Positions 1 through 64,000 of a stretch of DNA of 64,000 nucleotides are shown here, in pieces. Origin of the DNA: a virus. The notes beneath the pieces were generated by a model. That model made no database searches and was not told the DNA's origin. It saw only the letters and a list, made by a program, of their open reading frames with translations. A program made the translations under genes and the position numbers. The stretch lies in IMG/VR virus record IMGVR_UViG_3300042922_000250, positions 1 through 64,000 of that record; one strand, 5' to 3'. The stretch's first letter is position 1, and each line of letters begins with the position of its first letter.

Positions 1-176
1 TGAAGCACGGAACCAACTACGATACTTACGGCATGCAATGCAAACTAAGAGGACTTGCTGAAAGATATAAAGATGACGAAGGGCATTACCTTGTAAGCGT
101 CCTTACCACTAACGACCTGAACAGTGCAACCATAAAAGACGTATCAGAACTGGTATTTCAACTCGGAACCCATTAA
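1..176 (+). CDS. 3' part of a shared small phage gene of unknown function (left copy)
   Basis: The reading frame is open from base 3 and stops at TAA 174-176. It encodes the last 57 or so residues of the same protein that is complete at 41137-41541, with one Ala codon changed synonymously at base 128. The 5' part is cut off by the window edge. No family was recognised; the protein is hydrophilic, soluble-looking and lacks membrane segments. It heads a run of small plus-strand genes, as the complete copy does at 41 kb. Confidence 0.75.
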   Translation, partial: KHGTNYDTYGMQCKLRGLAERYKDDEGHYLVSVLTTNDLNSATIKDVSELVFQLGTH

Positions 177-181
177 TCGCA
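1..181 (+). repeat. Left copy of a 181-bp direct repeat (partner 41366-41546)
   Basis: Bases 1-181 match 41366-41546 with a single mismatch (A128 versus C41493); bases 1-127 are exact. Identity stops 5 bp after the stop codon of the shared gene. The two copies are 41,365 bp apart and bracket one complete phage genome. How far homology extends leftward cannot be seen. Confidence 0.97.
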
Positions 182-185
182 GAGT

Positions 186-204
186 GAGCCGGGAAACCGG
201 CCTC
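186..204 (+). other. Intercistronic GC-rich hairpin, array A
   Basis: GAGCCGG and CCGGCCTC can pair around a GAAA tetraloop (GNRA type), just after the stop codon of the first gene and before the AAAGG site of the next. No U-run follows, so it is not an ordinary terminator. Confidence 0.55.
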
Positions 205-233
205 TGTCCAAGGCGATGAAAGGATGATGCAAA

Positions 234-425
234 ATGTCAACTCTACAGTATAAAAATAAAACAGTATGTTGTTGCTGTGCAAACTGCGGCTGGAAAGGGA
301 TGGTTGAAGACCAGGAAGTGTTTTGCCGAGAGTCGAGGGAATGGAACAATAACTACCACGAATGCCCCCAATATTGGTTCAGTTGGAGTCATTTCGAGAA
401 TTTAAAACCAGATAACGCAGAGTGA
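234..425 (+). CDS. Small Cys-rich (zinc-ribbon-like) phage protein
   Basis: A 63-residue protein with a Cys run near residues 12-18 (CCCCANC) followed by Cys at about 30 and 44, a pattern suggesting a zinc knuckle. It starts at ATG 234 behind GAAAGGATGATGCAAA, the ribosome-site context used by most genes of this array. Function is unknown; tiny zinc proteins are characteristic of this phage. Confidence 0.75.
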   Translation: MSTLQYKNKTVCCCCANCGWKGMVEDQEVFCRESREWNNNYHECPQYWFSWSHFENLKPDNAE

Positions 426-426
426 C

Positions 427-439
427 GGGGCTAGTCCCC
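427..439 (+). other. Intercistronic hairpin, array A
   Basis: GGGG-CTAGT-CCCC, followed by the recurrent TGTAATGC. It lies directly between the stop codon of the zinc-ribbon gene and the next small gene. Confidence 0.45.
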
Positions 440-476
440 TGTAATGCCCCCGGATACCAGGGAAAGGATGATTTGT

Positions 477-746
477 TTGCAAATAGTAATTGGCTGGGTA
501 GAAATGGAACCCGAATTAATTCGCAGACGTAAAGACGACATCGGGGAGCAACATATTTTTTGCGAATCGCCCGTTGCAAGGTCGGCAATGTGGAAAAACA
601 ACGGCACAGAATCCGATACAGAAAAAGCCTTGCAATATGCGGGGGCGAACGGCTATCAAGTTTATGTGTATGCCAATGTCAAAAATCCATTAGAGCAGGC
701 TCGTAAGGATGCAGCGCGACACTGGAATCAAACTAACGCCCTGTAG
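477..746 (+). CDS. Small phage protein of unknown function
   Basis: An 89-residue soluble protein. The open frame begins upstream at ATG 444, but the GGAAAGG ribosome site at 461-467 is correctly spaced only for the in-frame TTG at 477; the in-frame ATG 468 abuts the site. The C-terminal half (a repeated Tyr/Val stretch, then ARKDAARHWN) looks like a small alpha/beta fold. Family not recognised. It overlaps nothing and is followed by a short AGCC/GGCT hairpin at about 753-763. Confidence 0.6.
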   Translation: MQIVIGWVEMEPELIRRRKDDIGEQHIFCESPVARSAMWKNNGTESDTEKALQYAGANGYQVYVYANVKNPLEQARKDAARHWNQTNAL

Positions 747-804
747 CGGGAGCCGAAGGCTGCGGTCACAAGCACTGATAGCCAGTAATGAAAGGATGAT
801 GCAA

Positions 805-1041
805 ATGGCCACCGGCGAAGCGTTTATGCGTATCCATCATGCGCGAAGGAACGCAGAAAAAAGAGCTTCCGCAAAGAAGATTGACAAAGAATCGTATCGC
901 AATCTGCGTTGCGAACTAGTGGCACTGCAGACAGCGGACAGTGCGTTATGGGCAGACCTTACACTATCAGATGACTTTGTTGAGCAAAATAGCAAGGAGT
1001 ACAATAGCCGCATACAAGAGTTGATCAACGCGATTTACTAA
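805..1041 (+). CDS. Small helical phage protein of unknown function
   Basis: A 78-residue, Arg/Lys-rich, mostly helical protein. Start chosen at ATG 805 because GAAAGG (790-795) precedes it by 9 bases, exactly as for the neighbouring genes; longer upstream starts in this frame would overlap the previous gene. Function unknown. Confidence 0.65.
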   Translation: MATGEAFMRIHHARRNAEKRASAKKIDKESYRNLRCELVALQTADSALWADLTLSDDFVEQNSKEYNSRIQELINAIY

Positions 1042-1051
1042 CCGACAGAGC

Positions 1052-1071
1052 ACCGGGGAGCAATCCCCGGT
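1052..1071 (+). other. Intercistronic GCAA-tetraloop hairpin, array A
   Basis: A perfect 8-bp stem, ACCGGGGA/TCCCCGGT, closes a GCAA (GNRA) loop. It ends in the recurrent GGTAATGC and is followed by a second stem at 1075-1102 (GCGGCA/TGCCGC). The string TAATGCGGCAAGCGGGG here recurs at 41766-41782 in array B. Confidence 0.7.
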
Positions 1072-1123
1072 AATGCGGCAAGCGGGGGCGCAAGGCTGCC
1101 GCGTAAGAAAGGAGGGATTTAAT

Positions 1124-1249
1124 GTGAAATATGTATGTTGTATCTGCGGCAAAGAACTGAACGAACTTGACCTGATTCCTAATGATGAAGGCAGAGACAT
1201 TTGCCCTTACTGCGGTAAAGATGATTTAGAGCAGATTGCTCTGTCCTAA
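1124..1249 (+). CDS. 41-residue zinc-ribbon protein
   Basis: A very short gene with start GTG 1124 behind AAAGGAGGGATTTAAT; the ATG two bases earlier is immediately followed by TGA in its own frame, which forces the GTG start. The protein has two CxxC knuckles (CCICGKEL and CPYCGKDD) separated by about 23 residues, a classical zinc ribbon. It probably binds nucleic acid or RNA polymerase, but this is unproven. Confidence 0.75.
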   Translation: MKYVCCICGKELNELDLIPNDEGRDICPYCGKDDLEQIALS

Positions 1250-1277
1250 CTAGGGTCATTTAGAAAGGATTGATAAT

Positions 1278-1427
1278 ATGGCCAAGAAAAACGAAGTGCA
1301 AAAAATAAAAAGGCTTGAAACGGCTATCAAAGCTACTATGGATAAACTTGGCGACAAAAACATTGAAATTACATCACAACTTCGAGAGGAATTATGCGAA
1401 ATGCTTTTTGATTCGTTGCGTGGATAA
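1278..1427 (+). CDS. 49-residue charged helical protein
   Basis: Starts ATG 1278 behind AGAAAGGATTGATAAT and ends TAA 1425. The product is a Lys/Glu-rich protein of two predicted helices. It overlaps a longer out-of-frame ORF (from 1315) that is a shadow. No family recognised. Confidence 0.65.
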   Translation: MAKKNEVQKIKRLETAIKATMDKLGDKNIEITSQLREELCEMLFDSLRG

Positions 1428-1428
1428 T

Positions 1429-1445
1429 CCCCGGCCTAGCCGGGG
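1429..1445 (+). other. Intercistronic hairpin, array A
   Basis: CCCCGGC-CTA-GCCGGGG followed by TAAT. The same element, CCCGGCCTAGCCGGG, recurs in array B at 42040-42054 between unrelated genes. Confidence 0.7.
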
Positions 1446-1470
1446 TAATAAATGGAAAGGATGGATTTAC

Positions 1471-1656
1471 ATGACACTGCAAACACTTGCGAAATACTTA
1501 AATACTGATGATCTTTGGCTGAGCGGGAAAGATGACTTCGGATTTGCACACTATGAAGGAAAAGAAGCCTTAGAAGAAGCGGTGAGTCGGCACGGATGGC
1601 GAAAGGTCATCAAGATTACCCCAGGCGATAACTGCTTGGATATAACAATTGCTTAA
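1471..1656 (+). CDS. 61-residue phage protein of unknown function
   Basis: Start ATG 1471 is preceded by GGAAAGGATGGATTTAC, so the upstream ATG 1315 in the same frame is rejected; it would run through the previous gene. The product is soluble and acidic, with a central region ALEEAVSRHGWRK. No family recognised. It is the last well-supported gene of array A. Confidence 0.7.
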   Translation: MTLQTLAKYLNTDDLWLSGKDDFGFAHYEGKEALEEAVSRHGWRKVIKITPGDNCLDITIA

Positions 1657-1693
1657 CCACCGCCTGACGATGACATTGAAAGGAGCCAACAAC

Positions 1694-1915
1694 ATGCCCG
1701 ATAAAATCATAATCAAGATCCACCCCAGCAGCAGCGCGAAAAGAAAAGCCGCCAAGTTAGGCGGCTTTTCTTTGTGTAAAATAAAAAGCCCTAGCCCATC
1801 CGGCCAGGGCAATCATCTACCTCACTCTAATCAACCCATGCTGCACAGCCAGCAAAGCCGCATAAGTAACCACATTATCACGCCATTTATAGTAAGTATC
1901 TCTCTCTATGTATAA
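1694..1915 (+). CDS. Doubtful small ORF reading through the array terminator
   Basis: ATG 1694 has a good ribosome site (GAAAGGAGCCAACAAC), but the frame runs directly through the terminator hairpin at 1744-1769 and into the 3' end of the converging early operon. It may be the remnant of a cassette whose 3' part was lost; a remnant of about 20 codons before the terminator is the most that can be supported. Confidence 0.22.
   Translation: MPDKIIIKIHPSSSAKRKAAKLGGFSLCKIKSPSPSGQGNHLPHSNQPMLHSQQSRISNHIITPFIVSISLYV
1744..1769 (+). terminator. Bidirectional terminator ending array A
   Basis: AAAAGCCGCC-AAGTTA-GGCGGCTTTT followed by CTTT. The A-tract on the left makes it work on the minus strand too. 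A near-copy of its core (AGCCGCC-CAGTGA-GGCGGCT) ends array B at 42339-42358. Confidence 0.85.
1780..1810 (-). terminator. Terminator of the leftward early operon
   Basis: On the minus strand, GCCCT...AGGGC is followed by TTTTTATTT, a few bases beyond the stop codon of the last early gene (1817). Confidence 0.8.
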
Positions 1916-2281
1916 CTCCGCACACGTTTGCTTCCAATCTTGATTATCTTTGTATCGCCTTTGCATAAAATCCGGTATTGAACTGCCAGCGAAATGATTA
2001 TAAGTCCCACCGATAACCCCTAACCACTCTTCTGGCTTTAAAATTGCTTCTTCCTGCTTGCCAAGCATGACGGTAATACATTTTATCCTATCCGCTAATA
2101 AAACGCCTCTAATCGCCGTAGAATCGCTTATAAAGGCATGTCCTCCACCGCCTGACATATCCGGCTTGCGGCTACCGTATAACTGATTGTCTCTGACCTC
2201 TTTAACTGCTTCTTTGATCGCGTTTTCGATACTGATATAATGCTCTATCCGCTTGCAAATAGTACCTTCGAGTACTCCCAT
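1817..2281 (-). CDS. Probable late-transcription regulator (ArpU/RinA-like)
   Basis: A 154-residue protein at the very end of the early operon, where many Firmicutes phages place the activator of the late promoter. Its C-terminal 40 residues (ELYIERDTYYKWRDNVV and following) look like a sigma-70 region-4/ArpU-type helix-turn-helix, as in RinA and ArpU proteins of this length. The N-terminal part contains a Gly-rich stretch near residues 43-47. The family call is by pattern and position, not a search. The start overlaps the stop of the upstream gene. Confidence 0.55.
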   Translation of the reverse strand: MGVLEGTICKRIEHYISIENAIKEAVKEVRDNQLYGSRKPDMSGGGGHAFISDSTAIRGVLLADRIKCITVMLGKQEEAILKPEEWLGVIGGTYNHFAGSSIPDFMQRRYKDNQDWKQTCAELYIERDTYYKWRDNVVTYAALLAVQHGLIRVR

Positions 2282-2691
2282 TAGCTAGACTCCAATGTAG
2301 ACAATAGCGCAGCTTTGCAAATCGCCTCAGGGACCGTTTGGCATTGGGCGGACGATCCATGCCAATTATGCTTTGGGTTGTTATGATAAGGACACGGACC
2401 ATAATTACAAACAAACTTTACAAGCCACTCACCATGATTAAACCGATACAACTCAGCACTTTCATAATGCAATTCCCGCATTTTTTCAACAACTTCCCAT
2501 GCATAACTTATATCTGTGCTGTAATATTTAAGTGGATTTTGCGTCTCTTTATCGTACAAAAAATCACCATTAAGACCAAAATCATCATCAGTAACTATAT
2601 CGCCTTCAATCTTTACGTGAAATACTTCTTCGGCGACAATAATATCCAGTTCTCTCCCCGGCTTCATCGCCAATATCTCTTTTTTTGTCAT
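2281..2691 (-). CDS. Phage ABA-sandwich domain protein (BC1872 type)
   Basis: A 136-residue protein with the hallmarks of the BC1872-like phage ABA-sandwich family: an N-terminal TKKEILAMKPGRELD helix, a central YYSTDISYAWEVVEKM motif and a C-terminal PEAICKAALL helix. Such proteins are common in early regions of Firmicutes phages and their role is not established. A CPYHNN insert near residue 100 may bind metal. Confidence 0.75.
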   Translation of the reverse strand: MTKKEILAMKPGRELDIIVAEEVFHVKIEGDIVTDDDFGLNGDFLYDKETQNPLKYYSTDISYAWEVVEKMRELHYESAELYRFNHGEWLVKFVCNYGPCPYHNNPKHNWHGSSAQCQTVPEAICKAALLSTLESS

Positions 2692-2694
2692 CAG

Positions 2695-3000
2695 TCACGC
2701 CTCCTTTTTCGGGAAATGCTTGTCAATCAAGTCTCGCAACTTCTCGCATTGATATTGATTAAGCGGTATTTTCTGATTGCCTGTTTCTATAATAATATTA
2801 ACACCGTCATCTTCTTTCCTAACACGCACAAACGTTGTTATGTTTGTTCTTCCGAATAAAAAAGCATACTCACGATGACCTTCTGATAATCCAAGCGTCA
2901 CAATCTCAATTAGTTTCTTTTTTTCTTCTTGATCTTCTAACGCCTTAATCCTAGTTGTTAAATCACACGAATCACATTTATCTTTTTTGCTCCAAAACAT
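2695..3000 (-). CDS. Small phage protein with N-terminal CxxC
   Basis: A 101-residue protein with CDSC near residue 10, a coiled-coil segment (LEDQEEKKKLIE) and a beta-rich C-terminal half. Start chosen at ATG 3000 behind GGGAGGGAAATTG; a TTG at 3003 is also possible. Function unknown. Confidence 0.6.
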   Translation of the reverse strand: MFWSKKDKCDSCDLTTRIKALEDQEEKKKLIEIVTLGLSEGHREYAFLFGRTNITTFVRVRKEDDGVNIIIETGNQKIPLNQYQCEKLRDLIDKHFPKKEA

Positions 3001-3044
3001 CAATTTCCCTCCCTCTTAAAATCCTACGCCAATTCAAATGTCTT

Positions 3045-3536
3045 TTAACCTGCGTCATTCTGGTGCGAATTTTGGCTATTGTGAAGTTGTTTATCATGCC
3101 AAGTTACCGCAACCGCATATGCACTCCATATGTCAGCCTTAAATCCATAAAACCAACCAGGTGCCTTTTTAGTTCCAACTGTGCCGAATCGATCAAGCAA
3201 TGCCTGTCTAATATTGCTGTCTTTTGCTTTAGTTACTCCGCATATATTTATTTTTACGTCTTTTCGATAAATTAGAATAGGTTGCATCCCCTTGGACTGT
3301 AGTGCTTCATAAAACCTTCCAATCCATACACAAGTTTCAAATACTTCCTTTCCTACAGCCATTCCGTACGATGCAATCATTTCTATGGCAACATGATCGC
3401 ATAATCTAAACGCATCATGATTTATAAATGCTAATAAATCATGATTATTTAGTTTTCCAAAGCAATCAGGCTTTAGATTATCATCAGTAACAACATGAGC
3501 AGATTCTACATTTCCTGGATCTATAGCTAATATCAA
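3045..3536 (-). CDS. RuvC-like Holliday-junction endonuclease
   Basis: 163 residues with an RNase H fold signature. The N-terminal ILAIDPGN supplies the first catalytic Asp, AIEMIASYG the Glu, and the C-terminal KADIWSAYAVAV the last acidic position. Phage RuvC-like enzymes resolve branched DNA before packaging or during recombination. The start is TTG 3536 behind GGGAGGTTGGGAA, overlapping the TGA of the upstream 45-residue gene (translational coupling). Confidence 0.8.
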   Translation of the reverse strand: MILAIDPGNVESAHVVTDDNLKPDCFGKLNNHDLLAFINHDAFRLCDHVAIEMIASYGMAVGKEVFETCVWIGRFYEALQSKGMQPILIYRKDVKINICGVTKAKDSNIRQALLDRFGTVGTKKAPGWFYGFKADIWSAYAVAVTWHDKQLHNSQNSHQNDAG

Positions 3537-3670
3537 TTCCCAACCTCCCTATACAGTCTGCACCTAAACTTTTTAGGCCTTGTGTAGCTGAATTGTTTGG
3601 CGCAGACTATTGTTTTGTCGTTGATTAACGCTGTTAGGTGATAGCATGATTGGCAGAGGTATTTATTCAT
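3533..3670 (-). CDS. 45-residue Cys-containing small protein
   Basis: Starts ATG 3670 and stops at TGA 3533-3535, overlapping the TTG start of the RuvC-like gene. It has a CxxC (CQSC) near the N-terminus and two further Cys toward the basic C-terminus (KKFRCRLYRE), so a zinc-binding fold is likely. Function unknown. Confidence 0.6.
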   Translation of the reverse strand: MNKYLCQSCYHLTALINDKTIVCAKQFSYTRPKKFRCRLYREVGN

Positions 3671-3702
3671 GCCCACGGCTGCAGGATTGTTATGGCTTTC
3701 AT
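3668..3702 (-). pseudogene. 11-codon remnant resembling the start of an ASCH-domain gene
   Basis: ATG 3702 overlaps the TGA of the radical SAM gene (ATGA) and reads MKAITILQPWA then stops. That string matches the very characteristic beginning of ASCH-domain proteins (MKAITIxQPWA), but the rest of the domain is absent; the next small gene starts within the stop. It may be a gene relic or a coupling leader peptide. Confidence 0.4.
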
Positions 3703-4484
3703 GGCTGCCCCTCCGCTACCTGTTTGATCGAATCTTTCCATGCGACTTTCGGACGGCCTTTGAGCGCGGCATATAATGCCCGAATCTCGCTGTCACGTTG
3801 CTGATCCTTGATCGCTAGCGCAGCCAGCGCGACTTGCTGACTATCCTTTAAAACGCGCTGGTCAATTTTATTCATTTTACCTAACCACACTTTGTCGGTA
3901 ACATAAGACTGAACAGCCTCAAACGTCCTGATAGCATCCTCCTTGCCGGAAAGCATCGGTTCCATACTGACTGATGTCGAAAAATCAAGTCCATATGCCA
4001 CCATCAAGCACGCAATACGCTCCTTTGGCAAAGGCGATCCCGGTTCCCAAAACCTTGACAAGTCGTCGTCGAGCGTGCCAATCGTAAATCTAAATAAGAT
4101 TTGGTCTTTGAAATGTTCCAGTGCAAATAGCAACGGCTTAATGCAGTCCATTCTTGGCTTTGACACGACCAAAACATTGTTACCGTTCCGCAGGGTTTTG
4201 GTCAGCACATCAATTGATTTTTCAAGATATGTTGGCGTAATGTCGTGGATTGTCGGGAACATGATCACACCATTTCTCTTTGCCATGCCGTTAGGGAAAG
4301 CGTTTTCTCTGACTGTTTCACGTTCCCATTCGCTTCTGTCGGCAATCCGCTTGTATCGCAGAGCGTGAACGGTTGCATAGCAGTACCGGCATTTATTCCG
4401 GCATCCTAGTCCTATGTTCATTGAGTGTTCAGACCATTCGCGGGTTCCTGTTCCTGTTCTTGCGTCGCTAAAGTTGGCTTTCAT
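3699..4484 (-). CDS. Radical SAM enzyme, phage type
   Basis: 261 residues. The motif CRNKCRYCY near residues 28-36 gives the CxxxCxxC that binds the 4Fe-4S cluster and SAM. The flanking layout (EWSEHSMNIGLGC, PTIHDITPTYL, VVSKPRMDCI, LFRFTIGT) resembles the spore photoproduct lyase / Rv2578c group of radical SAM proteins. The substrate is unknown. It lies among nucleic-acid genes of the early operon, so modification or repair of DNA or RNA is a reasonable guess only. The start at ATG 4484 overlaps the upstream stop. Confidence 0.8.
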   Translation of the reverse strand: MKANFSDARTGTGTREWSEHSMNIGLGCRNKCRYCYATVHALRYKRIADRSEWERETVRENAFPNGMAKRNGVIMFPTIHDITPTYLEKSIDVLTKTLRNGNNVLVVSKPRMDCIKPLLFALEHFKDQILFRFTIGTLDDDLSRFWEPGSPLPKERIACLMVAYGLDFSTSVSMEPMLSGKEDAIRTFEAVQSYVTDKVWLGKMNKIDQRVLKDSQQVALAALAIKDQQRDSEIRALYAALKGRPKVAWKDSIKQVAEGQP

Positions 4485-4897
4485 GGCTGCTCACCTGCCT
4501 TAGCAGTGGTGTCGCCGCTCCCCAGGGCTTGGCGGGCAATGCTACGCATCCAATGGGCGCATTGTTTTGTTAGTTGCGGCTTACCCGGCCCTACCACTGT
4601 ATACATTCCTTTTTCATCCGGGCCACTAACATCAGGATAGAAATAATGACCCTCTCTTTTTGCTATCCGTTCCAGTGCCCCCGTCAGTTCCGCGATTCTG
4701 GCGTTAAGTTCCGCAATCTTAGCATCAACCGCCTCCAGTCTGTCAATGTGGTCGAGCAGGGCTAGCAGAGTAGTGGGGTTTATAACCAGGTTAAGCGATA
4801 CGCAACCATTGCAAACGCAAGTGTCGTATGTCTTTTTTGTTTTTTCATGTTTTTTAACATACCGTGCCGCCTCCCGCAGGGCTTTTGTGTCAATCAT
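4481..4897 (-). CDS. Coiled-coil early phage protein (Ead/Ea22-like layout)
   Basis: 138 residues: a basic N-terminal helix, a CVCNGC cluster near residue 30, then a heptad coiled coil (RLEAVDAKIAELNARIAEL) and a C-terminal helix. The layout matches numerous early phage proteins of unknown role. It ends in the CAGCCATGAA stop/start overlap that couples it to the radical SAM gene. Confidence 0.6.
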   Translation of the reverse strand: MIDTKALREAARYVKKHEKTKKTYDTCVCNGCVSLNLVINPTTLLALLDHIDRLEAVDAKIAELNARIAELTGALERIAKREGHYFYPDVSGPDEKGMYTVVGPGKPQLTKQCAHWMRSIARQALGSGDTTAKAGEQP

Positions 4898-5225
4898 TTC
4901 GATTCCTCCAATTCATTGCGAAGCGGCAGAAGTCCATCCACGGGCAACCCGTTCCGCAACGATCTTCGTCATATTCCCACTCATATTCTTCAAGTTCAAG
5001 ACAGACAGGAGTTTCGTTTGACTGCGCGCCTTTCAGAGCCGCCTCCCCTAACTCAGCTTTTGCCGACAGGGATTCGATGAGGTCGGCAATGTCTGCGCAA
5101 TCACTTTCTGTTATCTCAGGAATTTCGCATCGTTTATCACAAAATACTTGATTATCGTCAGAACATTGACAAATCGGCTTTGCGCTTGCTCTAAGTATTT
5201 TTATCGCCGTATCCTTGTCAATCAC
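4890..5225 (-). CDS. Cys-rich early phage protein
   Basis: 111 residues from GTG 5225, chosen because AAAGGAG lies 8 bases upstream. It contains an N-terminal CQCSDDNQVFCDKRC cluster, a middle helix (ADIADLIESL) and a C-terminal CGTGCPWMDFC cluster. The Cys pattern suggests two metal sites. Function unknown. Confidence 0.6.
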   Translation of the reverse strand: MIDKDTAIKILRASAKPICQCSDDNQVFCDKRCEIPEITESDCADIADLIESLSAKAELGEAALKGAQSNETPVCLELEEYEWEYDEDRCGTGCPWMDFCRFAMNWRNRND

Positions 5226-5230
5226 GCTGC

Positions 5231-5374
5231 TCACTCCTTTGCGCACGCCCAATTTGTAAAAGCTATACAGTTTTCCTCAGCCTTGCAGTACTGCCTTTCC
5301 TGCTCGTCCGGACATGTAGCACACGGACAATCAGGTATCCGTTCATATCCTGGATTAATAACCACTTTAGTCAT
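5231..5374 (-). CDS. 47-residue Cys-rich protein
   Basis: ATG 5374 behind AGGGGAGAGGTC. It encodes a PDCPCATCPDEQ cluster plus further Cys at the C-terminus (six in total). Its C-terminal half (Cys, then Ala-Phe-Thr-Asn-Trp) resembles the C-terminus of the downstream neighbour, hinting at duplication. Confidence 0.6.
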   Translation of the reverse strand: MTKVVINPGYERIPDCPCATCPDEQERQYCKAEENCIAFTNWACAKE

Positions 5375-5388
5375 GACCTCTCCCCTTT

Positions 5389-5559
5389 CTACTGCCTGAG
5401 AACAGGCTCATCGTCTTCGTTTGTGGTAGTTCTCTGTATTTGTATTTTCGGAGTAAGTCCTAATGCCAACAAAGGCCATGCAGATTGTGTCACGTATATA
5501 GCAATTGAGATTGCGCTATAAAATCCAATAAAGACTAATGCCATACAAAGATTATTCAC
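5389..5559 (-). CDS. 56-residue single-span membrane protein
   Basis: Starts GTG 5559 behind GGGAGGAAAAGCC and overlaps the upstream TGA. Residues about 3-33 are hydrophobic (a long span or hairpin), followed by a polar acidic tail (TNEDDEPVL). Function unknown. Confidence 0.55.
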   Translation of the reverse strand: MNNLCMALVFIGFYSAISIAIYVTQSAWPLLALGLTPKIQIQRTTTNEDDEPVLRQ

Positions 5560-5717
5560 GGCTTTTCCTCCCTTGGCGGCTCCGGCAGCTTAACAGTTAT
5601 TAAATCGCGACATTTACTGCAAACATAATCAAGCCATTTTCCGGAATAACCACCAGAAAAATACGCCTTACCTTGACACTTCGGACACTTTATTTGGAAT
5701 GGCATTTTCTTTTTCAT
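5556..5717 (-). CDS. 53-residue zinc-ribbon protein
   Basis: Two CxxC knuckles (CPKCQ and CSKCR) about 20 residues apart after a basic MKKKMPFQIK start. Coupled to the downstream membrane gene by CCGTGA overlap and to the upstream gene by ATGA overlap. Confidence 0.7.
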   Translation of the reverse strand: MKKKMPFQIKCPKCQGKAYFSGGYSGKWLDYVCSKCRDLITVKLPEPPREEKP

Positions 5718-5824
5718 TCTTCAACCTCGGAAGCGCATTTGCCGCACCTGTAATCTTTATCCGTGCTATCCCAAAACCACTTATGACGCTTGCATTCAAC
5801 CATTTGCTTGATGGTTGGATTCAT
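5714..5824 (-). CDS. 36-residue zinc-binding protein
   Basis: ATG 5824 overlaps the upstream TGA. The pattern is C-x-x-H ... CGKC, with a Trp-Phe-Trp core (KWFWDSTDKDYRCGKC). It is probably a minimal zinc ribbon using C2HC or C3H ligands. Confidence 0.6.
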   Translation of the reverse strand: MNPTIKQMVECKRHKWFWDSTDKDYRCGKCASEVEE

Positions 5825-5951
5825 GGCTGTTCCTCCCTCTCAACAACGGCCAATCTCGCCCTCATAAACAACAGGCACGTTGTTTGATATGGTTCATCGA
5901 TGTAGACTTTAAGGATGTGAGAATTCTTGCACTCACAACTCCTTAAGTATC
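5821..5951 (-). pseudogene. Coding-like stretch without a normal start
   Basis: The frame ending at TGA 5821 reads as a plausible 40-residue Cys protein (SCECKNSHILKVYIDEPYQ..., ending VVEREEQP) but has no ATG, GTG or TTG upstream until internal codons. The only good ribosome site (AAGGAG-TTGTGA-GTG near 5935) opens a different frame that stops after 24 codons. Either a frameshift near the 5' end or an unusual start. Confidence 0.35.
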
Positions 5952-5975
5952 CGAATATGCGATATTGGCTTTAGA

Positions 5976-6191
5976 CTACCTATGAGGAATTGAAACCTCC
6001 ACAAAACATTCACTATCCCACCCGCACTTTCTACAACGATAACTCCATAATGTTGGAGAGCCATGTTCTGGACGCTTATCGCGATAAATTATCTTCCCGG
6101 TTTTTACATTTCGGCCAACAACGCAATCATAAGTCGTTAACTGCGTGATTCTATCGCTGCCACATTCTGGGCACTTTGTTACTTTGTTCAT
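5976..6191 (-). CDS. 71-residue zinc-ribbon protein
   Basis: N-terminal CPECGSD and C-terminal CRKCGWDSEC knuckles flank a basic linker (GRNVKTGKIIYRDKRPEHG), a full zinc ribbon. Starts at ATG 6191 and overlaps the upstream stop. Function unknown. Confidence 0.75.
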   Translation of the reverse strand: MNKVTKCPECGSDRITQLTTYDCVVGRNVKTGKIIYRDKRPEHGSPTLWSYRCRKCGWDSECFVEVSIPHR

Positions 6192-6490
6192 GTTTCCCCC
6201 ATCGCCTCCGCCAAAGCGTCGATAGCGTCCAATATTTCAACAAGTACTTCCAGTGCCTCATTTTGATGGGTATCATCGGTTGTTGCTCCCCATTTTTGTT
6301 TTGCACTTATCACCGCATCTGCCGCCTGCTCAAGCCGGGATAGGCGGTTCAACTCATCGGCAATTCGTTCCCTGTCGCCCGGCATAATATCGCATAGCAT
6401 TCGGAAAGACCTTACCGACCTGTCCTTCGGCGAGCATGCCACAAACGATTCCCTGAGGATTTTTTCGAGATATTCTACTTCACTCATCAT
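6188..6490 (-). CDS. Helical early phage protein
   Basis: About 100 residues, acidic and helical, with a coiled-coil core (RERIADELNRLSRLEQAADAV). Start ATG 6490 lies behind GGAAGGTGGAAG; ATG 6487 is equally possible. Function unknown. Confidence 0.6.
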   Translation of the reverse strand: MMSEVEYLEKILRESFVACSPKDRSVRSFRMLCDIMPGDRERIADELNRLSRLEQAADAVISAKQKWGATTDDTHQNEALEVLVEILDAIDALAEAMGET

Positions 6491-6722
6491 CTTCCACCTT
6501 CCTGACTCCATCCCAATTAAACAACCAAAACACTCTTGCTAAAAAATTCGTCCTCCAATTCATCAACCATCGAATTAGCCTTTCGGATTGCTCACCAATC
6601 ACAACAAACAGGATTGGGCAAATCCATATTGGCGACAAAATCAGATCGATAATCAAAATTAAAACCTTCCATTTTTTACTGTCGACTGCTTGGCTGTATA
6701 TGGCAATTCTCTTTTTACTCAC
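6480..6722 (-). CDS. Small membrane protein
   Basis: 80 residues from GTG 6722 behind CGGAGGTATGCGGTT; the longer ORF start at 6806 lies inside the DUF3850 gene and is rejected. One long hydrophobic stretch (residues about 19-44, with Pro) makes one or two membrane passes; the rest is basic and aromatic. Confidence 0.6.
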   Translation of the reverse strand: MSKKRIAIYSQAVDSKKWKVLILIIDLILSPIWICPILFVVIGEQSERLIRWLMNWRTNFLARVFWLFNWDGVRKVEDDE

Positions 6723-7063
6723 AACCGCATACCTCCGATCAAATCCGGGTTGTCGTGGATGTTGCCGCTCTCCCTCTCTAAAACGATAATGGACAATATC
6801 ACCCATCCGTCAAGCAACCCGTACATTGGTCCTTTAAGTACATGAGTGACAACCGATTCACATTTTCTTCCCGTGTACTTTAACTGCTTTCCTGATTTCA
6901 TTTCTTGCACCGAGAACTCAGTCTCTTTAAGAATCAAAATGTCGCCAGACTGATAATCCCTATCGTTGAACCTGATTTCATAGGTTTTATCTCCGTTATA
7001 AACCGCCTCGAATACTTCTGGGTCGGTTTTTAGTTCGTGAACGTTTGGTGTGATTCTACTCAT
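6719..7063 (-). CDS. DUF3850 / ASCH-like RNA-binding protein
   Basis: 114 residues starting HELKTDPEVFEAVYNGDKTYEIRFN..., the recognisable DUF3850 pattern (ASCH/PUA-like barrel: HELK..., KTYEIRFNDRDYQSGD). The family is thought to bind RNA or modified nucleosides; its phage role is not established. GTGA overlap couples it to the membrane-protein gene. Confidence 0.8.
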   Translation of the reverse strand: MSRITPNVHELKTDPEVFEAVYNGDKTYEIRFNDRDYQSGDILILKETEFSVQEMKSGKQLKYTGRKCESVVTHVLKGPMYGLLDGWVILSIIVLERESGNIHDNPDLIGGMRL

Positions 7064-7569
7064 CAGCCGCTCTCCTTTCCGCTGAGGGCTTCTCTTGCTA
7101 AATTAATCCAAAAACTATTGTCTTTGCTATAATCCTTTGCTGCATCTGACGATAAAAAAACTAAACGCTTCTTCATTGCTTGTAATGCCTTCACCAGCAC
7201 CGCTATCCTCGCGTCCCTGACTTCAAGTATTTCCACCAACCAAACAGCAGGGATATGTACCGTAACGACATTACAAAGCGATTTTAGCTGTTCAGTTCCC
7301 TGATCCGGGTCATAAGCATAATACGGACAATAATCTTCGACTGATTTTGAGTTGGCGGCATCCAATGCCATGTTAAGAAGTTGGTTTTTATGCTCAATCT
7401 CTTTGTAGGCATCGGCTAGGCTATCCAGCTTGAATTTTACTAGGGACAGTTCCGCTTCACAGGCGGCGAGTTGATTTAATATTCTAATGTTGCCACACAT
7501 CAACCTATTGACCTCTTGCCTCAATTCCCCGCACTCTTCCCTCAGCTTGCAAATCTCAGTTTCGGTCAC
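7063..7569 (-). CDS. Coiled-coil early phage protein
   Basis: 168 residues. Residues 1-75 are heptad-rich (EICKLREECGELRQEVNRL, LVKFKLDSLADAY) and the C-terminal part is helical. GTG 7569 sits behind GGAGGGATTGAA. Function unknown. Confidence 0.6.
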   Translation of the reverse strand: MTETEICKLREECGELRQEVNRLMCGNIRILNQLAACEAELSLVKFKLDSLADAYKEIEHKNQLLNMALDAANSKSVEDYCPYYAYDPDQGTEQLKSLCNVVTVHIPAVWLVEILEVRDARIAVLVKALQAMKKRLVFLSSDAAKDYSKDNSFWINLAREALSGKESG

Positions 7570-7793
7570 TTCAATCCCTCCAAATACCGCTTCAACGACC
7601 CCAAGCTATAACTTGGCACCATCGCATAACCCTTGAATCGATGCTCTCTAACTACGGCTGTTGACAACCTGATTAATTCATTTCGCTGTGCTATGATTTT
7701 CTGTTGTCCTTTAGGCATTGCCCACAACATGGCGACGAAGCAAGCGCAGAAACCAATCATAAGAGTTGTTGGTAACCAGTACCAGGAAATCAT
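7566..7793 (-). CDS. Small N-terminally anchored membrane protein
   Basis: 75 residues with one transmembrane helix at about 5-26 followed by a basic cytoplasmic-type tail. Overlaps the stop and start of both neighbours. Function unknown. Confidence 0.6.
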   Translation of the reverse strand: MISWYWLPTTLMIGFCACFVAMLWAMPKGQQKIIAQRNELIRLSTAVVREHRFKGYAMVPSYSLGSLKRYLEGLK

Positions 7794-8194
7794 TTATCAT
7801 CACCCCTTGCCACTACGCAAACCATCATGCAGCGCATACTAGCGTTTAACAAATGATCCTCCGTCCGATCACCAACAGCCCAATATACCAAGTGCCTAAC
7901 CGCCCGCCATGCATGTTCTCTTGCTTCAATCTGTCGCCAATTGTCAACTCCATACTTTTCTGCTCCTTTTGTCAGCCCTTTGGACAGGTCAATCAGCCAT
8001 TGAGGATCTAGATAGCGGAATTCATCTTGTTCTGATGCTTGTTTACCGCCGGATGGCAAGGTTTCCGTTTCTTGCTTATTTGTCAGTTCCCATAGCGAAT
8101 GATCTTCGTCGCATACGCTACATGGACGTTCATTTATTTGTTTCGTTAACCACGTACATTTCCAGCACGGTTTTTCTTTTGACATACTTATCAC
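7790..8194 (-). CDS. dATP/dGTP diphosphohydrolase-like (DUF5664) protein
   Basis: About 134 residues. The C-terminal half matches the MazG-like DUF5664 pattern: SKGLTKGAEKYGVDNWRQ, AWRAVRHLVYWAVGDRTEDHL. An N-terminal CWKC...CSVC zinc knuckle is fused in front, which is not usual for the family. Such enzymes reshape dNTP pools. The start is GTG 8194 (GGGAG 10 bases upstream); ATG 8185 is an alternative. Confidence 0.7.
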   Translation of the reverse strand: MISMSKEKPCWKCTWLTKQINERPCSVCDEDHSLWELTNKQETETLPSGGKQASEQDEFRYLDPQWLIDLSKGLTKGAEKYGVDNWRQIEAREHAWRAVRHLVYWAVGDRTEDHLLNASMRCMMVCVVARGDDK

Positions 8195-8228
8195 CAATTT
8201 CACTCTCCCAACAATTTCAGATTGCCGC

Positions 8229-8915
8229 CTATTTTCCCAATTTCCTCAAACTATCGCCTGTAAACTCTACAAAAATGCTCGTTGACCTTAACCGATCAAT
8301 AACTCTTGCCGCATACTTCCCGGCTAATTCTGTAGGTGTTAGATTGGTTGTTATAATCGTCGGTCGCATGCGGTTATATCGTTCGCTGATAATTGCATCA
8401 ACCTTAGTCAATACCCATCCTTTCTCGTATTCCGCTCCTAAATCGTCTATCACTAACAACCCGGTATCTTTTAGCCTAGTTTCAAACGCCGCCCATTCTT
8501 CTTTATTGGTTTCTTTGAGTGTGAATATCGTGTCTAGCAAACTTGCCATTCCGACAAATTGCCCTCCACCACCTGCGTTAAGATGTTGGCGCAATACCGC
8601 TACTGCTAAACTGGTTTTCATGGTTCCAACTGGGCCAGCAAGAATTAACCCTATGCCTTTTTTTGCATGGTCACTTAACTTGCTGGCATACTGTTTTATT
8701 GCCGAATATTGAAAGTTTATTGAAAGCGGTATTCCTCTAGCTTCCATTGTAGAAAACTCGCAATCCTTATATCTGTTAAAGATTCCTCGCTTTTCAAGAT
8801 CAATTTCTACTGTTTTTTCAGGTTGGAAATTCGGTTTCCCATTTGAATCCAGATTCAAATCCGGTATTTTTCTGGCTACCCAATCCCGGATATCCCCGAC
8901 TTGAAGTTTTTCCAA
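8229..8915 (-). CDS. DnaC-like helicase loader ATPase
   Basis: 228 residues: a short N-terminal helicase-binding region, then an AAA+ core with Walker A GPVGTMKTS (near residue 94), Walker B LLVIDDLG and an arginine-finger region (ARVIDRLRS). DnaC/DnaI loaders place the replicative helicase at the origin. The canonical Gly before the Walker Lys is Met. The gene overlaps the 3' end of the initiator gene, a standard replication pair. Confidence 0.85.
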   Translation of the reverse strand: MEKLQVGDIRDWVARKIPDLNLDSNGKPNFQPEKTVEIDLEKRGIFNRYKDCEFSTMEARGIPLSINFQYSAIKQYASKLSDHAKKGIGLILAGPVGTMKTSLAVAVLRQHLNAGGGGQFVGMASLLDTIFTLKETNKEEWAAFETRLKDTGLLVIDDLGAEYEKGWVLTKVDAIISERYNRMRPTIITTNLTPTELAGKYAARVIDRLRSTSIFVEFTGDSLRKLGK

Positions 8916-9578
8916 ACAAGCTACCTCCTTCTATGTAGTCCTTCCAGTGCTTGTCTCTACCGATGAAAGTCGCAGGCAGTTTTATAAATTGTGGTTCTTT
9001 ACCCCTGCACACAATCGCATAGTTTTTTGCACCAACAACCATTTCAGCAGGAACAGCCTTTTCTTTTAACCTAGATTGCCATTGTCTAAACGCCGTAGGC
9101 TTAGATTCTTGTCTAGGGTAATTCGCCCAAAATTCTTCGAAGTCTGGAGTATATATAACTACGTTCTTTTCTTTCTTATCTTTCTTTACTTTATTGTTTG
9201 TGTCACACGGCTGACATGCGGCTGTCATTTTGCTGTCACTTTCGTTGTCATCGTTTTTATTTCCGACCTGGTAAGACTCCCAATTTACAACGGTTACAAG
9301 GCTATACTTGCTGTTACTTTTGATGTCCAAACTTTCGTTGCCTTGCAACCATAGCAAATATTTCCAAAAGGTTGATGGATTCATTTTTATCTCTGATGCG
9401 CCTTTGAATCTACCGGTTATAAATTGTCCAGGAGCAAGGACAATTTTTTGTATTCCTACCATTTGCTCATGCTCTTTATAACTGGCTTTCAACAAACACC
9501 AAATCCAAGTTTGGAGGAGATTGGCGTTTTGTATCATTGGTTTTTCAATCAAACACCTTGCCAGTTTTATGTACCCAT
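8818..9578 (-). CDS. Replication initiator, O/DnaD-like, with a disrupted start
   Basis: The annotatable frame begins at TTG 9552 (244 residues), but conserved-looking coding (GYIKLARCLIEK...) continues upstream in frame to a point just after an ATG at 9578 that lies in another frame. GGAGGGGAG is perfectly spaced for that ATG. One extra G in ATGGG would restore one uninterrupted gene. The N-terminal half is winged-helix-like; the C-terminal part (FEEFWANYPRQESKPTAF) is typical of phage replication proteins paired with DnaC. Confidence 0.7.
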
Positions 9579-9623
9579 CCGTTGCGCTCCCCTCCGTTCG
9601 TACAATATGATGATTTGACTTTA

Positions 9624-9681
9624 CTATCCCACCCCACTGCTTACATTATCAAGGATACATATGCAAGCAGTGGGGTGATAG
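9624..9681. repeat. Long inverted repeat upstream of the replication initiator
   Basis: CCCCACTGCTT (9632-9642) and AAGCAGTGGGG (9665-9675) are perfect complements, extended by CTATC...GATAG ends, with a 22-base AT-rich loop. No U-run follows. It lies between the DUF669 gene and the initiator start. It could be an origin element, a translational regulator or an mRNA-processing site. Confidence 0.75.
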
Positions 9682-9705
9682 TGATGGGGTTAATCTCCTA
9701 AAGAA

Positions 9706-10224
9706 TTAATTCCATGGAACGTCCTCATCTGGCGGCATAGACTTGCCGAATCCGCTGAATGAATTAGGTTTCAGTTTCTTTAAGGCTGGAACCTCAACGC
9801 CTTTCCTGATTTCCTCAATACTTCGAGGTTTATCGACATACAGCCTAGTGGCGATTGATCCGTCTTGTTTTTCGTATTCTTCCTCGCCGATCACTAAACC
9901 GATAAGCTTGCCATATAGAGATTGCTCATTGCTATTGAATGTGTAGCCATTATTTGATTTTTCAACTGCTGTAATAAAGGCTTTGAAAAACGGCAACGCT
10001 TTTTTTTTGTACGATTTGATGAAGTTAGCCCCCCAAAACCCTTTACTGTCGCTGAGTTGTTGGTAATAGCCTTCAAATTCTCCAGCGGCAATGTCATATT
10101 CAACTTTCAAATATTCTTTATCGGGGACATCCGTAACCGATACAATTCGGCAAATATAACTGCCGGGAGTAACCTTTTTGAATTCTTGAACGTCAGATAC
10201 TTGCGATAAGTCGATATTTTTCAT
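9706..10224 (-). CDS. DUF669-type phage DNA-replication/recombination protein
   Basis: 172 residues from ATG 10224 (behind AAAGGGAGAATGATTAT). P-x-x-Y and W-G-x-N-F motifs and an acidic-aromatic end (PPDEDVPWN) resemble DUF669 proteins, which accompany Sak4/Gp157 recombination genes. The tail recalls the acidic tip by which SSB recruits partners. Likely DNA-binding; inferred by family pattern and context. Confidence 0.65.
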   Translation of the reverse strand: MKNIDLSQVSDVQEFKKVTPGSYICRIVSVTDVPDKEYLKVEYDIAAGEFEGYYQQLSDSKGFWGANFIKSYKKKALPFFKAFITAVEKSNNGYTFNSNEQSLYGKLIGLVIGEEEYEKQDGSIATRLYVDKPRSIEEIRKGVEVPALKKLKPNSFSGFGKSMPPDEDVPWN

Positions 10225-10228
10225 ATAA

Positions 10229-10354
10229 TCATTCTCCCTTTGTTTTATGTGGCGGTATTGTATTGCAATTAAATACTCTTTTGCATTTTGGGCAAACATT
10301 CTTCCCGATAGTTGTAGGCTTAAAGTTAGTCCCGCACGAACAATTGATATTCAT
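10229..10354 (-). CDS. 41-residue zinc-ribbon protein
   Basis: ATG 10354 overlaps the TGA of the ATPase gene and follows GGAGGTTTACGAAAT. CSCG ... CPKCKRVFNC gives four or five Cys ligands. Ends TGA 10229, just before the DUF669 gene. Confidence 0.65.
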   Translation of the reverse strand: MNINCSCGTNFKPTTIGKNVCPKCKRVFNCNTIPPHKTKGE

Positions 10355-10998
10355 ATTTCGTAAACCTCCAATTTTTTAATAACTTTGTTCAAATCGTTTT
10401 CAATCTCAAAATCTTCAAAACATCCCATAGGACTTTTAGCTGTTGAATTTTTTGATTGAGTTTCAAATATGTGATTTCCATTTACGCATTTTGCAATTAA
10501 TACAGTGGTAAACTTGCTTTCCAATACAATCTTGTCCAGTTTCTTACCGCTAGTCTTAATCCTGGTAAACATAAATCCGCTATCGTCGCGCTCTGTTTGT
10601 GTGTGGGCCATAAAAACAATAGTCAGATCATCGCGATAAAGATGAGAACTGCTCACCAACCCCCACACAGATGTTGCTAAGTCAAGCCATTTGTCAAATC
10701 CCTTTTCCTTGCTGCGCTTGAACTCATCGTCAATCATCATTGTGTTAATTGTGTCGATTATGATTGTTTTGATGTGCAGCACTTTATCAGCAATCCCTGC
10801 GATAATTGAACTAACCTTGTCAACATCACTTGTCTGTAGATAGTTTTTATTATCTTTGTTGTACTGGCTTTTCCAACCCTTCCACGACAATCCTTTGCGG
10901 TCAGAATCAATTATGTATGTTGTTTTTGGATCTAGGTTCCGCAAGGATGTTGTCTTGCCTGCGCCAGATTCTCCAGCGATACAAATAACTCTGCTCAT
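10351..10998 (-). CDS. Sak4-like RecA-fold ATPase
   Basis: 215 residues: Walker A GESGAGKTTS at residues 9-18, a Walker B region (IKTIIIDTINTM) and a later sensor segment (LTIVFMAHTQTERD). This is the arrangement of phage Sak4-type ATPases that cooperate with single-strand DNA-binding partners in recombination. Flanked by Gp157 and DUF669, a well-known trio. Confidence 0.8.
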   Translation of the reverse strand: MSRVICIAGESGAGKTTSLRNLDPKTTYIIDSDRKGLSWKGWKSQYNKDNKNYLQTSDVDKVSSIIAGIADKVLHIKTIIIDTINTMMIDDEFKRSKEKGFDKWLDLATSVWGLVSSSHLYRDDLTIVFMAHTQTERDDSGFMFTRIKTSGKKLDKIVLESKFTTVLIAKCVNGNHIFETQSKNSTAKSPMGCFEDFEIENDLNKVIKKLEVYEI

Positions 10999-11495
10999 CT
11001 AATATCAATCCTCTTCCCAGCGGTAAGGCGGCAACCTTTAACCTTCTTGCCAGCCTTCAACGCTTCTTTAATTTCTGCATTATTCGGTGTAAACGATTTC
11101 GGAATAACAGTCAGATATTTAGCCGGAATCAATTTTTCATCATCAATAACGAGAGCGGGAGGATTTGCTTTAATTGTCACAGCAAATATTGGTGTTTTGA
11201 TCTTTTCCAGCTTCATAACTTCCATCTGTTGCTGTAGATATGCCTTAATTCGCTCTATATTGCCATCAGTTGACTTTTTTCTTGCCTGTAGTCTCTTTAT
11301 CTCTGTTTCAAGATATTTTGATTCAGTGGTCAAATTTGAATGAATTACAGATATGCTATGCGCCTTTTCTTCTATGGCGCATTCGATCGATTCTAAAGTG
11401 TCAAGCAACGCCTGATTATCTAGTTCTGGATTGTCAAGCATATCTTGCACTTTCAGGTAGCTTTGCGACAGTTCATAAAGCTTGATTTTCTTCAC
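10995..11495 (-). CDS. Gp157-family protein
   Basis: 166 residues with the recognisable Siphovirus Gp157 layout: an N-terminal MKKIKLYELSQSYLKVQD, a long coiled coil, then LKAGKKVKGCRLTAG at the end. Gp157 proteins sit beside Sak-type recombination genes; a resistance role against host restriction was proposed for one member, but the function is not settled. Confidence 0.85.
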   Translation of the reverse strand: MKKIKLYELSQSYLKVQDMLDNPELDNQALLDTLESIECAIEEKAHSISVIHSNLTTESKYLETEIKRLQARKKSTDGNIERIKAYLQQQMEVMKLEKIKTPIFAVTIKANPPALVIDDEKLIPAKYLTVIPKSFTPNNAEIKEALKAGKKVKGCRLTAGKRIDIR

Positions 11496-11724
11496 CTTCT
11501 TTGTTTTTGATCAGAGTAAAATATGTGTTCCCGTTGTATTGCTTATTGTGTTGCGTCCATTCCGGATCGCTTTTATCTATGTTTTCCTCTCCCGGAAGTT
11601 CAACAAAAAGACTTGGCGTCACTTGAATTCCTTGGCAATAAACTCCTAATACCCCAAACCGCCAAGCCTCTTTAATCTGTTTCGCATATTCCTCTGCCGC
11701 TGCCGCTTTATCCATTCTCATCAT
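11473..11724 (-). CDS. Small early phage protein
   Basis: About 83 residues: a helical, Ala-rich N-terminus then a beta-rich segment (TPSLFVELPGEE). It overlaps both neighbours, as in the rest of this operon. Several in-frame Met codons make the start uncertain. Confidence 0.55.
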   Translation of the reverse strand: MMRMDKAAAAEEYAKQIKEAWRFGVLGVYCQGIQVTPSLFVELPGEENIDKSDPEWTQHNKQYNGNTYFTLIKNKEGEENQAL

Positions 11725-11929
11725 CTACTTTCATAAATTTTAATCTGTCAGGCGGTATGTCGTGCCTTGCTGCTATGATCGCTCTGCCTCTGGATTCCTC
11801 CTCGCCAGGAAAACAAATAACATCCGTAGTTAATGTCAATCCGTTGTACTTAAACCAAATCCTGTGCCGTTTAACGCCTGTAGTGTGATTAAGGATGCTT
11901 TGCATTACCGGGTTGAGGTGATCATTCAT
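11708..11929 (-). CDS. Small early phage protein
   Basis: 73 residues; a basic middle part (GVKRHRIWFKYNG) and an acidic C-terminus. Start ATG 11929 overlaps the stop of the upstream gene (ATGA). Function unknown. Confidence 0.55.
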   Translation of the reverse strand: MNDHLNPVMQSILNHTTGVKRHRIWFKYNGLTLTTDVICFPGEEESRGRAIIAARHDIPPDRLKFMKVDDENG

Positions 11930-12021
11930 TCCTCTTCTTCCTCCTCCTCCGGCTCGTCAGGTGCGCCCCTATACGTCCGTTGATAGTAATAAGGCTGTTG
12001 CGTTATGTCTAAATCAGGCAT
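11926..12021 (-). CDS. 31-residue acidic-tailed peptide
   Basis: ATG 12021 to TGA 11926. A Tyr-rich middle is followed by a poly-Glu tail (PEEEEEEE). It has tight stop/start overlap with the next gene. The DNA encoding the Glu tract doubles as a purine-rich ribosome site for that gene, so the tail may partly reflect this constraint. Confidence 0.45.
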   Translation of the reverse strand: MPDLDITQQPYYYQRTYRGAPDEPEEEEEEE

Positions 12022-12024
12022 TGC

Positions 12025-12201
12025 TTACACCAACCGCCTTCGCAATCTTTCAACCTCGTTATCCGCTCTAACCGCTCTTCCAATCGCCCAATACCTTTCA
12101 TCATCGCTTGTTGCAGTAACAATTAGCAATCTCGCTAGGCTGTACACATTCTGCTGATGCCATAATTCGCGGGTTGTTGCAGGCCTGTTAATTGGCTTCA
12201 T
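12025..12201 (-). CDS. 58-residue basic helical protein
   Basis: Start ATG 12201, coupled to the upstream TGA. The C-terminal helix AVRADNEVERLRRRLV is amphipathic. Function unknown. Confidence 0.55.
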   Translation of the reverse strand: MKPINRPATTRELWHQQNVYSLARLLIVTATSDDERYWAIGRAVRADNEVERLRRRLV

Positions 12202-12329
12202 GGCTGATCGTCCAATTCTGGATGATAATGCCGCCATACAATCAGATCGTCAGTATCGAAGTAATCTCTTTGCCTGTCACGGTTAGGATTATCGCCATCG
12301 CAGAGCAATTGCGCTAGGTTGTCTGACAT
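12198..12329 (-). CDS. 43-residue acidic protein
   Basis: ATG 12329 sits behind GGGGAGGTAAATAAA, a strong ribosome site, and ends in DDQP with CCATGA coupling. Rich in Asp and Arg; function unknown. Confidence 0.6.
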   Translation of the reverse strand: MSDNLAQLLCDGDNPNRDRQRDYFDTDDLIVWRHYHPELDDQP

Positions 12330-12371
12330 TTTATTTACCTCCCCGCATAATCCGTATAAAATCCGGATATA

Positions 12372-12448
12372 TTGTCATTAGGGTAACTTTGTGCTAAAAT
12401 CAAGTTGATTATTTTTTGATGGTCGCCTATACAAGGGCGACTTTTTTT
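12372..12448 (+). ncRNA. Candidate short antisense RNA (promoter plus terminator, OOP-like)
   Basis: TTGTCA (12372-12377), 17 bp, TAAAAT (12395-12400) form a good promoter on the plus strand. About 20 bases downstream GTCGCC-N8-GGCGAC (12422-12441) followed by seven T forms an intrinsic terminator. The predicted RNA is about 42 nt and overlaps the 3' end of the helix-turn-helix gene on the other strand, as lambda OOP RNA overlaps cII. Confidence 0.5.
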
Positions 12449-12771
12449 AATCTCAGTTTTCCTTTGTTGATATTCTTGAATATCTTTGATACAACAGTTT
12501 TTTTGCTTGCCATGTTGGATGATTCTATCAGCGTCATTAATAGACTGTGAAACTGTAAGCAATATTCTCTTGGCGGTTTATATCCTCTCTCAGAGTGTCT
12601 AATCATTCCTCTGTTCTCCGGCAACTCAATGCCCATCGCGATAACTCTGTTTCTGACTGTATCCGGTGAGCATCCAATCAATATCGCTGTATAGTTCATT
12701 GACGTTCCACTTGCTATGTACTTTCTGATTTGCGAATCAATGACAGCATAATCATAGAGTTGCTTGCCCAT
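12427..12771 (-). CDS. Helix-turn-helix regulator-like protein
   Basis: About 114 residues from ATG 12771 (GTG 12774 possible). The region YTAILIGCSPDTVRNRVIAMG looks like a resolvase/CENP-B-type helix-turn-helix; the C-terminus is Lys-rich. Overlaps the upstream stop. A second ORF in another frame (12335-12562) overlaps its 3' half but has no ribosome site. Confidence 0.6.
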   Translation of the reverse strand: MGKQLYDYAVIDSQIRKYIASGTSMNYTAILIGCSPDTVRNRVIAMGIELPENRGMIRHSERGYKPPREYCLQFHSLLMTLIESSNMASKKTVVSKIFKNINKGKLRLKKVALV

Positions 12772-12926
12772 CACTTCATCGCCATCCGCGCATAATAACC
12801 GCACCAACCACCTGCAAACATTAACGAGAGTATGAGAAGCAGACAGCCTAGAAGGTGGATGTTTCCCGCGGTTCGCTGCCCGAAGAACCGGACGTTTTTA
12901 ATCTCGCGGATCGAGGATTTTGTCAA
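12771..12926 (-). CDS. 51-residue membrane protein
   Basis: TTG 12926 is chosen because AAAGGAGG lies 9 bases upstream; the longer ORF start would overlap the zinc gene completely. One transmembrane helix (HLLGCLLLILSLMFAGGW) near the C-terminus. Function unknown. Confidence 0.55.
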   Translation of the reverse strand: MTKSSIREIKNVRFFGQRTAGNIHLLGCLLLILSLMFAGGWCGYYARMAMK

Positions 12927-13062
12927 TGTCTGCGGCCTCCTTTGGTTCCCAACCAGAAACTTTGTAGTTACCGTCGGCATTCAAACATTGCCGGCAGTTT
13001 ATGCATGAAAATGGTTTGGAAAGATGTTTGCAACCGTGGCAATTTTTATAATTTTCATTCAC
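12898..13062 (-). CDS. 54-residue Cys-rich zinc-binding protein
   Basis: GTG 13062 lies behind GGAGGGAAAGTAA. Ligand pattern: CHGCKHL ... CINCRQC, then an acidic C-terminus containing WEPKEAADI. It overlaps the next gene by 29 bases. Confidence 0.65.
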   Translation of the reverse strand: MNENYKNCHGCKHLSKPFSCINCRQCLNADGNYKVSGWEPKEAADIDKILDPRD

Positions 13063-13154
13063 TTACTTTCCCTCCTCAACTCCAACCATACCGCTACTTT
13101 TACTGCCAGGATGATACACGCCATCAAAGTTGCAACGGCCGCTATCAGTTTCAC
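13059..13154 (-). CDS. 31-residue membrane peptide nested in another frame
   Basis: GTG 13154 has a perfect GGAGG-7-GTG ribosome site. The peptide is one hydrophobic helix (MACIILAVKVAVW) with a charged tail. It lies wholly within the 3' part of the 57-residue gene in a different frame, and its TGA overlaps the start of the zinc gene. Either or both frames may be translated. Confidence 0.45.
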   Translation of the reverse strand: MKLIAAVATLMACIILAVKVAVWLELRRESK

Positions 13155-13236
13155 GCCTAACCCTCCAAATCTCATCTAATTTGGCATTGCGCTTGTCTCT
13201 TCTTCTTGCTTGTGCTTCTTTTGATCGTTTACCCAT
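13063..13236 (-). CDS. 57-residue basic protein
   Basis: ATG 13236 is preceded by GGCGGTGAAAC. A very basic N-terminus (KRSKEAQARRRDKRNAK) suggests nucleic-acid binding. The second half overlaps the nested membrane peptide and may not be under strong constraint. Confidence 0.5.
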   Translation of the reverse strand: MGKRSKEAQARRRDKRNAKLDEIWRVRRETDSGRCNFDGVYHPGSKSSGMVGVEEGK

Positions 13237-13381
13237 GTTTCACCGCCTTAATGCAAGCAACTGCTGCAAAGTGTGTGACTTTGATTCCCCATTGTTTGCA
13301 AGCCTCAATTTTGGCTAAAGTACCATTTGATGCTATAACCGTTGCTGTTTTGCCATTGCTGGCTGTTACTGTGTAGGTCAC
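13229..13381 (-). CDS. 50-residue phage protein
   Basis: GTG 13381 overlaps the TGA of the antirepressor gene. Thr/Val/Ala-rich, predicted beta strand-helix, with two Cys. Function unknown. Confidence 0.55.
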   Translation of the reverse strand: MTYTVTASNGKTATVIASNGTLAKIEACKQWGIKVTHFAAVACIKAVKHG

Positions 13382-14112
13382 GATGCGCTAACACCTTTGA
13401 GAAACTTGTTAACAAAGTACACCTGTCCTTTACCTGTCAATTTTGGTGTTTTGTTGATGGTGATATGGCCATCTGAATGATTGACTGTAGTTTCCTTAAT
13501 CGTGAATAATCCAATTTCCATAGCTTTCTGCGTTGGCATGTTGTAGTCAGATCCGTTGCGGTTAATCAAATAACCATTTTTACGCATCCAGTCAAACAGG
13601 CGATTCTGACCGATATCTATTCCGTTTTGTTTGAGAATTTTAGCCAGTTCACCGATAAGGATTGAAGTTTTGCTGGCTTCTACTGAATCTGCGAAGAGGA
13701 CTTTTGGCTTTGTCGCTTCAAGCTGTGCTGTTGTGACTTGATGCGCCTCAATCTCTGCCGCATAGGCTCTTAGAGCGTCAGGGAGGGTTTTGGGGATAGG
13801 TGTTTGAGTAAGTTGTTTTTCCATTTCGTTGAACGCCTGGATGTATCTGATTTTCCATGTCATTGCCCTATCGCCAGTAAATCCCATTGCTAAAAGGGTG
13901 AACCCGTCGCGGTTCATGAGGTAAATTCTTTGAGACCGGCCATAGCTATCAGGCTCTGTTGTTTCTAAGAACATCAGTCCAAAATTGGACACATCTTTTT
14001 GAAGGCTATCAATATCCCTTAAAACGTGTTTGTGTTCTTTGCCGAAATTCTCAGCAATCTGTCTACTACTTGCTGTTGCTTGTCCATCTTGGATGGTGAT
14101 TAAATCTTGCAT
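13378..14112 (-). CDS. Rha/KilAC phage antirepressor
   Basis: 244 residues. The N-terminal Rha domain (SSRQIAENFGKEHKHVLRDI ... DGFTLLAMGFTG ... YIQAFNEME) is followed by a linker and a C-terminal ANT/KilAC domain (LAKILKQNGIDIGQNRLFDWMRKNGYL). Rha/Ant proteins interfere with repressor or lysogeny control. It is the first substantial gene downstream of the Cro-like and excisionase-like genes. Confidence 0.88.
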   Translation of the reverse strand: MQDLITIQDGQATASSRQIAENFGKEHKHVLRDIDSLQKDVSNFGLMFLETTEPDSYGRSQRIYLMNRDGFTLLAMGFTGDRAMTWKIRYIQAFNEMEKQLTQTPIPKTLPDALRAYAAEIEAHQVTTAQLEATKPKVLFADSVEASKTSILIGELAKILKQNGIDIGQNRLFDWMRKNGYLINRNGSDYNMPTQKAMEIGLFTIKETTVNHSDGHITINKTPKLTGKGQVYFVNKFLKGVSAS

Positions 14113-14164
14113 TGCTTGTCCTCCTTTGTTGTAGGAATTTTCCCTCTTTTGTCGAAGTGCTTAC

Positions 14165-14410
14165 TGCGCCCAGGCAGAAAGGAGATAAATGGCTATACTG
14201 TCACCAACCGTAATAGAGGCTCAAACTGCTATTAAGGTTGCAAAAATCCAAGCAGCAGCAACAATTGTGTCTTCCCTGATACAAAACACGGAATTGAATG
14301 AGCATAATGTTGAAAAAACACTTAGCGTTTTCTCTGTAGTACTAAACAAGTTAGATCAAGTAATACCTAACAAGTAACTATTTCTTAAGATTTTTGATAG
14401 CCTGGGCGCA
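14165..14410. repeat. 11-bp inverted repeat flanking a plus-strand gene
   Basis: TGCGCCCAGGC at 14165-14175 and GCCTGGGCGCA at 14400-14410 are perfect complements 224 bp apart. The left copy precedes the ribosome site of the plus-strand gene; the right copy lies in the coding sequence of the converging minus-strand gene. Significance unknown. Confidence 0.6.
14189..14377 (+). CDS. 62-residue helical protein on the opposite strand of the early operon
   Basis: Starts ATG 14189 behind GAAAGGAGATAA. Ala/Val/Ile-rich helices without a clear membrane segment. It points against the early operon and ends exactly where the converging 54-residue gene ends. Function unknown. Confidence 0.65.
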   Translation: MAILSPTVIEAQTAIKVAKIQAAATIVSSLIQNTELNEHNVEKTLSVFSVVLNKLDQVIPNK

Positions 14411-14542
14411 ATTTAATAGAGTTTCCAAATAATCGAAGCTTCTATGTTCAAGATCAACTGCCTTGTACTCTTCGACTTCTTTGATAAATTCCTGACACAA
14501 AAAATCTACTGCGCTATCAAACTTTTTATTTAGATTTTCCAT
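14378..14542 (-). CDS. 54-residue helical protein
   Basis: ATG 14542 behind AAAAGGAAGTGTAAACA; stop TAG 14378. Acidic helices (FLCQEFIKEVEEYKAVDLE). It converges tail-to-tail with the 62-residue gene; the pairing recalls toxin-antitoxin or regulator pairs but nothing specific supports that. Confidence 0.6.
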   Translation of the reverse strand: MENLNKKFDSAVDFLCQEFIKEVEEYKAVDLEHRSFDYLETLLNCAQAIKNLKK

Positions 14543-14565
14543 TGTTTACACTTCCTTTTTATTCA

Positions 14566-14649
14566 TTATTTTCTTTGGAATTTTAATCCATAATGTATTG
14601 TCGCAGCGAACACTAATCCGAAAACGATAGAGCCTATGACTTCGTTCAT
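14566..14649 (-). CDS. 27-residue membrane peptide
   Basis: ATG 14649 overlaps the stop of the excisionase-like gene. One hydrophobic helix (IGSIVFGLVFAATIHYG) with a basic end. A plausible phage microprotein. Confidence 0.45.
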   Translation of the reverse strand: MNEVIGSIVFGLVFAATIHYGLKFQRK

Positions 14650-14888
14650 GTATTCATCCATTCTTTTGGCTTGCGTCTTTCTAGCCATTTAATATAGTCT
14701 GTCTTGTATGCCCTTATTGGTTTACCGATTCTAAAACTCAGTATTCCTCCAGCCTCTTCTTTCATTTTCATCATCACGTAAGCTTGCTGTGTTGTGATGT
14801 GCAAATGGCCTGATATGTGTTTTGCGGTTATAACTTCCGGCAATTCGTCTAAGGTGAAACTGTGTTCTGCCGTGCGCGGTGCTTGCAT
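14646..14888 (-). CDS. Excisionase/MerR-like helix-turn-helix protein
   Basis: 80 residues: ITAKHISGHLHITTQQAYVMMK (helix-turn-helix), then RIGKPIRAYKTDYIKWLE, the wing and final helix of the HTH_17/excisionase pattern. May be the excisionase or an early regulator. Confidence 0.7.
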   Translation of the reverse strand: MQAPRTAEHSFTLDELPEVITAKHISGHLHITTQQAYVMMKMKEEAGGILSFRIGKPIRAYKTDYIKWLERRKPKEWMNT

Positions 14889-14889
14889 A

Positions 14890-15081
14890 TTACACCCCTT
14901 TTTTTATTCCTAAATATTCGGCTATTTTGTCCTTGTAATTGTCGCCGCTTTTCTCTCCTTTAAAGATGTACGAAACGTATGCAGTTGATATTTCGAATCG
15001 TTTGGCAAGTGCAGTCATTGTAATTCCTTTTTTAAGCATTGCTGATCTTGCTTTTATCCCAAAAGCCGTGTATTTTCTCAC
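14890..15081 (-). CDS. Cro-like XRE-family regulator
   Basis: 63 residues with a lambda-repressor-type helix-turn-helix (MTALAKRFEISTAYVSYIFKG). First gene of the leftward early operon, divergent from the repressor at 15346, the usual position for Cro. Confidence 0.8.
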   Translation of the reverse strand: MRKYTAFGIKARSAMLKKGITMTALAKRFEISTAYVSYIFKGEKSGDNYKDKIAEYLGIKKGV

Positions 15082-15105
15082 TTGTTCACCTCCGTATTAT
15101 TAAAA

Positions 15106-15121
15106 TTATCAAATTTAATAG
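15106..15121. promoter_or_regulatory. Repressor operator candidate O1
   Basis: TTATCAAATTTAATAG resembles the two better sites at 15279-15294 and 15310-15325 (consensus CTATCANNTTTGRTAG). It lies just upstream of the plus-strand promoter at 15130. Confidence 0.55.
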
Positions 15122-15129
15122 TTAAAACG

Positions 15130-15158
15130 TTGACAATCAGCAAAAAATATTCTAGAAT
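15130..15158 (+). promoter_or_regulatory. Plus-strand promoter in the lysogeny switch
   Basis: TTGACA (15130-15135), 17 bp, TAGAAT (15153-15158), a near-consensus promoter pointing toward the repressor gene but followed within about 40 bases by an intrinsic terminator. Confidence 0.65.
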
Positions 15159-15164
15159 AAACCC

Positions 15165-15206
15165 ATTGATGAGAATCATTACCAATCGTTCCCCAACGAT
15201 TTTTTT
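15165..15206 (+). ncRNA. Candidate 42-nt leader or antisense RNA ending at a terminator
   Basis: AATCGTT-CCCC-AACGATT (15184-15201) followed by a T-run ends transcripts from the promoter at 15130. The RNA would be antisense to the leader of the early transcript that starts near 15266 on the minus strand. It could be an attenuated repressor leader or a regulatory antisense RNA. Confidence 0.5.
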
Positions 15207-15272
15207 AAAGGACTATTCTAGGCCTCTGGTTTTTTGTTGCCGTTTTTAGTCAATCGCTTAACTGTTAATGTA

Positions 15273-15301
15273 AGTATACTATCACATTTGGTAGAAGTCA
15301 A
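15273..15301 (-). promoter_or_regulatory. Early leftward promoter with internal operator
   Basis: On the minus strand TTGACT (15296-15301), 17 bp, TATACT (15273-15278). The spacer is almost entirely the operator CTATCACATTTGGTAG (15279-15294), so repressor binding would block it. It drives the Cro-like gene and the early operon. Confidence 0.75.
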
Positions 15302-15309
15302 TATGTTTT

Positions 15310-15325
15310 CTATCATTTTTGATAG
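15310..15325. promoter_or_regulatory. Repressor operator candidate O3
   Basis: CTATCATTTTTGATAG is a perfect 7-bp-arm palindrome about 20 bp upstream of the repressor start codon, fitting autoregulation. Confidence 0.7.
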
Positions 15326-15345
15326 TTATTTTAGGAGGTAAATCA

Positions 15346-15690
15346 ATGTCATTGTTTAAGAGAATTAAATCGCTATGCGATAATAAAGGGATTAGAATAG
15401 AAGAATTAAGCACCGGATTTGGTTGGGGTGAAAACTCTATTTATAGGTGGGACAAAAATTCACCATCTATAGACAAAGTAAAAATGGTAGCTGATTATTT
15501 TAACGTAACAATTGATTCCTTGTTAGCAGATTCTTATACTAGGACGGAAGATGAAAATGACCAAGAAGAATTAAAAAAGTTCATCGCCAGAAAGGGTAAT
15601 GAACCGTACATAATATTGAGCGCAAAAGCTAAAAAACAAGGTATTTCTCCGGAAGTATTGCAAAAGCTAATTGATCTCTATACTAAATAA
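15346..15690 (+). CDS. CI-type repressor (short XRE regulator)
   Basis: 114 residues from ATG 15346 behind TTAGGAGGTAAATCA. N-terminal XRE domain (SLFKRIKSLCDNKGIRIEEL, NSIYRWDKNSPS, VKMVADYFNV) and a helical C-terminus. No LexA/CI protease domain is present, so SOS induction would not act by self-cleavage. Divergent from the Cro-like gene across three operators. Confidence 0.8.
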   Translation: MSLFKRIKSLCDNKGIRIEELSTGFGWGENSIYRWDKNSPSIDKVKMVADYFNVTIDSLLADSYTRTEDENDQEELKKFIARKGNEPYIILSAKAKKQGISPEVLQKLIDLYTK

Positions 15691-15694
15691 AATA

Positions 15695-15713
15695 AGAGCA
15701 GCGCGAGGCTGCT
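15695..15713 (+). terminator. Hairpin after the repressor gene
   Basis: GAGCAGC-GCGAG-GCTGCTC, five bases after the repressor stop. The T-run is poor (TTGCGTTAATT), so termination may be weak. Confidence 0.5.
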
Positions 15714-15723
15714 CTTGCGTTAA

Positions 15724-15843
15724 TTAAATCGTATAAAATTCTTTAAATTCTTCCAAAAATAAAGGATCAACAACATATGTACCGTCATTAAGCTCTAGCC
15801 AACAAATGCAACCATCAAGATCAACAATAATAAATACTGGCAT
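15724..15843 (-). CDS. 39-residue microprotein of a recurring family
   Basis: ATG 15843 behind GGAGTGGAGACA, TAA 15724. Shares a pattern (DLDGCICWLELNDGTYVVDP...EEFKEFY) with two tandem 38- and 42-residue genes of phage B at 56955-57192: an Asp-Leu start, Trp-Val/Leu-Glu, DGT-[YI]-VD, and a Glu-rich end. Found beside regulators in both phages. Function unknown. Confidence 0.65.
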   Translation of the reverse strand: MPVFIIVDLDGCICWLELNDGTYVVDPLFLEEFKEFYTI

Positions 15844-15908
15844 TGTCTCCACTCCCCGAATAAATAACATTTTTGAATAAAAATGGTATTTGCTCCAAGC
15901 AATAAGAG

Positions 15909-16153
15909 CGTAGAGGTGTTTAGCTTATTCAATCCTCCTTAAATAATCTTTCTGGTTCTATTTCAAACACGTTTGCCAGTTTTTGAATCTCATCCCTTTT
16001 TAGGGTGTGCCGGTGTGTTTCAATGTCGCTTATTACGCTTCTTGTTTTTATGCTAGATTTTTTGCTAAGTTCTGTTTGCGTCCAACCTCGTGCCATGCGA
16101 AGCTCTTTTACTCTGTTTGTTCTTGCCATTGCGAACGCTAAACACCATCTACG
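15909..16153. repeat. 16-17-bp inverted repeat flanking an XRE gene
   Basis: CGTAGAGGTGTTTAGC (15909-15924) and its complement GCTAAACACCATCTACG (16137-16153, one base longer) flank the XRE gene on both sides. It may be paired operators or a small mobile or invertible unit. Confidence 0.6.
15929..16129 (-). CDS. Second XRE-family regulator
   Basis: 66 residues, a complete XRE helix-turn-helix (MARGWTQTELSKKSSIKTRSVI ... IETHRHTLKRDEIQKLA). There is no convincing ribosome site upstream of ATG 16129, so it may be leaderless or weakly translated. Its gene is enclosed by the inverted repeat above. Confidence 0.75.
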   Translation of the reverse strand: MARTNRVKELRMARGWTQTELSKKSSIKTRSVISDIETHRHTLKRDEIQKLANVFEIEPERLFKED

Positions 16154-16253
16154 ACAATAATATGCTCAAAAACTAGGCATAAAATTATACTTAATACGAG
16201 ACACAACGGGATAATCCTGGCAATTTTCTGCAAATTAGTTTATTTTTTTAACA

Positions 16254-16275
16254 AAATAGGAATTTTGTCCTATTT
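16254..16275. promoter_or_regulatory. Dyad operator upstream of the integrase genes
   Basis: AAATAGGA-ATTTTG-TCCTATTT is a perfect 8-bp-arm palindrome in the AT-rich leader 60 bp upstream of the integrase operon. Probably a regulator site for int expression. Confidence 0.6.
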
Positions 16276-16334
16276 AAAACAAAAAACACTTACAATTAAT
16301 CAGAATAAACAGATGCAAGGAAGGTGTTTTGTTT

Positions 16335-16754
16335 ATGGCATCGATTTTTAAACGTGGTGAAAATTGGGCTTTTGTTATGGACTTCGGCAAAGACAATCAA
16401 GGAAGACGAAGGCGGATAACCAAAACAGGATTTAAAACAAAAAAAGATGCAGAAATTGCTTTGCATGAAACAAAACAGATGCACTATCAGAATAGGCAGC
16501 AAGACATTCAGAAACCATCCTATGAACCATTAATACTACTTGATGAACCTCAAATAAAACCACGGAATCTTAAAGAATATCGGAATATAGCTATAACCAT
16601 AGCACGTTTCGATGAGAATAACCCTGCAGTCAAATATTTCGATAATCTCATTGCTGAACAAGGAGAATATGAAGAAGTCCCTGTCGATGAAAGGCAAGTC
16701 CTTCTTTTAATTTTAAATTTGGCAAATAAAGAGGACGTTAGGCGCGATGATTAG
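16335..16754 (+). CDS. Stand-alone integrase arm-binding-domain protein
   Basis: 139 residues from ATG 16335 (GGAAGGTG 8 bases upstream). Residues 1-50 repeat the arm-type DNA-binding domain at the N-terminus of the adjacent integrase: MASIFKRGENWAF versus MASFYKRGKTWSF, then GF-K-KKDAE. The remaining 90 residues are unrelated to the catalytic domain and helical. It would compete for or co-occupy integrase arm sites, so a directionality factor or int regulator is plausible but unproven. Confidence 0.7.
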   Translation: MASIFKRGENWAFVMDFGKDNQGRRRRITKTGFKTKKDAEIALHETKQMHYQNRQQDIQKPSYEPLILLDEPQIKPRNLKEYRNIAITIARFDENNPAVKYFDNLIAEQGEYEEVPVDERQVLLLILNLANKEDVRRDD

Positions 16755-16767
16755 ATAGGAGGCATAT

Positions 16768-17937
16768 ATGGCAAGCTTCTACAAACGGGGTAAAACATGG
16801 TCTTTCAGTATTGATATTGGCTTCGATAAGGATGGCAAGCGCAAAAAGAAAGGCGTTGGTGGTTTTAAGCTAAAGAAGGATGCCGAAGAAGCAGCCGCGC
16901 AATTGTTGCTAGAATTAAAAGCTGGAACCTATGTAGACGAGGAAGATGTTTCATTTCGTAATTTCTCTAAGATGTGGTTTGACGATTATAAACTCGGCAA
17001 TGTAAAAAAAAGTACTATCAGAATAAGGAATAACGAACTATCGATTCTATACAAATACTTTGACGGAATATCAATTAAAGAGATTACAAGAAAGCAATAT
17101 CAGGATGCATTGATCGACTTACTAACACAAGGATATGCAGAAAGCACAATAGAAGGCGTCCACTGTACAGGAGGGATGATATTTGCAAAAGCTGTTGAAT
17201 TAAAGGCGATAAAAGAAGACCCAACTGAATATGTCCGATCGCCTCGCAAGCAACAAACGGCTGAAGAACTCGAAAAAGAAGAAGAAGAACTGCCTAAGTT
17301 TCTAGAAAAAGAAGAACTGGCAAAGTTTTTAAAAACAGCACAACGCGCAGGACTTAAAGATGATTATGCTATTTTTCTTACCTTGTCATACACCGGAATA
17401 AGAGTTGGAGAGCTATGTTCTCTTCGCGATGTAAGCCTAAATAATAATGATTGTATAATAAAGATAACACGAACATATTACAACCCAAATAATAGCATAA
17501 TAGAATATGAATTATTAACACCAAAAACAACAGCATCGCGAAGAACAATAAAAACTAGCAATAAGGTTTTTGTTGAGTTAATCGATTTATTGAAAAGACA
17601 AAATATAACTAAGATAAAATATAAAGAAACATGGCACAATAAAGGGTTTATCTTTTGTGTAGATAGTCACCCTGGTTATCCGATATATCCTAAATTAGTG
17701 GCAAATCGTATGCAAAGATTATTAAAGTTATCTGAACTAAACACAAACTTGTCGCCTCATTCTTTGCGGCACACACACACATCGTTATTAGCAGAGGCTG
17801 GCGTAAGTCTAGAGGCAATAATGGAGCGATTAGGCCACGAAGACGATGAAACAACAAGGAAAATATACCTGCATGTTACCAAGGCAGTAAAAAAAGAGGT
17901 CGCCCACAAGTTTGACGAACTAATGGACAACCTCTAA
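16768..17937 (+). CDS. int: Tyrosine-family site-specific integrase
   Basis: 389 residues. AP2-like arm-binding domain at 1-55, SAM-like core-binding domain at about 60-155, catalytic domain from about 185. Catalytic residues visible: Arg in YTGIRVGELCSL, His-x-x-Arg in SPHSLRHTH, His in ERLGHEDDET and Tyr in KIYLHVT. It integrates the phage at attB using the attP just downstream. Cotranscribed with the arm-domain protein 14 bp upstream. Confidence 0.95.
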   Translation: MASFYKRGKTWSFSIDIGFDKDGKRKKKGVGGFKLKKDAEEAAAQLLLELKAGTYVDEEDVSFRNFSKMWFDDYKLGNVKKSTIRIRNNELSILYKYFDGISIKEITRKQYQDALIDLLTQGYAESTIEGVHCTGGMIFAKAVELKAIKEDPTEYVRSPRKQQTAEELEKEEEELPKFLEKEELAKFLKTAQRAGLKDDYAIFLTLSYTGIRVGELCSLRDVSLNNNDCIIKITRTYYNPNNSIIEYELLTPKTTASRRTIKTSNKVFVELIDLLKRQNITKIKYKETWHNKGFIFCVDSHPGYPIYPKLVANRMQRLLKLSELNTNLSPHSLRHTHTSLLAEAGVSLEAIMERLGHEDDETTRKIYLHVTKAVKKEVAHKFDELMDNL

Positions 17938-17952
17938 AAATTTAACTATTGC

Positions 17953-18171
17953 GGTAACAAAATGGTAACATTCGACTAATTATCGATTGTCGACCGTTGA
18001 AATTACTAGGATGCACACCGAATTGCCAGCATGGCCGCCCTAACTTAACAATTTAAACAGCAACAAATATTGCAAATTACATCAACAAAAATAGAGAAAA
18101 TAATTCTGCGTGTGCAAAATAAGCAAATATAAAAAAACAAGAAAAACAATACTGGTAACATTTCGGTAACA
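17953..18171 (+). other. Apparently intact attP with paired arm-type integrase sites
   Basis: Four copies of GGTAACA lie in two pairs (17953/17964 and 18154/18165), each pair spaced 11 bp, bracketing 180 bp that should hold the core. Arm sites on both sides argue that this is attP rather than attL or attR. The core itself is not recognisable without the host attB. The rest of the gap 17938-18272 is AT-rich with no gene. Confidence 0.65.
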
Positions 18172-18272
18172 TTTCAAATAATAAATTAATACAATCATAT
18201 TTATTAAAAGAAGGAATATAATGTTTTTTATGGTAGTTATAATTAGCATTTTATTTACAAGGAGTGGCTAGC

Positions 18273-18962
18273 GTGAAAAAACAATTAGTTATCCTGGTTA
18301 TTTTATTGTTAACTATAACATCAACAGTTAATGCACAAGATACCGAATGGAAGGACAAGCAATATAATTTTAATACTGTAAAAACAATTCTATTACTAGA
18401 ACCTTCTGTTGGTGAAAAAGTCGAAGATCCATTTGCTAAACAAAAAATTACAGAATACATAGAAAAAAGATTGCCTAAAAATATAAAATTCATCAAACTA
18501 AACGATGCTATACAAGATGCTATAAACAATAAAATACTAACGGAAGACGACACAAAAGACGGTAAAGTATTCCTTAGTCTATTTCTTCCATATGCTGCAG
18601 GACGCTATGATGCAATGCTAACTATTCGTTTGCATGCCATGTATTATTCAGATAAGTTCCAACAGGGGTTTTCATATAATTACACGACATATAATGCAAC
18701 GCACGTAACCGGATCTAATGGCTATGTGGCTACCATTCAAACGCCACAACAAAACAATGTAAATGTACCGGGTGGTTATAGAAGTTTCGCAAATACAGCA
18801 ATGGAATTTGTATTAACCGATATGAAAACAAACAAAATGATATGGGGATACACGGCAAGCGAATCAGACATGGAAGCTGTTTTATTTGGAGCGACAACTG
18901 ACGGACTGGCACAAAGCATAATTAAAAAGGCTTTTCGAAAAATGCCAGTTGATAAAGAATAA
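18273..18962 (+). CDS. Exported protein of unknown function next to attP
   Basis: 229 residues from GTG 18273 (AAGGAG 8 bases upstream). N-terminal signal peptide (KKQLVILVILLLTITSTVNA, cleavage before QD). The mature part is beta-rich with Tyr-rich segments and resembles exported proteins seen in Negativicutes, but no function is recognised. Its place between attP and lysis genes on the opposite strand is typical of lysogenic-conversion genes. Confidence 0.7.
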   Translation: MKKQLVILVILLLTITSTVNAQDTEWKDKQYNFNTVKTILLLEPSVGEKVEDPFAKQKITEYIEKRLPKNIKFIKLNDAIQDAINNKILTEDDTKDGKVFLSLFLPYAAGRYDAMLTIRLHAMYYSDKFQQGFSYNYTTYNATHVTGSNGYVATIQTPQQNNVNVPGGYRSFANTAMEFVLTDMKTNKMIWGYTASESDMEAVLFGATTDGLAQSIIKKAFRKMPVDKE

Positions 18963-18991
18963 AAAAACCGCCTACCAAACGGTAAGCGGTT
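18961..18991 (-). terminator. Terminator of the phage A late operon
   Basis: On the minus strand AACCGCTTACC-GTTT-GGTAGGCGGTT is followed by a run of T, downstream of the overlapping lysis genes. Confidence 0.75.
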
Positions 18992-19015
18992 AAAGAAAGG
19001 AGGCAAACTATAGAC

Positions 19016-19046
19016 AACCGTCAAATAGTATTTGGCGGTTTATTTT
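19016..19046 (+). terminator. Terminator of the exported-protein gene
   Basis: AACCGTCAAAT...ATTTGGCGGTT followed by TATTTT on the plus strand. It overlaps the 3' end of the converging late operon. Confidence 0.6.
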
Positions 19047-19423
19047 AATGCTAGATAACCAACAGCAAGCAAAAGAAGGTTGCGTTCGAACTTCAATTTA
19101 TTGCGCTCTCGTTTTACTTCTTTCTCGTACTGTGTTAAAAATTGATTTGCCTTCACTAAAGAGTCCTGAGTTTGAACGATTGATTTCTCTGCTAGATTCA
19201 ATTTCTCTGACAATAGATTGATTTGTTTCTCTGACTTCAACAACAATTCGCTGGCTCTCTCTAACTTCTTCGCTTGCTCGTTGTTGTTGATCTCCAGCTG
19301 ATTGAAGATTTGTTCTAGTCGCGTCAATTCCTGGTCTGTAATCTCGTGAGCCATACCAATACAAGGCGACCATAGCAATAATAACAGCAATAACGATATA
19401 AATAGTTTTCCTTTGATTTTCAA
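19040..19423 (-). CDS. Exported coiled-coil lysis-module protein (frame a)
   Basis: 127 residues from TTG 19423 (AGGAGG 11 bases upstream). N-terminal signal sequence ending GMA, a long coiled coil beginning EITDQELTRLEQIF, and a C-terminal hydrophobic anchor (FERNLLLLAVGYLALK). The homologue in phage B is 44939-45367, with near-identical ends. A second frame overlaps it almost completely. A spanin-like role at the outer layers of a diderm cell is inferred from position and topology. Confidence 0.7.
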   Translation of the reverse strand: MKIKGKLFISLLLLLLLWSPCIGMAHEITDQELTRLEQIFNQLEINNNEQAKKLERASELLLKSEKQINLLSEKLNLAEKSIVQTQDSLVKANQFLTQYEKEVKRERNKLKFERNLLLLAVGYLALK

Positions 19424-19424
19424 T
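19098..19424 (-). CDS. Overlapping membrane-anchored protein (frame b)
   Basis: The frame is open from 19424 with an N-terminal hydrophobic helix (IYIVIAVIIAMVALYWYG) followed by a polar Gln/Arg/Glu-rich domain. It lies inside frame a. There is no ATG/GTG/TTG before the transmembrane segment; ATT 19424, one base upstream of the frame-a TTG, is the natural start, while ATG 19373 would lose most of the helix. ALYWYGSRDxxPGxDATRxNL is shared with phage B (44991-45383), which supports real translation. Confidence 0.55.
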   Translation of the reverse strand: MENQRKTIYIVIAVIIAMVALYWYGSRDYRPGIDATRTNLQSAGDQQQRASEEVRESQRIVVEVRETNQSIVREIESSREINRSNSGLFSEGKSIFNTVRERSKTRAQ

Positions 19425-19483
19425 AAGAAAACGACCTCCTAAATCTGCTTATAAGCACGATTAATATTCCGGCCTTTATGTTT

Positions 19484-19633
19484 CTATGCAAAAAGCGTAA
19501 AAACGAATGCGAGTGCCAAAATGACGATAAAAAGGCCAATCCATACTTGCGGCTTTGTGAAGCTGTGTTTGTCGGCTTTTTCCTCAACAAAGTCGTCTAT
19601 TTTGTGACCAAATTTATCCAATTTGTCATTCAT
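19484..19633 (-). CDS. 49-residue membrane protein of the lysis module
   Basis: ATG 19633 lies behind GGGGGTACAAAGCT. An amphipathic charged N-terminus (KFGHKIDDFVEEKADKHSF) is followed by one C-terminal transmembrane helix. Its first codons overlap the amidase stop. Probably a holin accessory; inferred from topology and place. Confidence 0.6.
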   Translation of the reverse strand: MNDKLDKFGHKIDDFVEEKADKHSFTKPQVWIGLFIVILALAFVFTLFA

Positions 19634-20147
19634 AGCTTTGTACCCCCTTCACAATTGCTTCTGCTGCTTTATTTTTCCATTCTGTCGAAGCTAGTAATTC
19701 TTCCTCTTGCAAGTTGGTAATAAATGCAAGTTCAACCAGACAGGCCGGACAGTTGGTATGTTTTAATACGTATAATCCGGAAGACTGCTTAACCCCCCTG
19801 TCGGCCAGTCCAGTTGCTTCAACTAATTCGTCTTGTACGCATCTAGCGAGATATGAAGATTTCCCGGAACCATCATAAGCCCATGTTTCTGTTCCGTGAG
19901 CCTGTGGATTAGTTGCGCCGTTGCAATGGATGGAAACAAACAGGTCTGATCCCCACGCATTTGACAAGTCACATATTTCTTCCAGACTATCAGATTGGAC
20001 AAATTGAACTTCATGGCCAAAATATTTAAGCAAGTCGCAGACGGTTGTCGCGACTTCTTTTACTACATCTGCCTCTTGCAATCCATTCTGTCCGATTGCG
20101 CCAGGGTCGATTCTTGGACAATGCCCTGCATTAATTGTGATTCTCAT
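19626..20147 (-). CDS. N-acetylmuramoyl-L-alanine amidase endolysin
   Basis: 173 residues from ATG 20147, behind AAGGGGAAAATTT; the longer ORF start lies inside the holin gene. Amidase_3 fold with zinc ligands His (INAGHCPRID), Glu (NGLQEAD), His (VSIHCNG) and catalytic Glu (CLVELAFITN). It cuts the peptide from the glycan of peptidoglycan at lysis. No signal peptide, so export depends on the holin. Confidence 0.92.
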   Translation of the reverse strand: MRITINAGHCPRIDPGAIGQNGLQEADVVKEVATTVCDLLKYFGHEVQFVQSDSLEEICDLSNAWGSDLFVSIHCNGATNPQAHGTETWAYDGSGKSSYLARCVQDELVEATGLADRGVKQSSGLYVLKHTNCPACLVELAFITNLQEEELLASTEWKNKAAEAIVKGVQSYE

Positions 20148-20482
20148 AAATTTTCCCCTTCGTGTAAATTTGGAGTATTGGTTAATGATTGAGCTTTGCG
20201 AACAACGGCAACCTCGCAGTCGATAATAAAGCCGATGATTGAAGCAGGAATGATAATTTTCTTCCAACCCAAAGCATCACGGGCAATATCGATAGCCTTC
20301 TGCCGTTTCTGTTGATTCTCCATGTTGTCAGCTGCTCGATCAAGCTCATATATGATTTTCTGCAAAGCTTCTTTAGGCTTACCGTTTGGCAATCCTCGAT
20401 AAATTACATGGGCAGCTAAAACCAAAGCGGCAATAGCGGCCAGCGCGCCGATCACAGCATACGCTATTTGTAAGTCGCTCAT
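20144..20482 (-). CDS. LLH-family phage holin
   Basis: 112 residues: one N-terminal transmembrane helix (IAYAVIGALAAIAALVLAAHV) then a cytoplasmic amphipathic domain (LQKIIYELDRAADNM ... LGWKKIIIPASIIG). It is homologous to the holin of phage B (46116-46466), with matching YRGLP and IYELDR segments. It overlaps the amidase start. Confidence 0.8.
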   Translation of the reverse strand: MSDLQIAYAVIGALAAIAALVLAAHVIYRGLPNGKPKEALQKIIYELDRAADNMENQQKRQKAIDIARDALGWKKIIIPASIIGFIIDCEVAVVRKAQSLTNTPNLHEGENL

Positions 20483-20733
20483 TTGCTTGACTTCCTTTCA
20501 AGTTTCATCTGCTCATTAATCATCCGCATTTGAACCGGAGTAACTTCCAGTCCAGATTCATGCAGAATTTTTCGCAAACTCTTTGACGCAATGTTGTTTT
20601 TGATGTAGACTGGTCTTGACAAGTGAGATTTAGCGGTATTGTAACCGGATGAATAACCGATTTGATACGCTATCCCTGCGCATATTGCGATCACAGCAAC
20701 GGAAAACACCATGAATACATAATGCTTGTTCAT
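20479..20733 (-). CDS. Small anchored lysis-module protein
   Basis: 84 residues: N-terminal transmembrane helix (VFMVFSVAVIAICAGIAYQIG) and a basic extracytoplasmic or cytoplasmic helix at the C-terminus. Overlaps the holin start. Function unknown. Confidence 0.6.
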   Translation of the reverse strand: MNKHYVFMVFSVAVIAICAGIAYQIGYSSGYNTAKSHLSRPVYIKNNIASKSLRKILHESGLEVTPVQMRMINEQMKLERKSSK

Positions 20734-20738
20734 ATCTC

Positions 20739-20933
20739 CTACTTTCTAAGCGCAACATATGCGCCCAATGCAAAGTTGATTAGCATCACGCCGCCAACAA
20801 AGTAATTGTATGATCGTTCGATTGTTGCGACTCGTTCAGCTATTTTAAGCTTTTCCTGTTCTTCAATCTTAGTTCTGATTACTGCGATATCGACAGCCAT
20901 CTGTCTTAAAAGACGTTCATTGTCATCTGGCAC
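20739..20933 (-). CDS. XhlA-like haemolysin/holin accessory
   Basis: 64 residues: an N-terminal coiled coil (MAVDIAVIRTKIEEQEKLK) and a C-terminal transmembrane helix, the XhlA layout. A homologue is at 46482-46658 in phage B. Confidence 0.75.
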   Translation of the reverse strand: MPDDNERLLRQMAVDIAVIRTKIEEQEKLKIAERVATIERSYNYFVGGVMLINFALGAYVALRK

Positions 20934-20977
20934 GTCATCACCCTTTCGAATCGGAAAATTGGATAGGAGAGGATTTT

Positions 20978-21304
20978 ATGCTTTATAAGCAGAAAAAAAT
21001 TATTGTTATTTACTTAGTATGCGTAATCATTGCTTGCGTCTATGTTCCTTGGGAGGCAGTAGCAGGAGAAAATATTAGAATGCCTGCCGGATATGCATTA
21101 ATTAGTAATCCACCGATATTTTTTACTTTTTATACAGAAAATAAAAAATTAAATACTAAAAACCCATATATCGAAGATGTTCCACAAGCAAACAAACGGT
21201 ACATAACAAACGTTGATATTAATAGATTATTGATAGAGATTGTTATAATTACCGCTACTTTGGGGATAGCATACATTCAGACGATAAAAAACGACGAATC
21301 TTAA
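20978..21304 (+). CDS. Plus-strand membrane protein inside the late operon (moron)
   Basis: 108 residues behind ATAGGAGAGGATTTT. An N-terminal hydrophobic signal or anchor (IIVIYLVCVIIACVYV) and a second helix near the C-terminus (LLIEIVIITATLGIAYI). It points against the late operon and has its own terminator, so it is probably expressed in the lysogen. A superinfection or envelope role is possible, not shown. Confidence 0.7.
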   Translation: MLYKQKKIIVIYLVCVIIACVYVPWEAVAGENIRMPAGYALISNPPIFFTFYTENKKLNTKNPYIEDVPQANKRYITNVDINRLLIEIVIITATLGIAYIQTIKNDES

Positions 21305-21305
21305 A

Positions 21306-21342
21306 AAAGAAAAGAGAGGCTATATTGCCCCTCTTTTCTTTT
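21306..21342 (+). terminator. Bidirectional terminator of the moron
   Basis: AAAAGAAAAGAGAGG...CCCTCTTTTCTTTT; A- and T-tracts on both sides let it function in either direction. Confidence 0.75.
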
Positions 21343-24106
21343 CTCGTTTATATGCGTCTGCGGCCTCTTTCATTTGCCGACCTAATTCTTTTATCTGGTT
21401 CTCATGATCCTTAATGCGCGACTGCTTTTCTTCTTTTGATAATCGTTGATCTTTTTTTATGTCATTCAAAACGCTATTAATACTCTGTCTTTGCCTAGAC
21501 ATTGCCGACATATTTTGTTTGAAAACCTCGTCAACGTTTATAGGAACATTTTTAACACCTGCAAAAACCTGCGCTAATGCAGAGGCAGGACTGTATTGCC
21601 TGCCCATTCTGTCAACATTGCCGCTTAGACCGTCTCCTAATTTCTCGCCAGCATAATTATACGGCAACGGAAAAGATGGCCCCAAGGAATTCCAGGCATA
21701 CCGTGCATATTCGCCAGCCTTTTCATTGTTTGTCATTCCGGGTTTAATGACTTCCTGCCCTAATCCGTTGCGGCCAGTCTTAATGAGTTGCGCCGCATCA
21801 AACAAAGGATTACCTAATGAAATATCATTCGCAAAAGGCAGGATATAATTAAGATCGATATTGTTTTGCACCTTTTGCTCTTTACCGTTTACGATGCGTG
21901 TCCCCTGTCCGATTGGCAACAGTTGGCGCGTTTGCAGGTGTTCGGGAAGAATCTTTTCTCGATCAGCGGTATTGTCCTGATTTTGTAGTTTAGTGTACTT
22001 GGTAACTTGCGCCGGGCGTTCATACAGTGCTTTGGCTGTCTCTTTTGTCGCAAAGTATGGAAACTTAGCAAATGGAACAAGACCGCTTCGCGACAATGAA
22101 TTAATAATATCCGGAGCCTGCGAATAGTCAAACAATGCTCGATTAGCAATGTCTGCGGCTTCTTTTATTGTTTTTCCTTCCTCGCGATGATATGAATAGA
22201 CAACAGCACGCCAAAATTTATCAGGTGCGCCGAAAGCTTCCATAGCCTTGTCGGCTACTTTTTTAATTCCGGTAGGATTTTCGCCAATGATATTGCGCAA
22301 CTCCTGCTTATTCCACACATTACCAAGGATTCCAGTTTCGCGAAGTTCGCGAAGAATAGGAGCATTTTTTCCTTGTTCAGAGAATACCTTCGATATTTTG
22401 AACATTTGCTTTGGCATTGACTGAAAAGGGACTTTACCAAATACGTTCGCCATCGGGATACCAGAATAGAAGTTTCTAGCAATTGCGGAAGGAGAAGCGA
22501 GTTTTTCAACTTTCCACCACGACACCATCTTTTGCAGAGTGGCATTGATATTATCTGGCTTAGTTCCCATCGTTCCCATTATCTGATTTGCTACGTCCTT
22601 AGGAACCCATTTGCCAGATAATGCACCGTATGCCTTTCCTTCTGGTATTTCAACATACTGCCTGCGTGCTGGCAATGTCCTGGACAAGTCGGCAGCTTCT
22701 TCCGCGCTTTTGCCAAACATATTATCAACGGTTCTCAAGAATTCATCCTCTCGAATTGTCTTCGATGCGCGGTTGAGAGTATCCATTATTTTATACTCTG
22801 GATCCTTTATTTCTCCCAGCTTGCGCAATGTATCTTCTGATAATACTTGCCGCTGCGTAAACTCTTTAACATCAACAGAATGAGCGCGGCCAAATCCTTG
22901 CCGACCGGGAGCAGTTGTATCGGCTAAATCCTTATACGCTCTGCGCCATTCTTCCGGCGTGCCGTTTTTACGCAATGCTTCAAGAAACTGTTCTGGATTT
23001 TCATACTTTCCTATTGCTCGACGCAAGTGAGAACCTTCTTGAAACCTAACAACTGCTTCGTCACCAAGTCGGCCAACATCAGATAATGTATTCTGAATCT
23101 GCAAATTCCGGTCAATTACCTTATCGCCGATAATTTGTATTGCCTTTCTAAGGCCTGGTTCAGGAATGTTAGACAGAACTTCATCACGGAAAGCATAGTC
23201 AGGGATGGATTGACCTGCCTTTTTTGCGACTCGTTGCGGTTCTTGTAGCAGATAGTCCGGTATTTCTTCTCCAACATCGCGCAAAGTATCAAAAGCAGTA
23301 GGCTTATCAATGGTTCCTGCCTTGATATCTTCCAATAGCTTACCTTTATTGAAAGAATTTAAAACAGCGTCTTGAGTTTGTGGTGTAATTGCGCCGCCTC
23401 GATTCGCTCCCTGGATATAATCATTTAAGACAGTCGCTTGATCACCGTATTGCTTTTTCAATCCTTGAACTTCGTCAACGATATCTTGACCTTTTACCAT
23501 ATCAGAAGCGCGACCTGCTCTAAATGCATCCTGCGCCTCTTGGACGCGATTAATACCTGTCCAGTCCTCTAATGCAGCAATAGCCTTTTGCCCACGCTCT
23601 GATCCTTTCGCAGCGTTTACAGCAGGGGTTATAAGGTTATCGGTTAATCCTACAGCCTTAGAGCCTTTAGCTGCACCTGCAACAATCTTGGCCGGAGTAA
23701 TAACATTTAGCGGATCAAGTAAAACGTCTGTAGCAAAGCCAGCAACGGCGGCAGTAGTCGGATTCTCTTTAACCCAATCTTGGTTGAAGGTTTCTTTCCA
23801 GCTTGTATTTTCCTGCCAGCCTTTTTTTGCCCCTTCCAAAAGTGGTGTATCATCTTGATAAGCCTTTACTGTTCCGGCAATAGCTCCGCGCGGCTTGTCT
23901 AGGTATGATATAGCATCCAATGCGGCAGATGCAGGTTTAAGCAATATAGATCCAACATCTGCCGCTACGTTATACACTTTATCGGCTAATGATTCTTCTT
24001 GATTATCTAAATATGGGTTTGATGGTTGCTGAATGTAGGGATTGTTGGACGAAGCAGGAGATTGTTTATCGACATATGGATTTTGCGTTAAATATGGATT
24101 GGACAA
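21320..24106 (-). CDS. Large internal virion / DNA-ejection protein
   Basis: 928 residues, the largest gene of phage A. The N-terminus has four NPY[LVI] repeats (NPYLTQNPYVDKQ, NNPYIQQPSNPYLDN). Helix-rich middle; a conserved-looking region around residues 540-720 (ASPSAIARNFYSGIP, FWRAVVYSYHREEGKT, LVPFAKFPYF) resembles large polyvalent/ejection proteins of podoviruses. The C-terminus is a charged coiled coil. Ejected proteins form the channel for genome entry; assignment is by position and composition. Confidence 0.65.
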   Translation of the reverse strand: MSNPYLTQNPYVDKQSPASSNNPYIQQPSNPYLDNQEESLADKVYNVAADVGSILLKPASAALDAISYLDKPRGAIAGTVKAYQDDTPLLEGAKKGWQENTSWKETFNQDWVKENPTTAAVAGFATDVLLDPLNVITPAKIVAGAAKGSKAVGLTDNLITPAVNAAKGSERGQKAIAALEDWTGINRVQEAQDAFRAGRASDMVKGQDIVDEVQGLKKQYGDQATVLNDYIQGANRGGAITPQTQDAVLNSFNKGKLLEDIKAGTIDKPTAFDTLRDVGEEIPDYLLQEPQRVAKKAGQSIPDYAFRDEVLSNIPEPGLRKAIQIIGDKVIDRNLQIQNTLSDVGRLGDEAVVRFQEGSHLRRAIGKYENPEQFLEALRKNGTPEEWRRAYKDLADTTAPGRQGFGRAHSVDVKEFTQRQVLSEDTLRKLGEIKDPEYKIMDTLNRASKTIREDEFLRTVDNMFGKSAEEAADLSRTLPARRQYVEIPEGKAYGALSGKWVPKDVANQIMGTMGTKPDNINATLQKMVSWWKVEKLASPSAIARNFYSGIPMANVFGKVPFQSMPKQMFKISKVFSEQGKNAPILRELRETGILGNVWNKQELRNIIGENPTGIKKVADKAMEAFGAPDKFWRAVVYSYHREEGKTIKEAADIANRALFDYSQAPDIINSLSRSGLVPFAKFPYFATKETAKALYERPAQVTKYTKLQNQDNTADREKILPEHLQTRQLLPIGQGTRIVNGKEQKVQNNIDLNYILPFANDISLGNPLFDAAQLIKTGRNGLGQEVIKPGMTNNEKAGEYARYAWNSLGPSFPLPYNYAGEKLGDGLSGNVDRMGRQYSPASALAQVFAGVKNVPINVDEVFKQNMSAMSRQRQSINSVLNDIKKDQRLSKEEKQSRIKDHENQIKELGRQMKEAADAYKREKKRGAI

Positions 24107-24124
24107 TATTAACCGCCTCCTGTT

Positions 24125-25600
24125 CTATCGTCTATCGCTCATTAAGTCTCGAACCCATGTAAGACCGCTCTTTTTTGTCTTGTCAAGAAATGATCCGCTT
24201 TGATATCCGGTATCTGGATCGTATACGTCGGGAGTTGCAGGGTTTTGTTCTGCAACAGAATTCGCGCCAACAGCAGCTAAAAGAGCGTCAACGTCAACGC
24301 CCTGATTAATTAATTCATTCGCTCTAGCTTTGATTCCTTGCGCTATTTTAGCAGGTGCAACTCCGCGAGTTATCGCTTCTTGGATATAACCAAGTTCTGT
24401 TTCTTGAGCATTTCCTTGCTGCTGCAATACGTCTTGCTGTTGACCTCCGTTAACATCCGGGATAATACTGTTAATATACGGAAGTAAACGTTGTGCCAAT
24501 TCCGGATTCTTAACACGCCTGGTCATAATCGGTCTGCCCATTACATCGGTTTCCCCTGTCGCCTCGCTAACTGTTTCGGATGCATCTTTATAAAGAGCAA
24601 GTAATTGGGCAGCATTATTACCGCCGCCTGTACTTCTTGTTCCTGTTGATCTTATTTCTTGTCCCCTAGCGGTTATATCTTGCGCTCTCCTGGTAGAATC
24701 AAGTTGTGCCTGTTGAATCTCAGTAATTCCCGGCTTGCTCCTGTGAACCTCCGTATACTGACCATCCGGAGTAACAGCGTAGGTTACATTCTCGCCATTT
24801 TCCTGCACCGTCTGGAAGTCTCTAGCTCCCATCTTAATAGCCTGGGCGACTAACTGCATATCCGCAGGCTGAAATCCGTAACGATTAGCCAATGAGCGAT
24901 GTTTTGCAGCTGCTTGTAAAATCTTGCGAGGATCGCTCGACCCGAACGCCTGATTCAATTCTTCATCTGCCTGTGCAGCGTATCTGTCGGCAGTTTCCTT
25001 GACTCGCATACCGGCTATTTCTTGAGCCTTTTGATTAACGATACTATAGGCTTCTTTTGCAGAATATCCTGCTTTGACCATATCCTGTATAGATGCTTTC
25101 ATCTTTGGCGCAAGATCACGCATAGCTTCTGCGTTAGTACGATAGTCGCGGTTGACTTGCATAGTCGGAGGCTGTTGCGTAGAAGGTTGCAAAGCAGGTT
25201 GTGCGGATTGAGAAGCGGATAGAGCCTGTCTAAATGGCGTTTGCTGCTGTGTTGTACTCTGTTGAAATGCAGCCTGTATAGGCGAGGTTTGCGAAGGTTG
25301 TTGACTTAACAGAGCAGATTGAAACGGCATTGCCTGCGCGGGTCTATTGCCGGATAGCAAGCCTGTTTGATCAATGCCGAATTGCTGTGGTGCATTATTG
25401 AATTGTTGTCCTGCCGATAACAATCCTTGCCCTGCTCCGGCTGTGTTTAACCGTGTGTCTGTTTGCGGCTGAGTCAATGCAGAATCAACGTTTGTCAGCG
25501 CGTTAGCCTGCGCTCTTTCTTGATTGCGCTGTCCGATTGCGCCGACTATCTGCGCTAATGCGTCCCAACCTGTAGCTTGTGGTTGATAGCGTCCCCACAT
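24125..25600 (-). CDS. Gln-rich internal virion protein
   Basis: 491 residues from ATG 25600, overlapping the TAA of the Hint-domain gene (TAATG). Residues 1-150 are Gln/Ala/Thr-rich and low complexity; the middle is helical (MVKAGYSAKEAYSIVNQKAQ). Typical of podovirus ejection proteins encoded between tail and transglycosylase-like genes. No enzymatic motif seen. Confidence 0.6.
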   Translation of the reverse strand: MWGRYQPQATGWDALAQIVGAIGQRNQERAQANALTNVDSALTQPQTDTRLNTAGAGQGLLSAGQQFNNAPQQFGIDQTGLLSGNRPAQAMPFQSALLSQQPSQTSPIQAAFQQSTTQQQTPFRQALSASQSAQPALQPSTQQPPTMQVNRDYRTNAEAMRDLAPKMKASIQDMVKAGYSAKEAYSIVNQKAQEIAGMRVKETADRYAAQADEELNQAFGSSDPRKILQAAAKHRSLANRYGFQPADMQLVAQAIKMGARDFQTVQENGENVTYAVTPDGQYTEVHRSKPGITEIQQAQLDSTRRAQDITARGQEIRSTGTRSTGGGNNAAQLLALYKDASETVSEATGETDVMGRPIMTRRVKNPELAQRLLPYINSIIPDVNGGQQQDVLQQQGNAQETELGYIQEAITRGVAPAKIAQGIKARANELINQGVDVDALLAAVGANSVAEQNPATPDVYDPDTGYQSGSFLDKTKKSGLTWVRDLMSDRR

Positions 25601-26700
25601 TAACGACACCCCCTAACCGCGAATCCGTTCGCAAAATAGATGTTTTCGCCAGTGGTCTTAAAGTCATAAATCAATTCTTTGATGGGGTTAATCTCGACAG
25701 AGCGAACAACTTCGCCACGCTTTAAGCCAACCAACTCTTTGCCGATTAATTCAGCAGGAAGAAAATCGCCTTCGGTAGTCAGGAAAGGCTGTGTTGATGT
25801 AGGCCTAACTTCTGAACTATCAGTATTGATAACCATGTAGTCATTAGGCGATATTTGCGGTTCTTGCACATGAATAACGCTTTCTATTCCGTGAAGCGAA
25901 TAAACCTTGTCACCTACCTGAATTCGTTCAATAGGTTTATTTCCATCAGGGCAAGCAATCATTGTACCTGCAACAAAACAAAGCAATGCCGCCGATCCAA
26001 GAGAACCGACCGCATTCCATGCATTAGATCCTCCATCGCTCTGCGTGGTAGTGGTGCTGCCTGTCCCCATACGACCGCTGTACATTTGATTGAATAGATC
26101 ACTGGTATTGTTTGCTAGAGAATCAGATGTACTAGACAATCCAGACAACATCGTCAAGAAGTTGTTTAAATTGCTAGTGTTATTGGCACTCGCATTGCCT
26201 AACAATCCGGAATAGGTACTTTGATCACTTGCATAGTTTTTAGCTAGAGTATCAGCAGCATTTTGCGATATCTGATCTAATGCACTGCCAGTGACAGAAG
26301 AATTTAATATTCCCCTTGAACCAAGGCTGTTGATTGCACTGCCTACCGTTCCTGTTAAATCGCTGTTTAGAGCCTGTTGTCTAGCAGTTGCATAGGAAGA
26401 CGGAAGATTGCCGCTAAGCAGGCTTGCATAGCCACTGTTGATGTCGTTAGCGGTATTGTTATAGTTGCTGTATACGTTGCCAGCGTTACCTGCTACTGTG
26501 TTAGCAGTTCCAAGAAGACTATTAGCTGTACCCATAGCGGTATTAGCATAGTTAGTTGCACTACCTTGCAATGCTGCTTCTTGTGCTGTCTGATTGGGGA
26601 TTGATCTTTTTGTCGAAGAGCTAGATCCACCCTTAAAATCAACCATTTGTAGATGCAGACGTTTTATTGTATCATCCGGTATGACTGTCCATGTTCTCAC
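25600..26700 (-). CDS. Virion protein with C-terminal Hint (intein-like) domain
   Basis: About 366 residues from GTG 26700. The first 240 are Ser/Asn/Thr/Gly-rich, as in tail or ejection proteins. A Hint domain then begins at CFVAGTMIACPDGNKPIERI, with the block-B-like region SEVRPTSTQPFLTTEG, and ends YFANGFAVRGCR. Hint domains rearrange a peptide bond at the first Cys. Here the usual penultimate Asn is missing, so cleavage at the N-side rather than splicing is expected. The start codon choice is moderately certain. Confidence 0.75.
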   Translation of the reverse strand: MRTWTVIPDDTIKRLHLQMVDFKGGSSSSTKRSIPNQTAQEAALQGSATNYANTAMGTANSLLGTANTVAGNAGNVYSNYNNTANDINSGYASLLSGNLPSSYATARQQALNSDLTGTVGSAINSLGSRGILNSSVTGSALDQISQNAADTLAKNYASDQSTYSGLLGNASANNTSNLNNFLTMLSGLSSTSDSLANNTSDLFNQMYSGRMGTGSTTTTQSDGGSNAWNAVGSLGSAALLCFVAGTMIACPDGNKPIERIQVGDKVYSLHGIESVIHVQEPQISPNDYMVINTDSSEVRPTSTQPFLTTEGDFLPAELIGKELVGLKRGEVVRSVEINPIKELIYDFKTTGENIYFANGFAVRGCR

Positions 26701-27041
26701 TAAATCACCTTCTTTTCCATGATCCAATAAAATGTACCGTTTGGTCTTATTCCGCTTAATGCTATGTTTGGCGTAGATTTCGTTAATCGCATATAACCGG
26801 AAGGATCACGAGAAGTTGCTGTTCTGAGCATTTTACATCCTCTCGCCTTTGCCATTTCCACGCATTTGTCATGCGCCCACGTGACATTTTCTGTGCAGGT
26901 GTGGTCAATCTCAAACACATCACCAAATTTATGCCAACAAAAAAAGCCCTTATCAGGCTCGTAATAAATTTGAAAGCCGGGAAGTAATTCAAACTTCTCG
27001 GCTTTCTTTTCGTATTTGGCTATCCATTCACTCAGTTGCAT
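26700..27041 (-). CDS. Phage protein with GNAT-like layout
   Basis: 113 residues. Central WAHDKCVEMAKARGCKMLRTAT and C-terminal TFYWIMEKKVI recall small acetyltransferase-fold proteins found near podovirus tail genes, but the acetyl-CoA loop is not convincing. Function uncertain. Confidence 0.5.
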   Translation of the reverse strand: MQLSEWIAKYEKKAEKFELLPGFQIYYEPDKGFFCWHKFGDVFEIDHTCTENVTWAHDKCVEMAKARGCKMLRTATSRDPSGYMRLTKSTPNIALSGIRPNGTFYWIMEKKVI

Positions 27042-27177
27042 TTTCTACTTTATCCGGTATGATAATCGGATCGTTGAACTTGCTTAGACAATCAAGGCAC
27101 TTGTACCAATCGGGGCCAAGCTTTGGATAAGGAACAATGTTTGTACTCCAACAAAGTGAACAATGTATTTCAGACAT
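27028..27177 (-). CDS. 49-residue zinc-ribbon protein
   Basis: CSLCWSTN ... YKCLDCLSKF gives two CxxC knuckles. It overlaps the start of the downstream gene and is translated within the late operon. Confidence 0.7.
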   Translation of the reverse strand: MSEIHCSLCWSTNIVPYPKLGPDWYKCLDCLSKFNDPIIIPDKVENATE

Positions 27178-27394
27178 TCCCCGACTCCTCCTCTAATGCT
27201 TCTATTTCCGCATTTCTATTTGCTATTGTAGCCAAATAAGCAGTGGAAAGGGCAGTTAATTTTGCCTGTTGGCTTGTTCCATCTGCAGCGAATACAAGCG
27301 GTATAGAATCCTTGTATGCATCAAGCTTAGATTTATATTTAGCAATAACATCCGCTATTTTTTCATCAGCTGTTTTTTCTCTGATTGTGATCAT
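27170..27394 (-). CDS. Small helical late protein
   Basis: 74 residues from ATG 27394 (GGAGGTGCTTAACGCC upstream); the longer ORF start lies inside the previous gene. Helical, acidic (EIEALEEES end). Possibly a fibre chaperone or structural accessory; unproven. Confidence 0.6.
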   Translation of the reverse strand: MITIREKTADEKIADVIAKYKSKLDAYKDSIPLVFAADGTSQQAKLTALSTAYLATIANRNAEIEALEEESGNV

Positions 27395-27399
27395 TGGCG

Positions 27400-27612
27400 T
27401 TAAGCACCTCCATATCCGTCTGGTGTTGAAAAGTCTGCACCCCATAACATTCTGGCCGATCTATCTACTGGAATTTCAATAGCATCTACAATTAAAAAAG
27501 GCGTACCTTCTGGCACGTCTTTTTGCGCTAATTCTTCTATTGTGCCGCTATAGCTAGGAGCGGGGATAATTACGGATATTGTTGTTCCATTTGGGTAGAT
27601 TATTCGTTTCAT
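27400..27612 (-). CDS. Small late protein
   Basis: 70 residues from ATG 27612 behind GGAGGTTGTTT. Beta-rich with EGTPFLIVDAIEIPVDRS, the pattern of small phage tail-fibre-adjacent proteins. Function unknown. Confidence 0.6.
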   Translation of the reverse strand: MKRIIYPNGTTISVIIPAPSYSGTIEELAQKDVPEGTPFLIVDAIEIPVDRSARMLWGADFSTPDGYGGA

Positions 27613-27633
27613 AAACAACCTCCATTAAAAAAG

Positions 27634-28704
27634 TTAACAGAAAACAGCAATATTTAACGTTGGCGCGTCTGCCGCAGAATCGGGAGAATAAATATTCCAA
27701 GTGGCTATCCTAACGTATGTGGTTGTATATCTGTCAACAATAGAATTCATGCGAGAATTACCACCGGTTCCATCCGAATCCCTACCGGAAATCGCTATCG
27801 CAGAAAAGTTATTGCTCGGCATGGCGGTAATAAAATTAACGGTGTAATCGCCGGTTCCGTTATCGACAATACTTGATATATTACCGCTAGCGCGTATATA
27901 AATATTTCTTGTTATATTACCGCTAGTGGTTAAACTTGTACCTGCTATATAGGTAAATACATTTGCGTTAACTACAGTATCAACAATATACGAACCTGCA
28001 ACTCCAGTTCCGGATGTTGGGGATAAATTCACATTTTCACCAACATTTAAACCATGACCAGTCATAGTGACCGTTACACTTGTACCAGTTTGCGAATATG
28101 TTCCAGTTAAAGGGACTCCATTAAAATTAACCCAAGCTCGACATGCGTAAATAGGAGCGGAGCCAGAAGCGTTCAATTCTGCCTTTATAACATTATTTAT
28201 CTTTAATGGGTTGCCATCCGATCTAGTGTATTTTGTACAATAAACAGTCGTTCCGTCAGAATAATAACTAGCCATATCTCCTGAAGCTGTTGTTATATCG
28301 GCTGTGCCCGGTAGGTTGTTATTGGTCGAGTGGTGCGCAAGCGTTAGTATCCCGTCGAATACAACTTCTCTACGCATTCCTGCACCTAACGTAACCGCAG
28401 TAATAGCGGTATTTCCTGTTATGTGTAAGAAGTTTCCTGTCGCGGTTGTTAAGTTAATAGTTGATGCAGAGGCTATTGCAGAACCAACAGATTCATTTAA
28501 CACGCTGTCAACAACAATTGAACTCAGGTTAATTAGCGCGCCTCCGTCTGTCGTTCCGTCATGCGTATGTCCTGTGGATTCAGAAATAAACGTACTTAAT
28601 TTAGTGTAAATCGAAGAAAATTCATTTTTTAGCTTAGTAAATCCTGTCTGCTTACCATCGCCACCAGGAGCAATATTTAAAGGGTTTTGCGTTGTCCAAC
28701 TCAA
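27634..28704 (-). CDS. Tail fibre/spike protein
   Basis: 356 residues from TTG 28704. N-terminal virion-binding region with a SESTGHTHDGTTDGG segment typical of phage fibres, then Ser/Thr/Asn/Gly-rich beta repeats. Likely the host-recognition fibre attached to the short tail. Confidence 0.75.
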   Translation of the reverse strand: MSWTTQNPLNIAPGGDGKQTGFTKLKNEFSSIYTKLSTFISESTGHTHDGTTDGGALINLSSIVVDSVLNESVGSAIASASTINLTTATGNFLHITGNTAITAVTLGAGMRREVVFDGILTLAHHSTNNNLPGTADITTASGDMASYYSDGTTVYCTKYTRSDGNPLKINNVIKAELNASGSAPIYACRAWVNFNGVPLTGTYSQTGTSVTVTMTGHGLNVGENVNLSPTSGTGVAGSYIVDTVVNANVFTYIAGTSLTTSGNITRNIYIRASGNISSIVDNGTGDYTVNFITAMPSNNFSAIAISGRDSDGTGGNSRMNSIVDRYTTTYVRIATWNIYSPDSAADAPTLNIAVFC

Positions 28705-30165
28705 TCAGAAATTCACCTCGCTTACGTTAGTAACTAGAGTTTGAACGGCCAACCTTCCCGATGATCCGCTTATTCTGGCCTCTAAATAATCAAGCCTCTT
28801 TTGTAGATTCTTTCTTATTCGAGTATATTTATCTGACACAATTGGCGATTCGTCACCATATATCTCTGATTCATCGCCAAAAATATCGCTGTCCGTAGAT
28901 GAAAACATATACGGATATGACTTTGTACTTAACTCTAAATTTGCATTTCCAGGAACAAAGTTAACCGTCATATAATTGAAGTACTCAAGGATATATTTTT
29001 TCAATGTCGGAATATGGCGTTTTGTAATGAGCAAGTAGTCAAAATTATTACCATCATCAGTATCTATGGTCTCATCGATTTTGCCTATTTTATTACCGTA
29101 TAAAACATACACATTGTTTTCGTTTATCATCACATCGTTAATCTGATAGGCAAACGTTCTGCGTGTCCAACTGCCTGCAATGCCATTCACCGTAACATTA
29201 TAGTGATACATATAGACGAGTTTGTCTGATTGTCCTTTTACCCATATTTGGCGTTTACTAGGAACATGCCACATATGCGCCCCTACATCCGAATTAAGCA
29301 CAAACCACGGGTTTATAAAATAACCAGGTGCAGGATAATCTACTTTAACTGCTCCGTATGAATCAGTGGTTGTGAATGATTGAATGCCATCACTGCCGCA
29401 AAAATACGCTACATTGCCAACGGACAGGCCGCAATTGTAATTATAAGCATATACGTTATCGGCGGCAGCAATTACAGCCACGCTGTTAAAGTTATTCTCA
29501 TTAACAATTCGATACGGTGTACCACTTGACTTAATAACGATAAAATCCTGCGATAGTCGCATTGTTGCAGTAATTACGCCTGCATCTTTATAGCCAACAT
29601 CGATAAACTGAGCGGAAGAAATGTCAGACGGATTATTTGTCCATCCGATACGATCACCGATCGCAGAGTAATTCACAACATCAGAAAAGATATTATAAGC
29701 TCTGACTCGACCAGATACAACGCTAACATGGTGAGAATTTGGCGATCCCGTTGTAGTTGCTAATGTAGATCCATCATACTCCTGAACTTGACCGCCACTA
29801 GCAATCAATGCATAAGTATCATATAAACAAAAAGCAGGCCTATACGTGCCTGTTAGTGTGCCTATATGCGTTTTTGTTGCAAAGTTAGTTGTGACAGTAT
29901 ATAGTTCTTGTCCGCTTACAACCAAGTAAATGTCGTGTACTTTATCATAAAATCCTGCTGTCGCTTCTTCTGTTAAGTCCAACTGAGTGACTACACCAGG
30001 AACTACCTGAGGTTGCAAAACCTCGCCGCCGTACTCCCAATTATAGGCTCTTTGTACACATGCATCAGGTATTGATTCCGGTGTTCCTACTAGGCATTCG
30101 CCGCCCATTAAATTAGAAAGGGTAATTGGGTGTGACGTAGCGTTTTTAGCTTGGTATGTACCCAT
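28705..30165 (-). CDS. Tail hub/stabilisation protein (P22 gp10-like)
   Basis: 486 residues, beta-propeller-like composition with repeated Tyr/Gly/Asp strands (VHDIYLVVSGQELYTV, QDFIVIKSSGTPYRIV). Position between adaptor genes and the fibre matches P22 gp10-like hub proteins. The C-terminus is a basic coiled coil (KNLQKRLDYLEAR). Confidence 0.6.
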   Translation of the reverse strand: MGTYQAKNATSHPITLSNLMGGECLVGTPESIPDACVQRAYNWEYGGEVLQPQVVPGVVTQLDLTEEATAGFYDKVHDIYLVVSGQELYTVTTNFATKTHIGTLTGTYRPAFCLYDTYALIASGGQVQEYDGSTLATTTGSPNSHHVSVVSGRVRAYNIFSDVVNYSAIGDRIGWTNNPSDISSAQFIDVGYKDAGVITATMRLSQDFIVIKSSGTPYRIVNENNFNSVAVIAAADNVYAYNYNCGLSVGNVAYFCGSDGIQSFTTTDSYGAVKVDYPAPGYFINPWFVLNSDVGAHMWHVPSKRQIWVKGQSDKLVYMYHYNVTVNGIAGSWTRRTFAYQINDVMINENNVYVLYGNKIGKIDETIDTDDGNNFDYLLITKRHIPTLKKYILEYFNYMTVNFVPGNANLELSTKSYPYMFSSTDSDIFGDESEIYGDESPIVSDKYTRIRKNLQKRLDYLEARISGSSGRLAVQTLVTNVSEVNF

Positions 30166-30168
30166 CCA

Positions 30169-30645
30169 TTACCCTCCCTTGGCTTTAGCGAATGCATTGG
30201 TGTCTCGATCCAAAATGTCAATATCCTGTTGTACATTCATGCTATTGTCTGACTGTAGGCGCGTGCTGATATATGACGCAACAATATCTGCGTACTCGTC
30301 AGGGAGGGGGAAATTATCAGACGATGAATTTACTCTAGACACTTTAGTTGAATATCTGAATTTAACACTGGGAGGCGCACCAACAGCCAAGGAAATAGTT
30401 GAACCCATTGCATTAACTGGATATTGAGAAGTCGGCGGAAAGAATGCGAAAAAATCACTCGGCTTTGTTATTGTTCCTGTAATTACTAATTCTTTTATAA
30501 CTTCCGGATCTTTTGACGATACTCGCAAGTTTTGAACATAGTAAATGCCAGGATTGGTATATGTCATTAACTTTGCGCTGTCGTAGTCGCTTGTGTCGCT
30601 ATTCAGAAGTTGCAAGGCGAGTGCATGAATATCAGATATTTGCAT
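30169..30645 (-). CDS. Head-completion / tail adaptor protein
   Basis: 158 residues, between two structural genes with a 2-3-bp gap on each side. C-terminal FPLPDEYADIVASYISTRL resembles the end of podovirus head-to-tail adaptors. Function inferred from order. Confidence 0.55.
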   Translation of the reverse strand: MQISDIHALALQLLNSDTSDYDSAKLMTYTNPGIYYVQNLRVSSKDPEVIKELVITGTITKPSDFFAFFPPTSQYPVNAMGSTISLAVGAPPSVKFRYSTKVSRVNSSSDNFPLPDEYADIVASYISTRLQSDNSMNVQQDIDILDRDTNAFAKAKGG

Positions 30646-30647
30646 TA

Positions 30648-31253
30648 TTAATAATCACCTCTGCCGCAACTTCCGGAGTAGTAACCGTCAACAACCGTTA
30701 CGCCTGTCTCAATATTTCCTAGTAGCTTACCAATTGTAGAGTTATATTCAGCCACCAAATCAAACCCATTCCCGGATAAAACAGCAACGATATATTGCAC
30801 CAATAACTCTTCAACGTCCGTCTGATAGCCGCTATCGTCCGTATCTTCCATGTTTTCTGTCTCTGGAATATAGGTAATTTCATAGTCATATGATTTGTCT
30901 GGGATTGGATAGAATTTAACAACGTTTGTATTTAACAAATAGTATCGTCTCGGTTCTCCGGTTCTTGTTTTATCCGGTATCTCAGATAAGGATACCTTTG
31001 TTACTGGGTGTTTATTTAAACGAAAGTCAATAATCTTGATTGGCTTCTTAGCCATTGCCAGAGACTCGCCAGCATTTACCGTTCCAGTAATTTCTTCCGA
31101 TAATTGCATTGGCATATGGTCAAGTATTGTTTTGCGCAACAACTTATTCCCTTTGTTGTATCTATCCATTAATTCATATGAATTGAACACGTCAAATCCG
31201 ATGTTTTTTAATTCATAGTTAGCACTAAGCAACAATTCGTTGATAATCGTCAA
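30648..31253 (-). CDS. gp4/gp6-like portal-tail adaptor
   Basis: 201 residues. TRTGEPRRYYLLNTNVVKFYPIPDKSYDYEITY is typical of phage adaptor proteins of the gp6/DUF6682 kind; the C-terminal helices would dock on the portal. Assigned by pattern and order. Confidence 0.6.
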   Translation of the reverse strand: MTIINELLLSANYELKNIGFDVFNSYELMDRYNKGNKLLRKTILDHMPMQLSEEITGTVNAGESLAMAKKPIKIIDFRLNKHPVTKVSLSEIPDKTRTGEPRRYYLLNTNVVKFYPIPDKSYDYEITYIPETENMEDTDDSGYQTDVEELLVQYIVAVLSGNGFDLVAEYNSTIGKLLGNIETGVTVVDGYYSGSCGRGDY

Positions 31254-31301
31254 TTTGTCACCTCCAATAAAGGAATAAGGAGGGGCAAAGCCCTCCCGTT
31301 A

Positions 31302-31766
31302 CTACGATGTAAAAGTTACTACGCAAGTTCCACTTGCTGCTAATCCCGCAAGTCCTTGCTGTGCTACCAAACTAGCTGTTAATGTAGCCGTTTCAGCATT
31401 TAACCATGCAGCAGCAGCACCGGACAAGGTGACAGATAGCACACCATCAGTCATGAGATGCGCTCCTGCTGCTGGAGATATCGCGGCTGTTCCGGCTGTT
31501 GATGTGTCAGCTACGGCCAAAGTTATTGGTCCGGAGTACCATGTATGGCGTTCGCCGTCTGCCGTTTCAAGAGCAACAGAAACAACCTGGCTCCATGCCG
31601 CAGAAGTTGGAGCAGGTGTTGCGGTTGCCGGGGTGCATTTTACGACAATATCTCCGCTTAAAGCTTTGAATAATGCTTTGATGTTGGTTAATTCGCCAGT
31701 CATACCACCGTTAGCCAATCCGGTTCTTAATGACTCCATGCCTGGGTTATAAGTTACATCTGCCAT
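31302..31766 (-). CDS. Probable capsid decoration protein
   Basis: 154 residues immediately downstream of the capsid gene with stop/start overlap. Ala/Thr/Ser-rich beta-sandwich (Ig-like) composition (GPITLAVADTSTAGTAAISP), as in head decoration proteins. Confidence 0.55.
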   Translation of the reverse strand: MADVTYNPGMESLRTGLANGGMTGELTNIKALFKALSGDIVVKCTPATATPAPTSAAWSQVVSVALETADGERHTWYSGPITLAVADTSTAGTAAISPAAGAHLMTDGVLSVTLSGAAAAWLNAETATLTASLVAQQGLAGLAASGTCVVTFTS

Positions 31767-32740
31767 TATTCCACCGCCCCGCCAGTCATTACCTGGATAA
31801 CGCCATAATCCTTGCTGTCGTATACGGATTTATTCATAGAACCCCAGAACGCACAACCTTGACCCAATACGTTTCCGTAATCGTCATCATCTTTAATAGG
31901 CCACATGTTGCGACCAATTGCATGGCAGCAAGCTTGTTGACCAAGTAGCAGATTGTGAACTACGTTTGCAGAGCTTGCGCCGGTAGTGGTGTTTTTAATG
32001 CGCTCCCACTCGTAAACTGCTACACCATCAATAAAGCCTAAAACTCCGCTAAACAATGGGTTTTTCTTCATGTCACGAATGCCAGCACCTTGCTGGTTCG
32101 CAATCCATACGGGATCTGCCTTTAGGTCACGAGCCGCCCAAGTTCCAACGAGCATAATATACATGTCCTCGCCTTCAACTTTTAGCGGTATAACTTTCGG
32201 AGAGTGCGTGATAGCTCTGCGCTTTGCTTTAGAAATAAGCGCACAAGTCAATTTATCATTTGCGGTAATAGCAACTTCAGTACCAGCAGCAGCAGCAGAC
32301 ATCCATTCACCAGCAGAAGAAGTGCCGGTAGGTGAAGTTGTCATTTTAGTTACAAACGTTTTTTCCTGCCAGTTACCATACCACCGGACAAGAGCTTTTT
32401 TAATCATAGGCCATTGCTCATATACGGGTTTTTGAGTATCCCATTCAGTAGAACTAACGGCATGACGCACTTGGTCAATGGTAACCGAGAAATCATGTAC
32501 AATGTGCGCCTCTTCATTGCCTTTAAGCGTTGCATTACCGGTTACGCCATCGCCAGTTAATTCCATTTCAAGGCCGAAGGTAATCGTCGTTCCTTTTTTG
32601 CTTACAAGGTCAGTGTTTTTGTGAATAACGTTGCTACCATCAGTAGCGGTCAACTTCGATACCCAGTTTTCTTTTTCGCCCTCAGTTTGAATTTTTGATA
32701 CCCACAATTGCGGGATTAATGCGGTATTGATTGTATTCAA
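31766..32740 (-). CDS. Major capsid protein, N4-gp56 family
   Basis: 324 residues. N-terminal LIPQLWVSKIQTEGEKENWV, then DLVSKKGTTITFGL and DFSVTIDQVRHAV, the recognisable N4-gp56/DUF4043 capsid pattern with an HK97-like fold. Placed after scaffold and before adaptors. Confidence 0.85.
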   Translation of the reverse strand: MNTINTALIPQLWVSKIQTEGEKENWVSKLTATDGSNVIHKNTDLVSKKGTTITFGLEMELTGDGVTGNATLKGNEEAHIVHDFSVTIDQVRHAVSSTEWDTQKPVYEQWPMIKKALVRWYGNWQEKTFVTKMTTSPTGTSSAGEWMSAAAAGTEVAITANDKLTCALISKAKRRAITHSPKVIPLKVEGEDMYIMLVGTWAARDLKADPVWIANQQGAGIRDMKKNPLFSGVLGFIDGVAVYEWERIKNTTTGASSANVVHNLLLGQQACCHAIGRNMWPIKDDDDYGNVLGQGCAFWGSMNKSVYDSKDYGVIQVMTGGAVE

Positions 32741-32757
32741 TATTTACACTCCTTTTT

Positions 32758-33750
32758 TTATACCAATCTTGGATCTATTTGTTTTAACATTTCTTTTGGA
32801 ATCTGATCGCTTTTACCATCGCGGATAAGCTGTTCAACTTGCGCCCATGACATTGCAGATGTTTTTGCGCCGCTAAGATTCTGCGCCATTGGCAACCCTG
32901 CCGCTTTATCTAGCGGAGTTGTTGCAATTTGTGCTGCTTGCTCTGGCAAAGAAATAGCACCCTGTGCAGGTGCTTGCGTGATACCTTTCATTTTGTCTTG
33001 ACATTTCTTAGCGAACTCGCGGAGAACAACAAAGTCGTCTTTTGTGCCGAACCCGTTATCAACTCGCTCATAGGCTTCGTCAATCTTCCTGGCTTCTTTT
33101 CTAGGAAGTTCGTCAAGCTCTGCCTCTGCGAATTGTAGCAACACCGGAAAATCAGGTATTGCTTTTAACTCTTGCGCGAAGCTTAAGTTTTCATTCAAAA
33201 CAACCTGTCGCTGTTGATAATCGGCTTCTAGGCGATATTCTTCTTTAGATACGCCCTTAACATATTGCAAATACTTGGCCGGGTCTGTATATTGCAATGT
33301 TTCGATATCGTCAGTTATCTTAAGAGCTTTTCTGATTTTTTCATCAGCCATTTTAGCAATTAGCTCGCTAACATCGATTTGTTGAGGCTGTTGATTTGTC
33401 TGAGCAGCGGCGGGTGCTGGCTGTTGAACAGGCGCTGACTGTTGCTGTTGCGAAGCCTTTACTGCGGCTAATTCAGCAGCAAGAAGCTTGTTCTTGTCGT
33501 TAATCTCCTTGAACCGGTCATACGCTATTACGGTAGGTTTTAACTTTTCGGCTGTATCGCCGCCGACTTGCGAAGGTTCTTCCTGTTCGGCTGAATGTTC
33601 GGCTGAATTATCTTGTTCCTCTGCCAACTCGGCAGGAGTTTCAGTAGTTTTTTCGGTTTCTTTTGGTTGTTCGGTTGTGATTCCTTGCAGTTCTTCCGCG
33701 GTAAAATGGTCTTTTAACGTGTCCACCGGCACGAGATTTATTTCTTCCAT
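32758..33750 (-). CDS. Capsid scaffold protein
   Basis: 330 residues from ATG 33750 behind AAGGAGTGCTAATA. Acidic Glu/Ala/Gln-rich N-terminus, a helical middle and a basic C-terminus that would bind the capsid interior, as in podovirus scaffolds. Lies between portal and capsid. Confidence 0.75.
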   Translation of the reverse strand: MEEINLVPVDTLKDHFTAEELQGITTEQPKETEKTTETPAELAEEQDNSAEHSAEQEEPSQVGGDTAEKLKPTVIAYDRFKEINDKNKLLAAELAAVKASQQQQSAPVQQPAPAAAQTNQQPQQIDVSELIAKMADEKIRKALKITDDIETLQYTDPAKYLQYVKGVSKEEYRLEADYQQRQVVLNENLSFAQELKAIPDFPVLLQFAEAELDELPRKEARKIDEAYERVDNGFGTKDDFVVLREFAKKCQDKMKGITQAPAQGAISLPEQAAQIATTPLDKAAGLPMAQNLSGAKTSAMSWAQVEQLIRDGKSDQIPKEMLKQIDPRLV

Positions 33751-33824
33751 TATTAGCACTCCTTTTTACGTCTCGTGGACGAAATTTAATCTGTGCTTTT
33801 AACGACTGTTGCTGTCGATTGGCA

Positions 33825-33850
33825 TAAAAAATACACCTATCGCTAGGTGC
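33825..33850 (-). terminator. Terminator-like hairpin within the late operon
   Basis: On the minus strand CACCTA-GCGA-TAGGTG is followed by TATTTTTTATG, between the cold-shock gene and the scaffold. It would lower expression downstream unless antiterminated. Confidence 0.55.
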
Positions 33851-33892
33851 TATGCGTTTATTGAGAGTGTTTTACCACTCCGATCACACTCC

Positions 33893-34090
33893 TTAGATTC
33901 TTTTAACTAGCGTAGCCTGCATTCCTCTTGAACTTTCTTTTCCTGGTTCAAACTCAACCAATTCACCAACATCAAGCGTTATGTCTGTGCTCTGAATCGC
34001 CGAGAAATGGCAGAAGTAATTAGTTCCATCATCGCCTGTTATTGTTCCATAGCCTTTGTTGTCGTCCCACTCTTTGCATGTTCCTTGCAT
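33893..34090 (-). CDS. Cold-shock-domain protein
   Basis: 65 residues. KGYGTITGDDGTNYFCHFSAI corresponds to RNP1/RNP2 of a cold-shock domain, with Tyr replacing one usual Phe. Binds RNA or single-strand DNA. Its position between portal and scaffold is unusual; a role in translation of structural mRNA is only a guess. Confidence 0.8.
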   Translation of the reverse strand: MQGTCKEWDDNKGYGTITGDDGTNYFCHFSAIQSTDITLDVGELVEFEPGKESSRGMQATLVKRI

Positions 34091-34101
34091 GAATTACTCC
34101 T

Positions 34102-36099
34102 TTACATAGAATTACCGCCCTGTACAGGCGGTTGCTTCGGCGGGTTATTCATTTGCTGTTGCACTATCAAGCTTGCAGGATCAACCTGTATCCCTGCCTC
34201 TGCCAACACTGCTATTTTGCCTTCAATCGGCAAATCCTTGAAAGCGATTGATAACGAAGTCTTAGGAGGCGGCATCTGGTCAGCATCTTCTTGCTGCTTC
34301 TCCATCATCCTCCTCAACTCTGTTTTGTTATTGATCGGCATATACTCAAGCAACATCTGCGGAGGAATTTGAATTCCTGCTTTTTGCGCATCAATCAACT
34401 GGTATAACGTAGATTGCATAAGGGTTGGAGTCGATTGGCTAGGAGCAACAACAATATCAAACTCAAACTTTGACAGGTCATATAGCACACGCTGTACTAA
34501 TTGCCCTTGTTCATCAATCACTGGCTTCCCTGTGTTCGGGTCGATTTGCGGTTGACGTGTTACCGCTTGATCTTGTCCGTTAGCCAACTCAACGAATTTA
34601 TTCTCGCCATCCTTGCCAATAATTCGCATTACCATTTGTTCTGTAAAGTATTGCGGTATTAGCCCAGGTCTTCCCTTATCACCCCAAAGCAAGTCAAGAA
34701 TTAGGCGTTCTGAATAGTTTGCTTCATCAGCTAAGTCGCTAACCTGCATAAACGAAGCCTTTTGCCTGCGGTCAATCGCAACGCCGGACATATCACCCGG
34801 AACATTAATACTGCCCATCGTTTCAGGATTGATACCACTTATCATGTAGAAGTCTTCGCCGCTAACCTTTTCCATTTCGACATTAGCAGTCGATATCCCA
34901 TCCGGCATGATTCGTTCAACCTTAGTTACGCTAGGCGGAACATTCAATTTTGCTCCCGGAGTAGTTCCAAACGATTTTAACTGCGCATCAAACTCAGGAG
35001 TGCTTGTTCCGTATATAAGCCATATGCCATTAGCCTGCGTATTGACGATATGCATCCGCTGACTTCTGTGCTTATTAAGCTCTCGTTGAATCGGCTTCAA
35101 ATCTCTGATCAGTCCAGCAGGTTCAAGCGAAGCGTCATTCTCGTCCTTTTCTGCCGTGTAATAGGCGAACTCTTGGACAAGAGGGAATCGCTTATGCTTG
35201 TATGGCGAGTCGCTTTCTTCTAACAGCACATCATCTGTGAACACTAGATAGCGGTAATTACAGGATGGAATACGATGCTTTTTGATGCCAGGTATGCGAA
35301 GTGAAGCCATTGACTTCAATTCTTCTGTTTCTTCTAGTATCTCAGGGGTTCCGTCCATCTGATAAACGTTTCTAAATGACCGCTCTTTATACCAATACTG
35401 CGCCACCCTCAGTTTTTTTAATTCCTTACTGTACCAAATTGGTTCGTTGGCGATTGACTCAACTTCTTTTTCTGCCTTGTCGTATTGGTGTTTTAGTCCG
35501 TTTATTTCGCTTGCCTTATCCTCATAAATTAAGGATAATTCGTCAGGATCTTCCCAACTATACACACCACAAAACTCTGCATCTGACAAATCTTCTTTGA
35601 TGCTCTCAGGATCAACAAATACTTCAAACGGTGAACGGCGTTCAATCTTTATCATTCCGTCCATTTTGTCATAATCAAAGTCATAGAACACCCAATAATA
35701 GCCTTTGCCACATATTAGCCTGTCGCGGCTTACCTTCTTTTTGTGGCGATTAAACATGCACTTATCATATACATATTTATTAACGCCTTTTGCAATAGCG
35801 CATATTTCATCATCTTCGCCGCTTCTTGGCAGGAAGTTAGCTTCTGACATATTCTGTCCAAAATAACCTGATACCTGATTGATCAATGGTCTGCAACGGT
35901 TAATGGTGATTGCCGGTCTGCCCTGTTTCATTAGTGCCTGTTCGTCTTTAGCGTCCCATTGCTTACCCTGCACAAAACGAAAGTCTTCCCTTGCTTCCTT
36001 TCGCCAATCAACAGACGCTTCAAGAGATAGGCTAACATTCTGTCTTGCTTTCTGTACTTTGCCTATGTCTGTTGGTTCTGATCTTATTGAATCGTCCAT
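34102..36099 (-). CDS. P22-type portal protein
   Basis: 665 residues from ATG 36099 behind AAGGAGGTGAATAC. DWRKEAREDFRFVQGKQWD near the start and GRPAITINRCRPLINQVSG are hallmarks of the P22-like podovirus portal family, whose length matches. The C-terminal part is Gln/Pro-rich. Forms the dodecameric DNA gate. Confidence 0.88.
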   Translation of the reverse strand: MDDSIRSEPTDIGKVQKARQNVSLSLEASVDWRKEAREDFRFVQGKQWDAKDEQALMKQGRPAITINRCRPLINQVSGYFGQNMSEANFLPRSGEDDEICAIAKGVNKYVYDKCMFNRHKKKVSRDRLICGKGYYWVFYDFDYDKMDGMIKIERRSPFEVFVDPESIKEDLSDAEFCGVYSWEDPDELSLIYEDKASEINGLKHQYDKAEKEVESIANEPIWYSKELKKLRVAQYWYKERSFRNVYQMDGTPEILEETEELKSMASLRIPGIKKHRIPSCNYRYLVFTDDVLLEESDSPYKHKRFPLVQEFAYYTAEKDENDASLEPAGLIRDLKPIQRELNKHRSQRMHIVNTQANGIWLIYGTSTPEFDAQLKSFGTTPGAKLNVPPSVTKVERIMPDGISTANVEMEKVSGEDFYMISGINPETMGSINVPGDMSGVAIDRRQKASFMQVSDLADEANYSERLILDLLWGDKGRPGLIPQYFTEQMVMRIIGKDGENKFVELANGQDQAVTRQPQIDPNTGKPVIDEQGQLVQRVLYDLSKFEFDIVVAPSQSTPTLMQSTLYQLIDAQKAGIQIPPQMLLEYMPINNKTELRRMMEKQQEDADQMPPPKTSLSIAFKDLPIEGKIAVLAEAGIQVDPASLIVQQQMNNPPKQPPVQGGNSM

Positions 36100-36103
36100 G
36101 TAT

Positions 36104-36250
36104 TCACCTCCTTGAAGTCCAATGTTTGCATCTATTGTCAAATGGATGCTTTTCTATTTCTTTGTCGTCATATGCGCAAATGTTGCGCATTGCGTTCCAT
36201 TCGTCGCTATGGCTTAGAAGCCATTCGCAATTAGCACATTTATGCCACAT
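36104..36250 (-). CDS. 48-residue zinc-binding protein
   Basis: HKCANCEW at the start, then CAYDDKE and CKHW, giving four Cys ligands. TAATG overlap with the upstream gene and a stop just before the portal ribosome site. Confidence 0.65.
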   Translation of the reverse strand: MWHKCANCEWLLSHSDEWNAMRNICAYDDKEIEKHPFDNRCKHWTSRR

Positions 36251-36447
36251 TACTGCACCATCCCAGTGTTATAAAACATGTAGTAAATCTCCGATAATTG
36301 ATCGCTTGTTAGCGAATCAACAAAGAATTTAATCTCCAACGGCGTTGTTCCTGGATTGCGAGCTTTTAGCAAATCCATCTCTGACATTAGGACTCGGTAG
36401 GCGAAGTCGCGCAAGGCTTTGTCTGAGACGTGAGGGCTAGCGTACAT
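36250..36447 (-). CDS. Small late protein
   Basis: 65 residues from ATG 36447, inside the end of the upstream gene; helical (SDKALRDFAYRVLMSEMDLLK). Function unknown. Confidence 0.55.
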   Translation of the reverse strand: MYASPHVSDKALRDFAYRVLMSEMDLLKARNPGTTPLEIKFFVDSLTSDQLSEIYYMFYNTGMVQ

Positions 36448-36703
36448 TATCGAGAAACCTCTTCGCTTTTTCGATTGTGTCAAACTCAGTTACATATAAA
36501 CCGCGCTCCGCGACTACAACTCTACTGCCTGAATCTTCAACGATCATGTATCCCCGGTATTCTTGAAAAGGAACTGCTGTTCCAGGACTTGAACTAAGTT
36601 CTTTCATTAATGATTTGTTTTCAAGCTCCGCTGCCTGCTTCTTAGCTCTTGCCTCTGCTCTCGCCTGTGCTAATTTCGCTTTTTGCTCGTCAGTCATTGC
36701 CAT
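36437..36703 (-). CDS. Small late protein with basic N-terminus
   Basis: 88 residues: Ala/Lys/Arg-rich N-terminal helix (QKAKLAQARAEARAKKQA), then a small beta domain (YRGYMIVEDSGSRVVVAERG). The beta domain resembles that of the next gene (NYKGYSFSLDDNNN). Function unknown. Confidence 0.6.
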   Translation of the reverse strand: MAMTDEQKAKLAQARAEARAKKQAAELENKSLMKELSSSPGTAVPFQEYRGYMIVEDSGSRVVVAERGLYVTEFDTIEKAKRFLDNVR

Positions 36704-36901
36704 TTATTTAGCACCTTCCTTGTAGTCAATCCAACTCTTTAACGCTTTAATGCACGATGAAGTTCTTTCTGTTTTTTCTATATCTATCTCGCTATTCATT
36801 GTTACGCCGTGCCGAATTACTCCGTCTTTAATGGCAAATATGTTGTTATTATCATCTAAACTAAACGAATACCCCTTATAATTTTCTATCCTGCCATCCA
36901 T
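36704..36901 (-). CDS. Small late protein
   Basis: 65 residues: NYKGYSFSLDDNNNIFAIKD followed by a helix ending WIDYK. Overlaps the terminase stop. Function unknown; likely a paralogue of the domain in the preceding protein. Confidence 0.6.
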   Translation of the reverse strand: MDGRIENYKGYSFSLDDNNNIFAIKDGVIRHGVTMNSEIDIEKTERTSSCIKALKSWIDYKEGAK

Positions 36902-38193
36902 GATGTTGCCTCCTCTTCCTCTTGACGGTCATAGCCGCCATAGTCTATTTTTGGTTTTTCTTCCGCAATGTGTTCACGCCAATAGACCATTTCCTGCTCA
37001 TTGCCGTATCGAATAGCATCAATCAAGTGATTGTTTCTATCAACAGGCTTGGCAAGCTGTTCACCATGTTTGTTTTCTTCCCACTTGTAAGAGGAAAATT
37101 CATTCTTTGTGTTTTGACAACGCACATCAATAATGATTTCCTGCTGTTGCAGCCATTGTATACCGTAATTAACGCTATCTTTACCCTTAATTGCACCAAC
37201 CGTTGATATGCCGCGCTGCGCCAATTCTATAATTGATTTAGGCTCTGAGCTATCGCAAGTAATTAATTCCTTGCCGATCATCGGCTTTAGTGATTTTGCT
37301 AAATCATCATTAGTCAATCCGCGCTCGTATAACTCATCTAAGATATATAAACGTTTTCGCTTTCTATCGTAATGAGTACGAGCAGCAGCAGAAGGATCAG
37401 AAGCAAATCCGAAGTCAAGACCGTTATTAAACGTAGCAAATGTTTTGCGTTCCTCTGTTAAATCCCTAACAATCCAGTTAGTAAAGATAACGCCGCCAAG
37501 GAATCCCCAATTGCCAAGCAAATAAACATCTTTATAATACTTGTCTTTGGTGTTCTCTAGCCTCTTTATATCGTCAGTTGTCAAGAATGTGTTGTCTTTG
37601 TATGTTGTCTTTAAGATGAATATTTCATCATCTTTGTACTTCTTTGCTCCATCTGTCCAGATGGGCCTAAAGTATGTTGTGTATATCCAATGTGTTTGGT
37701 TGATCGGATTAAATGACAGGACGATTCTCTTATTAACCTTAGACATACCGCGCAGACGTTTATCTAACTGCTGGACATCTTCGTAATCAGCCTCAGTAGC
37801 TTCCTCATACCATATGTCAGTAATAACGCCCTTTGCCGGAGTTATAGACTTAACACGTTCTGAATCATCCATACCAATAAACAATATCTGATACCCATTC
37901 TGACAAGTTATAATCATATCTGTTTGATTAAACTTAAACAGATGAGTACATTTGAATTTACTGATAGACTTACTTATTTCGTTATAAACAGAACGCTTTG
38001 CTGTGTTCGCTACCTTCCGAACAACCAGATAATTATGACCACCTTTCAGTATATCAAGAACAGTTCTATCAGCAAGAAATACTGATTTCCCAGAAGATGA
38101 ACCGCCATAATATACCTCCAACGGCGCAACCCATCCAAGATACGGACGATAAACAGGATTAAAACACTTCTTGTCTATGTTCAAATTAATCAT
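36886..38193 (-). CDS. terL: Large terminase subunit (PBSX/Terminase_3 family)
   Basis: 435 residues. ATPase: Walker A-like YYGGSSSGKSVFLA at about residue 30, Walker B ITDIWYEEATEAD. Nuclease: NGLDFGFASDPSA (first Asp), LYILDELYERG and a C-terminal NHLIDAIRYG. Drives DNA packaging and cuts concatemers. An intrinsic terminator precedes the gene. Confidence 0.93.
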   Translation of the reverse strand: MINLNIDKKCFNPVYRPYLGWVAPLEVYYGGSSSGKSVFLADRTVLDILKGGHNYLVVRKVANTAKRSVYNEISKSISKFKCTHLFKFNQTDMIITCQNGYQILFIGMDDSERVKSITPAKGVITDIWYEEATEADYEDVQQLDKRLRGMSKVNKRIVLSFNPINQTHWIYTTYFRPIWTDGAKKYKDDEIFILKTTYKDNTFLTTDDIKRLENTKDKYYKDVYLLGNWGFLGGVIFTNWIVRDLTEERKTFATFNNGLDFGFASDPSAAARTHYDRKRKRLYILDELYERGLTNDDLAKSLKPMIGKELITCDSSEPKSIIELAQRGISTVGAIKGKDSVNYGIQWLQQQEIIIDVRCQNTKNEFSSYKWEENKHGEQLAKPVDRNNHLIDAIRYGNEQEMVYWREHIAEEKPKIDYGGYDRQEEEEATSWMAG

Positions 38194-38765
38194 TGAATCA
38201 GTCCTTTTTAGGCAATAAAAAAAGCCCTTATTATAGGCTTGAAAAGTTTCGAACGTATAAAAAAAATTAGGATTTTGAAATACCGATAATTGATTGAAAA
38301 GGAGTGAAAAACTTGTAATTAGGGGTGCAATACAATTTGATAGCTGGTAGAAGTAGATATATATAGCACAGGCGCATTCGCCACAGCCCCCATACCCCCT
38401 CGAATCTCACACGCTAACGCCCGCCTGCGCTCATGTCTGCGTGTGAGCCTGTGCGCTCATGCACCAATGATCTGCACGCATGTATGCATTTGTTTGCTGG
38501 CTAGGATTTGCACCTAGCATAACGCAGCACGAATTGCCTTGGCGCACCACTGCATCATCTAACAGCCAAGATTAATGTCTACCTATTCCATCACCACAAA
38601 CAGGCATAAGAAAAGGACGCAACGAATAGTTACGTCCGATAATATTGAGTATGTAAACAATAGAATACAGTGTTTATGCGGCTTTCCGGATTCGCAGTTT
38701 ACAATAACACAATTTACCATGTTAAAACAGCTAAAATCCATTGAGCGTGGACATCTTTAGTTTAT
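38194..38765. other. 572-bp gap between terminase genes with a GC-rich structured island
   Basis: No convincing gene. Bases 38375-38560 are clearly richer in G+C than the flanks. CTCACACGC (38406-38414) pairs with GCGTGTGAG (38439-38447), and TGCGCTCATG is directly repeated (38426 and 38452). A degenerate tRNA-like T-arm lies near 38500. A plus-strand ORF of 61 codons (38575-38760) has no ribosome site. A packaging (pac/cos) site or structured RNA is possible. Confidence 0.5.
38216..38240 (-). terminator. Weak terminator just upstream of terL
   Basis: On the minus strand AAGCC-N9-GGCTT is followed by TTTTTATTG, about 20 bp before the terL start. The stem is short; it implies regulated read-through into the packaging/structural operon. 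Confidence 0.5.
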
Positions 38766-39203
38766 TTAATCATCAGATATAGTTACATTGATAGTCAAGT
38801 CAGAACCATCTTTGCCGGTGATTTCTGTTTCGTTTTTATCCTTCCAACCGTAATTGTTCTTTAGGTTGAACAAAACACCGTTAGGATTCTTGGCTGTCAT
38901 GCTTAATTCCTCTGCATAATTATGGCAAATACGCTTCGCGCGTGTAATCGCGTCGAAGAACTCAGCCCTACCTTGATAATTTAATAACCCTTCTCTATCC
39001 ATATCTAATGCCAATCCTAGCCCCGTAATAGTATATGGCCTAATCTGCACTCTCTCTACACCTATCACATCGCCGTTCTTATCAATAATAGGCTTATCAG
39101 TAAAGCATGATTCGAAATATCCATCTATTAATTTTTGCATCTCGTCAACAGTCTTATATTTTAACGGTCTTCCACCTGCATGCTTCTGCTTTTCTTCGCT
39201 CAT
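38766..39203 (-). CDS. terS: Small terminase subunit (P22 gp3-like)
   Basis: 145 residues. HAGGRPLKYKTVDEMQKLIDGYF ... PYTITGLGLALDMDREGLLNY ... AFFDAITRAKRICHNYAEE-type helix-turn-helix core and a FNLKNNYGWKDKNETE end match the DNA-packaging gp3 / Terminase_2-like family. Recognises the packaging site. Confidence 0.85.
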   Translation of the reverse strand: MSEEKQKHAGGRPLKYKTVDEMQKLIDGYFESCFTDKPIIDKNGDVIGVERVQIRPYTITGLGLALDMDREGLLNYQGRAEFFDAITRAKRICHNYAEELSMTAKNPNGVLFNLKNNYGWKDKNETEITGKDGSDLTINVTISDD

Positions 39204-39734
39204 TCAATTCACGTCCTTTCTGCCATTATATATCTTCCTATACAAATCAATTTTAGTGGCATATTCCTCTTTCGTTTCGCCTTCCGTCATCTTTCTGCAT
39301 ACCGATTGCTTTCCCTGTCCACTAAAAATATAAGGAACAGGTTCATTAAAATCAATCTCGCTATTAGTTATATCATTATTACTAGCATTCGATTTCCCGT
39401 TATCGGAAAACCGCATAACGGTGATATTTACTGGCTTCGTAGGTTGTTCGTAAACATTATATAGATATCCAGCAAACTTTTTCTTGCTGTCTCTCTGCTT
39501 TGTTCTGGTGATATAACCTAGCTGTATTAATTCCTTAATCCCCGATCTAACGCTACACAGTTTATCAGCACTATTATTTGCTATGTCTAATTCGTAAACA
39601 TTCCAATTATCCGGCTTACTTAATAGATATAGCATAATTCCTTTAGCCTTCCAGCTCAACCTGTTATCATTGACTAACTGCTTATCAATCTGTACAAACG
39701 GTAATTCCCTTTTATGAATATGAAACACACTCAC
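39204..39734 (-). CDS. Winged-helix DNA-binding protein
   Basis: 176 residues from GTG 39734 (GGAGG 10 bases upstream). FVQIDKQLVNDNRLSWKAKGIMLYLLSKPDNW ... is the winged-helix N-terminus of phage replication/DnaD-type helix-turn-helix proteins. It stands directly upstream of terS, so it could regulate the packaging genes or bind the pac region. Confidence 0.7.
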   Translation of the reverse strand: MSVFHIHKRELPFVQIDKQLVNDNRLSWKAKGIMLYLLSKPDNWNVYELDIANNSADKLCSVRSGIKELIQLGYITRTKQRDSKKKFAGYLYNVYEQPTKPVNITVMRFSDNGKSNASNNDITNSEIDFNEPVPYIFSGQGKQSVCRKMTEGETKEEYATKIDLYRKIYNGRKDVN

Positions 39735-39793
39735 AATTTTACCACCTCCAAAACACAACAAAAAATAATTTGAAAAAATATTAAAAAATCATA

Positions 39794-39822
39794 TTGACAA
39801 CGCTATTTTGATTTGTTATGAT
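39794..39822 (+). promoter_or_regulatory. Consensus plus-strand promoter
   Basis: TTGACA (39794-39799), 17 bp, TATGAT (39817-39822), 35 bp upstream of the gene at 39857. Confidence 0.8.
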
Positions 39823-39856
39823 TCAATCAAGATAAGCGACAGGGAGGACGAACACA

Positions 39857-40282
39857 ATGGCAAAACCGCAAACACTCAAACATAATTTAGGACACTACTG
39901 CAACAACCAGGATGATTTAATCGATGAATTAGTGGATTTGCTTGGCGAAGACGGAAATTTTGCAATTGGTATTCGCGGCATGTATGAAACGGAAAAGAAC
40001 AAACTTCGTCAATCATATGTATGGATAGATGGCAATAAAACACGGCAAAAACTCCCGGGAACTAGCTGTTTAGGTATTGTGTCCAATTGGGGAGACGCAA
40101 ACAATCAAGACCTAATTGACGGGTTAAAAAACATCGGTAAATCTGCAATGTATGGCGACGGACGCTTTGCAATTATAAAAGGACAATATGATGTCAATGT
40201 GCAGGATGATTGGGCAAACGACCCTGGAGAATATGTCTTATTAAACGCTGAAATAGTAGCATATACAAATCATGACAACTAA
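39857..40282 (+). CDS. Plus-strand phage protein of unknown function
   Basis: 141 residues behind AGGGAGGACGAACACA. Soluble alpha/beta composition with CNNQDDLIDELVDLLGEDG at the start. Its own promoter and a downstream terminator make a two-gene plus-strand unit against the late operon, likely expressed outside the lytic late phase. Family not recognised. Confidence 0.7.
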   Translation: MAKPQTLKHNLGHYCNNQDDLIDELVDLLGEDGNFAIGIRGMYETEKNKLRQSYVWIDGNKTRQKLPGTSCLGIVSNWGDANNQDLIDGLKNIGKSAMYGDGRFAIIKGQYDVNVQDDWANDPGEYVLLNAEIVAYTNHDN

Positions 40283-40424
40283 AACACACGGCGGCTATCG
40301 ACCAAACTCAGGCCGTAAAAAACAACTCCCAGAAGGTGCAAAAATCAAGTCAATCACAGTTACAGAAAATGAATTTGTTAAGCTAAAAGAATATCTGCAA
40401 CAACTTAGAGAGACCGCTAAATAA
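40272..40424 (+). CDS. 50-residue basic protein with GRKK motif
   Basis: ATG 40272 overlaps the end of the upstream gene. GGYRPNSGRKKQL ... ITVTENEFVKLKEYL resembles the C-terminal part of the phage B protein at 43403-43720 (GAGRPVTGRKKRF ... ATDAEWESILKYA). Such GRP/GRKK segments occur in small terminase-like and DNA-binding phage proteins. Confidence 0.6.
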   Translation: MTTKTHGGYRPNSGRKKQLPEGAKIKSITVTENEFVKLKEYLQQLRETAK

Positions 40425-40441
40425 GCGGTCTTTTCTTTTTT
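40412..40441 (+). terminator. Terminator of the two-gene plus-strand unit
   Basis: GACCGC-N7-GCGGTC followed by TTTTCTTTTTTT, overlapping the stop codon of the upstream gene. Confidence 0.9.
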
Positions 40442-40534
40442 TACCGCCTGGAATAAAGTCTGCAACCAAGCGGCAATATATCGACTGATAATACAGTCAT
40501 TAGTGGTTCTCGCAGACATTACACCGCATAAAAC

Positions 40535-40564
40535 AAAAAGCCACATGCGCAATGCATATGGCTT
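40535..40564 (-). terminator. Minus-strand terminator
   Basis: On the minus strand AAGCCATATGCAT...ATGTGGCTT followed by TTTGTTTT; inner GCAT/ATGC pairs extend the stem. It would end transcription coming from the regulator at 40760-40996 through the three-stem region. Confidence 0.65.
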
Positions 40565-40577
40565 AATTTTATTAATT

Positions 40578-40741
40578 CCCCGCCGTGGTGCGGATCAATG
40601 TCTGAACCGGCATATAATCCGTGGCGGGGCTACAATCAGCGGCAGAACTAAATATGTTGTCCTGGTTGCAACTCCGCTGATTGCCTTAAATGTCCTGTCC
40701 TGGTCAGCATTGTTAAGAGGATTGACAGGCTCTGTTTTTTT
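40578..40741. ncRNA. Candidate structured RNA with three consecutive stem-loops
   Basis: Stem 1: CCCCGCC (40578)/GGCGGGG (40623-40629) with inner CGGAT/ATCCG. Stem 2: CAATCAGCGG (40633)/CCGCTGATTG (40674-40683), 10 perfect pairs. Stem 3: CCTGTC (40694)/GACAGG (40724-40729). Loops of 21 to 31 bases. On the plus strand a T-run follows stem 3; on the minus strand a terminator lies beyond stem 1. The strand is undecided and no protein is supported here. Confidence 0.45.
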
Positions 40742-40759
40742 ACTCTCATCATAATAATA

Positions 40760-40996
40760 TCATCTTTGCAATGGCTTGTCATTCGGCGAATCTGACAGGC
40801 TATTTTTCTTTTTCCAAACAATATCAAATCCAGTTATATCCGCAATATCTTCTGCCTCTGATAGTCGCAATGTTTTATTGCGTATTTTATTGTTTAGATT
40901 TTGAACAGAATAAGGCCTTTTGTATTTATCGCTCAATAACTGCGCTACTTCGGTTAACGACATACCTGCTGCCGTTATAATCGTCTTGACATTCAT
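40760..40996 (-). CDS. XRE/Cro-like regulator
   Basis: 78 residues from ATG 40996 behind GAGGTGGTATGG. MSLTEVAQLLSDKYKRPYSVQNLNNKI is a helix-turn-helix; its C-terminus has ITGFDIVWKKK. Divergent from the shared gene at 41137 and likely regulates it through the dyad at 41078-41101. Confidence 0.75.
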   Translation of the reverse strand: MNVKTIITAAGMSLTEVAQLLSDKYKRPYSVQNLNNKIRNKTLRLSEAEDIADITGFDIVWKKKNSLSDSPNDKPLQR

Positions 40997-41014
40997 CCAT
41001 ACCACCTCAATCAT

Positions 41015-41043
41015 ATTTTACATCATATGGTTTATAATTGCAA
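41015..41043 (-). promoter_or_regulatory. Promoter of the XRE regulator
   Basis: On the minus strand TTGCAA (41038-41043), 17 bp, TAAAAT (41015-41020). Confidence 0.6.
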
Positions 41044-41072
41044 AATAAATATAAATTAATTGATTTAAGTAG

Positions 41073-41101
41073 TTGACATCTTAAATTATATAGTTTAAGA
41101 T
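41073..41101 (+). promoter_or_regulatory. Promoter with built-in operator for the shared gene and array
   Basis: TTGACA (41073-41078), 17 bp, TAAGAT (41096-41101). The dyad ATCTTAAA-N8-TTTAAGAT (41078-41101) spans the whole spacer and the -10 box, so a bound dimer would block RNA polymerase. The adjacent divergent XRE protein is the obvious candidate. Confidence 0.75.
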
Positions 41102-41136
41102 AAAGACAGGATAATCAATCAGGGAGGTAATCAGGG

Positions 41137-41541
41137 ATGGCGAAGACGGCAATGAGAAAGCTGGAAGAGTCCAGTTGGTTAGCGCAAATTCTACTAGATA
41201 AAATGGATGTCGAACTCGATAAAAACGGTGGTTCACCTCGCTGGCATTGCCTACACACGCTATACATTATCGTAAAAGAAGCTGACGACATGGAAAACAA
41301 CCAAATATACTACGATACTTATAACGGCAAAAGATCTATCACGATATGCAAGATACCATCTCTAATGAAGCACGGAACCAACTACGATACTTACGGCATG
41401 CAATGCAAACTAAGAGGACTTGCTGAAAGATATAAAGATGACGAAGGGCATTACCTTGTAAGCGTCCTTACCACTAACGACCTGAACAGTGCCACCATAA
41501 AAGACGTATCAGAACTGGTATTTCAACTCGGAACCCATTAA
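41137..41541 (+). CDS. Shared small phage gene of unknown function (complete copy)
   Basis: 134 residues behind GGGAGGTAATCAGGG. Soluble alpha/beta protein (SSWLAQILLDKMDVELDKNG; CKLRGLAERYKDDEGHYLV). Family not recognised. Its last 176 bp are repeated at the left end of the window. It starts a plus-strand array under a repressed promoter, so it belongs to an inducible or early module present in both phages. Confidence 0.8.
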   Translation: MAKTAMRKLEESSWLAQILLDKMDVELDKNGGSPRWHCLHTLYIIVKEADDMENNQIYYDTYNGKRSITICKIPSLMKHGTNYDTYGMQCKLRGLAERYKDDEGHYLVSVLTTNDLNSATIKDVSELVFQLGTH

Positions 41542-41546
41542 TCGCA
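41366..41546 (+). repeat. Right copy of the 181-bp direct repeat
   Basis: Partner of 1-181; exact over the first 127 bases, one mismatch at 41493. Downstream sequences diverge completely: array A follows the left copy, array B the right copy. Confidence 0.97.
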
Positions 41547-41578
41547 CGAGAGCCAGTAAATATAAGGAGGCAGTAAGG

Positions 41579-41740
41579 ATGATTATTTTCAAAGAGAACA
41601 AAGAAACAGGCTTCTCTTGTGGAGCCAATGATTATGGCGAATTATTCTTAGGCAACGATAATGGCGGCTACAACCTGCCCGATACAGAGGAAAATAGGGA
41701 CTATGTAAAAGCTGATTTTGACTATTACAATAAAAAGTAG
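41579..41740 (+). CDS. 53-residue acidic protein, array B
   Basis: ATG 41579 behind AAGGAGGCAGTAAGG. Gly/Asn/Asp-rich with an aromatic-acidic C-terminus (VKADFDYYNKK). Function unknown. Confidence 0.65.
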   Translation: MIIFKENKETGFSCGANDYGELFLGNDNGGYNLPDTEENRDYVKADFDYYNKK

Positions 41741-41750
41741 CGCAGACTAA

Positions 41751-41764
41751 CGGCCTCCGGGCCG
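41751..41764 (+). other. Intercistronic hairpin, array B
   Basis: CGGCC-TCCG-GGCCG followed by GTAATGCGGCAAGCGGGG, the same string as in array A at 1071-1088. Confidence 0.65.
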
Positions 41765-41815
41765 GTAATGCGGCAAGCGGGGTCGGAAGCCCACCACAGA
41801 AAGGAGATAACGAGA

Positions 41816-42049
41816 ATGACATACTTAGAAAGCAAACTAATAATCGGGATAAATGAACTATACTGCCCAGGCAAAGGCTGGATACCAGCTAGTCAATATC
41901 AACCATCAATACATGGAATCCCTAGTGCCGCTAACGTTAAGTGTGTAGACCATGAAGGCCGCATTCACCTGCAAGCAGATTTGACCGAAGAGGAATATAA
42001 AAGCTTCCTGGCATTTCCCGCAAGTGAAGGTGATAGCGCCCCGGCCTAG
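41816..42049 (+). CDS. 77-residue phage protein, array B
   Basis: Start ATG 41816 behind AGAAAGGAGATAACGAG; the upstream in-frame ATG 41768 lies in the hairpin spacer. Contains KCVDHEGRIHLQADLTEEEY. Function unknown. Confidence 0.7.
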   Translation: MTYLESKLIIGINELYCPGKGWIPASQYQPSIHGIPSAANVKCVDHEGRIHLQADLTEEEYKSFLAFPASEGDSAPA

Positions 42050-42054
42050 CCGGG
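42040..42054 (+). other. Intercistronic hairpin, array B
   Basis: CCCGGC-CTA-GCCGGG then ATAATGC; same sequence as the array A hairpin at 1429-1445. Confidence 0.7.
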
Positions 42055-42084
42055 ATAATGCTACCAATGAAAGGACGGATAAAA

Positions 42085-42297
42085 ATGGCAATGAAGTTTT
42101 TAGATGCTATCCATATCGATAATTTTGAGGGCGAAATTCCTATTGCTGATTGGGCGCAAATGAACAAACTCAGCAATGAGCAAAATGGAGAATATAAGTA
42201 TCTCGGCAATAGCTTCGGCGATAACAGGAGCGTATATGCTGTATTTGTAAACTACACAGCCGACATAAAACGCGTAGCCGTAATGATTCGAAAATAA
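42085..42297 (+). CDS. 70-residue phage protein, array B
   Basis: Start ATG 42085 behind GAAAGGACGGATAAAA. Contains IPIADWAQMNKLSNEQ and a beta C-terminus. Function unknown. The sequence after its stop (CCGCCTGACGATG) is shared with array A after 1656. Confidence 0.65.
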   Translation: MAMKFLDAIHIDNFEGEIPIADWAQMNKLSNEQNGEYKYLGNSFGDNRSVYAVFVNYTADIKRVAVMIRK

Positions 42298-42330
42298 CCC
42301 CGCCTGACGATGGCCTGCAGGGGACAGCGC

Positions 42331-42362
42331 AAAAAGATAGCCGCCCAGTGAGGCGGCTTTTC
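42331..42362 (+). terminator. Bidirectional terminator ending array B
   Basis: AGCCGCC-CAGTGA-GGCGGCT followed by TTTTC, with an A-tract on the left. Close counterpart of the array A terminator. Confidence 0.85.
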
Positions 42363-42368
42363 TCATGT

Positions 42369-43406
42369 TCATTTCGTTATTTTACCTAGCATTCTCGCGT
42401 TGTTGCGCTGATTACAAACCTCGCAAAGAGTTAACTGTTTGCCTTTTTTATTAGTCATTGCTGGACGCGCTTTGCACCAAGTACAAACACCGGACTGTTT
42501 CAGCCGCTCATATTCAGCATTTTGCTTGTGGCGTATTTTGGCGTTGCAAGCTTGGCAGCGCGTGGCGTGTTTGCCATCAGGCTTTATTTCTGTCGGTTTT
42601 CCGCACGCTATGCAACGGCCTTCCTTTTTTATAGCAGCATTAGCTACCCTTTGCCGCTCCTTACACGTCTCGCAGAGGGCACTGCCATCGGTCGTGATTG
42701 GTCCGCTACATTTTATACATATACCAAGTGCCTTGTAGCGATCAGCAGAGGCAATGGATGCTTTGCGGACAGCCTCATGCCAGCACTCAGGCGAGCAGTA
42801 TTTCGGCCTGTTTGCCGGTAGTGGTTGGCCGCAAATCTCGCAACAGGAATCATTGGCGGGTGCCATTGTCGGCGAGCAATGGCTACAGTATTTTTGGTTT
42901 CGCTCCCGAACAACAAACTGGTTCCCGCACTTCGGACAGGTATCCGCTCTGCCTAACGGTTTAAGTTTTACGCCGTACCGCTTGCGGCGCTTGTCCTTAA
43001 TATTGGCAAGGTGGCGCTCGTAACTTGCCCGCAAAATCTCAGCCGTGCGGCTTTTATTCCTTACCGCCCACTGTCGAGAGCGCTGCAGGTACTGCTTACG
43101 CTTGTCCGGATCTCCGTAGTACTCTTTTAGCCAGGATTCATGCCTGCGCCGCTTAGAATCTGCAGCAGCACAGGACGCACAGTGTTTCTGGTTGCCGCCT
43201 TTGACCTCGTAAGACTGACCGCAAATATCGCAATAAGCAGTAGAACCGATTTTGCGCAACGTTCCGGCAAGCTTGCGCTGATGCTTCTCACGATCGCGCT
43301 GGCGGATTCGCTCAGTTCGACACTCAGTGCAGTATTTTGCTGTTGGACCGCCGGAAAAACACGCGCCGCAGGTGACGCAGGTTTTTGGTGTGATGTGTGG
43401 GTTCAT
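42369..43406 (-). CDS. Multi-zinc-ribbon protein with seven predicted ribbons
   Basis: 345 residues carrying 14 Cys knuckles (13 CxxC and one CxxxC) in order: CVTC, CTEC, CDIC, CASC, CPKC, CSHC, CEIC, CSPEC, CIKC, CETC, CIAC, CQAC, CTWC, CEVC. They pair into about seven zinc ribbons joined by basic helices (RKQYLQRSRQWAVRNKSR). Gene G+C is higher than that of the neighbours. A nucleic-acid-binding scaffold is likely; no nuclease motif is evident. Stop/start overlap with the next gene. Confidence 0.8.
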   Translation of the reverse strand: MNPHITPKTCVTCGACFSGGPTAKYCTECRTERIRQRDREKHQRKLAGTLRKIGSTAYCDICGQSYEVKGGNQKHCASCAAADSKRRRHESWLKEYYGDPDKRKQYLQRSRQWAVRNKSRTAEILRASYERHLANIKDKRRKRYGVKLKPLGRADTCPKCGNQFVVRERNQKYCSHCSPTMAPANDSCCEICGQPLPANRPKYCSPECWHEAVRKASIASADRYKALGICIKCSGPITTDGSALCETCKERQRVANAAIKKEGRCIACGKPTEIKPDGKHATRCQACNAKIRHKQNAEYERLKQSGVCTWCKARPAMTNKKGKQLTLCEVCNQRNNARMLGKITK

Positions 43407-43720
43407 TTGCCGCGAACCTCATCGGCATATTTTAGGATTGATTCCCATTCGGCGTCAGTAGCCTGTAAAAAGCGTTTCTTTCTGCCGGTTACGGGACGAC
43501 CTGCACCGGGACGTTTGCCGCCCTGTGTAGGCAAGCCAAGCTCTTTCTTGATCGCGGTCTGATCAAGACTAGATATTGCACCCGCATTGCCACGAACATA
43601 GATTCCTGTGGACATTAAAATCAGTGCGCTGCCATCAACTACTCCGATTGCTTCTGCATCCTGAGGGAGCGGAATTGCTCCCCAATATAGTTTCCAGTTG
43701 CCGTTTTGATCGATATTCAT
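43403..43720 (-). CDS. Phage protein with GRP/GRKK segment
   Basis: 105 residues: a beta-rich N-terminus (WKLYWGAIPLPQDAEAIGV) and a basic GKRPGAGRPVTGRKKRF stretch followed by a helix. Similar tail in the 50-residue protein at 40272. Probably DNA-binding. Confidence 0.6.
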   Translation of the reverse strand: MNIDQNGNWKLYWGAIPLPQDAEAIGVVDGSALILMSTGIYVRGNAGAISSLDQTAIKKELGLPTQGGKRPGAGRPVTGRKKRFLQATDAEWESILKYADEVRGK

Positions 43721-43723
43721 TAT

Positions 43724-44038
43724 TTAATCCTCCGTAAAATTTAATACTGTTGCTCTATGGCTATCGTCGCATATTTCGCTAATTGGGTAATCTTCTTCTC
43801 CGTCATAACCTTCGATAGTTGAGCACATTTCGTCGCTATAATCGATTTCGTTTATTTCTGGCACTAATCCTAACTCTAAGCAAGCGCGTAAGCGGTGACA
43901 ACCTTCAAGTGCTACCCAGTGACCGTAGCATTCCATCCATACTGCGTTAATTGTAGGAGTTCCGAGAGTTAACATTTCATTTTTAACAGCTTCTAATTTT
44001 TCAACGTCGTAAGCCTTAGTAACTAATGCGACTCTCAT
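43724..44038 (-). CDS. ParB-like/sulfiredoxin-fold protein
   Basis: 104 residues from ATG 44038. ALEGCHRLRACLELGL corresponds to the ParB-domain GxxRxxA helix (G-x-H-R-L-x-A), preceded by a WVALEG strand. Phage ParB-like proteins act as nucleases or CTP-dependent DNA binders. Single-domain, so not a partition protein by itself. Confidence 0.7.
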   Translation of the reverse strand: MRVALVTKAYDVEKLEAVKNEMLTLGTPTINAVWMECYGHWVALEGCHRLRACLELGLVPEINEIDYSDEMCSTIEGYDGEEDYPISEICDDSHRATVLNFTED

Positions 44039-44071
44039 GTTCAGCACCGCCCTTGTTTTATCTTATGATTC

Positions 44072-44101
44072 ATTATACCATTAATCAAATATGATTGTCA
44101 A
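44072..44101 (-). promoter_or_regulatory. Promoter with repeated ATTAATCAAA operators
   Basis: On the minus strand TTGACA (44096-44101), 18 bp, TATAAT (44072-44077). The plus-strand decamer ATTAATCAAA is repeated at 44080 and 44106, flanking the -35 box 26 bp apart. Drives the ParB-like operon. Confidence 0.75.
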
Positions 44102-44135
44102 TACTATTAATCAAAATAACTGCGATTATTTAAAA

Positions 44136-44163
44136 TAAAAAAAGCCCCAGCCGAAGCCGGGGC
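44136..44163 (-). terminator. Minus-strand terminator
   Basis: GCCCC-GGCTTCGGCT-GGGGC followed by seven T on the minus strand. Confidence 0.85.
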
Positions 44164-44199
44164 AAAAAAGAGCCGCTCACCCTCTGCGGGCGGCTCTTT
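44164..44199 (-). terminator. Second tandem minus-strand terminator
   Basis: AAAGAGCCGC...GCGGCTCTTT followed by TTT on the minus strand, right after the stop of the membrane-protein gene. Confidence 0.85.
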
Positions 44200-44203
44200 A
44201 GCA

Positions 44204-44833
44204 TTATTTAAGCTTGATCAGTTCTTCCTTCGTGATTTTTAATTCATTCAATATTTTCGGCAAGTAATCATTCATTATTTCTCCGGACTTTGCGATGGCA
44301 TCTTCATGTCTCCGACAAAAATCTGTAAACACCCCTTGATAGTCTTTGCTGTTCTCTATGCCAGCTCCTCTCATACGCACAAGAAGCCCATCAATATTAA
44401 GAATTTCTCGACTTTCATTTGAGTATGCTCTTACTGTATCGAAAAATACCTTTGTCTCAATATAGGCATTTACTACTTTTGCGGATATATCTTTGGGCAA
44501 CATGCCAATTTTGCTGGCATTCTCTGAAAAAACCGTAAAGTAGTCTTCTGCAATGTGATAATTAACAAGCTCGCCGCCACTCGCTACATATTGCTCCTTA
44601 TGCCTTTCAATTATATTGTGAAGAGCACTAATCTCTGCAATAAGCGATGCTACAAAATTGGATTTACTTCTTTTGGAATCCTGAGACTTGAAATAGTGAT
44701 TTGCCGATAATGTAACTCCGGTTGCAATAAGAGCGCCAAGAAGAGGGCCGGCGAATGGTTGCTCGCTCCAACACCATATTATTATCGAACCTAATACAAC
44801 GGATATTATAAGAAATAATAATGAAATAATCAT
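44204..44833 (-). CDS. Two-span membrane protein, likely an exclusion/moron gene
   Basis: 209 residues behind GGGGGATTTAG. Two N-terminal transmembrane helices (residues about 1-20 and 27-45), then a 160-residue helical cytoplasmic domain with many charged residues. The gene stands alone between terminators on both sides. This layout is common in superinfection-exclusion and abortive-infection proteins; the function is unproven. Confidence 0.6.
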   Translation of the reverse strand: MIISLLFLIISVVLGSIIIWCWSEQPFAGPLLGALIATGVTLSANHYFKSQDSKRSKSNFVASLIAEISALHNIIERHKEQYVASGGELVNYHIAEDYFTVFSENASKIGMLPKDISAKVVNAYIETKVFFDTVRAYSNESREILNIDGLLVRMRGAGIENSKDYQGVFTDFCRRHEDAIAKSGEIMNDYLPKILNELKITKEELIKLK

Positions 44834-44901
44834 CTAAATCCCCCCTCAATATTTCTAAAATATGTTCTTCTAGCTAACACCGTATATTTTCCTGCAACAA
44901 C

Positions 44902-44929
44902 AAAAAAAGCCCCGCATTTCTGCGAGGCT
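44902..44929 (-). terminator. Terminator of the phage B late operon
   Basis: On the minus strand AGCCTCGCA-GAAA-TGCGGGGCT followed by TTTTTTTG, just beyond the overlapping lysis genes. Confidence 0.8.
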
Positions 44930-44938
44930 AAAACCATA

Positions 44939-45367
44939 CTATTTTAACGCCAGGTACCCAACTGCCAACAGCAGTAGATTGCGCTCGAACTTAAGGCGGT
45001 TGCGTTCGGCCTTCATCTCTCGCTCGTACTGTTTTAATGATTGATTGGCATTCTCTAAGTAGCTCTGCGCTGTCAGCAGATTGGATTTGGCTTCCTGAGA
45101 TTCGCGTTTCAGCGTCAGCAATTGCGCCTGCAACGTCGCCAAGTCCTTCTGATATTCGGCCAGATTCAGCCGCGCCTGTGTTAAGTCCGTTTTCGACTGC
45201 GTCAAGTCGGCCAGCAGCCTGTTGTTGTTGATCTCCAACTGCTGAAAGATTTGCTCGAGTCGCGTCAGCTCCTGGTCCGTGATCTCGGCTGCCATACCAA
45301 TAGAGGGCACCAAGAGCAAGCAGAGCAGCAAGAGCGACATACAAATATTTTTTATTTGTCGTGTCAA
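44939..45367 (-). CDS. Exported coiled-coil lysis-module protein (frame a, phage B)
   Basis: About 142 residues from TTG 45367, which overlaps the TGA of the upstream gene (TTGA); ATG 45340 is an alternative. Signal peptide ending IGMA, coiled coil starting EITDQELTRLEQIF, C-terminal hydrophobic FERNLLLLAVGYLALK. Homologous to 19040-19423 of phage A, with the ends nearly identical and the middle diverged. Confidence 0.7.
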   Translation of the reverse strand: MTRQIKNICMSLLLLCLLLVPSIGMAAEITDQELTRLEQIFQQLEINNNRLLADLTQSKTDLTQARLNLAEYQKDLATLQAQLLTLKRESQEAKSNLLTAQSYLENANQSLKQYEREMKAERNRLKFERNLLLLAVGYLALK

Positions 45368-45383
45368 TGAGGATCGCCCCCAA
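44991..45383 (-). CDS. Overlapping membrane-anchored protein (frame b, phage B)
   Basis: 130 residues from TTG 45383; ATT 45368 is also possible, as in phage A. N-terminal transmembrane helix (YVALAALLALGALYWYG), then a polar Gly/Ala/Glu-rich domain. It overlaps frame a for nearly its entire length. The shared segment ALYWYGSRDxGPGxDATRxNL with phage A argues for selection on both frames. Confidence 0.55.
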   Translation of the reverse strand: MGAILIDTTNKKYLYVALAALLALGALYWYGSRDHGPGADATRANLSAVGDQQQQAAGRLDAVENGLNTGAAESGRISEGLGDVAGAIADAETRISGSQIQSADSAELLRECQSIIKTVRARDEGRTQPP

Positions 45384-45507
45384 ACAGTTTTACCCAAAGC
45401 CGCTTTGCTCCCTGCCAGAGCCATACAAACGGCAATTTAATGAGCCACCAGACAAACATAGCCAACATTATGGGGATGTCCTGTTTCGTGAAAAACGGAT
45501 TGCTCAT
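45364..45507 (-). CDS. 47-residue membrane protein of the lysis module
   Basis: ATG 45507 behind GGAGGGAAGTAGT. A Trp-rich hydrophobic helix (IMLAMFVWWLIKLPFVWLW) with a basic C-terminus. The TGA overlaps the frame-a TTG. Confidence 0.65.
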   Translation of the reverse strand: MSNPFFTKQDIPIMLAMFVWWLIKLPFVWLWQGAKRLWVKLFGGDPH

Positions 45508-45520
45508 ACTACTTCCCTCC

Positions 45521-46129
45521 TTATAATCTTGCCAATGCATCGGCGTATTCAGATTCAAACCGACTATACAGCCCATCTCTGAGCGCCGGGCTGCCGTTTG
45601 TCCATTCTGGGGTGCGACACACGTCCAGATAAATTATCCGGATCATGTCCGCATCGAAACTGGGCGCATCCACGTATGACAGGTTAGGATAACCCAGTAC
45701 CAGGCAAGCCGTTTCAAACATTTCAACAATGTACGAGCCATACTGCACAGCGCGACTCCATATCACATCTGCCATAACAGGATGATGATTTTCGACATTA
45801 AATCCCTCGACGCGCAGAGCCTCGACCGCGGTATCGTAGTAAGCATATTTAATGTAGTCATGCTGCAGATCGCCAAACTCTGTAATGTTAGCCGCGCAGT
45901 ATTTCCACGCTGCCGAGAACTCACGACTTCCGGGCTCATGCTGCCCAAGGATGTTGCCGGCAGGGTTATTCTGGTTGCGCAGCCACCGAACAAAACTGGC
46001 CGCGCTGCCTGCCGCGCTGGACAGTTGATATGTACCGTAACTCACGCCGCCAGCGTCGCCGTAGCCGGTCGAGACTGTGCCGGGATCGCCGTTGGATTCG
46101 TATTTTGCGGAGAGTTCACCTAACCTCAT
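45521..46129 (-). CDS. Putative endolysin (muramidase/chitosanase-like)
   Basis: 202 residues from ATG 46129 (AGGAGG 9 bases upstream). KYESNGDPGTVSTGYGDAGGVSYGTYQLSS supplies a Glu at the start of a lysozyme-like helix and a Tyr-Gly-Thr-Tyr-Gln strand, as in single-domain phage lysins that follow an LLH holin. It differs from the amidase of phage A, so the two phages have exchanged enzymes within a conserved lysis order. The exact glycosidase class is unverified. Confidence 0.65.
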   Translation of the reverse strand: MRLGELSAKYESNGDPGTVSTGYGDAGGVSYGTYQLSSAAGSAASFVRWLRNQNNPAGNILGQHEPGSREFSAAWKYCAANITEFGDLQHDYIKYAYYDTAVEALRVEGFNVENHHPVMADVIWSRAVQYGSYIVEMFETACLVLGYPNLSYVDAPSFDADMIRIIYLDVCRTPEWTNGSPALRDGLYSRFESEYADALARL

Positions 46130-46466
46130 TATTCTCATCCTCCTGATGTAAGTCGGGCGTATTAGTTGCCGCTTGAACCTTCCGGATAAACGCCACTTCC
46201 GCATCAATCAGCCATCCGACCAGCACCTTCGGGATCATGATCCGGCGCCAGCCTAAAATATCCATGACTGCCTGCACAGCCGCAGCTCGCTTTTCCCGGT
46301 TCTGCATTTGGTCAGCATGCCGATCCAACTCGTAGATGATTTTCTGCAGGGCAATTTTCGCACCGCCGACCGGCAACCCCCGATACAACAAATGGACAAC
46401 CAGTACCAATAAAAGGACCGCCAGCAATGCGCCAGCGGCCAAGTAAGCGATTTGTAGTTCGGTCAA
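46116..46466 (-). CDS. LLH-family phage holin (phage B)
   Basis: 116 residues from TTG 46466 behind AGGAGGGCGTTAAT. One transmembrane helix then VGGAKIALQKIIYELDRHADQ. Homologous to 20144-20482. Confidence 0.8.
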   Translation of the reverse strand: MTELQIAYLAAGALLAVLLLVLVVHLLYRGLPVGGAKIALQKIIYELDRHADQMQNREKRAAAVQAVMDILGWRRIMIPKVLVGWLIDAEVAFIRKVQAATNTPDLHQEDENNEVR

Positions 46467-46481
46467 ATTAACGCCCTCCTT

Positions 46482-46658
46482 TTAATGTCCTCTAAAATAC
46501 CCTCCGACAGCTATTGCTGTAGTGATTATCCATGCGACAATTCCTGTGTAGTTTTTACTTGCCTTTTCCTGCTCCTCAAGTATGGTTTCCACCCTGGCCA
46601 TGCGGTCTCTAAGATCATCAATTTTATCAAACAGCCGCTGGATTACATCGTCTGACAC
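46482..46658 (-). CDS. XhlA-like haemolysin/holin accessory (phage B)
   Basis: 58 residues from GTG 46658 to TAA 46482. Coiled coil (KIDDLRDRMARVETILEEQEK) and C-terminal transmembrane helix (IVAWIITTAIAVGGYF). Counterpart of 20739-20933. Confidence 0.75.
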   Translation of the reverse strand: MSDDVIQRLFDKIDDLRDRMARVETILEEQEKASKNYTGIVAWIITTAIAVGGYFRGH

Positions 46659-46688
46659 GCATCCACCACCCCCAATAAAAATAGCGCC

Positions 46689-46880
46689 CTATTCTTTTGG
46701 CGCTGCTTCGGTTGTTTCTGTCGGTTTCTCTGGCTCTTTCTTTTCCGCTTCTTGCTCTGCCTGCTGAATCTGCTGTAACAACTGTCCACGCGTCCGAATG
46801 AGCCGCTGAACTTCTAACTGGTGGCAATCGAGTTGCACGTCCAATCTGCCGAGCGTTGCATAGAGTTTTTCAATGTTCAT
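46689..46880 (-). CDS. Coiled-coil late protein
   Basis: 63 residues from ATG 46880 behind AGGAGTGAGTATTA. Gln/Leu heptads then a Pro/Glu/Thr-rich tail (EPEKPTETTEAAPKE). Possibly a fibre-assembly helper. Confidence 0.55.
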   Translation of the reverse strand: MNIEKLYATLGRLDVQLDCHQLEVQRLIRTRGQLLQQIQQAEQEAEKKEPEKPTETTEAAPKE

Positions 46881-46881
46881 A

Positions 46882-47082
46882 TTAATACTCACTCCTCGTT
46901 AACAATCCCTTGCCATACAAAAAATCCCTAAAACCATCAACCACCTGTTTGCCGTTGTCGGTTAACATGCCACGAAGAAATATATCTCCGTTTTTCTCAA
47001 ACCTTAAGATTTCCTTTCCGTTTGAACCAACAAGTAAAAATAAGCTGGGTGACGGTGCTGCTTTAACATAAATATCATTCAT
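46882..47082 (-). CDS. Small late protein next to the tail fibres
   Basis: 66 residues from ATG 47082 behind GGGAGGGTTAAAAATA. RFEKNGDIFLRGMLTDNGKQVVDGFRDFL is like the short fibre-associated proteins of several phages. Role unproven. Confidence 0.6.
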   Translation of the reverse strand: MNDIYVKAAPSPSLFLLVGSNGKEILRFEKNGDIFLRGMLTDNGKQVVDGFRDFLYGKGLLTRSEY

Positions 47083-47098
47083 TATTTTTAACCCTCCC

Positions 47099-48097
47099 TT
47101 AATATACAATCATTAATTGTCCTGTCGATGTCATATAAAAATCGCCAGCAACCAACCCGCCAGTAATTGCCGCAGCGTTACTAGCATATGTTGAGATTGC
47201 AGCTATATTTAAAGTTCCTGCTGTAAGCACTGTTTTATAGCCGCTTCGTGGTGTAATTTCAAAATTTCCTCCTAAACTATTAGTCAATTTTGCCGCGAAC
47301 GCTGAATTGTTAGTAGAGCCTCCACCGATATAAATACTATTTCCTGCTGTCCGAAAATGCACATTATAGCCGCTTCGTGGTGTAATGTGGATGTCGCCAC
47401 TTGTTTCTTCGTATTCGATCGTCGCTTGGCCAGCAAGCATGATTGGGCCACCAAAACGCACAGGCGTGGTTCCTGCCGTATAAATTGCATAGTTGCTAAC
47501 GCCACGAGTTAAGCTGTCAACGTATAGACCATACAGATTTGTGATTACGCCTGTTCCAAGCGGGTTCGCCGCCTTAAACTCGCTCAATTCAGTGATAGTT
47601 CCCGCGACAACATCTGGCTGCATCCAAAAACCAGACATTCGGCCTAGTGTCCCGGTGTTGTCGTAATGCGGATATGCTTGGAAACTGTGATGATGATTAG
47701 AATTCTGAACTCCCTGGATTCTAGCGTTATCGTTGAAGCTTGCGTGCGCCTGCGTTGGACTGATCTCCGAATAATCAACGATTGAATCGTCGAGAAAACC
47801 GTAGTGTGCATGGGCGGTGATTTCTTCTGCTGCGTGATAACGCGCTATGCCGGTTAGTCCTGTTCTTGTTCCGGCGAAAACACTCTTGATTATTGCGGTT
47901 GATGTTCCATCCAAAAAACCGCCAATCGTTTCCGCGTTCTCTTTCGCTTTTATGTCTATGTTTTTAAATAAGAAATTGAACAGTTCAAGGCTTGGCGGCA
48001 ATCCGTTTAAAAATTCAAACCCTTGCAAATACTCTTCGTCTGTCGGCGGAGACACCGGTCCATTTTGTGCAAAAATCTTAGAAAAGTCGGCGGCCAT
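47099..48097 (-). CDS. Tail fibre protein 2
   Basis: 332 residues from ATG 48097 behind GGGAGGTTTTGAA. The N-terminal 30 residues are identical to fibre 1, followed by a different body with Gly/Asn/Ser/Thr-rich repeats (GYNVHFRTAGNSIYIGGGST). It could be an alternative or second receptor-binding fibre. Confidence 0.75.
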   Translation of the reverse strand: MAADFSKIFAQNGPVSPPTDEEYLQGFEFLNGLPPSLELFNFLFKNIDIKAKENAETIGGFLDGTSTAIIKSVFAGTRTGLTGIARYHAAEEITAHAHYGFLDDSIVDYSEISPTQAHASFNDNARIQGVQNSNHHHSFQAYPHYDNTGTLGRMSGFWMQPDVVAGTITELSEFKAANPLGTGVITNLYGLYVDSLTRGVSNYAIYTAGTTPVRFGGPIMLAGQATIEYEETSGDIHITPRSGYNVHFRTAGNSIYIGGGSTNNSAFAAKLTNSLGGNFEITPRSGYKTVLTAGTLNIAAISTYASNAAAITGGLVAGDFYMTSTGQLMIVY

Positions 48098-48098
48098 T
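48009..48098 (-). repeat. 90-bp direct repeat encoding the common fibre N-terminus (copy 2)
   Basis: Bases 48009-48098 are identical to 49025-49114 (offset 1016 bp). They encode MAADFSKIFAQNGPVSPPTD and the next ten residues. Confidence 0.95.
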
Positions 48099-48231
48099 TC
48101 AAAACCTCCCAAATAAAAATAAACGCCGAAGCGCTTAGTACTTAATGTATTAGAAAATGCAACATTACGCGGCCTTGCCTCAGATTCACCGCTTTCAGCG
48201 TTAACGTCCGCATGCTTTAACGACTCCTTAT

Positions 48232-49113
48232 TTAGTAGCGCATCACCGCCAATGCTGCGATGTTTTGAGGGCGTGCCATGCCAATGAAGGCTTCACCTTG
48301 CACACCTGTGTTTTGATCCAAAAAAGGAGTATTTATGCCCGGAGAATAGGTCCCGAATGGAAATGTATCCATACCAGCTGCAGCTAATGCATCGGCATAG
48401 ACATTCCCCGATGTATACCATAGACCAGATATTGTTACGGCACTTTGCGACGTATCAATCGCAATTGCAGAGCCTTTTTGCCAAGAACCGATAGTTCTGG
48501 CGTTGTCAACGCCTTTCCCGTCATCGGAGTATCTCTCGAATTCCCCGCGCCAATCCGGTAATGAAAATGTGGTGCTGCCATCTCCCATGCCAAATAATCC
48601 GGGATATGTTGCTGTATTAACGGTTGTAAGTCCGTTGTCGATAGCGAACTTCCATAGGCGGGGATATGTTGCTCTATTTACGGTCGCCCCATTAGCTTTG
48701 ATATACCCAGGGCGCACAGCTAAGTCACCGATAACCCGGCCGATCGCTGTGCCATCCCGCACGTCGTCAATTATCCACGTTACAGTTCCGTCTGCCGTCA
48801 TTTCTCCGACATTTGGCCATGTAGGTTCAGTCGATCCGCTGGTCCCTGCGATAACACATTCAAACCGTTTATAGCTTGCGGCATTAATCGAAAATCGGAT
48901 ATCGCCAACAACATACGATGTTAACGGCATCCATTGCCGATTAATCGCCAGCAAGTACTGCATTTTTAAGTCCAATTTCTGGAACATGTAATTAAACAGC
49001 CTATACGTAGGAGGATTGCTGCCCAAAAATTCAAACCCTTGCAAATACTCTTCGTCTGTCGGCGGAGACACCGGTCCATTTTGTGCAAAAATCTTAGAAA
49101 AGTCGGCGGCCAT
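48232..49113 (-). CDS. Tail fibre protein 1 with collar domain
   Basis: 293 residues. N-terminal virion-attachment segment shared with fibre 2, then a phage tail-collar domain (GYIKANGATVNRATYPRLWKF ... TFSLPDWRGEFERYSDDG) and a C-terminal tip. Receptor binding is expected. Confidence 0.85.
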   Translation of the reverse strand: MAADFSKIFAQNGPVSPPTDEEYLQGFEFLGSNPPTYRLFNYMFQKLDLKMQYLLAINRQWMPLTSYVVGDIRFSINAASYKRFECVIAGTSGSTEPTWPNVGEMTADGTVTWIIDDVRDGTAIGRVIGDLAVRPGYIKANGATVNRATYPRLWKFAIDNGLTTVNTATYPGLFGMGDGSTTFSLPDWRGEFERYSDDGKGVDNARTIGSWQKGSAIAIDTSQSAVTISGLWYTSGNVYADALAAAGMDTFPFGTYSPGINTPFLDQNTGVQGEAFIGMARPQNIAALAVMRY

Positions 49114-49114
49114 T
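49025..49114 (-). repeat. 90-bp direct repeat encoding the common fibre N-terminus (copy 1)
   Basis: Identical partner of 48009-48098. Recombination between the copies would delete one fibre body and fuse the other to the attachment segment. Confidence 0.95.
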
Positions 49115-49127
49115 AGCTATCACCTCT

Positions 49128-49793
49128 TTAATTTATTCGTCTAGCGAATACGCCTTCGCCAAAGCCTTTATATCCGATTTCAGGATAATTCGAAAAACCA
49201 AACACCGAATCGCCAAAATACGATTTAAATTCAATTCCTACTCCGCCTGGCCTAACGAGTAAATTTATAGCGCTAATCAGCGCTATATCGTTTTTAGTGA
49301 GCTCTTTCCCAATCGCTAACCATATCTTCGCATCCCCATTTTCTTTCATCAGCACCTTGGAATTAAACATCCGTACCAAACTGTTAATGGTGCCTTCGGT
49401 GGTTCCGTCTGACGTGTTATATGCGACCTTGGCCCACAGAACGCGCTTATATTCAGCGTCGCCTAACGTGCGCGAAGAATAATAGGTTTCTCCTATGTCG
49501 CGGAATCGCGCCTGATCAAAGCCAGTTACATAAGGCAATTGCTCATAAAAACCAAAAAATGGGATCGTAATTGCCTTGTCTATTTTTCGGGGGCGAACAA
49601 CTATCTCGCCGCAACCGTCTAGTTGTGCACCTGCTCCGGTATCAATCCAACGTTTATTTTGTAAATCGTCAAATACTTGCGCCAATAGATCAAGTTCAGC
49701 GCCAATAGCATCAAGAAGTCCATGCAGATTCGGAGAGTTCGCAAATTGCATCAAAAGGCGATCTGTCATTTGTTGACCATATGCGCTGCTCAT
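49128..49793 (-). CDS. DUF2612 baseplate/tail protein
   Basis: 221 residues. LLMQFANSPNLHGLLDAIGAELDLLAQVFDDL and GAQLDGCGEIV match the DUF2612 family, functionally like tail protein I that links fibres to the baseplate. Overlaps the J-gene stop. Confidence 0.85.
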   Translation of the reverse strand: MSSAYGQQMTDRLLMQFANSPNLHGLLDAIGAELDLLAQVFDDLQNKRWIDTGAGAQLDGCGEIVVRPRKIDKAITIPFFGFYEQLPYVTGFDQARFRDIGETYYSSRTLGDAEYKRVLWAKVAYNTSDGTTEGTINSLVRMFNSKVLMKENGDAKIWLAIGKELTKNDIALISAINLLVRPGGVGIEFKSYFGDSVFGFSNYPEIGYKGFGEGVFARRIN

Positions 49794-51214
49794 CCCGCCG
49801 TCACCTCGATCCTCGCAGCATCAAACGTCGCTAGTTCTCTTACCCCGATATTTATATTGGTGGCAGTGTAGGTCACGCCGTCAGCAGAACCGGTTAACTC
49901 AACATATCCGATCCCTTCCACGTTGCGGATTACATAGGCTGATAATCTTTGCAAGATCACGTTCTGACCAACGGAAAGCGTATTCCCTTGCGTAAGCAAG
50001 TATTCAGCACTTTCCAATACTGCATTACCAGACATCCCGACTTCTGTATCCTCGTGGAGTATACACCGCAAATAAACAGGAATATCCGTAGGGCGATTAA
50101 ATTTAATTATGTGCGGGAGACCCTGACTGTCGGTAACTTCAACGGACACGCTGCCGTATGTATCAATTCCCGCAGCTTTTTTCCTCCAAATTGCATTTGC
50201 AATATCTCCTTCGTCTCCGCCCTGAATAACAGCCTCAATACTGTGTGGAGGCCGTCCATCGCTGTCGGTGGCGTCAGTCGTATTTTCAAAAACAATTGCC
50301 GCCGCGACGCCAACAACGTCGTTAATCAAACTCGCTTGTATGGCTTCCACCATTGCGGCGCCTTGAGAAGAAACTGAGCGGGAATATCTTTGCCGCAGTT
50401 CTGTGTCGGTTTCCAAATCACGACCAGGATATGCAGCACTTTCATTGATGGCAGATGTCCACCCAGCAATCTGAGTGACAATGCTTTTAACTGTGCCGAT
50501 AGCAGGATTGAGCGTGCCTGTTTCCGCTGCGTAAAACTCCACAGGGCTGCCAACATTAACAACAGTCAGCGTCGTGGAATAGTTAACCGCCTTTCCATTA
50601 ATCCGGTCTACCTGGGTATAGGTCAGCACATCGTTTGTCACGCTCGCCGTCCATCCAGCAGGCGAACCTACTGTTAACGCCACTAATACGCTATTAACCG
50701 TATCACCGCCGCCGGCTGTTTTTGTCATGGTCGTTCCGTCAATGGTGACGCTATATGTTGAGCCGTTTGACACGCCGTTAGAGGTAATCGACAGGCTCAC
50801 CGCATTAGACAAACTGATCGTATTTGCCTGATTAGTTTCATAGTAGCTGCTATCCGTCCCCTGGATTTGAGCGCCGCTGCCGATTACCGTCCCTGGGGCG
50901 CCATAGCAAACCTCGTAAAGCTTGGTTTTCTGAGCATTAATTCTGGTAATACCCGCGAATCCCACCGAATTCGACATACTCACGCCGTTTGCGGTGTTTG
51001 GATACATGGCATTATATTGATCTTCGGCCACCTGCCAAAGATCATCAATTGCCGCCACGAATACGCCAATGGCCTGCCCGATAACGCTGTTCGGCTTTGT
51101 GCTAATTGCAACGCCGACTGCAGCCGATAAATTGCTTTCAATATCCGATTTGATTTGATCTAGCCGCTTCCGCACAAAGCCATTTACAGTAACTCCATAT
51201 TCACTCGTCGCCAT
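49790..51214 (-). CDS. Baseplate J/gp47-family protein
   Basis: 474 residues from ATG 51214 behind AAGGAGGTGTTGGGAT. GVTVNGFVRKRLDQIKSDIE at the start, central LETDTELRQRYSRSVSSQGAA, typical of baseplate J-like wedge proteins. Confidence 0.88.
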   Translation of the reverse strand: MATSEYGVTVNGFVRKRLDQIKSDIESNLSAAVGVAISTKPNSVIGQAIGVFVAAIDDLWQVAEDQYNAMYPNTANGVSMSNSVGFAGITRINAQKTKLYEVCYGAPGTVIGSGAQIQGTDSSYYETNQANTISLSNAVSLSITSNGVSNGSTYSVTIDGTTMTKTAGGGDTVNSVLVALTVGSPAGWTASVTNDVLTYTQVDRINGKAVNYSTTLTVVNVGSPVEFYAAETGTLNPAIGTVKSIVTQIAGWTSAINESAAYPGRDLETDTELRQRYSRSVSSQGAAMVEAIQASLINDVVGVAAAIVFENTTDATDSDGRPPHSIEAVIQGGDEGDIANAIWRKKAAGIDTYGSVSVEVTDSQGLPHIIKFNRPTDIPVYLRCILHEDTEVGMSGNAVLESAEYLLTQGNTLSVGQNVILQRLSAYVIRNVEGIGYVELTGSADGVTYTATNINIGVRELATFDAARIEVTAG

Positions 51215-51572
51215 ATCCCAACACCTCCTTTGCGGTAACAAGTCCATAAGTCGTTTCGGCCACAAAATCGACGGTTAATGTTCTGCTTTGGTTGTTCAAC
51301 GTCAAAGATAAAGCAGTTACAGCGAACACATCGTCAACGTCAAGAATTTGCTGGCGCAAGATATTGCGGATATGGTCAAGGCTCGGGTTTTTAATCAGGA
51401 TATCTTCCCAGTATGGCACGCCATAGGTGGTGTCCAGAAACCATTCGCCTAAAAAAGATTTGAGTTTGATTTTTATTTGTTGTGCGACACGCTCAGCGTC
51501 GCTAATCAGCACAAGATCGCCGTCTTTAAAAATCAGGTCATGGTTTGCTGCGGATAGTGCAAAATCATGCAT
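51201..51572 (-). CDS. gp25/DUF2634-like baseplate wedge protein
   Basis: 123 residues: VAQQIKIKLKSFLGEWFLDTTYGVPYWEDIL is the gp25/W-like core. Located between spike and J, as expected. Confidence 0.85.
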   Translation of the reverse strand: MHDFALSAANHDLIFKDGDLVLISDAERVAQQIKIKLKSFLGEWFLDTTYGVPYWEDILIKNPSLDHIRNILRQQILDVDDVFAVTALSLTLNNQSRTLTVDFVAETTYGLVTAKEVLGYGDE

Positions 51573-51583
51573 AAATAACCTCC

Positions 51584-52126
51584 TTAACTCGGAGTCGATG
51601 TATTACTACCGCCAGACTGGACGCCGCCGTGGACATGACCTAAAAACGATATTCCCCCGATAATCAGATCCGTGTTAATGCTGGCCGGTCCGTTCTCAGG
51701 GATAGATAACACGCAGCTACCGTGTTTAATTTCGATCGCATTGTTATTCGTCGCCCTGGTTGGCTTCATGCCAACAAAGGCGGCACAGTCGGTCAGATCA
51801 TACTTTCGCGGATCCTCGCTCTCGCCACTTAACAGCCAATCGTCTATAGACCGCTCAGCAAAAACCAGCCAGCAATCGTCACCATCTTTAACGGGGTATG
51901 TAATTGACGCATTGCCGCCGCTTGGGAAATATACCGGCACATTAACAATGACCGGAGCATCAAGCGTCCGGCCATCGGATACCTTGTATTTTATTGCCGA
52001 CTGCACACTGGCTCTGCCTGTGCCAGGGTCATAACTGATGATCTTGCCGGGGGCAGAGGTGTGAATTCCTGATACTATTCCTTTCGCCAAGTCAACAACG
52101 GCCTGCATTGTCTGGTTGTTACTCAT
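51584..52126 (-). CDS. Gp138-type membrane-puncturing spike protein
   Basis: 180 residues from ATG 52126. PGKIISYDPGTGRASVQSAIKY is the OB-fold start and GDDCWLVFAERSIDDWL the conserved middle of Gp138 N-terminal spikes. Forms the tail tip that pierces the envelope. The C-terminal HVHGGVQSGGSNT stretch may bind metal. Confidence 0.85.
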   Translation of the reverse strand: MSNNQTMQAVVDLAKGIVSGIHTSAPGKIISYDPGTGRASVQSAIKYKVSDGRTLDAPVIVNVPVYFPSGGNASITYPVKDGDDCWLVFAERSIDDWLLSGESEDPRKYDLTDCAAFVGMKPTRATNNNAIEIKHGSCVLSIPENGPASINTDLIIGGISFLGHVHGGVQSGGSNTSTPS

Positions 52127-53021
52127 CTTCATCCACCACAATCAACTCCTGTTCGGTGTACCATTCATTACCGTGCGTGTCCCCTGAATGCTTCATCGTT
52201 TCCACCCGAAACCACCCCGTTACCGTGTCGGATTCAACACGAACCAGATCGCCCGGGTTAACGGTCGGCGCAAGCAGAGTAACTATTTTCCACCCGGCTT
52301 TTTTCTCCGCTTTCTTCTTCTTGACCTTGCGCTTCTTTTTGGCAACTTGGTCAGGACGTTTGACCGCCTTTATAATCCTCTCAGGGCTGCCAACAAGGCC
52401 GCTAGATGGAGAAAAGACCAATGCTCTAACGGTTGTACTGCCGCCGTCCATAATGACCTGCAGGACGTTGTTTTGGATGCTCCACGTTGCCCCGGATGCG
52501 TCCAGGACTTTATTGAGGCATTCCCTACCCTGGCCGACAAAAGAGAATCCTGCCGGGTATGATGCGAGTTCCACGTCAGGCGCAATCTGCGCAACCAGTC
52601 CCATCTGCGCGGTTACATCGGATACGATCTTACTGCCAGCAACCCCCGCAGAATAGCCAAGCGATACAACCGTGTCCCGGATAGCGATTTGCCCGTCTGA
52701 TAGTTCAAACTCAGTTACTCTTTCCGGTCCTTCCCTGCGCGTTGTCGCGTAGGTAACTGCGCCAAGAAAAATACGCCGCAGGCCTATGTCCTCGGCGTAT
52801 CCTACCTGTAATTCGCAGATTAAGTCGTCAACCTCTAACTTCCCCCTGGTCGCTTCCGAAAGGTTATAGATTTTGATTGACGACTTATTTGTCTGCTGGG
52901 TCAGGTCCTTATCGATATCGAACTCAATCCGTAGGCTATCGTTTTTACCGTCGGACTCAATGACAATACCCTCTTCGCCTTGAACCCCAGCCATGAGGCG
53001 AAATATACGGTTAAATTGCAT
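52119..53021 (-). CDS. Baseplate hub protein (gp27/late-control-D-like)
   Basis: 300 residues from ATG 53021. EDIGLRRIFLGAVTYATTRRE, IVSDVTAQMGL and PTVNPGDLVRVESDTVTGWF are typical of hub proteins in DUF3383-type myoviruses. A very basic KKKRKVKKKKAEKK segment near residue 240 is unusual. Confidence 0.75.
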   Translation of the reverse strand: MQFNRIFRLMAGVQGEEGIVIESDGKNDSLRIEFDIDKDLTQQTNKSSIKIYNLSEATRGKLEVDDLICELQVGYAEDIGLRRIFLGAVTYATTRREGPERVTEFELSDGQIAIRDTVVSLGYSAGVAGSKIVSDVTAQMGLVAQIAPDVELASYPAGFSFVGQGRECLNKVLDASGATWSIQNNVLQVIMDGGSTTVRALVFSPSSGLVGSPERIIKAVKRPDQVAKKKRKVKKKKAEKKAGWKIVTLLAPTVNPGDLVRVESDTVTGWFRVETMKHSGDTHGNEWYTEQELIVVDEDE

Positions 53022-53340
53022 TGATTTCAGCCTCCGTGACGTAAACCAGAATAGCCTTGCTGTTCGAAAAGTCATTTCGGCTTACGGTTTGAATTGTGGT
53101 ATCCATAGTTACTATCATGAGTTCGCCGGGAGGCAAGCCGGGGCGGTGATACGGTTTAAGCAAAGGATAGTCCGGCACAGACTTGACGCCTTCAAGCAGC
53201 GAAACACCGCTGTCGCTTCGAATGCTTAACGTCCAGTAACCGCCTACATCGTTGTAAAGCATGCGGATTTTATATTGCGTGCTATCCAGAGTAGCAGTAA
53301 ACACAATATCATTCGCATCTAAAAAGGCTATTGTCTGCAT
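53011..53340 (-). CDS. Baseplate plug-type protein
   Basis: 109 residues from ATG 53340 behind GGAGGTTAATGCA. MLYNDVGGYWTLSIRSDSG is characteristic of the phage baseplate plug family. Overlaps the hub start. Confidence 0.75.
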   Translation of the reverse strand: MQTIAFLDANDIVFTATLDSTQYKIRMLYNDVGGYWTLSIRSDSGVSLLEGVKSVPDYPLLKPYHRPGLPPGELMIVTMDTTIQTVSRNDFSNSKAILVYVTEAEINAI

Positions 53341-53344
53341 TGCA

Positions 53345-53953
53345 TTAACCTCCAAACGCCTTGGATATTCCTTCTAATGCTCTTTTGGCCATAGAGGCCC
53401 TTCGGCCAGAATCATCCGGCGCGTTATTTATTTCCTCCTGCGTAGCCGTTCCGCCGTTCGCTTCCGTCTCTCCTGCCCGGTTGATCATGGACAGGTCAAC
53501 AATGTTTTGCGGAATATCGGTTGTTTTGACCTTTACCCGCCGGATTTGGATAAACTCGCAGGGAATGCGGATTAGGTTTTTGTTTTCGACATTACGAGGA
53601 ATTCTAGCCGATGTCATGACCATGTTTTCCCATGTGTTAAACTGCGTGATAATTGTTATAGGCTGAGCGTTTTTATAAATTTGTTCAAAGGCTGCCAGAG
53701 CGGTACTGACCTTATCCGTCGACTGCCCCAATCTATCCAGCCATGTTACCGGGCTTTGTGTAATGCCGACGACTGCGGAAACCTTGACCGGCTTCCTGAT
53801 TACATGATCGGCGACAGGAAAGCCATCTTCTACCGGATGCTCGGTCACATCGCTTTCAAGGCTGTATTCCTGCTCGACAAGAACATCAACTTCGATTAAT
53901 CCTATCTTTGTTGGATTTGTCAGGTCAGGGAAAAATATGCTTGATGTTGCCAT
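53345..53953 (-). CDS. Dit-like baseplate/tail protein
   Basis: 202 residues. TEHPVEDGFPVADHVIRKPVKVSAVVG matches the conserved core of Dit-like/LysM-domain-adjacent tail proteins in this phage type. Lies immediately after the tape measure. Confidence 0.75.
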   Translation of the reverse strand: MATSSIFFPDLTNPTKIGLIEVDVLVEQEYSLESDVTEHPVEDGFPVADHVIRKPVKVSAVVGITQSPVTWLDRLGQSTDKVSTALAAFEQIYKNAQPITIITQFNTWENMVMTSARIPRNVENKNLIRIPCEFIQIRRVKVKTTDIPQNIVDLSMINRAGETEANGGTATQEEINNAPDDSGRRASMAKRALEGISKAFGG

Positions 53954-53955
53954 TA

Positions 53956-55575
53956 TCAGTCGCCCCCTGGGATCAGATACTGCAGATCGCGGGCCAGTTT
54001 GTCGTTGCTTGATCCGGCAGCTTCTGCGGTTTTTTCTCCGACTTGCGCCGCGACCTGCTGGCCAGTTCCAGCCATATTTTGCTCGATATGGGTGTCGCTG
54101 GTATAGTGAACGACAACCGTACTTCCGCCGCCAATGCTTGCCATTCCAGCAGCGCCGACGCCATATGAACCCATGCCCCCCGCTCCTCCGTTGAAGGTAG
54201 GAGCGTTATCTTTTATTTTCTGAAAAACGGACATTGCTTTTTCGCCCAATCCAGTAAAATGCTCTTTGGCCGTTTCAATCGCGCCGCTGATATCGCCGGT
54301 GAACACTTGCTTCCAAAATTTTAACCCGCGCAGCATTATGTCTATAATACTTTGCCACGTAGACAGCCAACCAGTTTTCAAATCATCCCAGTACCCAATA
54401 AGTTGATCTACTAGCTGAGATATCCAAGCGCTTACCTTGATCTTGAAATCGTCCCAACTGCCGAGCCAATCGCCAAGAACCGATTCGCCGCCTGTTATCC
54501 AGTAATACAAATCCTCGACGACCAAAACCAGAGCCATAATCCCTAACGTTATAGCGGCTATGGTCAGAAAGGCAGGGTTGAGAAGAAACGATAGAAACGA
54601 TTTTGCAAGATTAACAACGCCAATCCTCAAAACACCAAGAGCTATCCTCCACATTTCCAAGGTGAATAGCCCCTCACGGAATATAACAAATGCTACTCCG
54701 AAAGAGGCCAAAGCTATTGTGGCTAACTTAAAAGCGTTAGCCCACCCGCCGACAAGTTTGATTCCTTTTTCGAGAACAGTTGCAATTCCGTCAGCAGCTT
54801 TCATGATTCCCCTAGCGATGTGCTGAAATACGCTAGTTTCCTTGTTCAGACCAAAAATAAGGCTTCCGATCCGGTTCAGCGCATAGGTAACAGATTGTTC
54901 AATCGTTACAGGCATGCGTTCAAATTCGCGGTCCATTTTTGCTTTAGCTTTGAGAATGGCTTTAAAGACACCCTCTGCAGTCAGTTCGCCATCGGCGCCC
55001 ATCTGTTTCAGTTTGCCGACCGTCACACCGTAATATTTCGCTACTTCATCCATCAGTACTGACGCGTTTTCACCCAGGCTGCGCAGTTCGTCGCCCTGCA
55101 GTCGACCGGATGATAACGCCTGACTAAGCTGCAAGATCGTTGCCTGTGCCTGGGCCGTGCCTGCACCGCCAACAACTAAGGCTTTATTTACTGTCTCAGT
55201 TACGTCCAGTATGTCCTGTTGAGATGCGCCTAACTGGTCAGAGCTGCGTGCCATTTTATAATAAAGATCGCCGGTAGCAGCATACTCCTGCCTGGTCTTC
55301 TGTGCAATGTCGAAAACCTTCTGCTGCATGTCCGCTTGTTCTTCTGCGGATTTTGTGACCAGGCCAATCCGGGAATTGACGTTAGTCCATTCGTCGCCGA
55401 TCTTAACGACTTCACCAGCGCCTAGCGCCAGACCGACAACCGCAGCCATCCTGCCAAGAACACCGATAGCGGCAGTTGCACGGTCTTTAATATTCGCAAT
55501 GCCCTGGTCAGCCCTTTTAAGTTTGCTTTCGTCCAGGCTAAAACCAAGACCAATAAGCAGTTCTCTAACGACCAT
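53956..55575 (-). CDS. Tape-measure protein
   Basis: 539 residues. The N-terminal third has the tape-measure domain signature (TVNKALVVGGAGTAQAQATILQ-like core, SGRLQGDELRSLGENASVL), followed by hydrophobic helices at about 285-350 and a Gly-rich C-terminus. Its length (about 80 nm by the usual 0.15 nm per residue) suggests a short-to-medium contractile tail. Confidence 0.9.
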   Translation of the reverse strand: MVVRELLIGLGFSLDESKLKRADQGIANIKDRATAAIGVLGRMAAVVGLALGAGEVVKIGDEWTNVNSRIGLVTKSAEEQADMQQKVFDIAQKTRQEYAATGDLYYKMARSSDQLGASQQDILDVTETVNKALVVGGAGTAQAQATILQLSQALSSGRLQGDELRSLGENASVLMDEVAKYYGVTVGKLKQMGADGELTAEGVFKAILKAKAKMDREFERMPVTIEQSVTYALNRIGSLIFGLNKETSVFQHIARGIMKAADGIATVLEKGIKLVGGWANAFKLATIALASFGVAFVIFREGLFTLEMWRIALGVLRIGVVNLAKSFLSFLLNPAFLTIAAITLGIMALVLVVEDLYYWITGGESVLGDWLGSWDDFKIKVSAWISQLVDQLIGYWDDLKTGWLSTWQSIIDIMLRGLKFWKQVFTGDISGAIETAKEHFTGLGEKAMSVFQKIKDNAPTFNGGAGGMGSYGVGAAGMASIGGGSTVVVHYTSDTHIEQNMAGTGQQVAAQVGEKTAEAAGSSNDKLARDLQYLIPGGD

Positions 55576-55600
55576 GTATCACATCTCCTTTTTAAAGGGC

Positions 55601-55628
55601 ATAAAGAAACCCGCCATTAGGCGGGTTT
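55601..55628 (-). terminator. Terminator downstream of the exported-protein gene
   Basis: AAACCCGCC-TAAT-GGCGGGTTT on the minus strand followed by CTTTAT, between the exported-protein gene and the tape measure. Confidence 0.75.
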
Positions 55629-55632
55629 GTAC

Positions 55633-56085
55633 TTAATATTTCGGCCTTGTATCAATCGTTTCTTTGTTTTCTCGGATGTATTTTTCTATAACCCCATAGG
55701 GAGATTGATTATTATATTTTTTCCATTTATCGCCTCGCGTATCTCCTGTCACCCATTCGCCGTTCTCGTCGAAAGCGGCAAACGACAACAATCTGGCAAT
55801 GCTTTCGTTAATGCTAAATTCATTCGTACTTTCCATAGTGGCAACCTTTGACCACACGTCTTGCTGTTTCTTCGCAAATTCCGGAGAAAAGGTATGCTTA
55901 ATTTTAACCTTGTAGTTTGTTGGCTGGAGTGTAAATTGCTGGATGGTATCCGATTCAAATAAAAACTTGACTTCTGGATTCGCGGTTTTAACCTCGACCC
56001 ACTCAGCAGATGAAATTCCTGGGAAAAACAAAATAGTAATAACAATGAGCAGTTTCCCAATTGTCGATTTAATATATTTCCCCAA
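55633..56085 (-). CDS. Exported protein between terminators (moron)
   Basis: 150 residues with an N-terminal signal peptide (IGKLLIVITILFFPGISSAEW, cleavage after SSA). The mature part is a small soluble domain (surface-protein-like, with VKIKHTFSPEFAKKQQDVW). Flanked by terminators, with an extended -10 (TGGTATAAT) just upstream, so it is expressed independently of the tail operon, probably in the lysogen. Confidence 0.65.
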   Translation of the reverse strand: MGKYIKSTIGKLLIVITILFFPGISSAEWVEVKTANPEVKFLFESDTIQQFTLQPTNYKVKIKHTFSPEFAKKQQDVWSKVATMESTNEFSINESIARLLSFAAFDENGEWVTGDTRGDKWKKYNNQSPYGVIEKYIRENKETIDTRPKY

Positions 56086-56110
56086 AGCATGTCACTCCTT
56101 TTTTGCCATC

Positions 56111-56119
56111 ATTATACCA
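56111..56119 (-). promoter_or_regulatory. Extended -10 promoter of the exported-protein gene
   Basis: TGGTATAAT on the minus strand, about 25 bp upstream of the start codon at 56085. No clear -35 box. Confidence 0.5.
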
Positions 56120-56149
56120 TATTCAACCACCTCCGACTATAATCTCCAA

Positions 56150-56171
56150 CAAAAAGGAGCCTTTCGGCTCC
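56150..56171 (-). terminator. Terminator of the antirepressor operon
   Basis: GGGAGCC-GAAA-GGCTCC followed by TTTTTGTT on the minus strand, just beyond the antirepressor stop. Confidence 0.85.
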
Positions 56172-56188
56172 CGATGACATTTACTACT

Positions 56189-56962
56189 TTAGGCTGTTTT
56201 ATCTCCGTACTTTATTGCCATTTCTTTTACTATGATTAAATAACCTTCTATCAATTTTTTGTCTTCGGCAATAACATCAAGATAATTCAGACTGGCTATC
56301 TTAGACTTGGAAACACCTTCTAACGACATGTTTTTACGTTTGTTTGTCAATCGGATTTTGAGATTAACGCCAAAACGCTCATCGAGAAGCTTATAGCTTT
56401 CTTTTCTCACATCTTGGATTAATTCATTGCCGCCCAATTGCTTGGCTATTTTATTAATTAATGTCGTTGCATCCCGCCGCCAGTCGTTAGGGCTAAGGGC
56501 AACAATCTCACGAATCCCTTTAATCTCATTTGCCTGTTCTTGCTGAGCGGCAGCAAGTCTCTTAATCTCCTTATCTTGTTCAAGAAGAGATTGTGTGGCC
56601 TGAGCAAGTATTTCAAGTTGGGACATTGGCTTAGTCACATACATTCCGGTTCGGCGAATAGCCGGGAGAATTTCGTCAGCAACGATAGCCTGGAAGGCTT
56701 CTGCGGTTTCATTTTTGGCTTTCATCGCCAGCCGGTAGAAGATGTTTTCGGGGATGAATGATTCTGCCACTTGTGGCAGAAGGCCAAATTCTGCTAAATG
56801 ACCATTTACCCTTGACCACCTAACAGATTCATACTCTTTTCCGCTCTTTGTCTCGGTACTGGTAAACCCCAACCCTCTTGCCACATCTTCCAAATTCAAT
56901 TGTGCAACGCCGTTTTCATCAATATACCCTCGTACGCCAGAAATGGTAATTAAATTACTCAT
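56189..56962 (-). CDS. Bro-N / ORF6C phage antirepressor
   Basis: 257 residues from ATG 56962 behind GAGGGAAAAGT. N-terminal DNA-binding Bro-N-type part (VAQLNLEDVARGLGFT ... NIFYRLAMKAKNETAEAFQ ... VADEILPAIRRTGMY), coiled linker, and C-terminal ORF6C-like domain (LSPNDWRRDATTLINKIAKQL). Antirepressors free a phage from repression. Confidence 0.85.
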   Translation of the reverse strand: MSNLITISGVRGYIDENGVAQLNLEDVARGLGFTSTETKSGKEYESVRWSRVNGHLAEFGLLPQVAESFIPENIFYRLAMKAKNETAEAFQAIVADEILPAIRRTGMYVTKPMSQLEILAQATQSLLEQDKEIKRLAAAQQEQANEIKGIREIVALSPNDWRRDATTLINKIAKQLGGNELIQDVRKESYKLLDERFGVNLKIRLTNKRKNMSLEGVSKSKIASLNYLDVIAEDKKLIEGYLIIVKEMAIKYGDKTA

Positions 56963-57083
56963 ACTTTTCCCTCCATTCATTTAACCATTGGTCATAATAT
57001 CTAAAATCTACAAAGATAGTCCCGTCTTCGTGCTCTACCCAATTTGCTAGATTTTGCAGGTCGCATATAATCGTGTCATTCAT
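56955..57083 (-). CDS. 42-residue microprotein (family copy 2)
   Basis: ATG 57083 to TAA 56955. DLQNLANWVEHEDGTIFVDF ... WLNEWREKYE, paralogous to the next gene and to 15724-15843. Its start overlaps the end of the upstream copy. Confidence 0.7.
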   Translation of the reverse strand: MNDTIICDLQNLANWVEHEDGTIFVDFRYYDQWLNEWREKYE

Positions 57084-57192
57084 GCTCCTGCCTCCATTCG
57101 TCCACATATGCCGGGTCAACAATGTATGTACCATCGGTGAACTTCACCCATTTGAAAAAGCCTTGCAGGTCAGCGAACGTTACATTACTCAT
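57076..57192 (-). CDS. 38-residue microprotein (family copy 3)
   Basis: ATG 57192 to TGA 57076. DLQGFFKWVKFTDGTYIVDP ... YVDEWRQEHE. Shares the W-V-x(3-4)-DGT-[YI]-x-VD core with its neighbour and with phage A. Confidence 0.7.
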   Translation of the reverse strand: MSNVTFADLQGFFKWVKFTDGTYIVDPAYVDEWRQEHE

Positions 57193-57281
57193 ATGGCTGC
57201 ACCTGCCTTCTTCTTGTCTATCAGATGTTCAATGAGCATTAAGACAATTAAATCTAACACAAGGCTGTCGTTATCAGTCAT
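57189..57281 (-). CDS. 30-residue helical peptide
   Basis: ATG 57281 to TGA 57189. SLVLDLIVLMLIEHLIDKKK is an amphipathic or membrane-surface helix. Overlaps both neighbours; translation is plausible but unproven. Confidence 0.5.
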   Translation of the reverse strand: MTDNDSLVLDLIVLMLIEHLIDKKKAGAAI

Positions 57282-57391
57282 AATGCATCACCTGCCTCTT
57301 TCTCGCGTTTCGTTTCGGACATTACGTCCCATAGCCAGAGGCGAGCTAGGATTTCAACCAGCGATTCATAGGGGATATCCGTTTTGGTCAT
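57278..57391 (-). CDS. 37-residue helical peptide
   Basis: ATG 57391 to TGA 57278. YESLVEILARLWLWDVMSET is a Trp-rich amphipathic helix. First gene of the antirepressor unit; no strong ribosome site (GGTATTTTT). Confidence 0.45.
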   Translation of the reverse strand: MTKTDIPYESLVEILARLWLWDVMSETKREKEAGDAL

Positions 57392-57437
57392 AAAAATACC
57401 TCCATCATGCTAAACCTTGCAGATAGAGGGTGGAACA

Positions 57438-57453
57438 TGCTATACTTATAGCA
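57438..57453. promoter_or_regulatory. Palindromic operator overlapping a -10 box
   Basis: TGCTATA-CT-TATAGCA, a perfect 7+7 palindrome. It contains TATACT (57441-57446), the -10 box of the plus-strand small-RNA promoter (TTGCAG 18 bp upstream). Ribbon-helix-helix proteins bind sites of this kind. Confidence 0.65.
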
Positions 57454-57532
57454 AGTAAGCCTCTTCTGAGGTTTGCGGGATTGGAAGTCCGTCAGAGCGG
57501 CAAACTTGAGCGGGCTTCCTTTTACTTTTGGG
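57452..57532 (+). ncRNA. Candidate Sar-like small RNA with pseudoknot
   Basis: From the promoter above, the RNA would fold a short CCTC/GAGG hairpin and two interleaved helices, GTTTGC (57471)/GCAAAC (57500-57505) and GGAAGTCC (57483)/GGGCTTCC (57512-57519), an H-type pseudoknot. It ends in TTTTACTTTT inside the 3' end of the repressor gene on the other strand. It opposes the repressor-antirepressor transcript. Confidence 0.5.
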
Positions 57533-57659
57533 ATTTTTCCAGGTCAGATTTTATAAGTGAGATAACATAGTCCTTGAGGGTGATTCCCTCCAGGGCTATT
57601 TTTACTTTTATCTGCTTATAAAAATCTTCATCGACCTTGAAATTGATGGTTTTTTCCAT
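57522..57659 (-). CDS. Ribbon-helix-helix (Arc-like) repressor
   Basis: 45 residues from ATG 57659 behind GGAGGGATGTA. KTINFKVDEDFYKQIKVKIALEG is a beta-ribbon plus helix A, and TLKDYVISLIKSDLE is helix B, the Arc/Mnt/CopG fold. Located upstream of the antirepressor unit, as Arc is relative to Ant in P22. Confidence 0.8.
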   Translation of the reverse strand: MEKTINFKVDEDFYKQIKVKIALEGITLKDYVISLIKSDLEKSQK

Positions 57660-57680
57660 TACATCCCTCCTTGGTACAAT

Positions 57681-57708
57681 ATTACAACATTACATTATAT
57701 AATGTCAA
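57681..57708 (-). promoter_or_regulatory. Promoter of the ribbon-helix-helix gene with palindrome
   Basis: On the minus strand TTGACA (57703-57708), 16 bp, TGTAAT (57681-57686). The spacer contains the perfect palindrome ACATTATATAATGT (57692-57705), a likely autoregulatory operator. Confidence 0.75.
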
Positions 57709-57735
57709 GAGGGATTCCCAAAATAAAAGGAAGCG

Positions 57736-57957
57736 TTATTTTCTTTTCCCCGGCGCATTGTCCTTCGCTCTTGCGTCATCAATCGCTTGGTCCTGAATAT
57801 CAGCCTGCATGTCTAAAATTGCATTTAGCTTTTGTAGGTCAACCAATGTTATATCCCCGGACTTCACCGCCTCCAAGCGGCACTGCTTTGCCGCTATCGG
57901 CTTCCATATGATAAGCTGTTCGGCCACGTCTTGCCGGAGCGTACCGGGGATGTTCAC
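57736..57957 (-). CDS. Small tail-assembly protein (second chaperone position)
   Basis: 73 residues from GTG 57957. Helical; ILDMQADIQDQAIDDARAKDN at the end. Its place between the tail chaperone and the tape measure is that of the second tail-assembly chaperone in many phages; here it has its own start rather than an obvious frameshift. Confidence 0.65.
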   Translation of the reverse strand: MNIPGTLRQDVAEQLIIWKPIAAKQCRLEAVKSGDITLVDLQKLNAILDMQADIQDQAIDDARAKDNAPGKRK

Positions 57958-57995
57958 CGACTTATCCTTCCGTTTGCTAACCCAAATTGGATTAG

Positions 57996-58460
57996 CTAGG
58001 TTATAAAAAAATCGCTGTAGTTCACCCGTAGCACTTGCCAGGCCAGTTCAAACATGCCTTTTAGTTTGCCGTTGTAGATTGCCGCCAGCGCGGCCCTATC
58101 AAGCTTTTTGACCTTATCCCGGTCTCCATAAGGACCATAACTAATATAGTCGCCGTTGAGGATACGAGTAAGCAGGTCATTCAGTTTCGCGCCGCTAACA
58201 GCCGCAGACAGTTGTTTTAATGCGTTTTCAACGTCCAGTTCCTTGCTCAGGAGCTTAGACAGAGTAACGGCTTCTTTCTGAGTTGGCAGTTCCTCCCCGG
58301 GCTCATCGCCTGCGGCGCCAAGGTTCGTTTTCCCAAGCGCAGCCCCTAATGCAGGCAGAACCGTCTTTTGCAGATCGCCCAACAAATCAAGTGATTTGAA
58401 AGGGTCCATAGGGCGAAGGTAAAACGTATATTCGCCCTGATTAAATTCCGTGATATCCAT
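57996..58460 (-). CDS. Tail-assembly chaperone
   Basis: 154 residues after the tube gene with stop/start overlap. EYTFYLRPMDPFKSLDLLGDLQK at the start and ELAWQVLRVNYSDFF at the end fit the chaperone family in this phage type. Confidence 0.7.
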   Translation of the reverse strand: MDITEFNQGEYTFYLRPMDPFKSLDLLGDLQKTVLPALGAALGKTNLGAAGDEPGEELPTQKEAVTLSKLLSKELDVENALKQLSAAVSGAKLNDLLTRILNGDYISYGPYGDRDKVKKLDRAALAAIYNGKLKGMFELAWQVLRVNYSDFFIT

Positions 58461-58885
58461 TAATCATGCCCTCCTACAAACAAAGTGCCGTCAGCGGTAT
58501 TCAGAACCCATTCCGTATTTCCTCCGCTGGCGTCGTTGGTCCGGTTTACCTCCGGATGCTTGGTGATCCACGCCTGCGAGGCGAAAAACGTCGTTCGGCC
58601 CGACAGGTCTTTTACCAGGAGGGGGAGGATTCCATCTCCCTTGCTCCTGTCTCGGGCGTGAATAATTGACAATTCATCATTGCTGGAACTTGATTGTTGC
58701 AGTGGAATCGTGACCTCGTGCCGCCGGTCTGGAGACAAGGTTCTGACGACCTGCCCGTCGCAGCCGACGACGGATGTGATCCCGTCACCCATCGGCGATA
58801 TAGTGATTATGCTGTCTTCGGAGAATCCGTGAATATTCAAGCCGCCAAGGGAAACAAGAACCTTTTTCGGATCATATGTCGGCAT
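58460..58885 (-). CDS. Tail tube protein (DUF3277)
   Basis: 141 residues. YDPKKVLVSLGGLNIHGFSEDS, a GCDGQVVRTLSPDRRHEVTI core and WVLNTADGTLFVGGHD end match the DUF3277 tube family. Confidence 0.85.
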   Translation of the reverse strand: MPTYDPKKVLVSLGGLNIHGFSEDSIITISPMGDGITSVVGCDGQVVRTLSPDRRHEVTIPLQQSSSSNDELSIIHARDRSKGDGILPLLVKDLSGRTTFFASQAWITKHPEVNRTNDASGGNTEWVLNTADGTLFVGGHD

Positions 58886-58899
58886 CCTTTACACCCCCT

Positions 58900-59970
58900 C
58901 TAAAATTCATAGGTCAGACTACCGGTAATTTCAGCAACGTGGATTGCTCCGGCCAGACGCGCAGAAAACGTCATATCCTCCAGGATACGGCTTGCTTTGG
59001 TGTTTGCGCTGATGTTAGCAGCCAATGGTACGCTAATGACATAGCCAGGAATTTCGTTGTCGTCTTCGTCGTATTCCGTCGGCGCGATTCCACCGCGGCG
59101 CTGTCCGAGTTCCAAGGCTTCGGCCATTTTTGCTTCAATGGTGGCAATACCATCATCTGTATATGGCACCTTGTCGCGGTTGATCAACAGGTTAAAAATA
59201 TTGACTTGCATTTCTTCTTGCAACCAATCGCGGAAGCGGATAACGTCAATCCATTCGCCAGCGGCAACCTTGCCGGTCTGAGTAATTGAAACGCTGTCCC
59301 TAAACGATTCGAAGGTATTGCAGTTCTTGGCTTTGGCGGCCAGGAATTGAGTCTCAGTCAGGCGGTCGGTAGTGACTCCGGCCAGTTTCTTGTTTGCCCA
59401 AGTTTCTCCGCCAGGCAATACCGCAAAGCACCGAGCCATGCAAGCCAGTTCCGGAAAGTCTGTCGCGGCGTCAGCGTGGTAAAAACTAAATGTCCGGTAG
59501 TAGTTGCTTTCTTTTAGCAGGTACGGCGTGTCCGTGGTAGACGCTGCGGAAACGGCTCCTGCTTCTGATACAGCAGTCCCAAACAGTTTTCCCTCGGCTT
59601 CGGCCCAAGCGGCCACTGCAAGGATATCGGCAGACGTGCGGCTGGTAAGCCCCAAACCATACCACTGATTATCTTCTTGAACGATTGCTGCCAGCGCAGC
59701 AGCCCAAGAAGCGTCGGCCGCTTTCTTTTGTCCTATCTTTACATAGCGCGGGCGCGGCGTCTGGCTTAGCGCATCGCGCACGGCCAAATAAGCGGCGTCA
59801 GTATCTGTAAATCCGTCGTCCAGCATCGCACTGGCAGACGTATACGTTACCACACGGCTTGATTCAACGACTTCCGGGCAAAGAATCAGGATCGTGTTAA
59901 AATCCTTTTTGTTAATGCCAGTTGTCTGCAAACTAATTTGCACGTTGGCAATTCTGGTTATATCGGCCAT
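58900..59970 (-). CDS. Tail sheath-like protein (DUF3383)
   Basis: 356 residues. ANVQISLQTTGINKKDFNTIL at the start, KTAAD-type middle and GAIHVAEITGSLTYEF at the end identify the DUF3383 family, the contractile sheath of this myovirus group. Confidence 0.85.
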   Translation of the reverse strand: MADITRIANVQISLQTTGINKKDFNTILILCPEVVESSRVVTYTSASAMLDDGFTDTDAAYLAVRDALSQTPRPRYVKIGQKKAADASWAAALAAIVQEDNQWYGLGLTSRTSADILAVAAWAEAEGKLFGTAVSEAGAVSAASTTDTPYLLKESNYYRTFSFYHADAATDFPELACMARCFAVLPGGETWANKKLAGVTTDRLTETQFLAAKAKNCNTFESFRDSVSITQTGKVAAGEWIDVIRFRDWLQEEMQVNIFNLLINRDKVPYTDDGIATIEAKMAEALELGQRRGGIAPTEYDEDDNEIPGYVISVPLAANISANTKASRILEDMTFSARLAGAIHVAEITGSLTYEF

Positions 59971-60521
59971 TATTGCACCCCTTTCGTAGTAATGTTGACC
60001 TCGACCTCTGCCGGGTCTGTTTCGTGTATAGTTTGGTCCCGTTCGCCCAGTTCGCCAGTAACAATGACGGTAGTAATGTAGCCGGGTTCGTCTTCTATCG
60101 ACCTGCCGTACGTAACATACAGGTCAATATTTGCGCGTTCTTCCCAACTCCTGCCGTCAAGTAATGCGGTTAAGTCCTGCGGGGCTTCGGCGCGCGGGAA
60201 CGCAATGCTGGCAGCAAAACAGCGGTCTACAATCGTAGGCCGCTGCAACGCTGTCCAGAGCATATTTAATTTGTCGATTGTGCCGGTCCCGAAAGCATTC
60301 ACGGAAAGGGTAGCCTCTTTCTGGCTAACCACGTCAAGAATGCCGGAACCGTCTTTTCTGCGCCGGACCTCAGTCCCTGTTGTTCGCTCGGCCGACAGGC
60401 GCAGGCTGATATAGGGATTTGATGGTTTTGGCGCGTTTTGGTAATCCCATATACATTTCGTTCCGCCGGTTAACTCCCTGACAAGCGGTAATATAAAGGC
60501 TTTCGCCTCGGGATAGGTCAA
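59970..60521 (-). CDS. Neck/tail terminator protein (gp12/LIC_12616-like)
   Basis: 183 residues. PYISLRLSAERTTGTEVRRR and LDVVSQKEATLSVNAFGTG match the LIC_12616 neck family. The start appears to be TTG 60521, overlapping the upstream stop. Confidence 0.75.
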   Translation of the reverse strand: MTYPEAKAFILPLVRELTGGTKCIWDYQNAPKPSNPYISLRLSAERTTGTEVRRRKDGSGILDVVSQKEATLSVNAFGTGTIDKLNMLWTALQRPTIVDRCFAASIAFPRAEAPQDLTALLDGRSWEERANIDLYVTYGRSIEDEPGYITTVIVTGELGERDQTIHETDPAEVEVNITTKGVQ

Positions 60522-60880
60522 TTGGCCTTCACCTCCACGGCAAAAGACTTGTAATGTGAGATAACCCCCATTTGATGGGCATTACAGCCAACAACTTCCC
60601 ACGTTTTCCCTAACCAAGTGATGAGATCAGCATTTCTGCCAGTGTCTCCTTCAGTTTCTGCCTGTTCAGCAGGGAAAAGCTCGGCGCTAGAGTAAATCTT
60701 CACAGACTTACTCGTCCTGCGTCCCTCTGGAAGAGATTCCATTTCGTCAACTGCAAGCGGCTGAATACTCATTGGTATGGTTAACATGAGCGGGGCTCCA
60801 GGAACCCAATTACCGTCATCTCCATAATCCCCTTCAGTGTTTGCCCTGGTTACTGGTATAGGTTTTCTAAAGCTGCTCAT
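60518..60880 (-). CDS. Head-tail joining protein
   Basis: 120 residues. SIQPLAVDEMESLPEGRRTSKSVKIYS is typical of phage head-closure proteins. Lies in the canonical place between the gp10-like and neck genes. Confidence 0.75.
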   Translation of the reverse strand: MSSFRKPIPVTRANTEGDYGDDGNWVPGAPLMLTIPMSIQPLAVDEMESLPEGRRTSKSVKIYSSAELFPAEQAETEGDTGRNADLITWLGKTWEVVGCNAHQMGVISHYKSFAVEVKAN

Positions 60881-61488
60881 TGGTTCACCTTCCCGCTGCC
60901 GCGCTTGCGGACTACATAACGGATTGATTGACGCATGCGGCCAGAGTCGATAAGGGGGCGAGAACTTTTCTTTTTGCGAATCGTACTGGGGGCATTAGCG
61001 GTAAAAGGGCCGTCAACAATTTTGCGCTGGATATCTCCCTGCATTACGTTGCCGAGCATATCCATGGCCCCCTGCGCCGTAGTCTTACCGTCGACTATTT
61101 GCCCGACTTGTCCCCAAGCTGCCGTTTTCCAAACACCTGTTTTCTCATCGAAAGTATCTCTCATGAATCGGCGCTCAGGGATAGTAACTGAATGAGCACC
61201 AACAGACACATCGCGGGCAAAGTTAGACCGCTTGGCTTTTACGAACCTTCCACCTCGCAGGAATTTGCCCTTTGAACTAATCTTATGAAAGACGGTCTGT
61301 GTTCTAGCTTCACGGTCAATTACGGCACCAAACTCATGTATTGCCCCCAACTCAGCCATATCCATAGTTCCATCCTTGGTCTTTTTGCCCGCCTGCAGCC
61401 CGACAGCAATCTCCTTGCCCTTTAGCTCGGCTAACCCCTGCATGATCCGGCTGAATCCCCGGTCAATATCCCTGATTGCCTTTGCCAC
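60877..61488 (-). CDS. HK97 gp10-like neck/completion protein
   Basis: 203 residues. EIAVGLQAGKKTKDGTMDMAELGAIHEFG and IPERRFMRDTFDEK identify the gp10-like family; the C-terminus has RPLIDSGRMRQSIRYVV. Confidence 0.85.
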   Translation of the reverse strand: MAKAIRDIDRGFSRIMQGLAELKGKEIAVGLQAGKKTKDGTMDMAELGAIHEFGAVIDREARTQTVFHKISSKGKFLRGGRFVKAKRSNFARDVSVGAHSVTIPERRFMRDTFDEKTGVWKTAAWGQVGQIVDGKTTAQGAMDMLGNVMQGDIQRKIVDGPFTANAPSTIRKKKSSRPLIDSGRMRQSIRYVVRKRGSGKVNQ

Positions 61489-61492
61489 GCCA

Positions 61493-61879
61493 TCACCCCA
61501 TCCTCGTTAGAATCGGTGTGATAACCATCCGGCAGATACGCTTGTATTCCAGGCCGTAGGCGGTGCGCTCCAAGTTATCGGTAAAACTGCCGCTATTGGA
61601 GTTATTGCCGTTATCGGAGTAGCTGCGGGATAGGTCGCCCTCTTTCTCAGCTGTCACCCTGCCGCCAGTAGCCGCGCCGCTATTACTGCCAGATTCGGCG
61701 ATGGTCGCCTGCCACGAAAGCCAGTGAGCAACAAGGTAAGCATGCGCCATAGGGTACAGCTTACCAAATTTGCTCTCGCTGATCATTGGCGCAGTTAATT
61801 CGATCAGCGCCGTTACAGTTTCGTCAGTCGTTGCTGTATACTCAGGGGCTACAATGCGGAATGCCTGTAGCACTGTCAT
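61493..61879 (-). CDS. DUF4054 head-tail connector
   Basis: 128 residues. FRIVAPEYTATTDETVTALIE and YPMAHAYLVAHWLSWQ match the DUF4054 connector family. Confidence 0.85.
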   Translation of the reverse strand: MTVLQAFRIVAPEYTATTDETVTALIELTAPMISESKFGKLYPMAHAYLVAHWLSWQATIAESGSNSGAATGGRVTAEKEGDLSRSYSDNGNNSNSGSFTDNLERTAYGLEYKRICRMVITPILTRMG

Positions 61880-61881
61880 GG

Positions 61882-62091
61882 CTATTCACTCGCTTTTTTA
61901 CTGGCTTTGGCAGCACTTGCCGTAGTTTCAGTAATTTCGGTCAGAGCCAGCTTGCCAGCAGAAATATAGGCGGCAATCATCGGATGTGCAGCCTCTTCTG
62001 CGGTAACTTCAATTGCCTCGGCGCCGGGAATGAAGTTTTTCGCCCCAAGGCAGATAACGCCTTTGCTAGTGTTGGTGATGAACTTAGCCAT
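61882..62091 (-). CDS. Small head protein
   Basis: 69 residues: KGVICLGAKNFIPGAEAIEVT then an Ala/Lys/Ser-rich tail. A common small gene between capsid and DUF4054 connector; role unproven. Confidence 0.7.
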   Translation of the reverse strand: MAKFITNTSKGVICLGAKNFIPGAEAIEVTAEEAAHPMIAAYISAGKLALTEITETTASAAKASKKASE

Positions 62092-62092
62092 A

Positions 62093-63049
62093 TTAGCAGC
62101 CCTCCGCTTTCATGAGAGATAACGGGAAATAGATGATCACGCCGCCATTCCGGGAGTGGCATGGAACAACGTACTCCAAACCTTCCATTTGCACCGGAAA
62201 CTGTTCGAACGGTTGCGGGATCTCAAGGGTCAGTTTGTCTGGCGATTTCTTGTAGATCATGCAGATATCAGTCCCGCCTGTGCCGACGCCAACAAACTCT
62301 GGAACGACCTGAACACTCTTGATATACGGATTGTTTGCCAAAAAGAAGGCCAGGATAGTAACCTGCGTATCGCCTACACGCCGACTGGTCAAGTCAGAGT
62401 GGGTCGTGTGACCAAGCAGGAGAGTGTCCGGCCTTTCTATGTTCTTGGTTAATTCCAACATCTTAGTAACCATGCCATTCAGATCACGCAATACTTGATC
62501 AGCGGTCTTGTCCTTAAACTTAGTGCTAGTGCCAGTTCCGTCCGCAGGCAATGTGTAAGCCGGAATATTTGGATGAGTCAACAGTCCGACAAGGCCATGT
62601 TCTTCGTCGCCGAAAAAAGCAATGTCGTTGACCTGCTGGTCATTGGCGCGGCGCGCGGCGCTGGCTTTGCGTTGTTCAAGCGGTTTGCCCGCCATCCGTG
62701 CGCCCCGGATATCCTGGATCGAATAGCCGTAGCTAACGCCAATGGACTTCACGTCAGAGGTGAATTTCTTGCCGACCAGATCCACGCGCGGCAAGTCGGT
62801 TGAATAGTTGGCAATAATTTTCGCTTGCCCGACTTCGCCGTACTGGTGGTAGGTAATGGTTTCAGCACCGGCGCCTGCAGAGCTATCAACCGGGATAATC
62901 CCAAGTGCGGACAGTTCAGCCAATACAATGTCATATGTCCGGGCCTTTACACTCTCCAATTCCTGGGCAAAGAAAATGCTCTCGTTGGCGTCAAGCCGCT
63001 GAGAGCTTTCAATTGCATATAAATCTCTTTCGTCGTAACGTTTTTCCAT
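62093..63049 (-). CDS. Major capsid protein (DUF2184)
   Basis: 318 residues. Middle segment GVSYGYSIQDIRGARMAGKPL and KLTLEIPQPFEQFPVQMEGLEY identify the DUF2184 capsid family (HK97 fold). No scaffold domain is visible. Confidence 0.88.
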   Translation of the reverse strand: MEKRYDERDLYAIESSQRLDANESIFFAQELESVKARTYDIVLAELSALGIIPVDSSAGAGAETITYHQYGEVGQAKIIANYSTDLPRVDLVGKKFTSDVKSIGVSYGYSIQDIRGARMAGKPLEQRKASAARRANDQQVNDIAFFGDEEHGLVGLLTHPNIPAYTLPADGTGTSTKFKDKTADQVLRDLNGMVTKMLELTKNIERPDTLLLGHTTHSDLTSRRVGDTQVTILAFFLANNPYIKSVQVVPEFVGVGTGGTDICMIYKKSPDKLTLEIPQPFEQFPVQMEGLEYVVPCHSRNGGVIIYFPLSLMKAEGC

Positions 63050-63065
63050 TCGTGCAATCGCCTCC

Positions 63066-63527
63066 TTAATTTAGTTCCACTACGGCCAACCCGGCCCCAG
63101 TGGTTGAAGTGATAAATTTAGCGCCGGTAATTGCAGACGCCAGCGGACCAGCACCAGCCGCAGCAGCCCATTTGCCTTTGTTTGCACCGGAGAATACCAG
63201 GAAAGCGCCGTTGCCGGCAGTAACCGCCTCAGTGACAGGAACCCACGCCCGGCCTTTGTTTAGGACCGGAACTGTCTGCTCATCCTTATAGATTACATTG
63301 CCGTCTGCGTCCTGCTCTTTTGCCTGCAGCATCGCAATCCCAGCTACTACAGCAGTAGTTGCAGCAGCAAGCTTTACCTGCTTTTCTTTATTTGTTCCAA
63401 GGATAACGCCCATTCCCGGGTAAATGTCATCTGTTTCAACAGCATAGGCATCCACACGACGAAAAGAAATATCGTACTGCGTACCGGCAAGCCCAACGGG
63501 CATTTTCTGATTATAGGTCAGTTGCAT
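63066..63527 (-). CDS. Capsid cement/decoration protein (DUF2190-like)
   Basis: 153 residues. KMPVGLAGTQYDISFRRVDAY and GMGVILGTNKEKQVKL, Ala/Val-rich beta structure, matches structural cement proteins preceding DUF2184 capsids. Confidence 0.75.
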   Translation of the reverse strand: MQLTYNQKMPVGLAGTQYDISFRRVDAYAVETDDIYPGMGVILGTNKEKQVKLAAATTAVVAGIAMLQAKEQDADGNVIYKDEQTVPVLNKGRAWVPVTEAVTAGNGAFLVFSGANKGKWAAAAGAGPLASAITGAKFITSTTGAGLAVVELN

Positions 63528-63529
63528 TA

Positions 63530-64000
63530 TTATTTACCCCCTTTGTCTTCGCCCTTATAGGCGTTTTGTTGGCGCTCAATCATTTTCTGGCGGCGACCTT
63601 CGGCAGAATCTTCCTCTGCGTCGGCTCGTTTGCTGACCTGATACAGTTTCTTGCGCTGCTCGGCCATGCTATCGGTCCGTTTTTCGGCTTTCGCTAGGTC
63701 AAAGGCGGCGTTGATATAGTCGTCAGATTTGCCGGCAGGGTCGAATGAATCACCGTGAACAGCCTTAATAACGGCTAGTTTGATATCCTTGTCAGTTAGC
63801 TCGTCGGCTTTGTCGATACGGAAAGTACCGGCAACCTGCAGCAGATCGACGCGAGTCTTTACCGCGGCGTTAATGCTGTCAGCAGCATCCTTGCGGACCT
63901 TTTCCAGTTCTCCCGGGTGAGCATCGACCTTTACTCTCAAGGTGTCGCGTTCGGCTGTCACGGAGTCAAGCCGCTTCTGAGTATCCTTGCCTGTAGTTTC
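63530..64000 (-). CDS. DUF2213-type head protein (5' end beyond the window)
   Basis: The frame stays open to the right edge; 13 more codons precede the internal GTG 63961, so the true start is outside. The visible 156 residues are the C-terminal part: coiled coil (AERDTLRVKVDAHPGELEKV), a DSFDPAGKSDDYINAAFDLA helix and a basic tail. DUF2213 proteins are scaffold/protease-type head genes upstream of DUF2190. Confidence 0.75.
   Translation of the reverse strand, partial: ETTGKDTQKRLDSVTAERDTLRVKVDAHPGELEKVRKDAADSINAAVKTRVDLLQVAGTFRIDKADELTDKDIKLAVIKAVHGDSFDPAGKSDDYINAAFDLAKAEKRTDSMAEQRKKLYQVSKRADAEEDSAEGRRQKMIERQQNAYKGEDKGGK

Follow-up and report, generated by a model that had tools for sequence, protein, structure and literature searches.

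What controls an antirepressor gene that lies within the tail operon of a phage is the question raised by a locus in a 73,828-base IMG/VR virus record, of which a 64,000-nt part (the window) was analysed. Antisense control of antirepressors is textbook knowledge for phages P22 and P1. A first-pass annotation of the window had read the locus as a module like immI of P22, with a ribbon-helix-helix (RHH) repressor, an antirepressor and an opposing small RNA, and all of the pieces it named were found where it had placed them (Table 1).

Layout of the locus

The unit is encoded on the minus strand between the gene of a tail assembly chaperone (57996-58460, minus strand) and the tape measure gene (53956-55575, minus strand) and is read in the order rhh, m37, m30, m38, m42, Bro-N antirepressor gene and terminator-like hairpin. 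It represents an antirepressor cassette within the tail operon of a probably temperate myovirus. A near-identical phage (locus L082; DNA about 90% identical across the tail genes' region) is probably temperate because it encodes a tyrosine integrase, an XRE repressor and an M78 peptidase.

The surroundings of the unit have features of their own. The record seems to join two adjacent phages, of which one is temperate and podovirus-like and the other is the myovirus that bears the antirepressor unit (45521-64000). The podovirus-like part (13378-17937 of the window) contains an integrase gene (16768-17937), XRE repressors and its own Rha+KilAC antirepressor gene (13378-14112). A gene for a 261-aa radical-SAM-like protein is found at both ends of the record (window 3699-4484; L155 7309-8094). 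Between the antirepressor and tape measure genes, 55633-56085 (minus strand) encodes a 150-aa secreted-looking protein that is 99% identical in L082, compared with about 90% for the flanks, which indicates recent exchange or strong constraint.

Table 1. Features of the antirepressor unit, in window coordinates
Feature	Position	Strand	Remarks
rhh operon promoter	57679..57708 (palindrome 57692-57705)	-	TTGACA-N18-TAATAT, palindrome ACATTATATAATGT in the spacer; probable RHH operator
rhh, 45-aa ribbon-helix-helix protein, probable autorepressor	57522..57659	-	PHROG 37719, E 2e-12; AlphaFold pLDDT 90
Predicted antisense RNA, about 73 nt	57453..57526	+	hairpin 1 57455-57476, hairpin 2 57483-57519, U-rich tail 57520-57529
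Element U of the mRNA leader (GCAAACCTCAGAAGAGG)	57460..57476	-	within the antisense-covered segment; pairs with M, p=0.003 against shuffles
Palindrome flagged in the first-pass annotation (TGCTATACTTATAGCA)	57438..57453	.	extended -10 of the antisense promoter; at the mRNA level, apex hairpin of U:M
Antisense RNA promoter	57417..57446	+	TTGCAG-N18-TATACT, extended -10 TGC; opposite-strand promoter at the equivalent place in 23 loci
Element M, anti-SD arm (CCTCTATCTGCAAGGTTTAGC)	57409..57429	-	partner is U (ON) or D (OFF); overlaps the antisense -35
Element D (GCATGATGGAGG) with U-run	57392..57410 (D 57410-57399)	-	SD GGAGG of m37, then UAUUUUU; SD-sequestering/terminator-like hairpin with M
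m37 (37 aa), the first gene that the switch would control	57278..57391	-	81% aa identity to L082, dN 0.09 / dS 0.64; homologue in L107
m30, 30 aa	57189..57281	-	4-nt overlap (ATGA) with m37; dN 0.21 / dS 1.26
m38, 38 aa	57076..57192	-	4-nt overlap with m30; 95% aa identity to L082, dN 0.02 / dS 0.29
m42, 42 aa from ATG 57083 (59 aa if from 57134)	56955..57083	-	paralogue of m38, 42% identity
Bro-N antirepressor, 263 aa	56189..56980	-	Pfam Bro-N 8.6e-8; PHROG anti-repressor 8e-30
Terminator-like hairpin ending the unit	56155..56172	-	GGGAGCCGAAAGGCTCCT-TTTTG

Relatives of the unit

L082 shares with the window rhh, the microprotein genes and the RNA region (124 of 131 positions identical); behind this shared front end, a Bro-N + KilAC antirepressor of comparable length takes the place of the Bro-N protein. 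Yet another Bro-N + KilAC antirepressor follows the same front end in L107. In L084-L086, rhh and its promoter are retained, and the antisense unit is altered in sequence but has kept its parts. Profile searches added L092, L096, L098, L099, L104, L106, L108, L110-L112, L137-L141, L143, L145, L148 and L149, of which L098 is a plasmid (pJMUB3934p1) of Leptotrichia wadei JMUB3936 with the order RHH, Rha, tape measure. Weak RHH matches in L113-L115, L121, L122, L130 and L132 were inspected and excluded as a different kind of RHH protein. A direct DNA search of phage records matched the antirepressor gene alone, with chance matches for the RHH/RNA region, and tblastn with the RHH protein against phages yielded chance-level matches only. 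The comparisons of promoters given below cover 23 loci, the window and 22 others, selected through RHH similarity. These loci are partly dependent (L140, L145, L148 and L149 stem from one genome; window, L082 and L107 are close, as are L111 and L137), hence figures with one locus per cluster are given in addition.

Some of the related loci have peculiarities. Genome G871 contains six RHH relatives, and L140, L145, L148 and L149 each have an antisense RNA and a Bro-N-like gene, which makes them a multi-copy family. L142, L144, L146 and L147 are pairs of RHH and Bro-N-like genes without a recognisable antisense RNA; instead of it, L144 and L147 carry short tandem hairpin repeats (GGTTATTCCCTCAAAGGGCATAACC-like). 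In L138, an ssNA-helicase RNA of Rfam (RF03070, 52 bits) occupies 966-1012 on the minus strand, within about 0.5 kb of the RHH-family gene. In L108, a RecA homologue (Pfam RecA 6e-92), 95-907 past the rhh stop codon, is under the RHH + antisense RNA unit and is followed by an integrase fragment.

The RHH protein and its promoter

AlphaFold predicts the product of rhh as strand-helix-helix, and the nearest solved folds identified with Foldseek in the PDB are those of Arc (TM 0.86) and ParG (0.83); CopG scores 0.65. A sequence search of the PDB revealed no close relative of the RHH protein and no Arc chain. Likewise, the RHH profile (A7) did not match Arc, with which the protein has only the fold in common, and CopG was not recovered with this profile.

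The palindrome in the spacer of the rhh promoter is perfect, and the -35 box and spacer are kept in L082 and L084-L086. Other members have 8-bp-spaced repeats at the matching place, and the rhh promoters of L140, L145, L148 and L149 are unclear. A scan with the operator pattern returned only contigs already known from the other searches. The first-pass description of an Arc-like gene with a palindromic, autoregulated promoter agrees with these data in fold and palindrome; from the fold and the operator-like repeats, we infer autorepression of this promoter, and hence of the whole operon, by the RHH protein.

The antisense promoter

The first-pass annotation had placed a plus-strand promoter with a perfectly palindromic -10 box between rhh and the antirepressor unit. 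The promoter is there, with an extended -10 (TGC TATACT) 18 nt after TTGCAG, but the palindrome is not strictly perfect, being composed of two 7-nt arms, TGCTATA and TATAGCA, on either side of a 2-nt spacer, CT. The window promoter taken alone is ordinary (p=0.13 against dinucleotide shuffles). It is the relatives, not the window alone, that place the antisense promoter beyond chance. An opposite-strand sigma70 promoter just past the rhh stop codon is found in the 23 loci with a Fisher combined p of about 1e-16, and the sense strand of the same DNA, used as control, gave p=0.97. Four RHH relatives lacking the antisense RNA (L142, L144, L146, L147) had been omitted from the initial test; when these loci without antisense promoter were added back, p was 7e-15, and with one locus per cluster plus these four it was about 3e-13. 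The promoters of the 23 divergent loci are near-consensus, in most cases with a spacing of 17-18 nt. The proposal that an RNA opposes the repressor-antirepressor transcript thereby receives comparative support. The chance-level score of the window promoter would also fit a plus-strand element that is merely a terminator against stray plus-strand transcription, with the promoter a by-product of AT-rich DNA; this reading is hardly credible in view of near-consensus promoters at the equivalent place in 23 divergent loci and of a two-hairpin RNA that is kept despite sequence change.

It had also been proposed that the RHH protein binds and coordinates both promoters, including 57438-57453. Both sites are AT-rich palindromes with TATA, but their sequences differ (ACATTATATAATGT versus TGCTATACTTATAGCA), and at the antisense promoter no copy of the rhh promoter repeats is seen in the window or, overall, in 18 of the 23 loci, the remaining five having scattered one-mismatch matches. 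Coordination of both promoters by the RHH protein is quite improbable on this evidence, and 57438-57453 was rejected as an RHH-like site; as RNA, it forms the apex of the leader hairpin.

Predicted fold and conservation of the antisense RNA

The 3' end of the predicted antisense RNA (UUUUACUUUU) overlaps the rhh stop codon (57522-57524). Relative to shuffles, the folding z of the plus-strand RNA is -2.3 to -3.1 in the window, -4.7 in L082 and -5.5 in L107, with a mean of -3.8 for the antisense RNAs across loci. The predicted RNAs start mostly 42-80 nt past the rhh stop codon; automated placement put the starts of L138 and L148 at a greater distance, for L138 (+125) probably in error. Most loci have a short hairpin 1, a long hairpin 2 and then a U-rich tail that reaches or overlaps the rhh stop codon, and in L096 the antisense unit is decayed.

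Among most loci the RNA sequences are unalignable and the two-hairpin form is retained. For the nine most divergent RNAs, which MAFFT was unable to align, RNAalifold returned no consensus. In an alignment of eight RNAs, hairpin 2 contained 12 cells changed on both sides of the pair compared with 4.3 in shuffles, and its covariation score of 0.49 (0.25 in shuffles) was reached by none of 500 shuffles; slid controls were all far lower, with pairing of about half or less. The antisense stems hold G-U pairs whose counterparts on the sense strand are C-A mismatches, which identifies the antisense strand (the plus strand of the window) as the one selected to fold. The loops of hairpin 2 often seem to contain UUGG or its complement on either strand, as in UUUGGCGA or CUUUGGUCGG. 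Such loops fit the YUNR U-turn rule for kissing loops (PMC4485353).

A pseudoknot suggested in the first-pass annotation can be drawn with GTTTGC/GCAAAC in the window and L082 and, with other sequences, in L099; the two hairpins are better supported, and the complementarity is not common to all relatives. Rfam contained no match above the gathering score at the element in the window and 20 related loci. A ribozyme reading of the RNA was considered and dropped.

A predicted three-part switch in the mRNA leader

The mRNA leader between rhh and the next gene contains three elements, U, M and D (Table 1). In the window, U:M comprises 17 pairs (-17.3 kcal/mol) and M:D has a calculated energy of -14.8 kcal/mol. 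Over 20 loci, the combined p is 1e-16 for U:M and 8e-12 for the M:D hairpin (1.5e-13 and 2e-9, respectively, with one locus per cluster). The modelled probability that the SD sequence of the window is unpaired is 0.34 in the free leader and 0.00 after removal of the antisense-covered part, which mimics the antisense-bound state; in several relatives, the modelled accessibility is barely altered. These computed structures are mutually exclusive and are switched by the antisense-covered segment, as in attenuation of the pIP501/pT181 type. In about 11 of the 20 loci, the window included, D is succeeded by a U-run (at least 5 T in 8). Since it is clear in only about half of the loci, termination cannot be the universal step.

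P22 has the same gene order and a two-hairpin RNA that ends at the stop codon of the RHH gene, and antisense pairing always permits RNase III cleavage. The RNA might therefore act like Sar of P22, pairing with the mRNA to block translation directly or to trigger RNase III cleavage, with U:M:D being incidental. Yet the SD sequence of the next gene lies outside the antisense RNA in all 20 analysable members, the distance from the 5' end of the RNA to the next start codon is 46-78 nt in 19 of the 20 (62 nt in the window), and the U:M and M:D pairings are strongly above shuffles. A Sar-like action is thus unlikely. The U:M:D leader together with the uncovered SD sequence favours attenuation, as in pIP501, over the masking of a ribosome site, as by Sar, and the models indicate that attenuation is most likely the way in which the antisense RNA acts.

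Genes behind the front end

The annotation of a Bro-N antirepressor at the locus is borne out by the Pfam and PHROG matches. The four microprotein genes that precede it, for which the first-pass annotation had suggested a place in the module, are present and translationally chained through overlaps of 4-26 nt, and in comparison with L082 the dN/dS of the three measured (m37, m30, m38) is well below 1, indicative of purifying selection. They do not belong to the core of the unit, being found only in the window, in L082 and, in part, in L107. Distant relatives of m38 are encoded in L013 and L023; a search with the m38 protein yielded chance matches only in phages and only the known contig in IMG/VR.

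Short genes under purifying selection directly after the RNA, one of which (m30) encodes a hydrophobic 30-aa peptide whose tail is charged, are reminiscent of a type I toxin-antitoxin system in which the antisense RNA would be the RNA antitoxin against m30 or m37. The restriction of the microproteins to the window, L082 and part of L107, and the position of the antirepressor gene directly after the RNA in eight loci (L098, L112, L137, L139, L140, L141, L145 and L149), render such a system very improbable.

The downstream gene is of the Bro-N type in the window, L137, L140 and L145 (in L149 just below the cut-off), of the Rha type in L098, L112 and L139, and of the ORF6N type in L141 and L143 and, by eye, in decayed form in L096. 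Other genes follow in L092 (portal), L099 (DUF6809), L084 (a 78-aa gene, then integrase), L104 and L110 (a small ORF, then an HNH-like gene), L106 (a small ORF, then a TnpB-like gene) and L138 (a small ORF, then integrase). Control of an antirepressor is therefore the usual, not the sole, use of the RHH + antisense RNA unit.

Comparison with known systems

In P22, immI lies among late genes as a moron (PMC2629481). The unit resembles it in this location, in an RHH gene that is first in the operon and in an antirepressor gene downstream; moreover, sar RNA (70 nt, 15021-15090) also has two hairpins and terminates at the stop codon of arc (15022). It differs from immI in that it lacks Mnt and no divergent promoter or regulator gene was seen, the gene upstream of rhh (57736-57957) being on the same strand and weakly related to DUF6889. 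Arc lies outside the RHH profile (0.3 bits). The antirepressor of the window is annotated as a Bro-N protein and as a PHROG anti-repressor. Finally, sar reaches the ant start codon and covers the SD sequence, while the RNA of the present unit begins 46-78 nt upstream, with the three-part leader in between. The immI logic of an RHH autorepressor, an antisense RNA and an antirepressor among late genes, as seen in the first-pass annotation, holds, but the unit is not a member of P22 immI, though it would work like it.

In copG-RNAII-repB of plasmid pMV158, the antisense RNA is intergenic and has an intrinsic terminator (PMC4485353, PMC5717011). The similarity extends to a 45-aa RHH autorepressor that is cotranscribed with the controlled gene. 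The controlled gene of pMV158, however, is that of a replication initiator, and RNAII, with 48 nt and one hairpin, blocks repB translation; no rep gene lies downstream in the window, and CopG has no profile match, with a fold TM of 0.65. The copR-RNAIII-repR system of pIP501 combines a repressor with an antisense RNA that attenuates the mRNA leader and has a U-turn loop at the kissing site (PMC4981023). With it, the unit has in common the protein repressor, the antisense RNA and, probably, leader attenuation and a U-turn loop; it differs from pIP501 in that CopR has 92 aa and its own gene arrangement, RNAIII has 136 nt, and the controlled gene is rep.

In P1, ant is coupled to a small upstream gene, icd, and c4 RNA is processed from a same-strand transcript. 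To our knowledge, the c4-icd-ant immI region of P1 has no RHH protein. It is c4, a small antisense RNA, that controls the P1 antirepressor (PMC8546580).

The unit combines features of P22 immI, pMV158 and pIP501 in the service of antirepressors and is not itself immI. Among open-licence papers, no description of an arrangement of RHH protein, antisense RNA and antirepressor was found.

Proposed mechanism

Taken as a whole, the best explanation, which we regard as probable on the basis of sequence, structural models and analogy, is that the RHH protein, the antisense RNA and the U/M/D leader switch control the antirepressor cassette together. The RHH protein would repress its own promoter and so the operon, and the opposite-strand promoter, which has comparative support, would yield the two-hairpin antisense RNA of about 73 nt that ends at the rhh stop codon. 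In the absence of the antisense RNA, U would pair with M, the SD sequence of m37 would be free, the polymerase would read on and the antirepressor would be made. In its presence, U would be occupied, M would pair with D and the next gene would be shut through sequestration of the SD sequence, to which premature termination would be added where a U-run follows D, as in the window. The effect would be relayed to the antirepressor through the four chained, overlapping microprotein genes.

In a lysogen both brakes, the RHH protein and the antisense RNA, would be on. In a freshly infected cell neither would yet have accumulated, so that antirepressor would be produced in a burst and could inactivate the resident or the phage's own repressor, by analogy with P22 and Cop-controlled plasmids. 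Release on entry into a naive cell is known for P22 ant. It has been shown for Cop-controlled plasmids as well (PMC5717011).

Implications

On balance we lean towards the wider reading that the unit exemplifies a widespread, undescribed class of phage switches. In this class, a three-part SD/terminator leader would be under the joint control of a 45-aa RHH protein and a two-hairpin antisense RNA that evolves fast; the front end would move between phages as one piece and be placed before exchangeable antirepressors (Bro-N, KilAC, Rha, ORF6N), at times before RecA or integrase, and the RNA would also be an immunity determinant. This reading spans Clostridia-type phages, Leptotrichia and Exiguobacterium elements (the latter in strain PFWT01) and several viral contigs. 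In phages whose hosts are Gram-positive or fusobacterial, antisense control of antirepressors had, as far as found, not been recognised as a general design. The RHH family looks unrelated and the RNA mechanism differs, so the recurrence of the same anatomy suggests convergence or very ancient descent.

If the reading is true, a resident phage would silence the antirepressors of incoming relatives that share its RNA but not of those whose RNA differs, which predicts RNA-based specificity of superinfection between phages. The arrangement provides a sequence signature for finding antirepressor operons, and the question of why antirepressors are silent in most prophages becomes directly testable.
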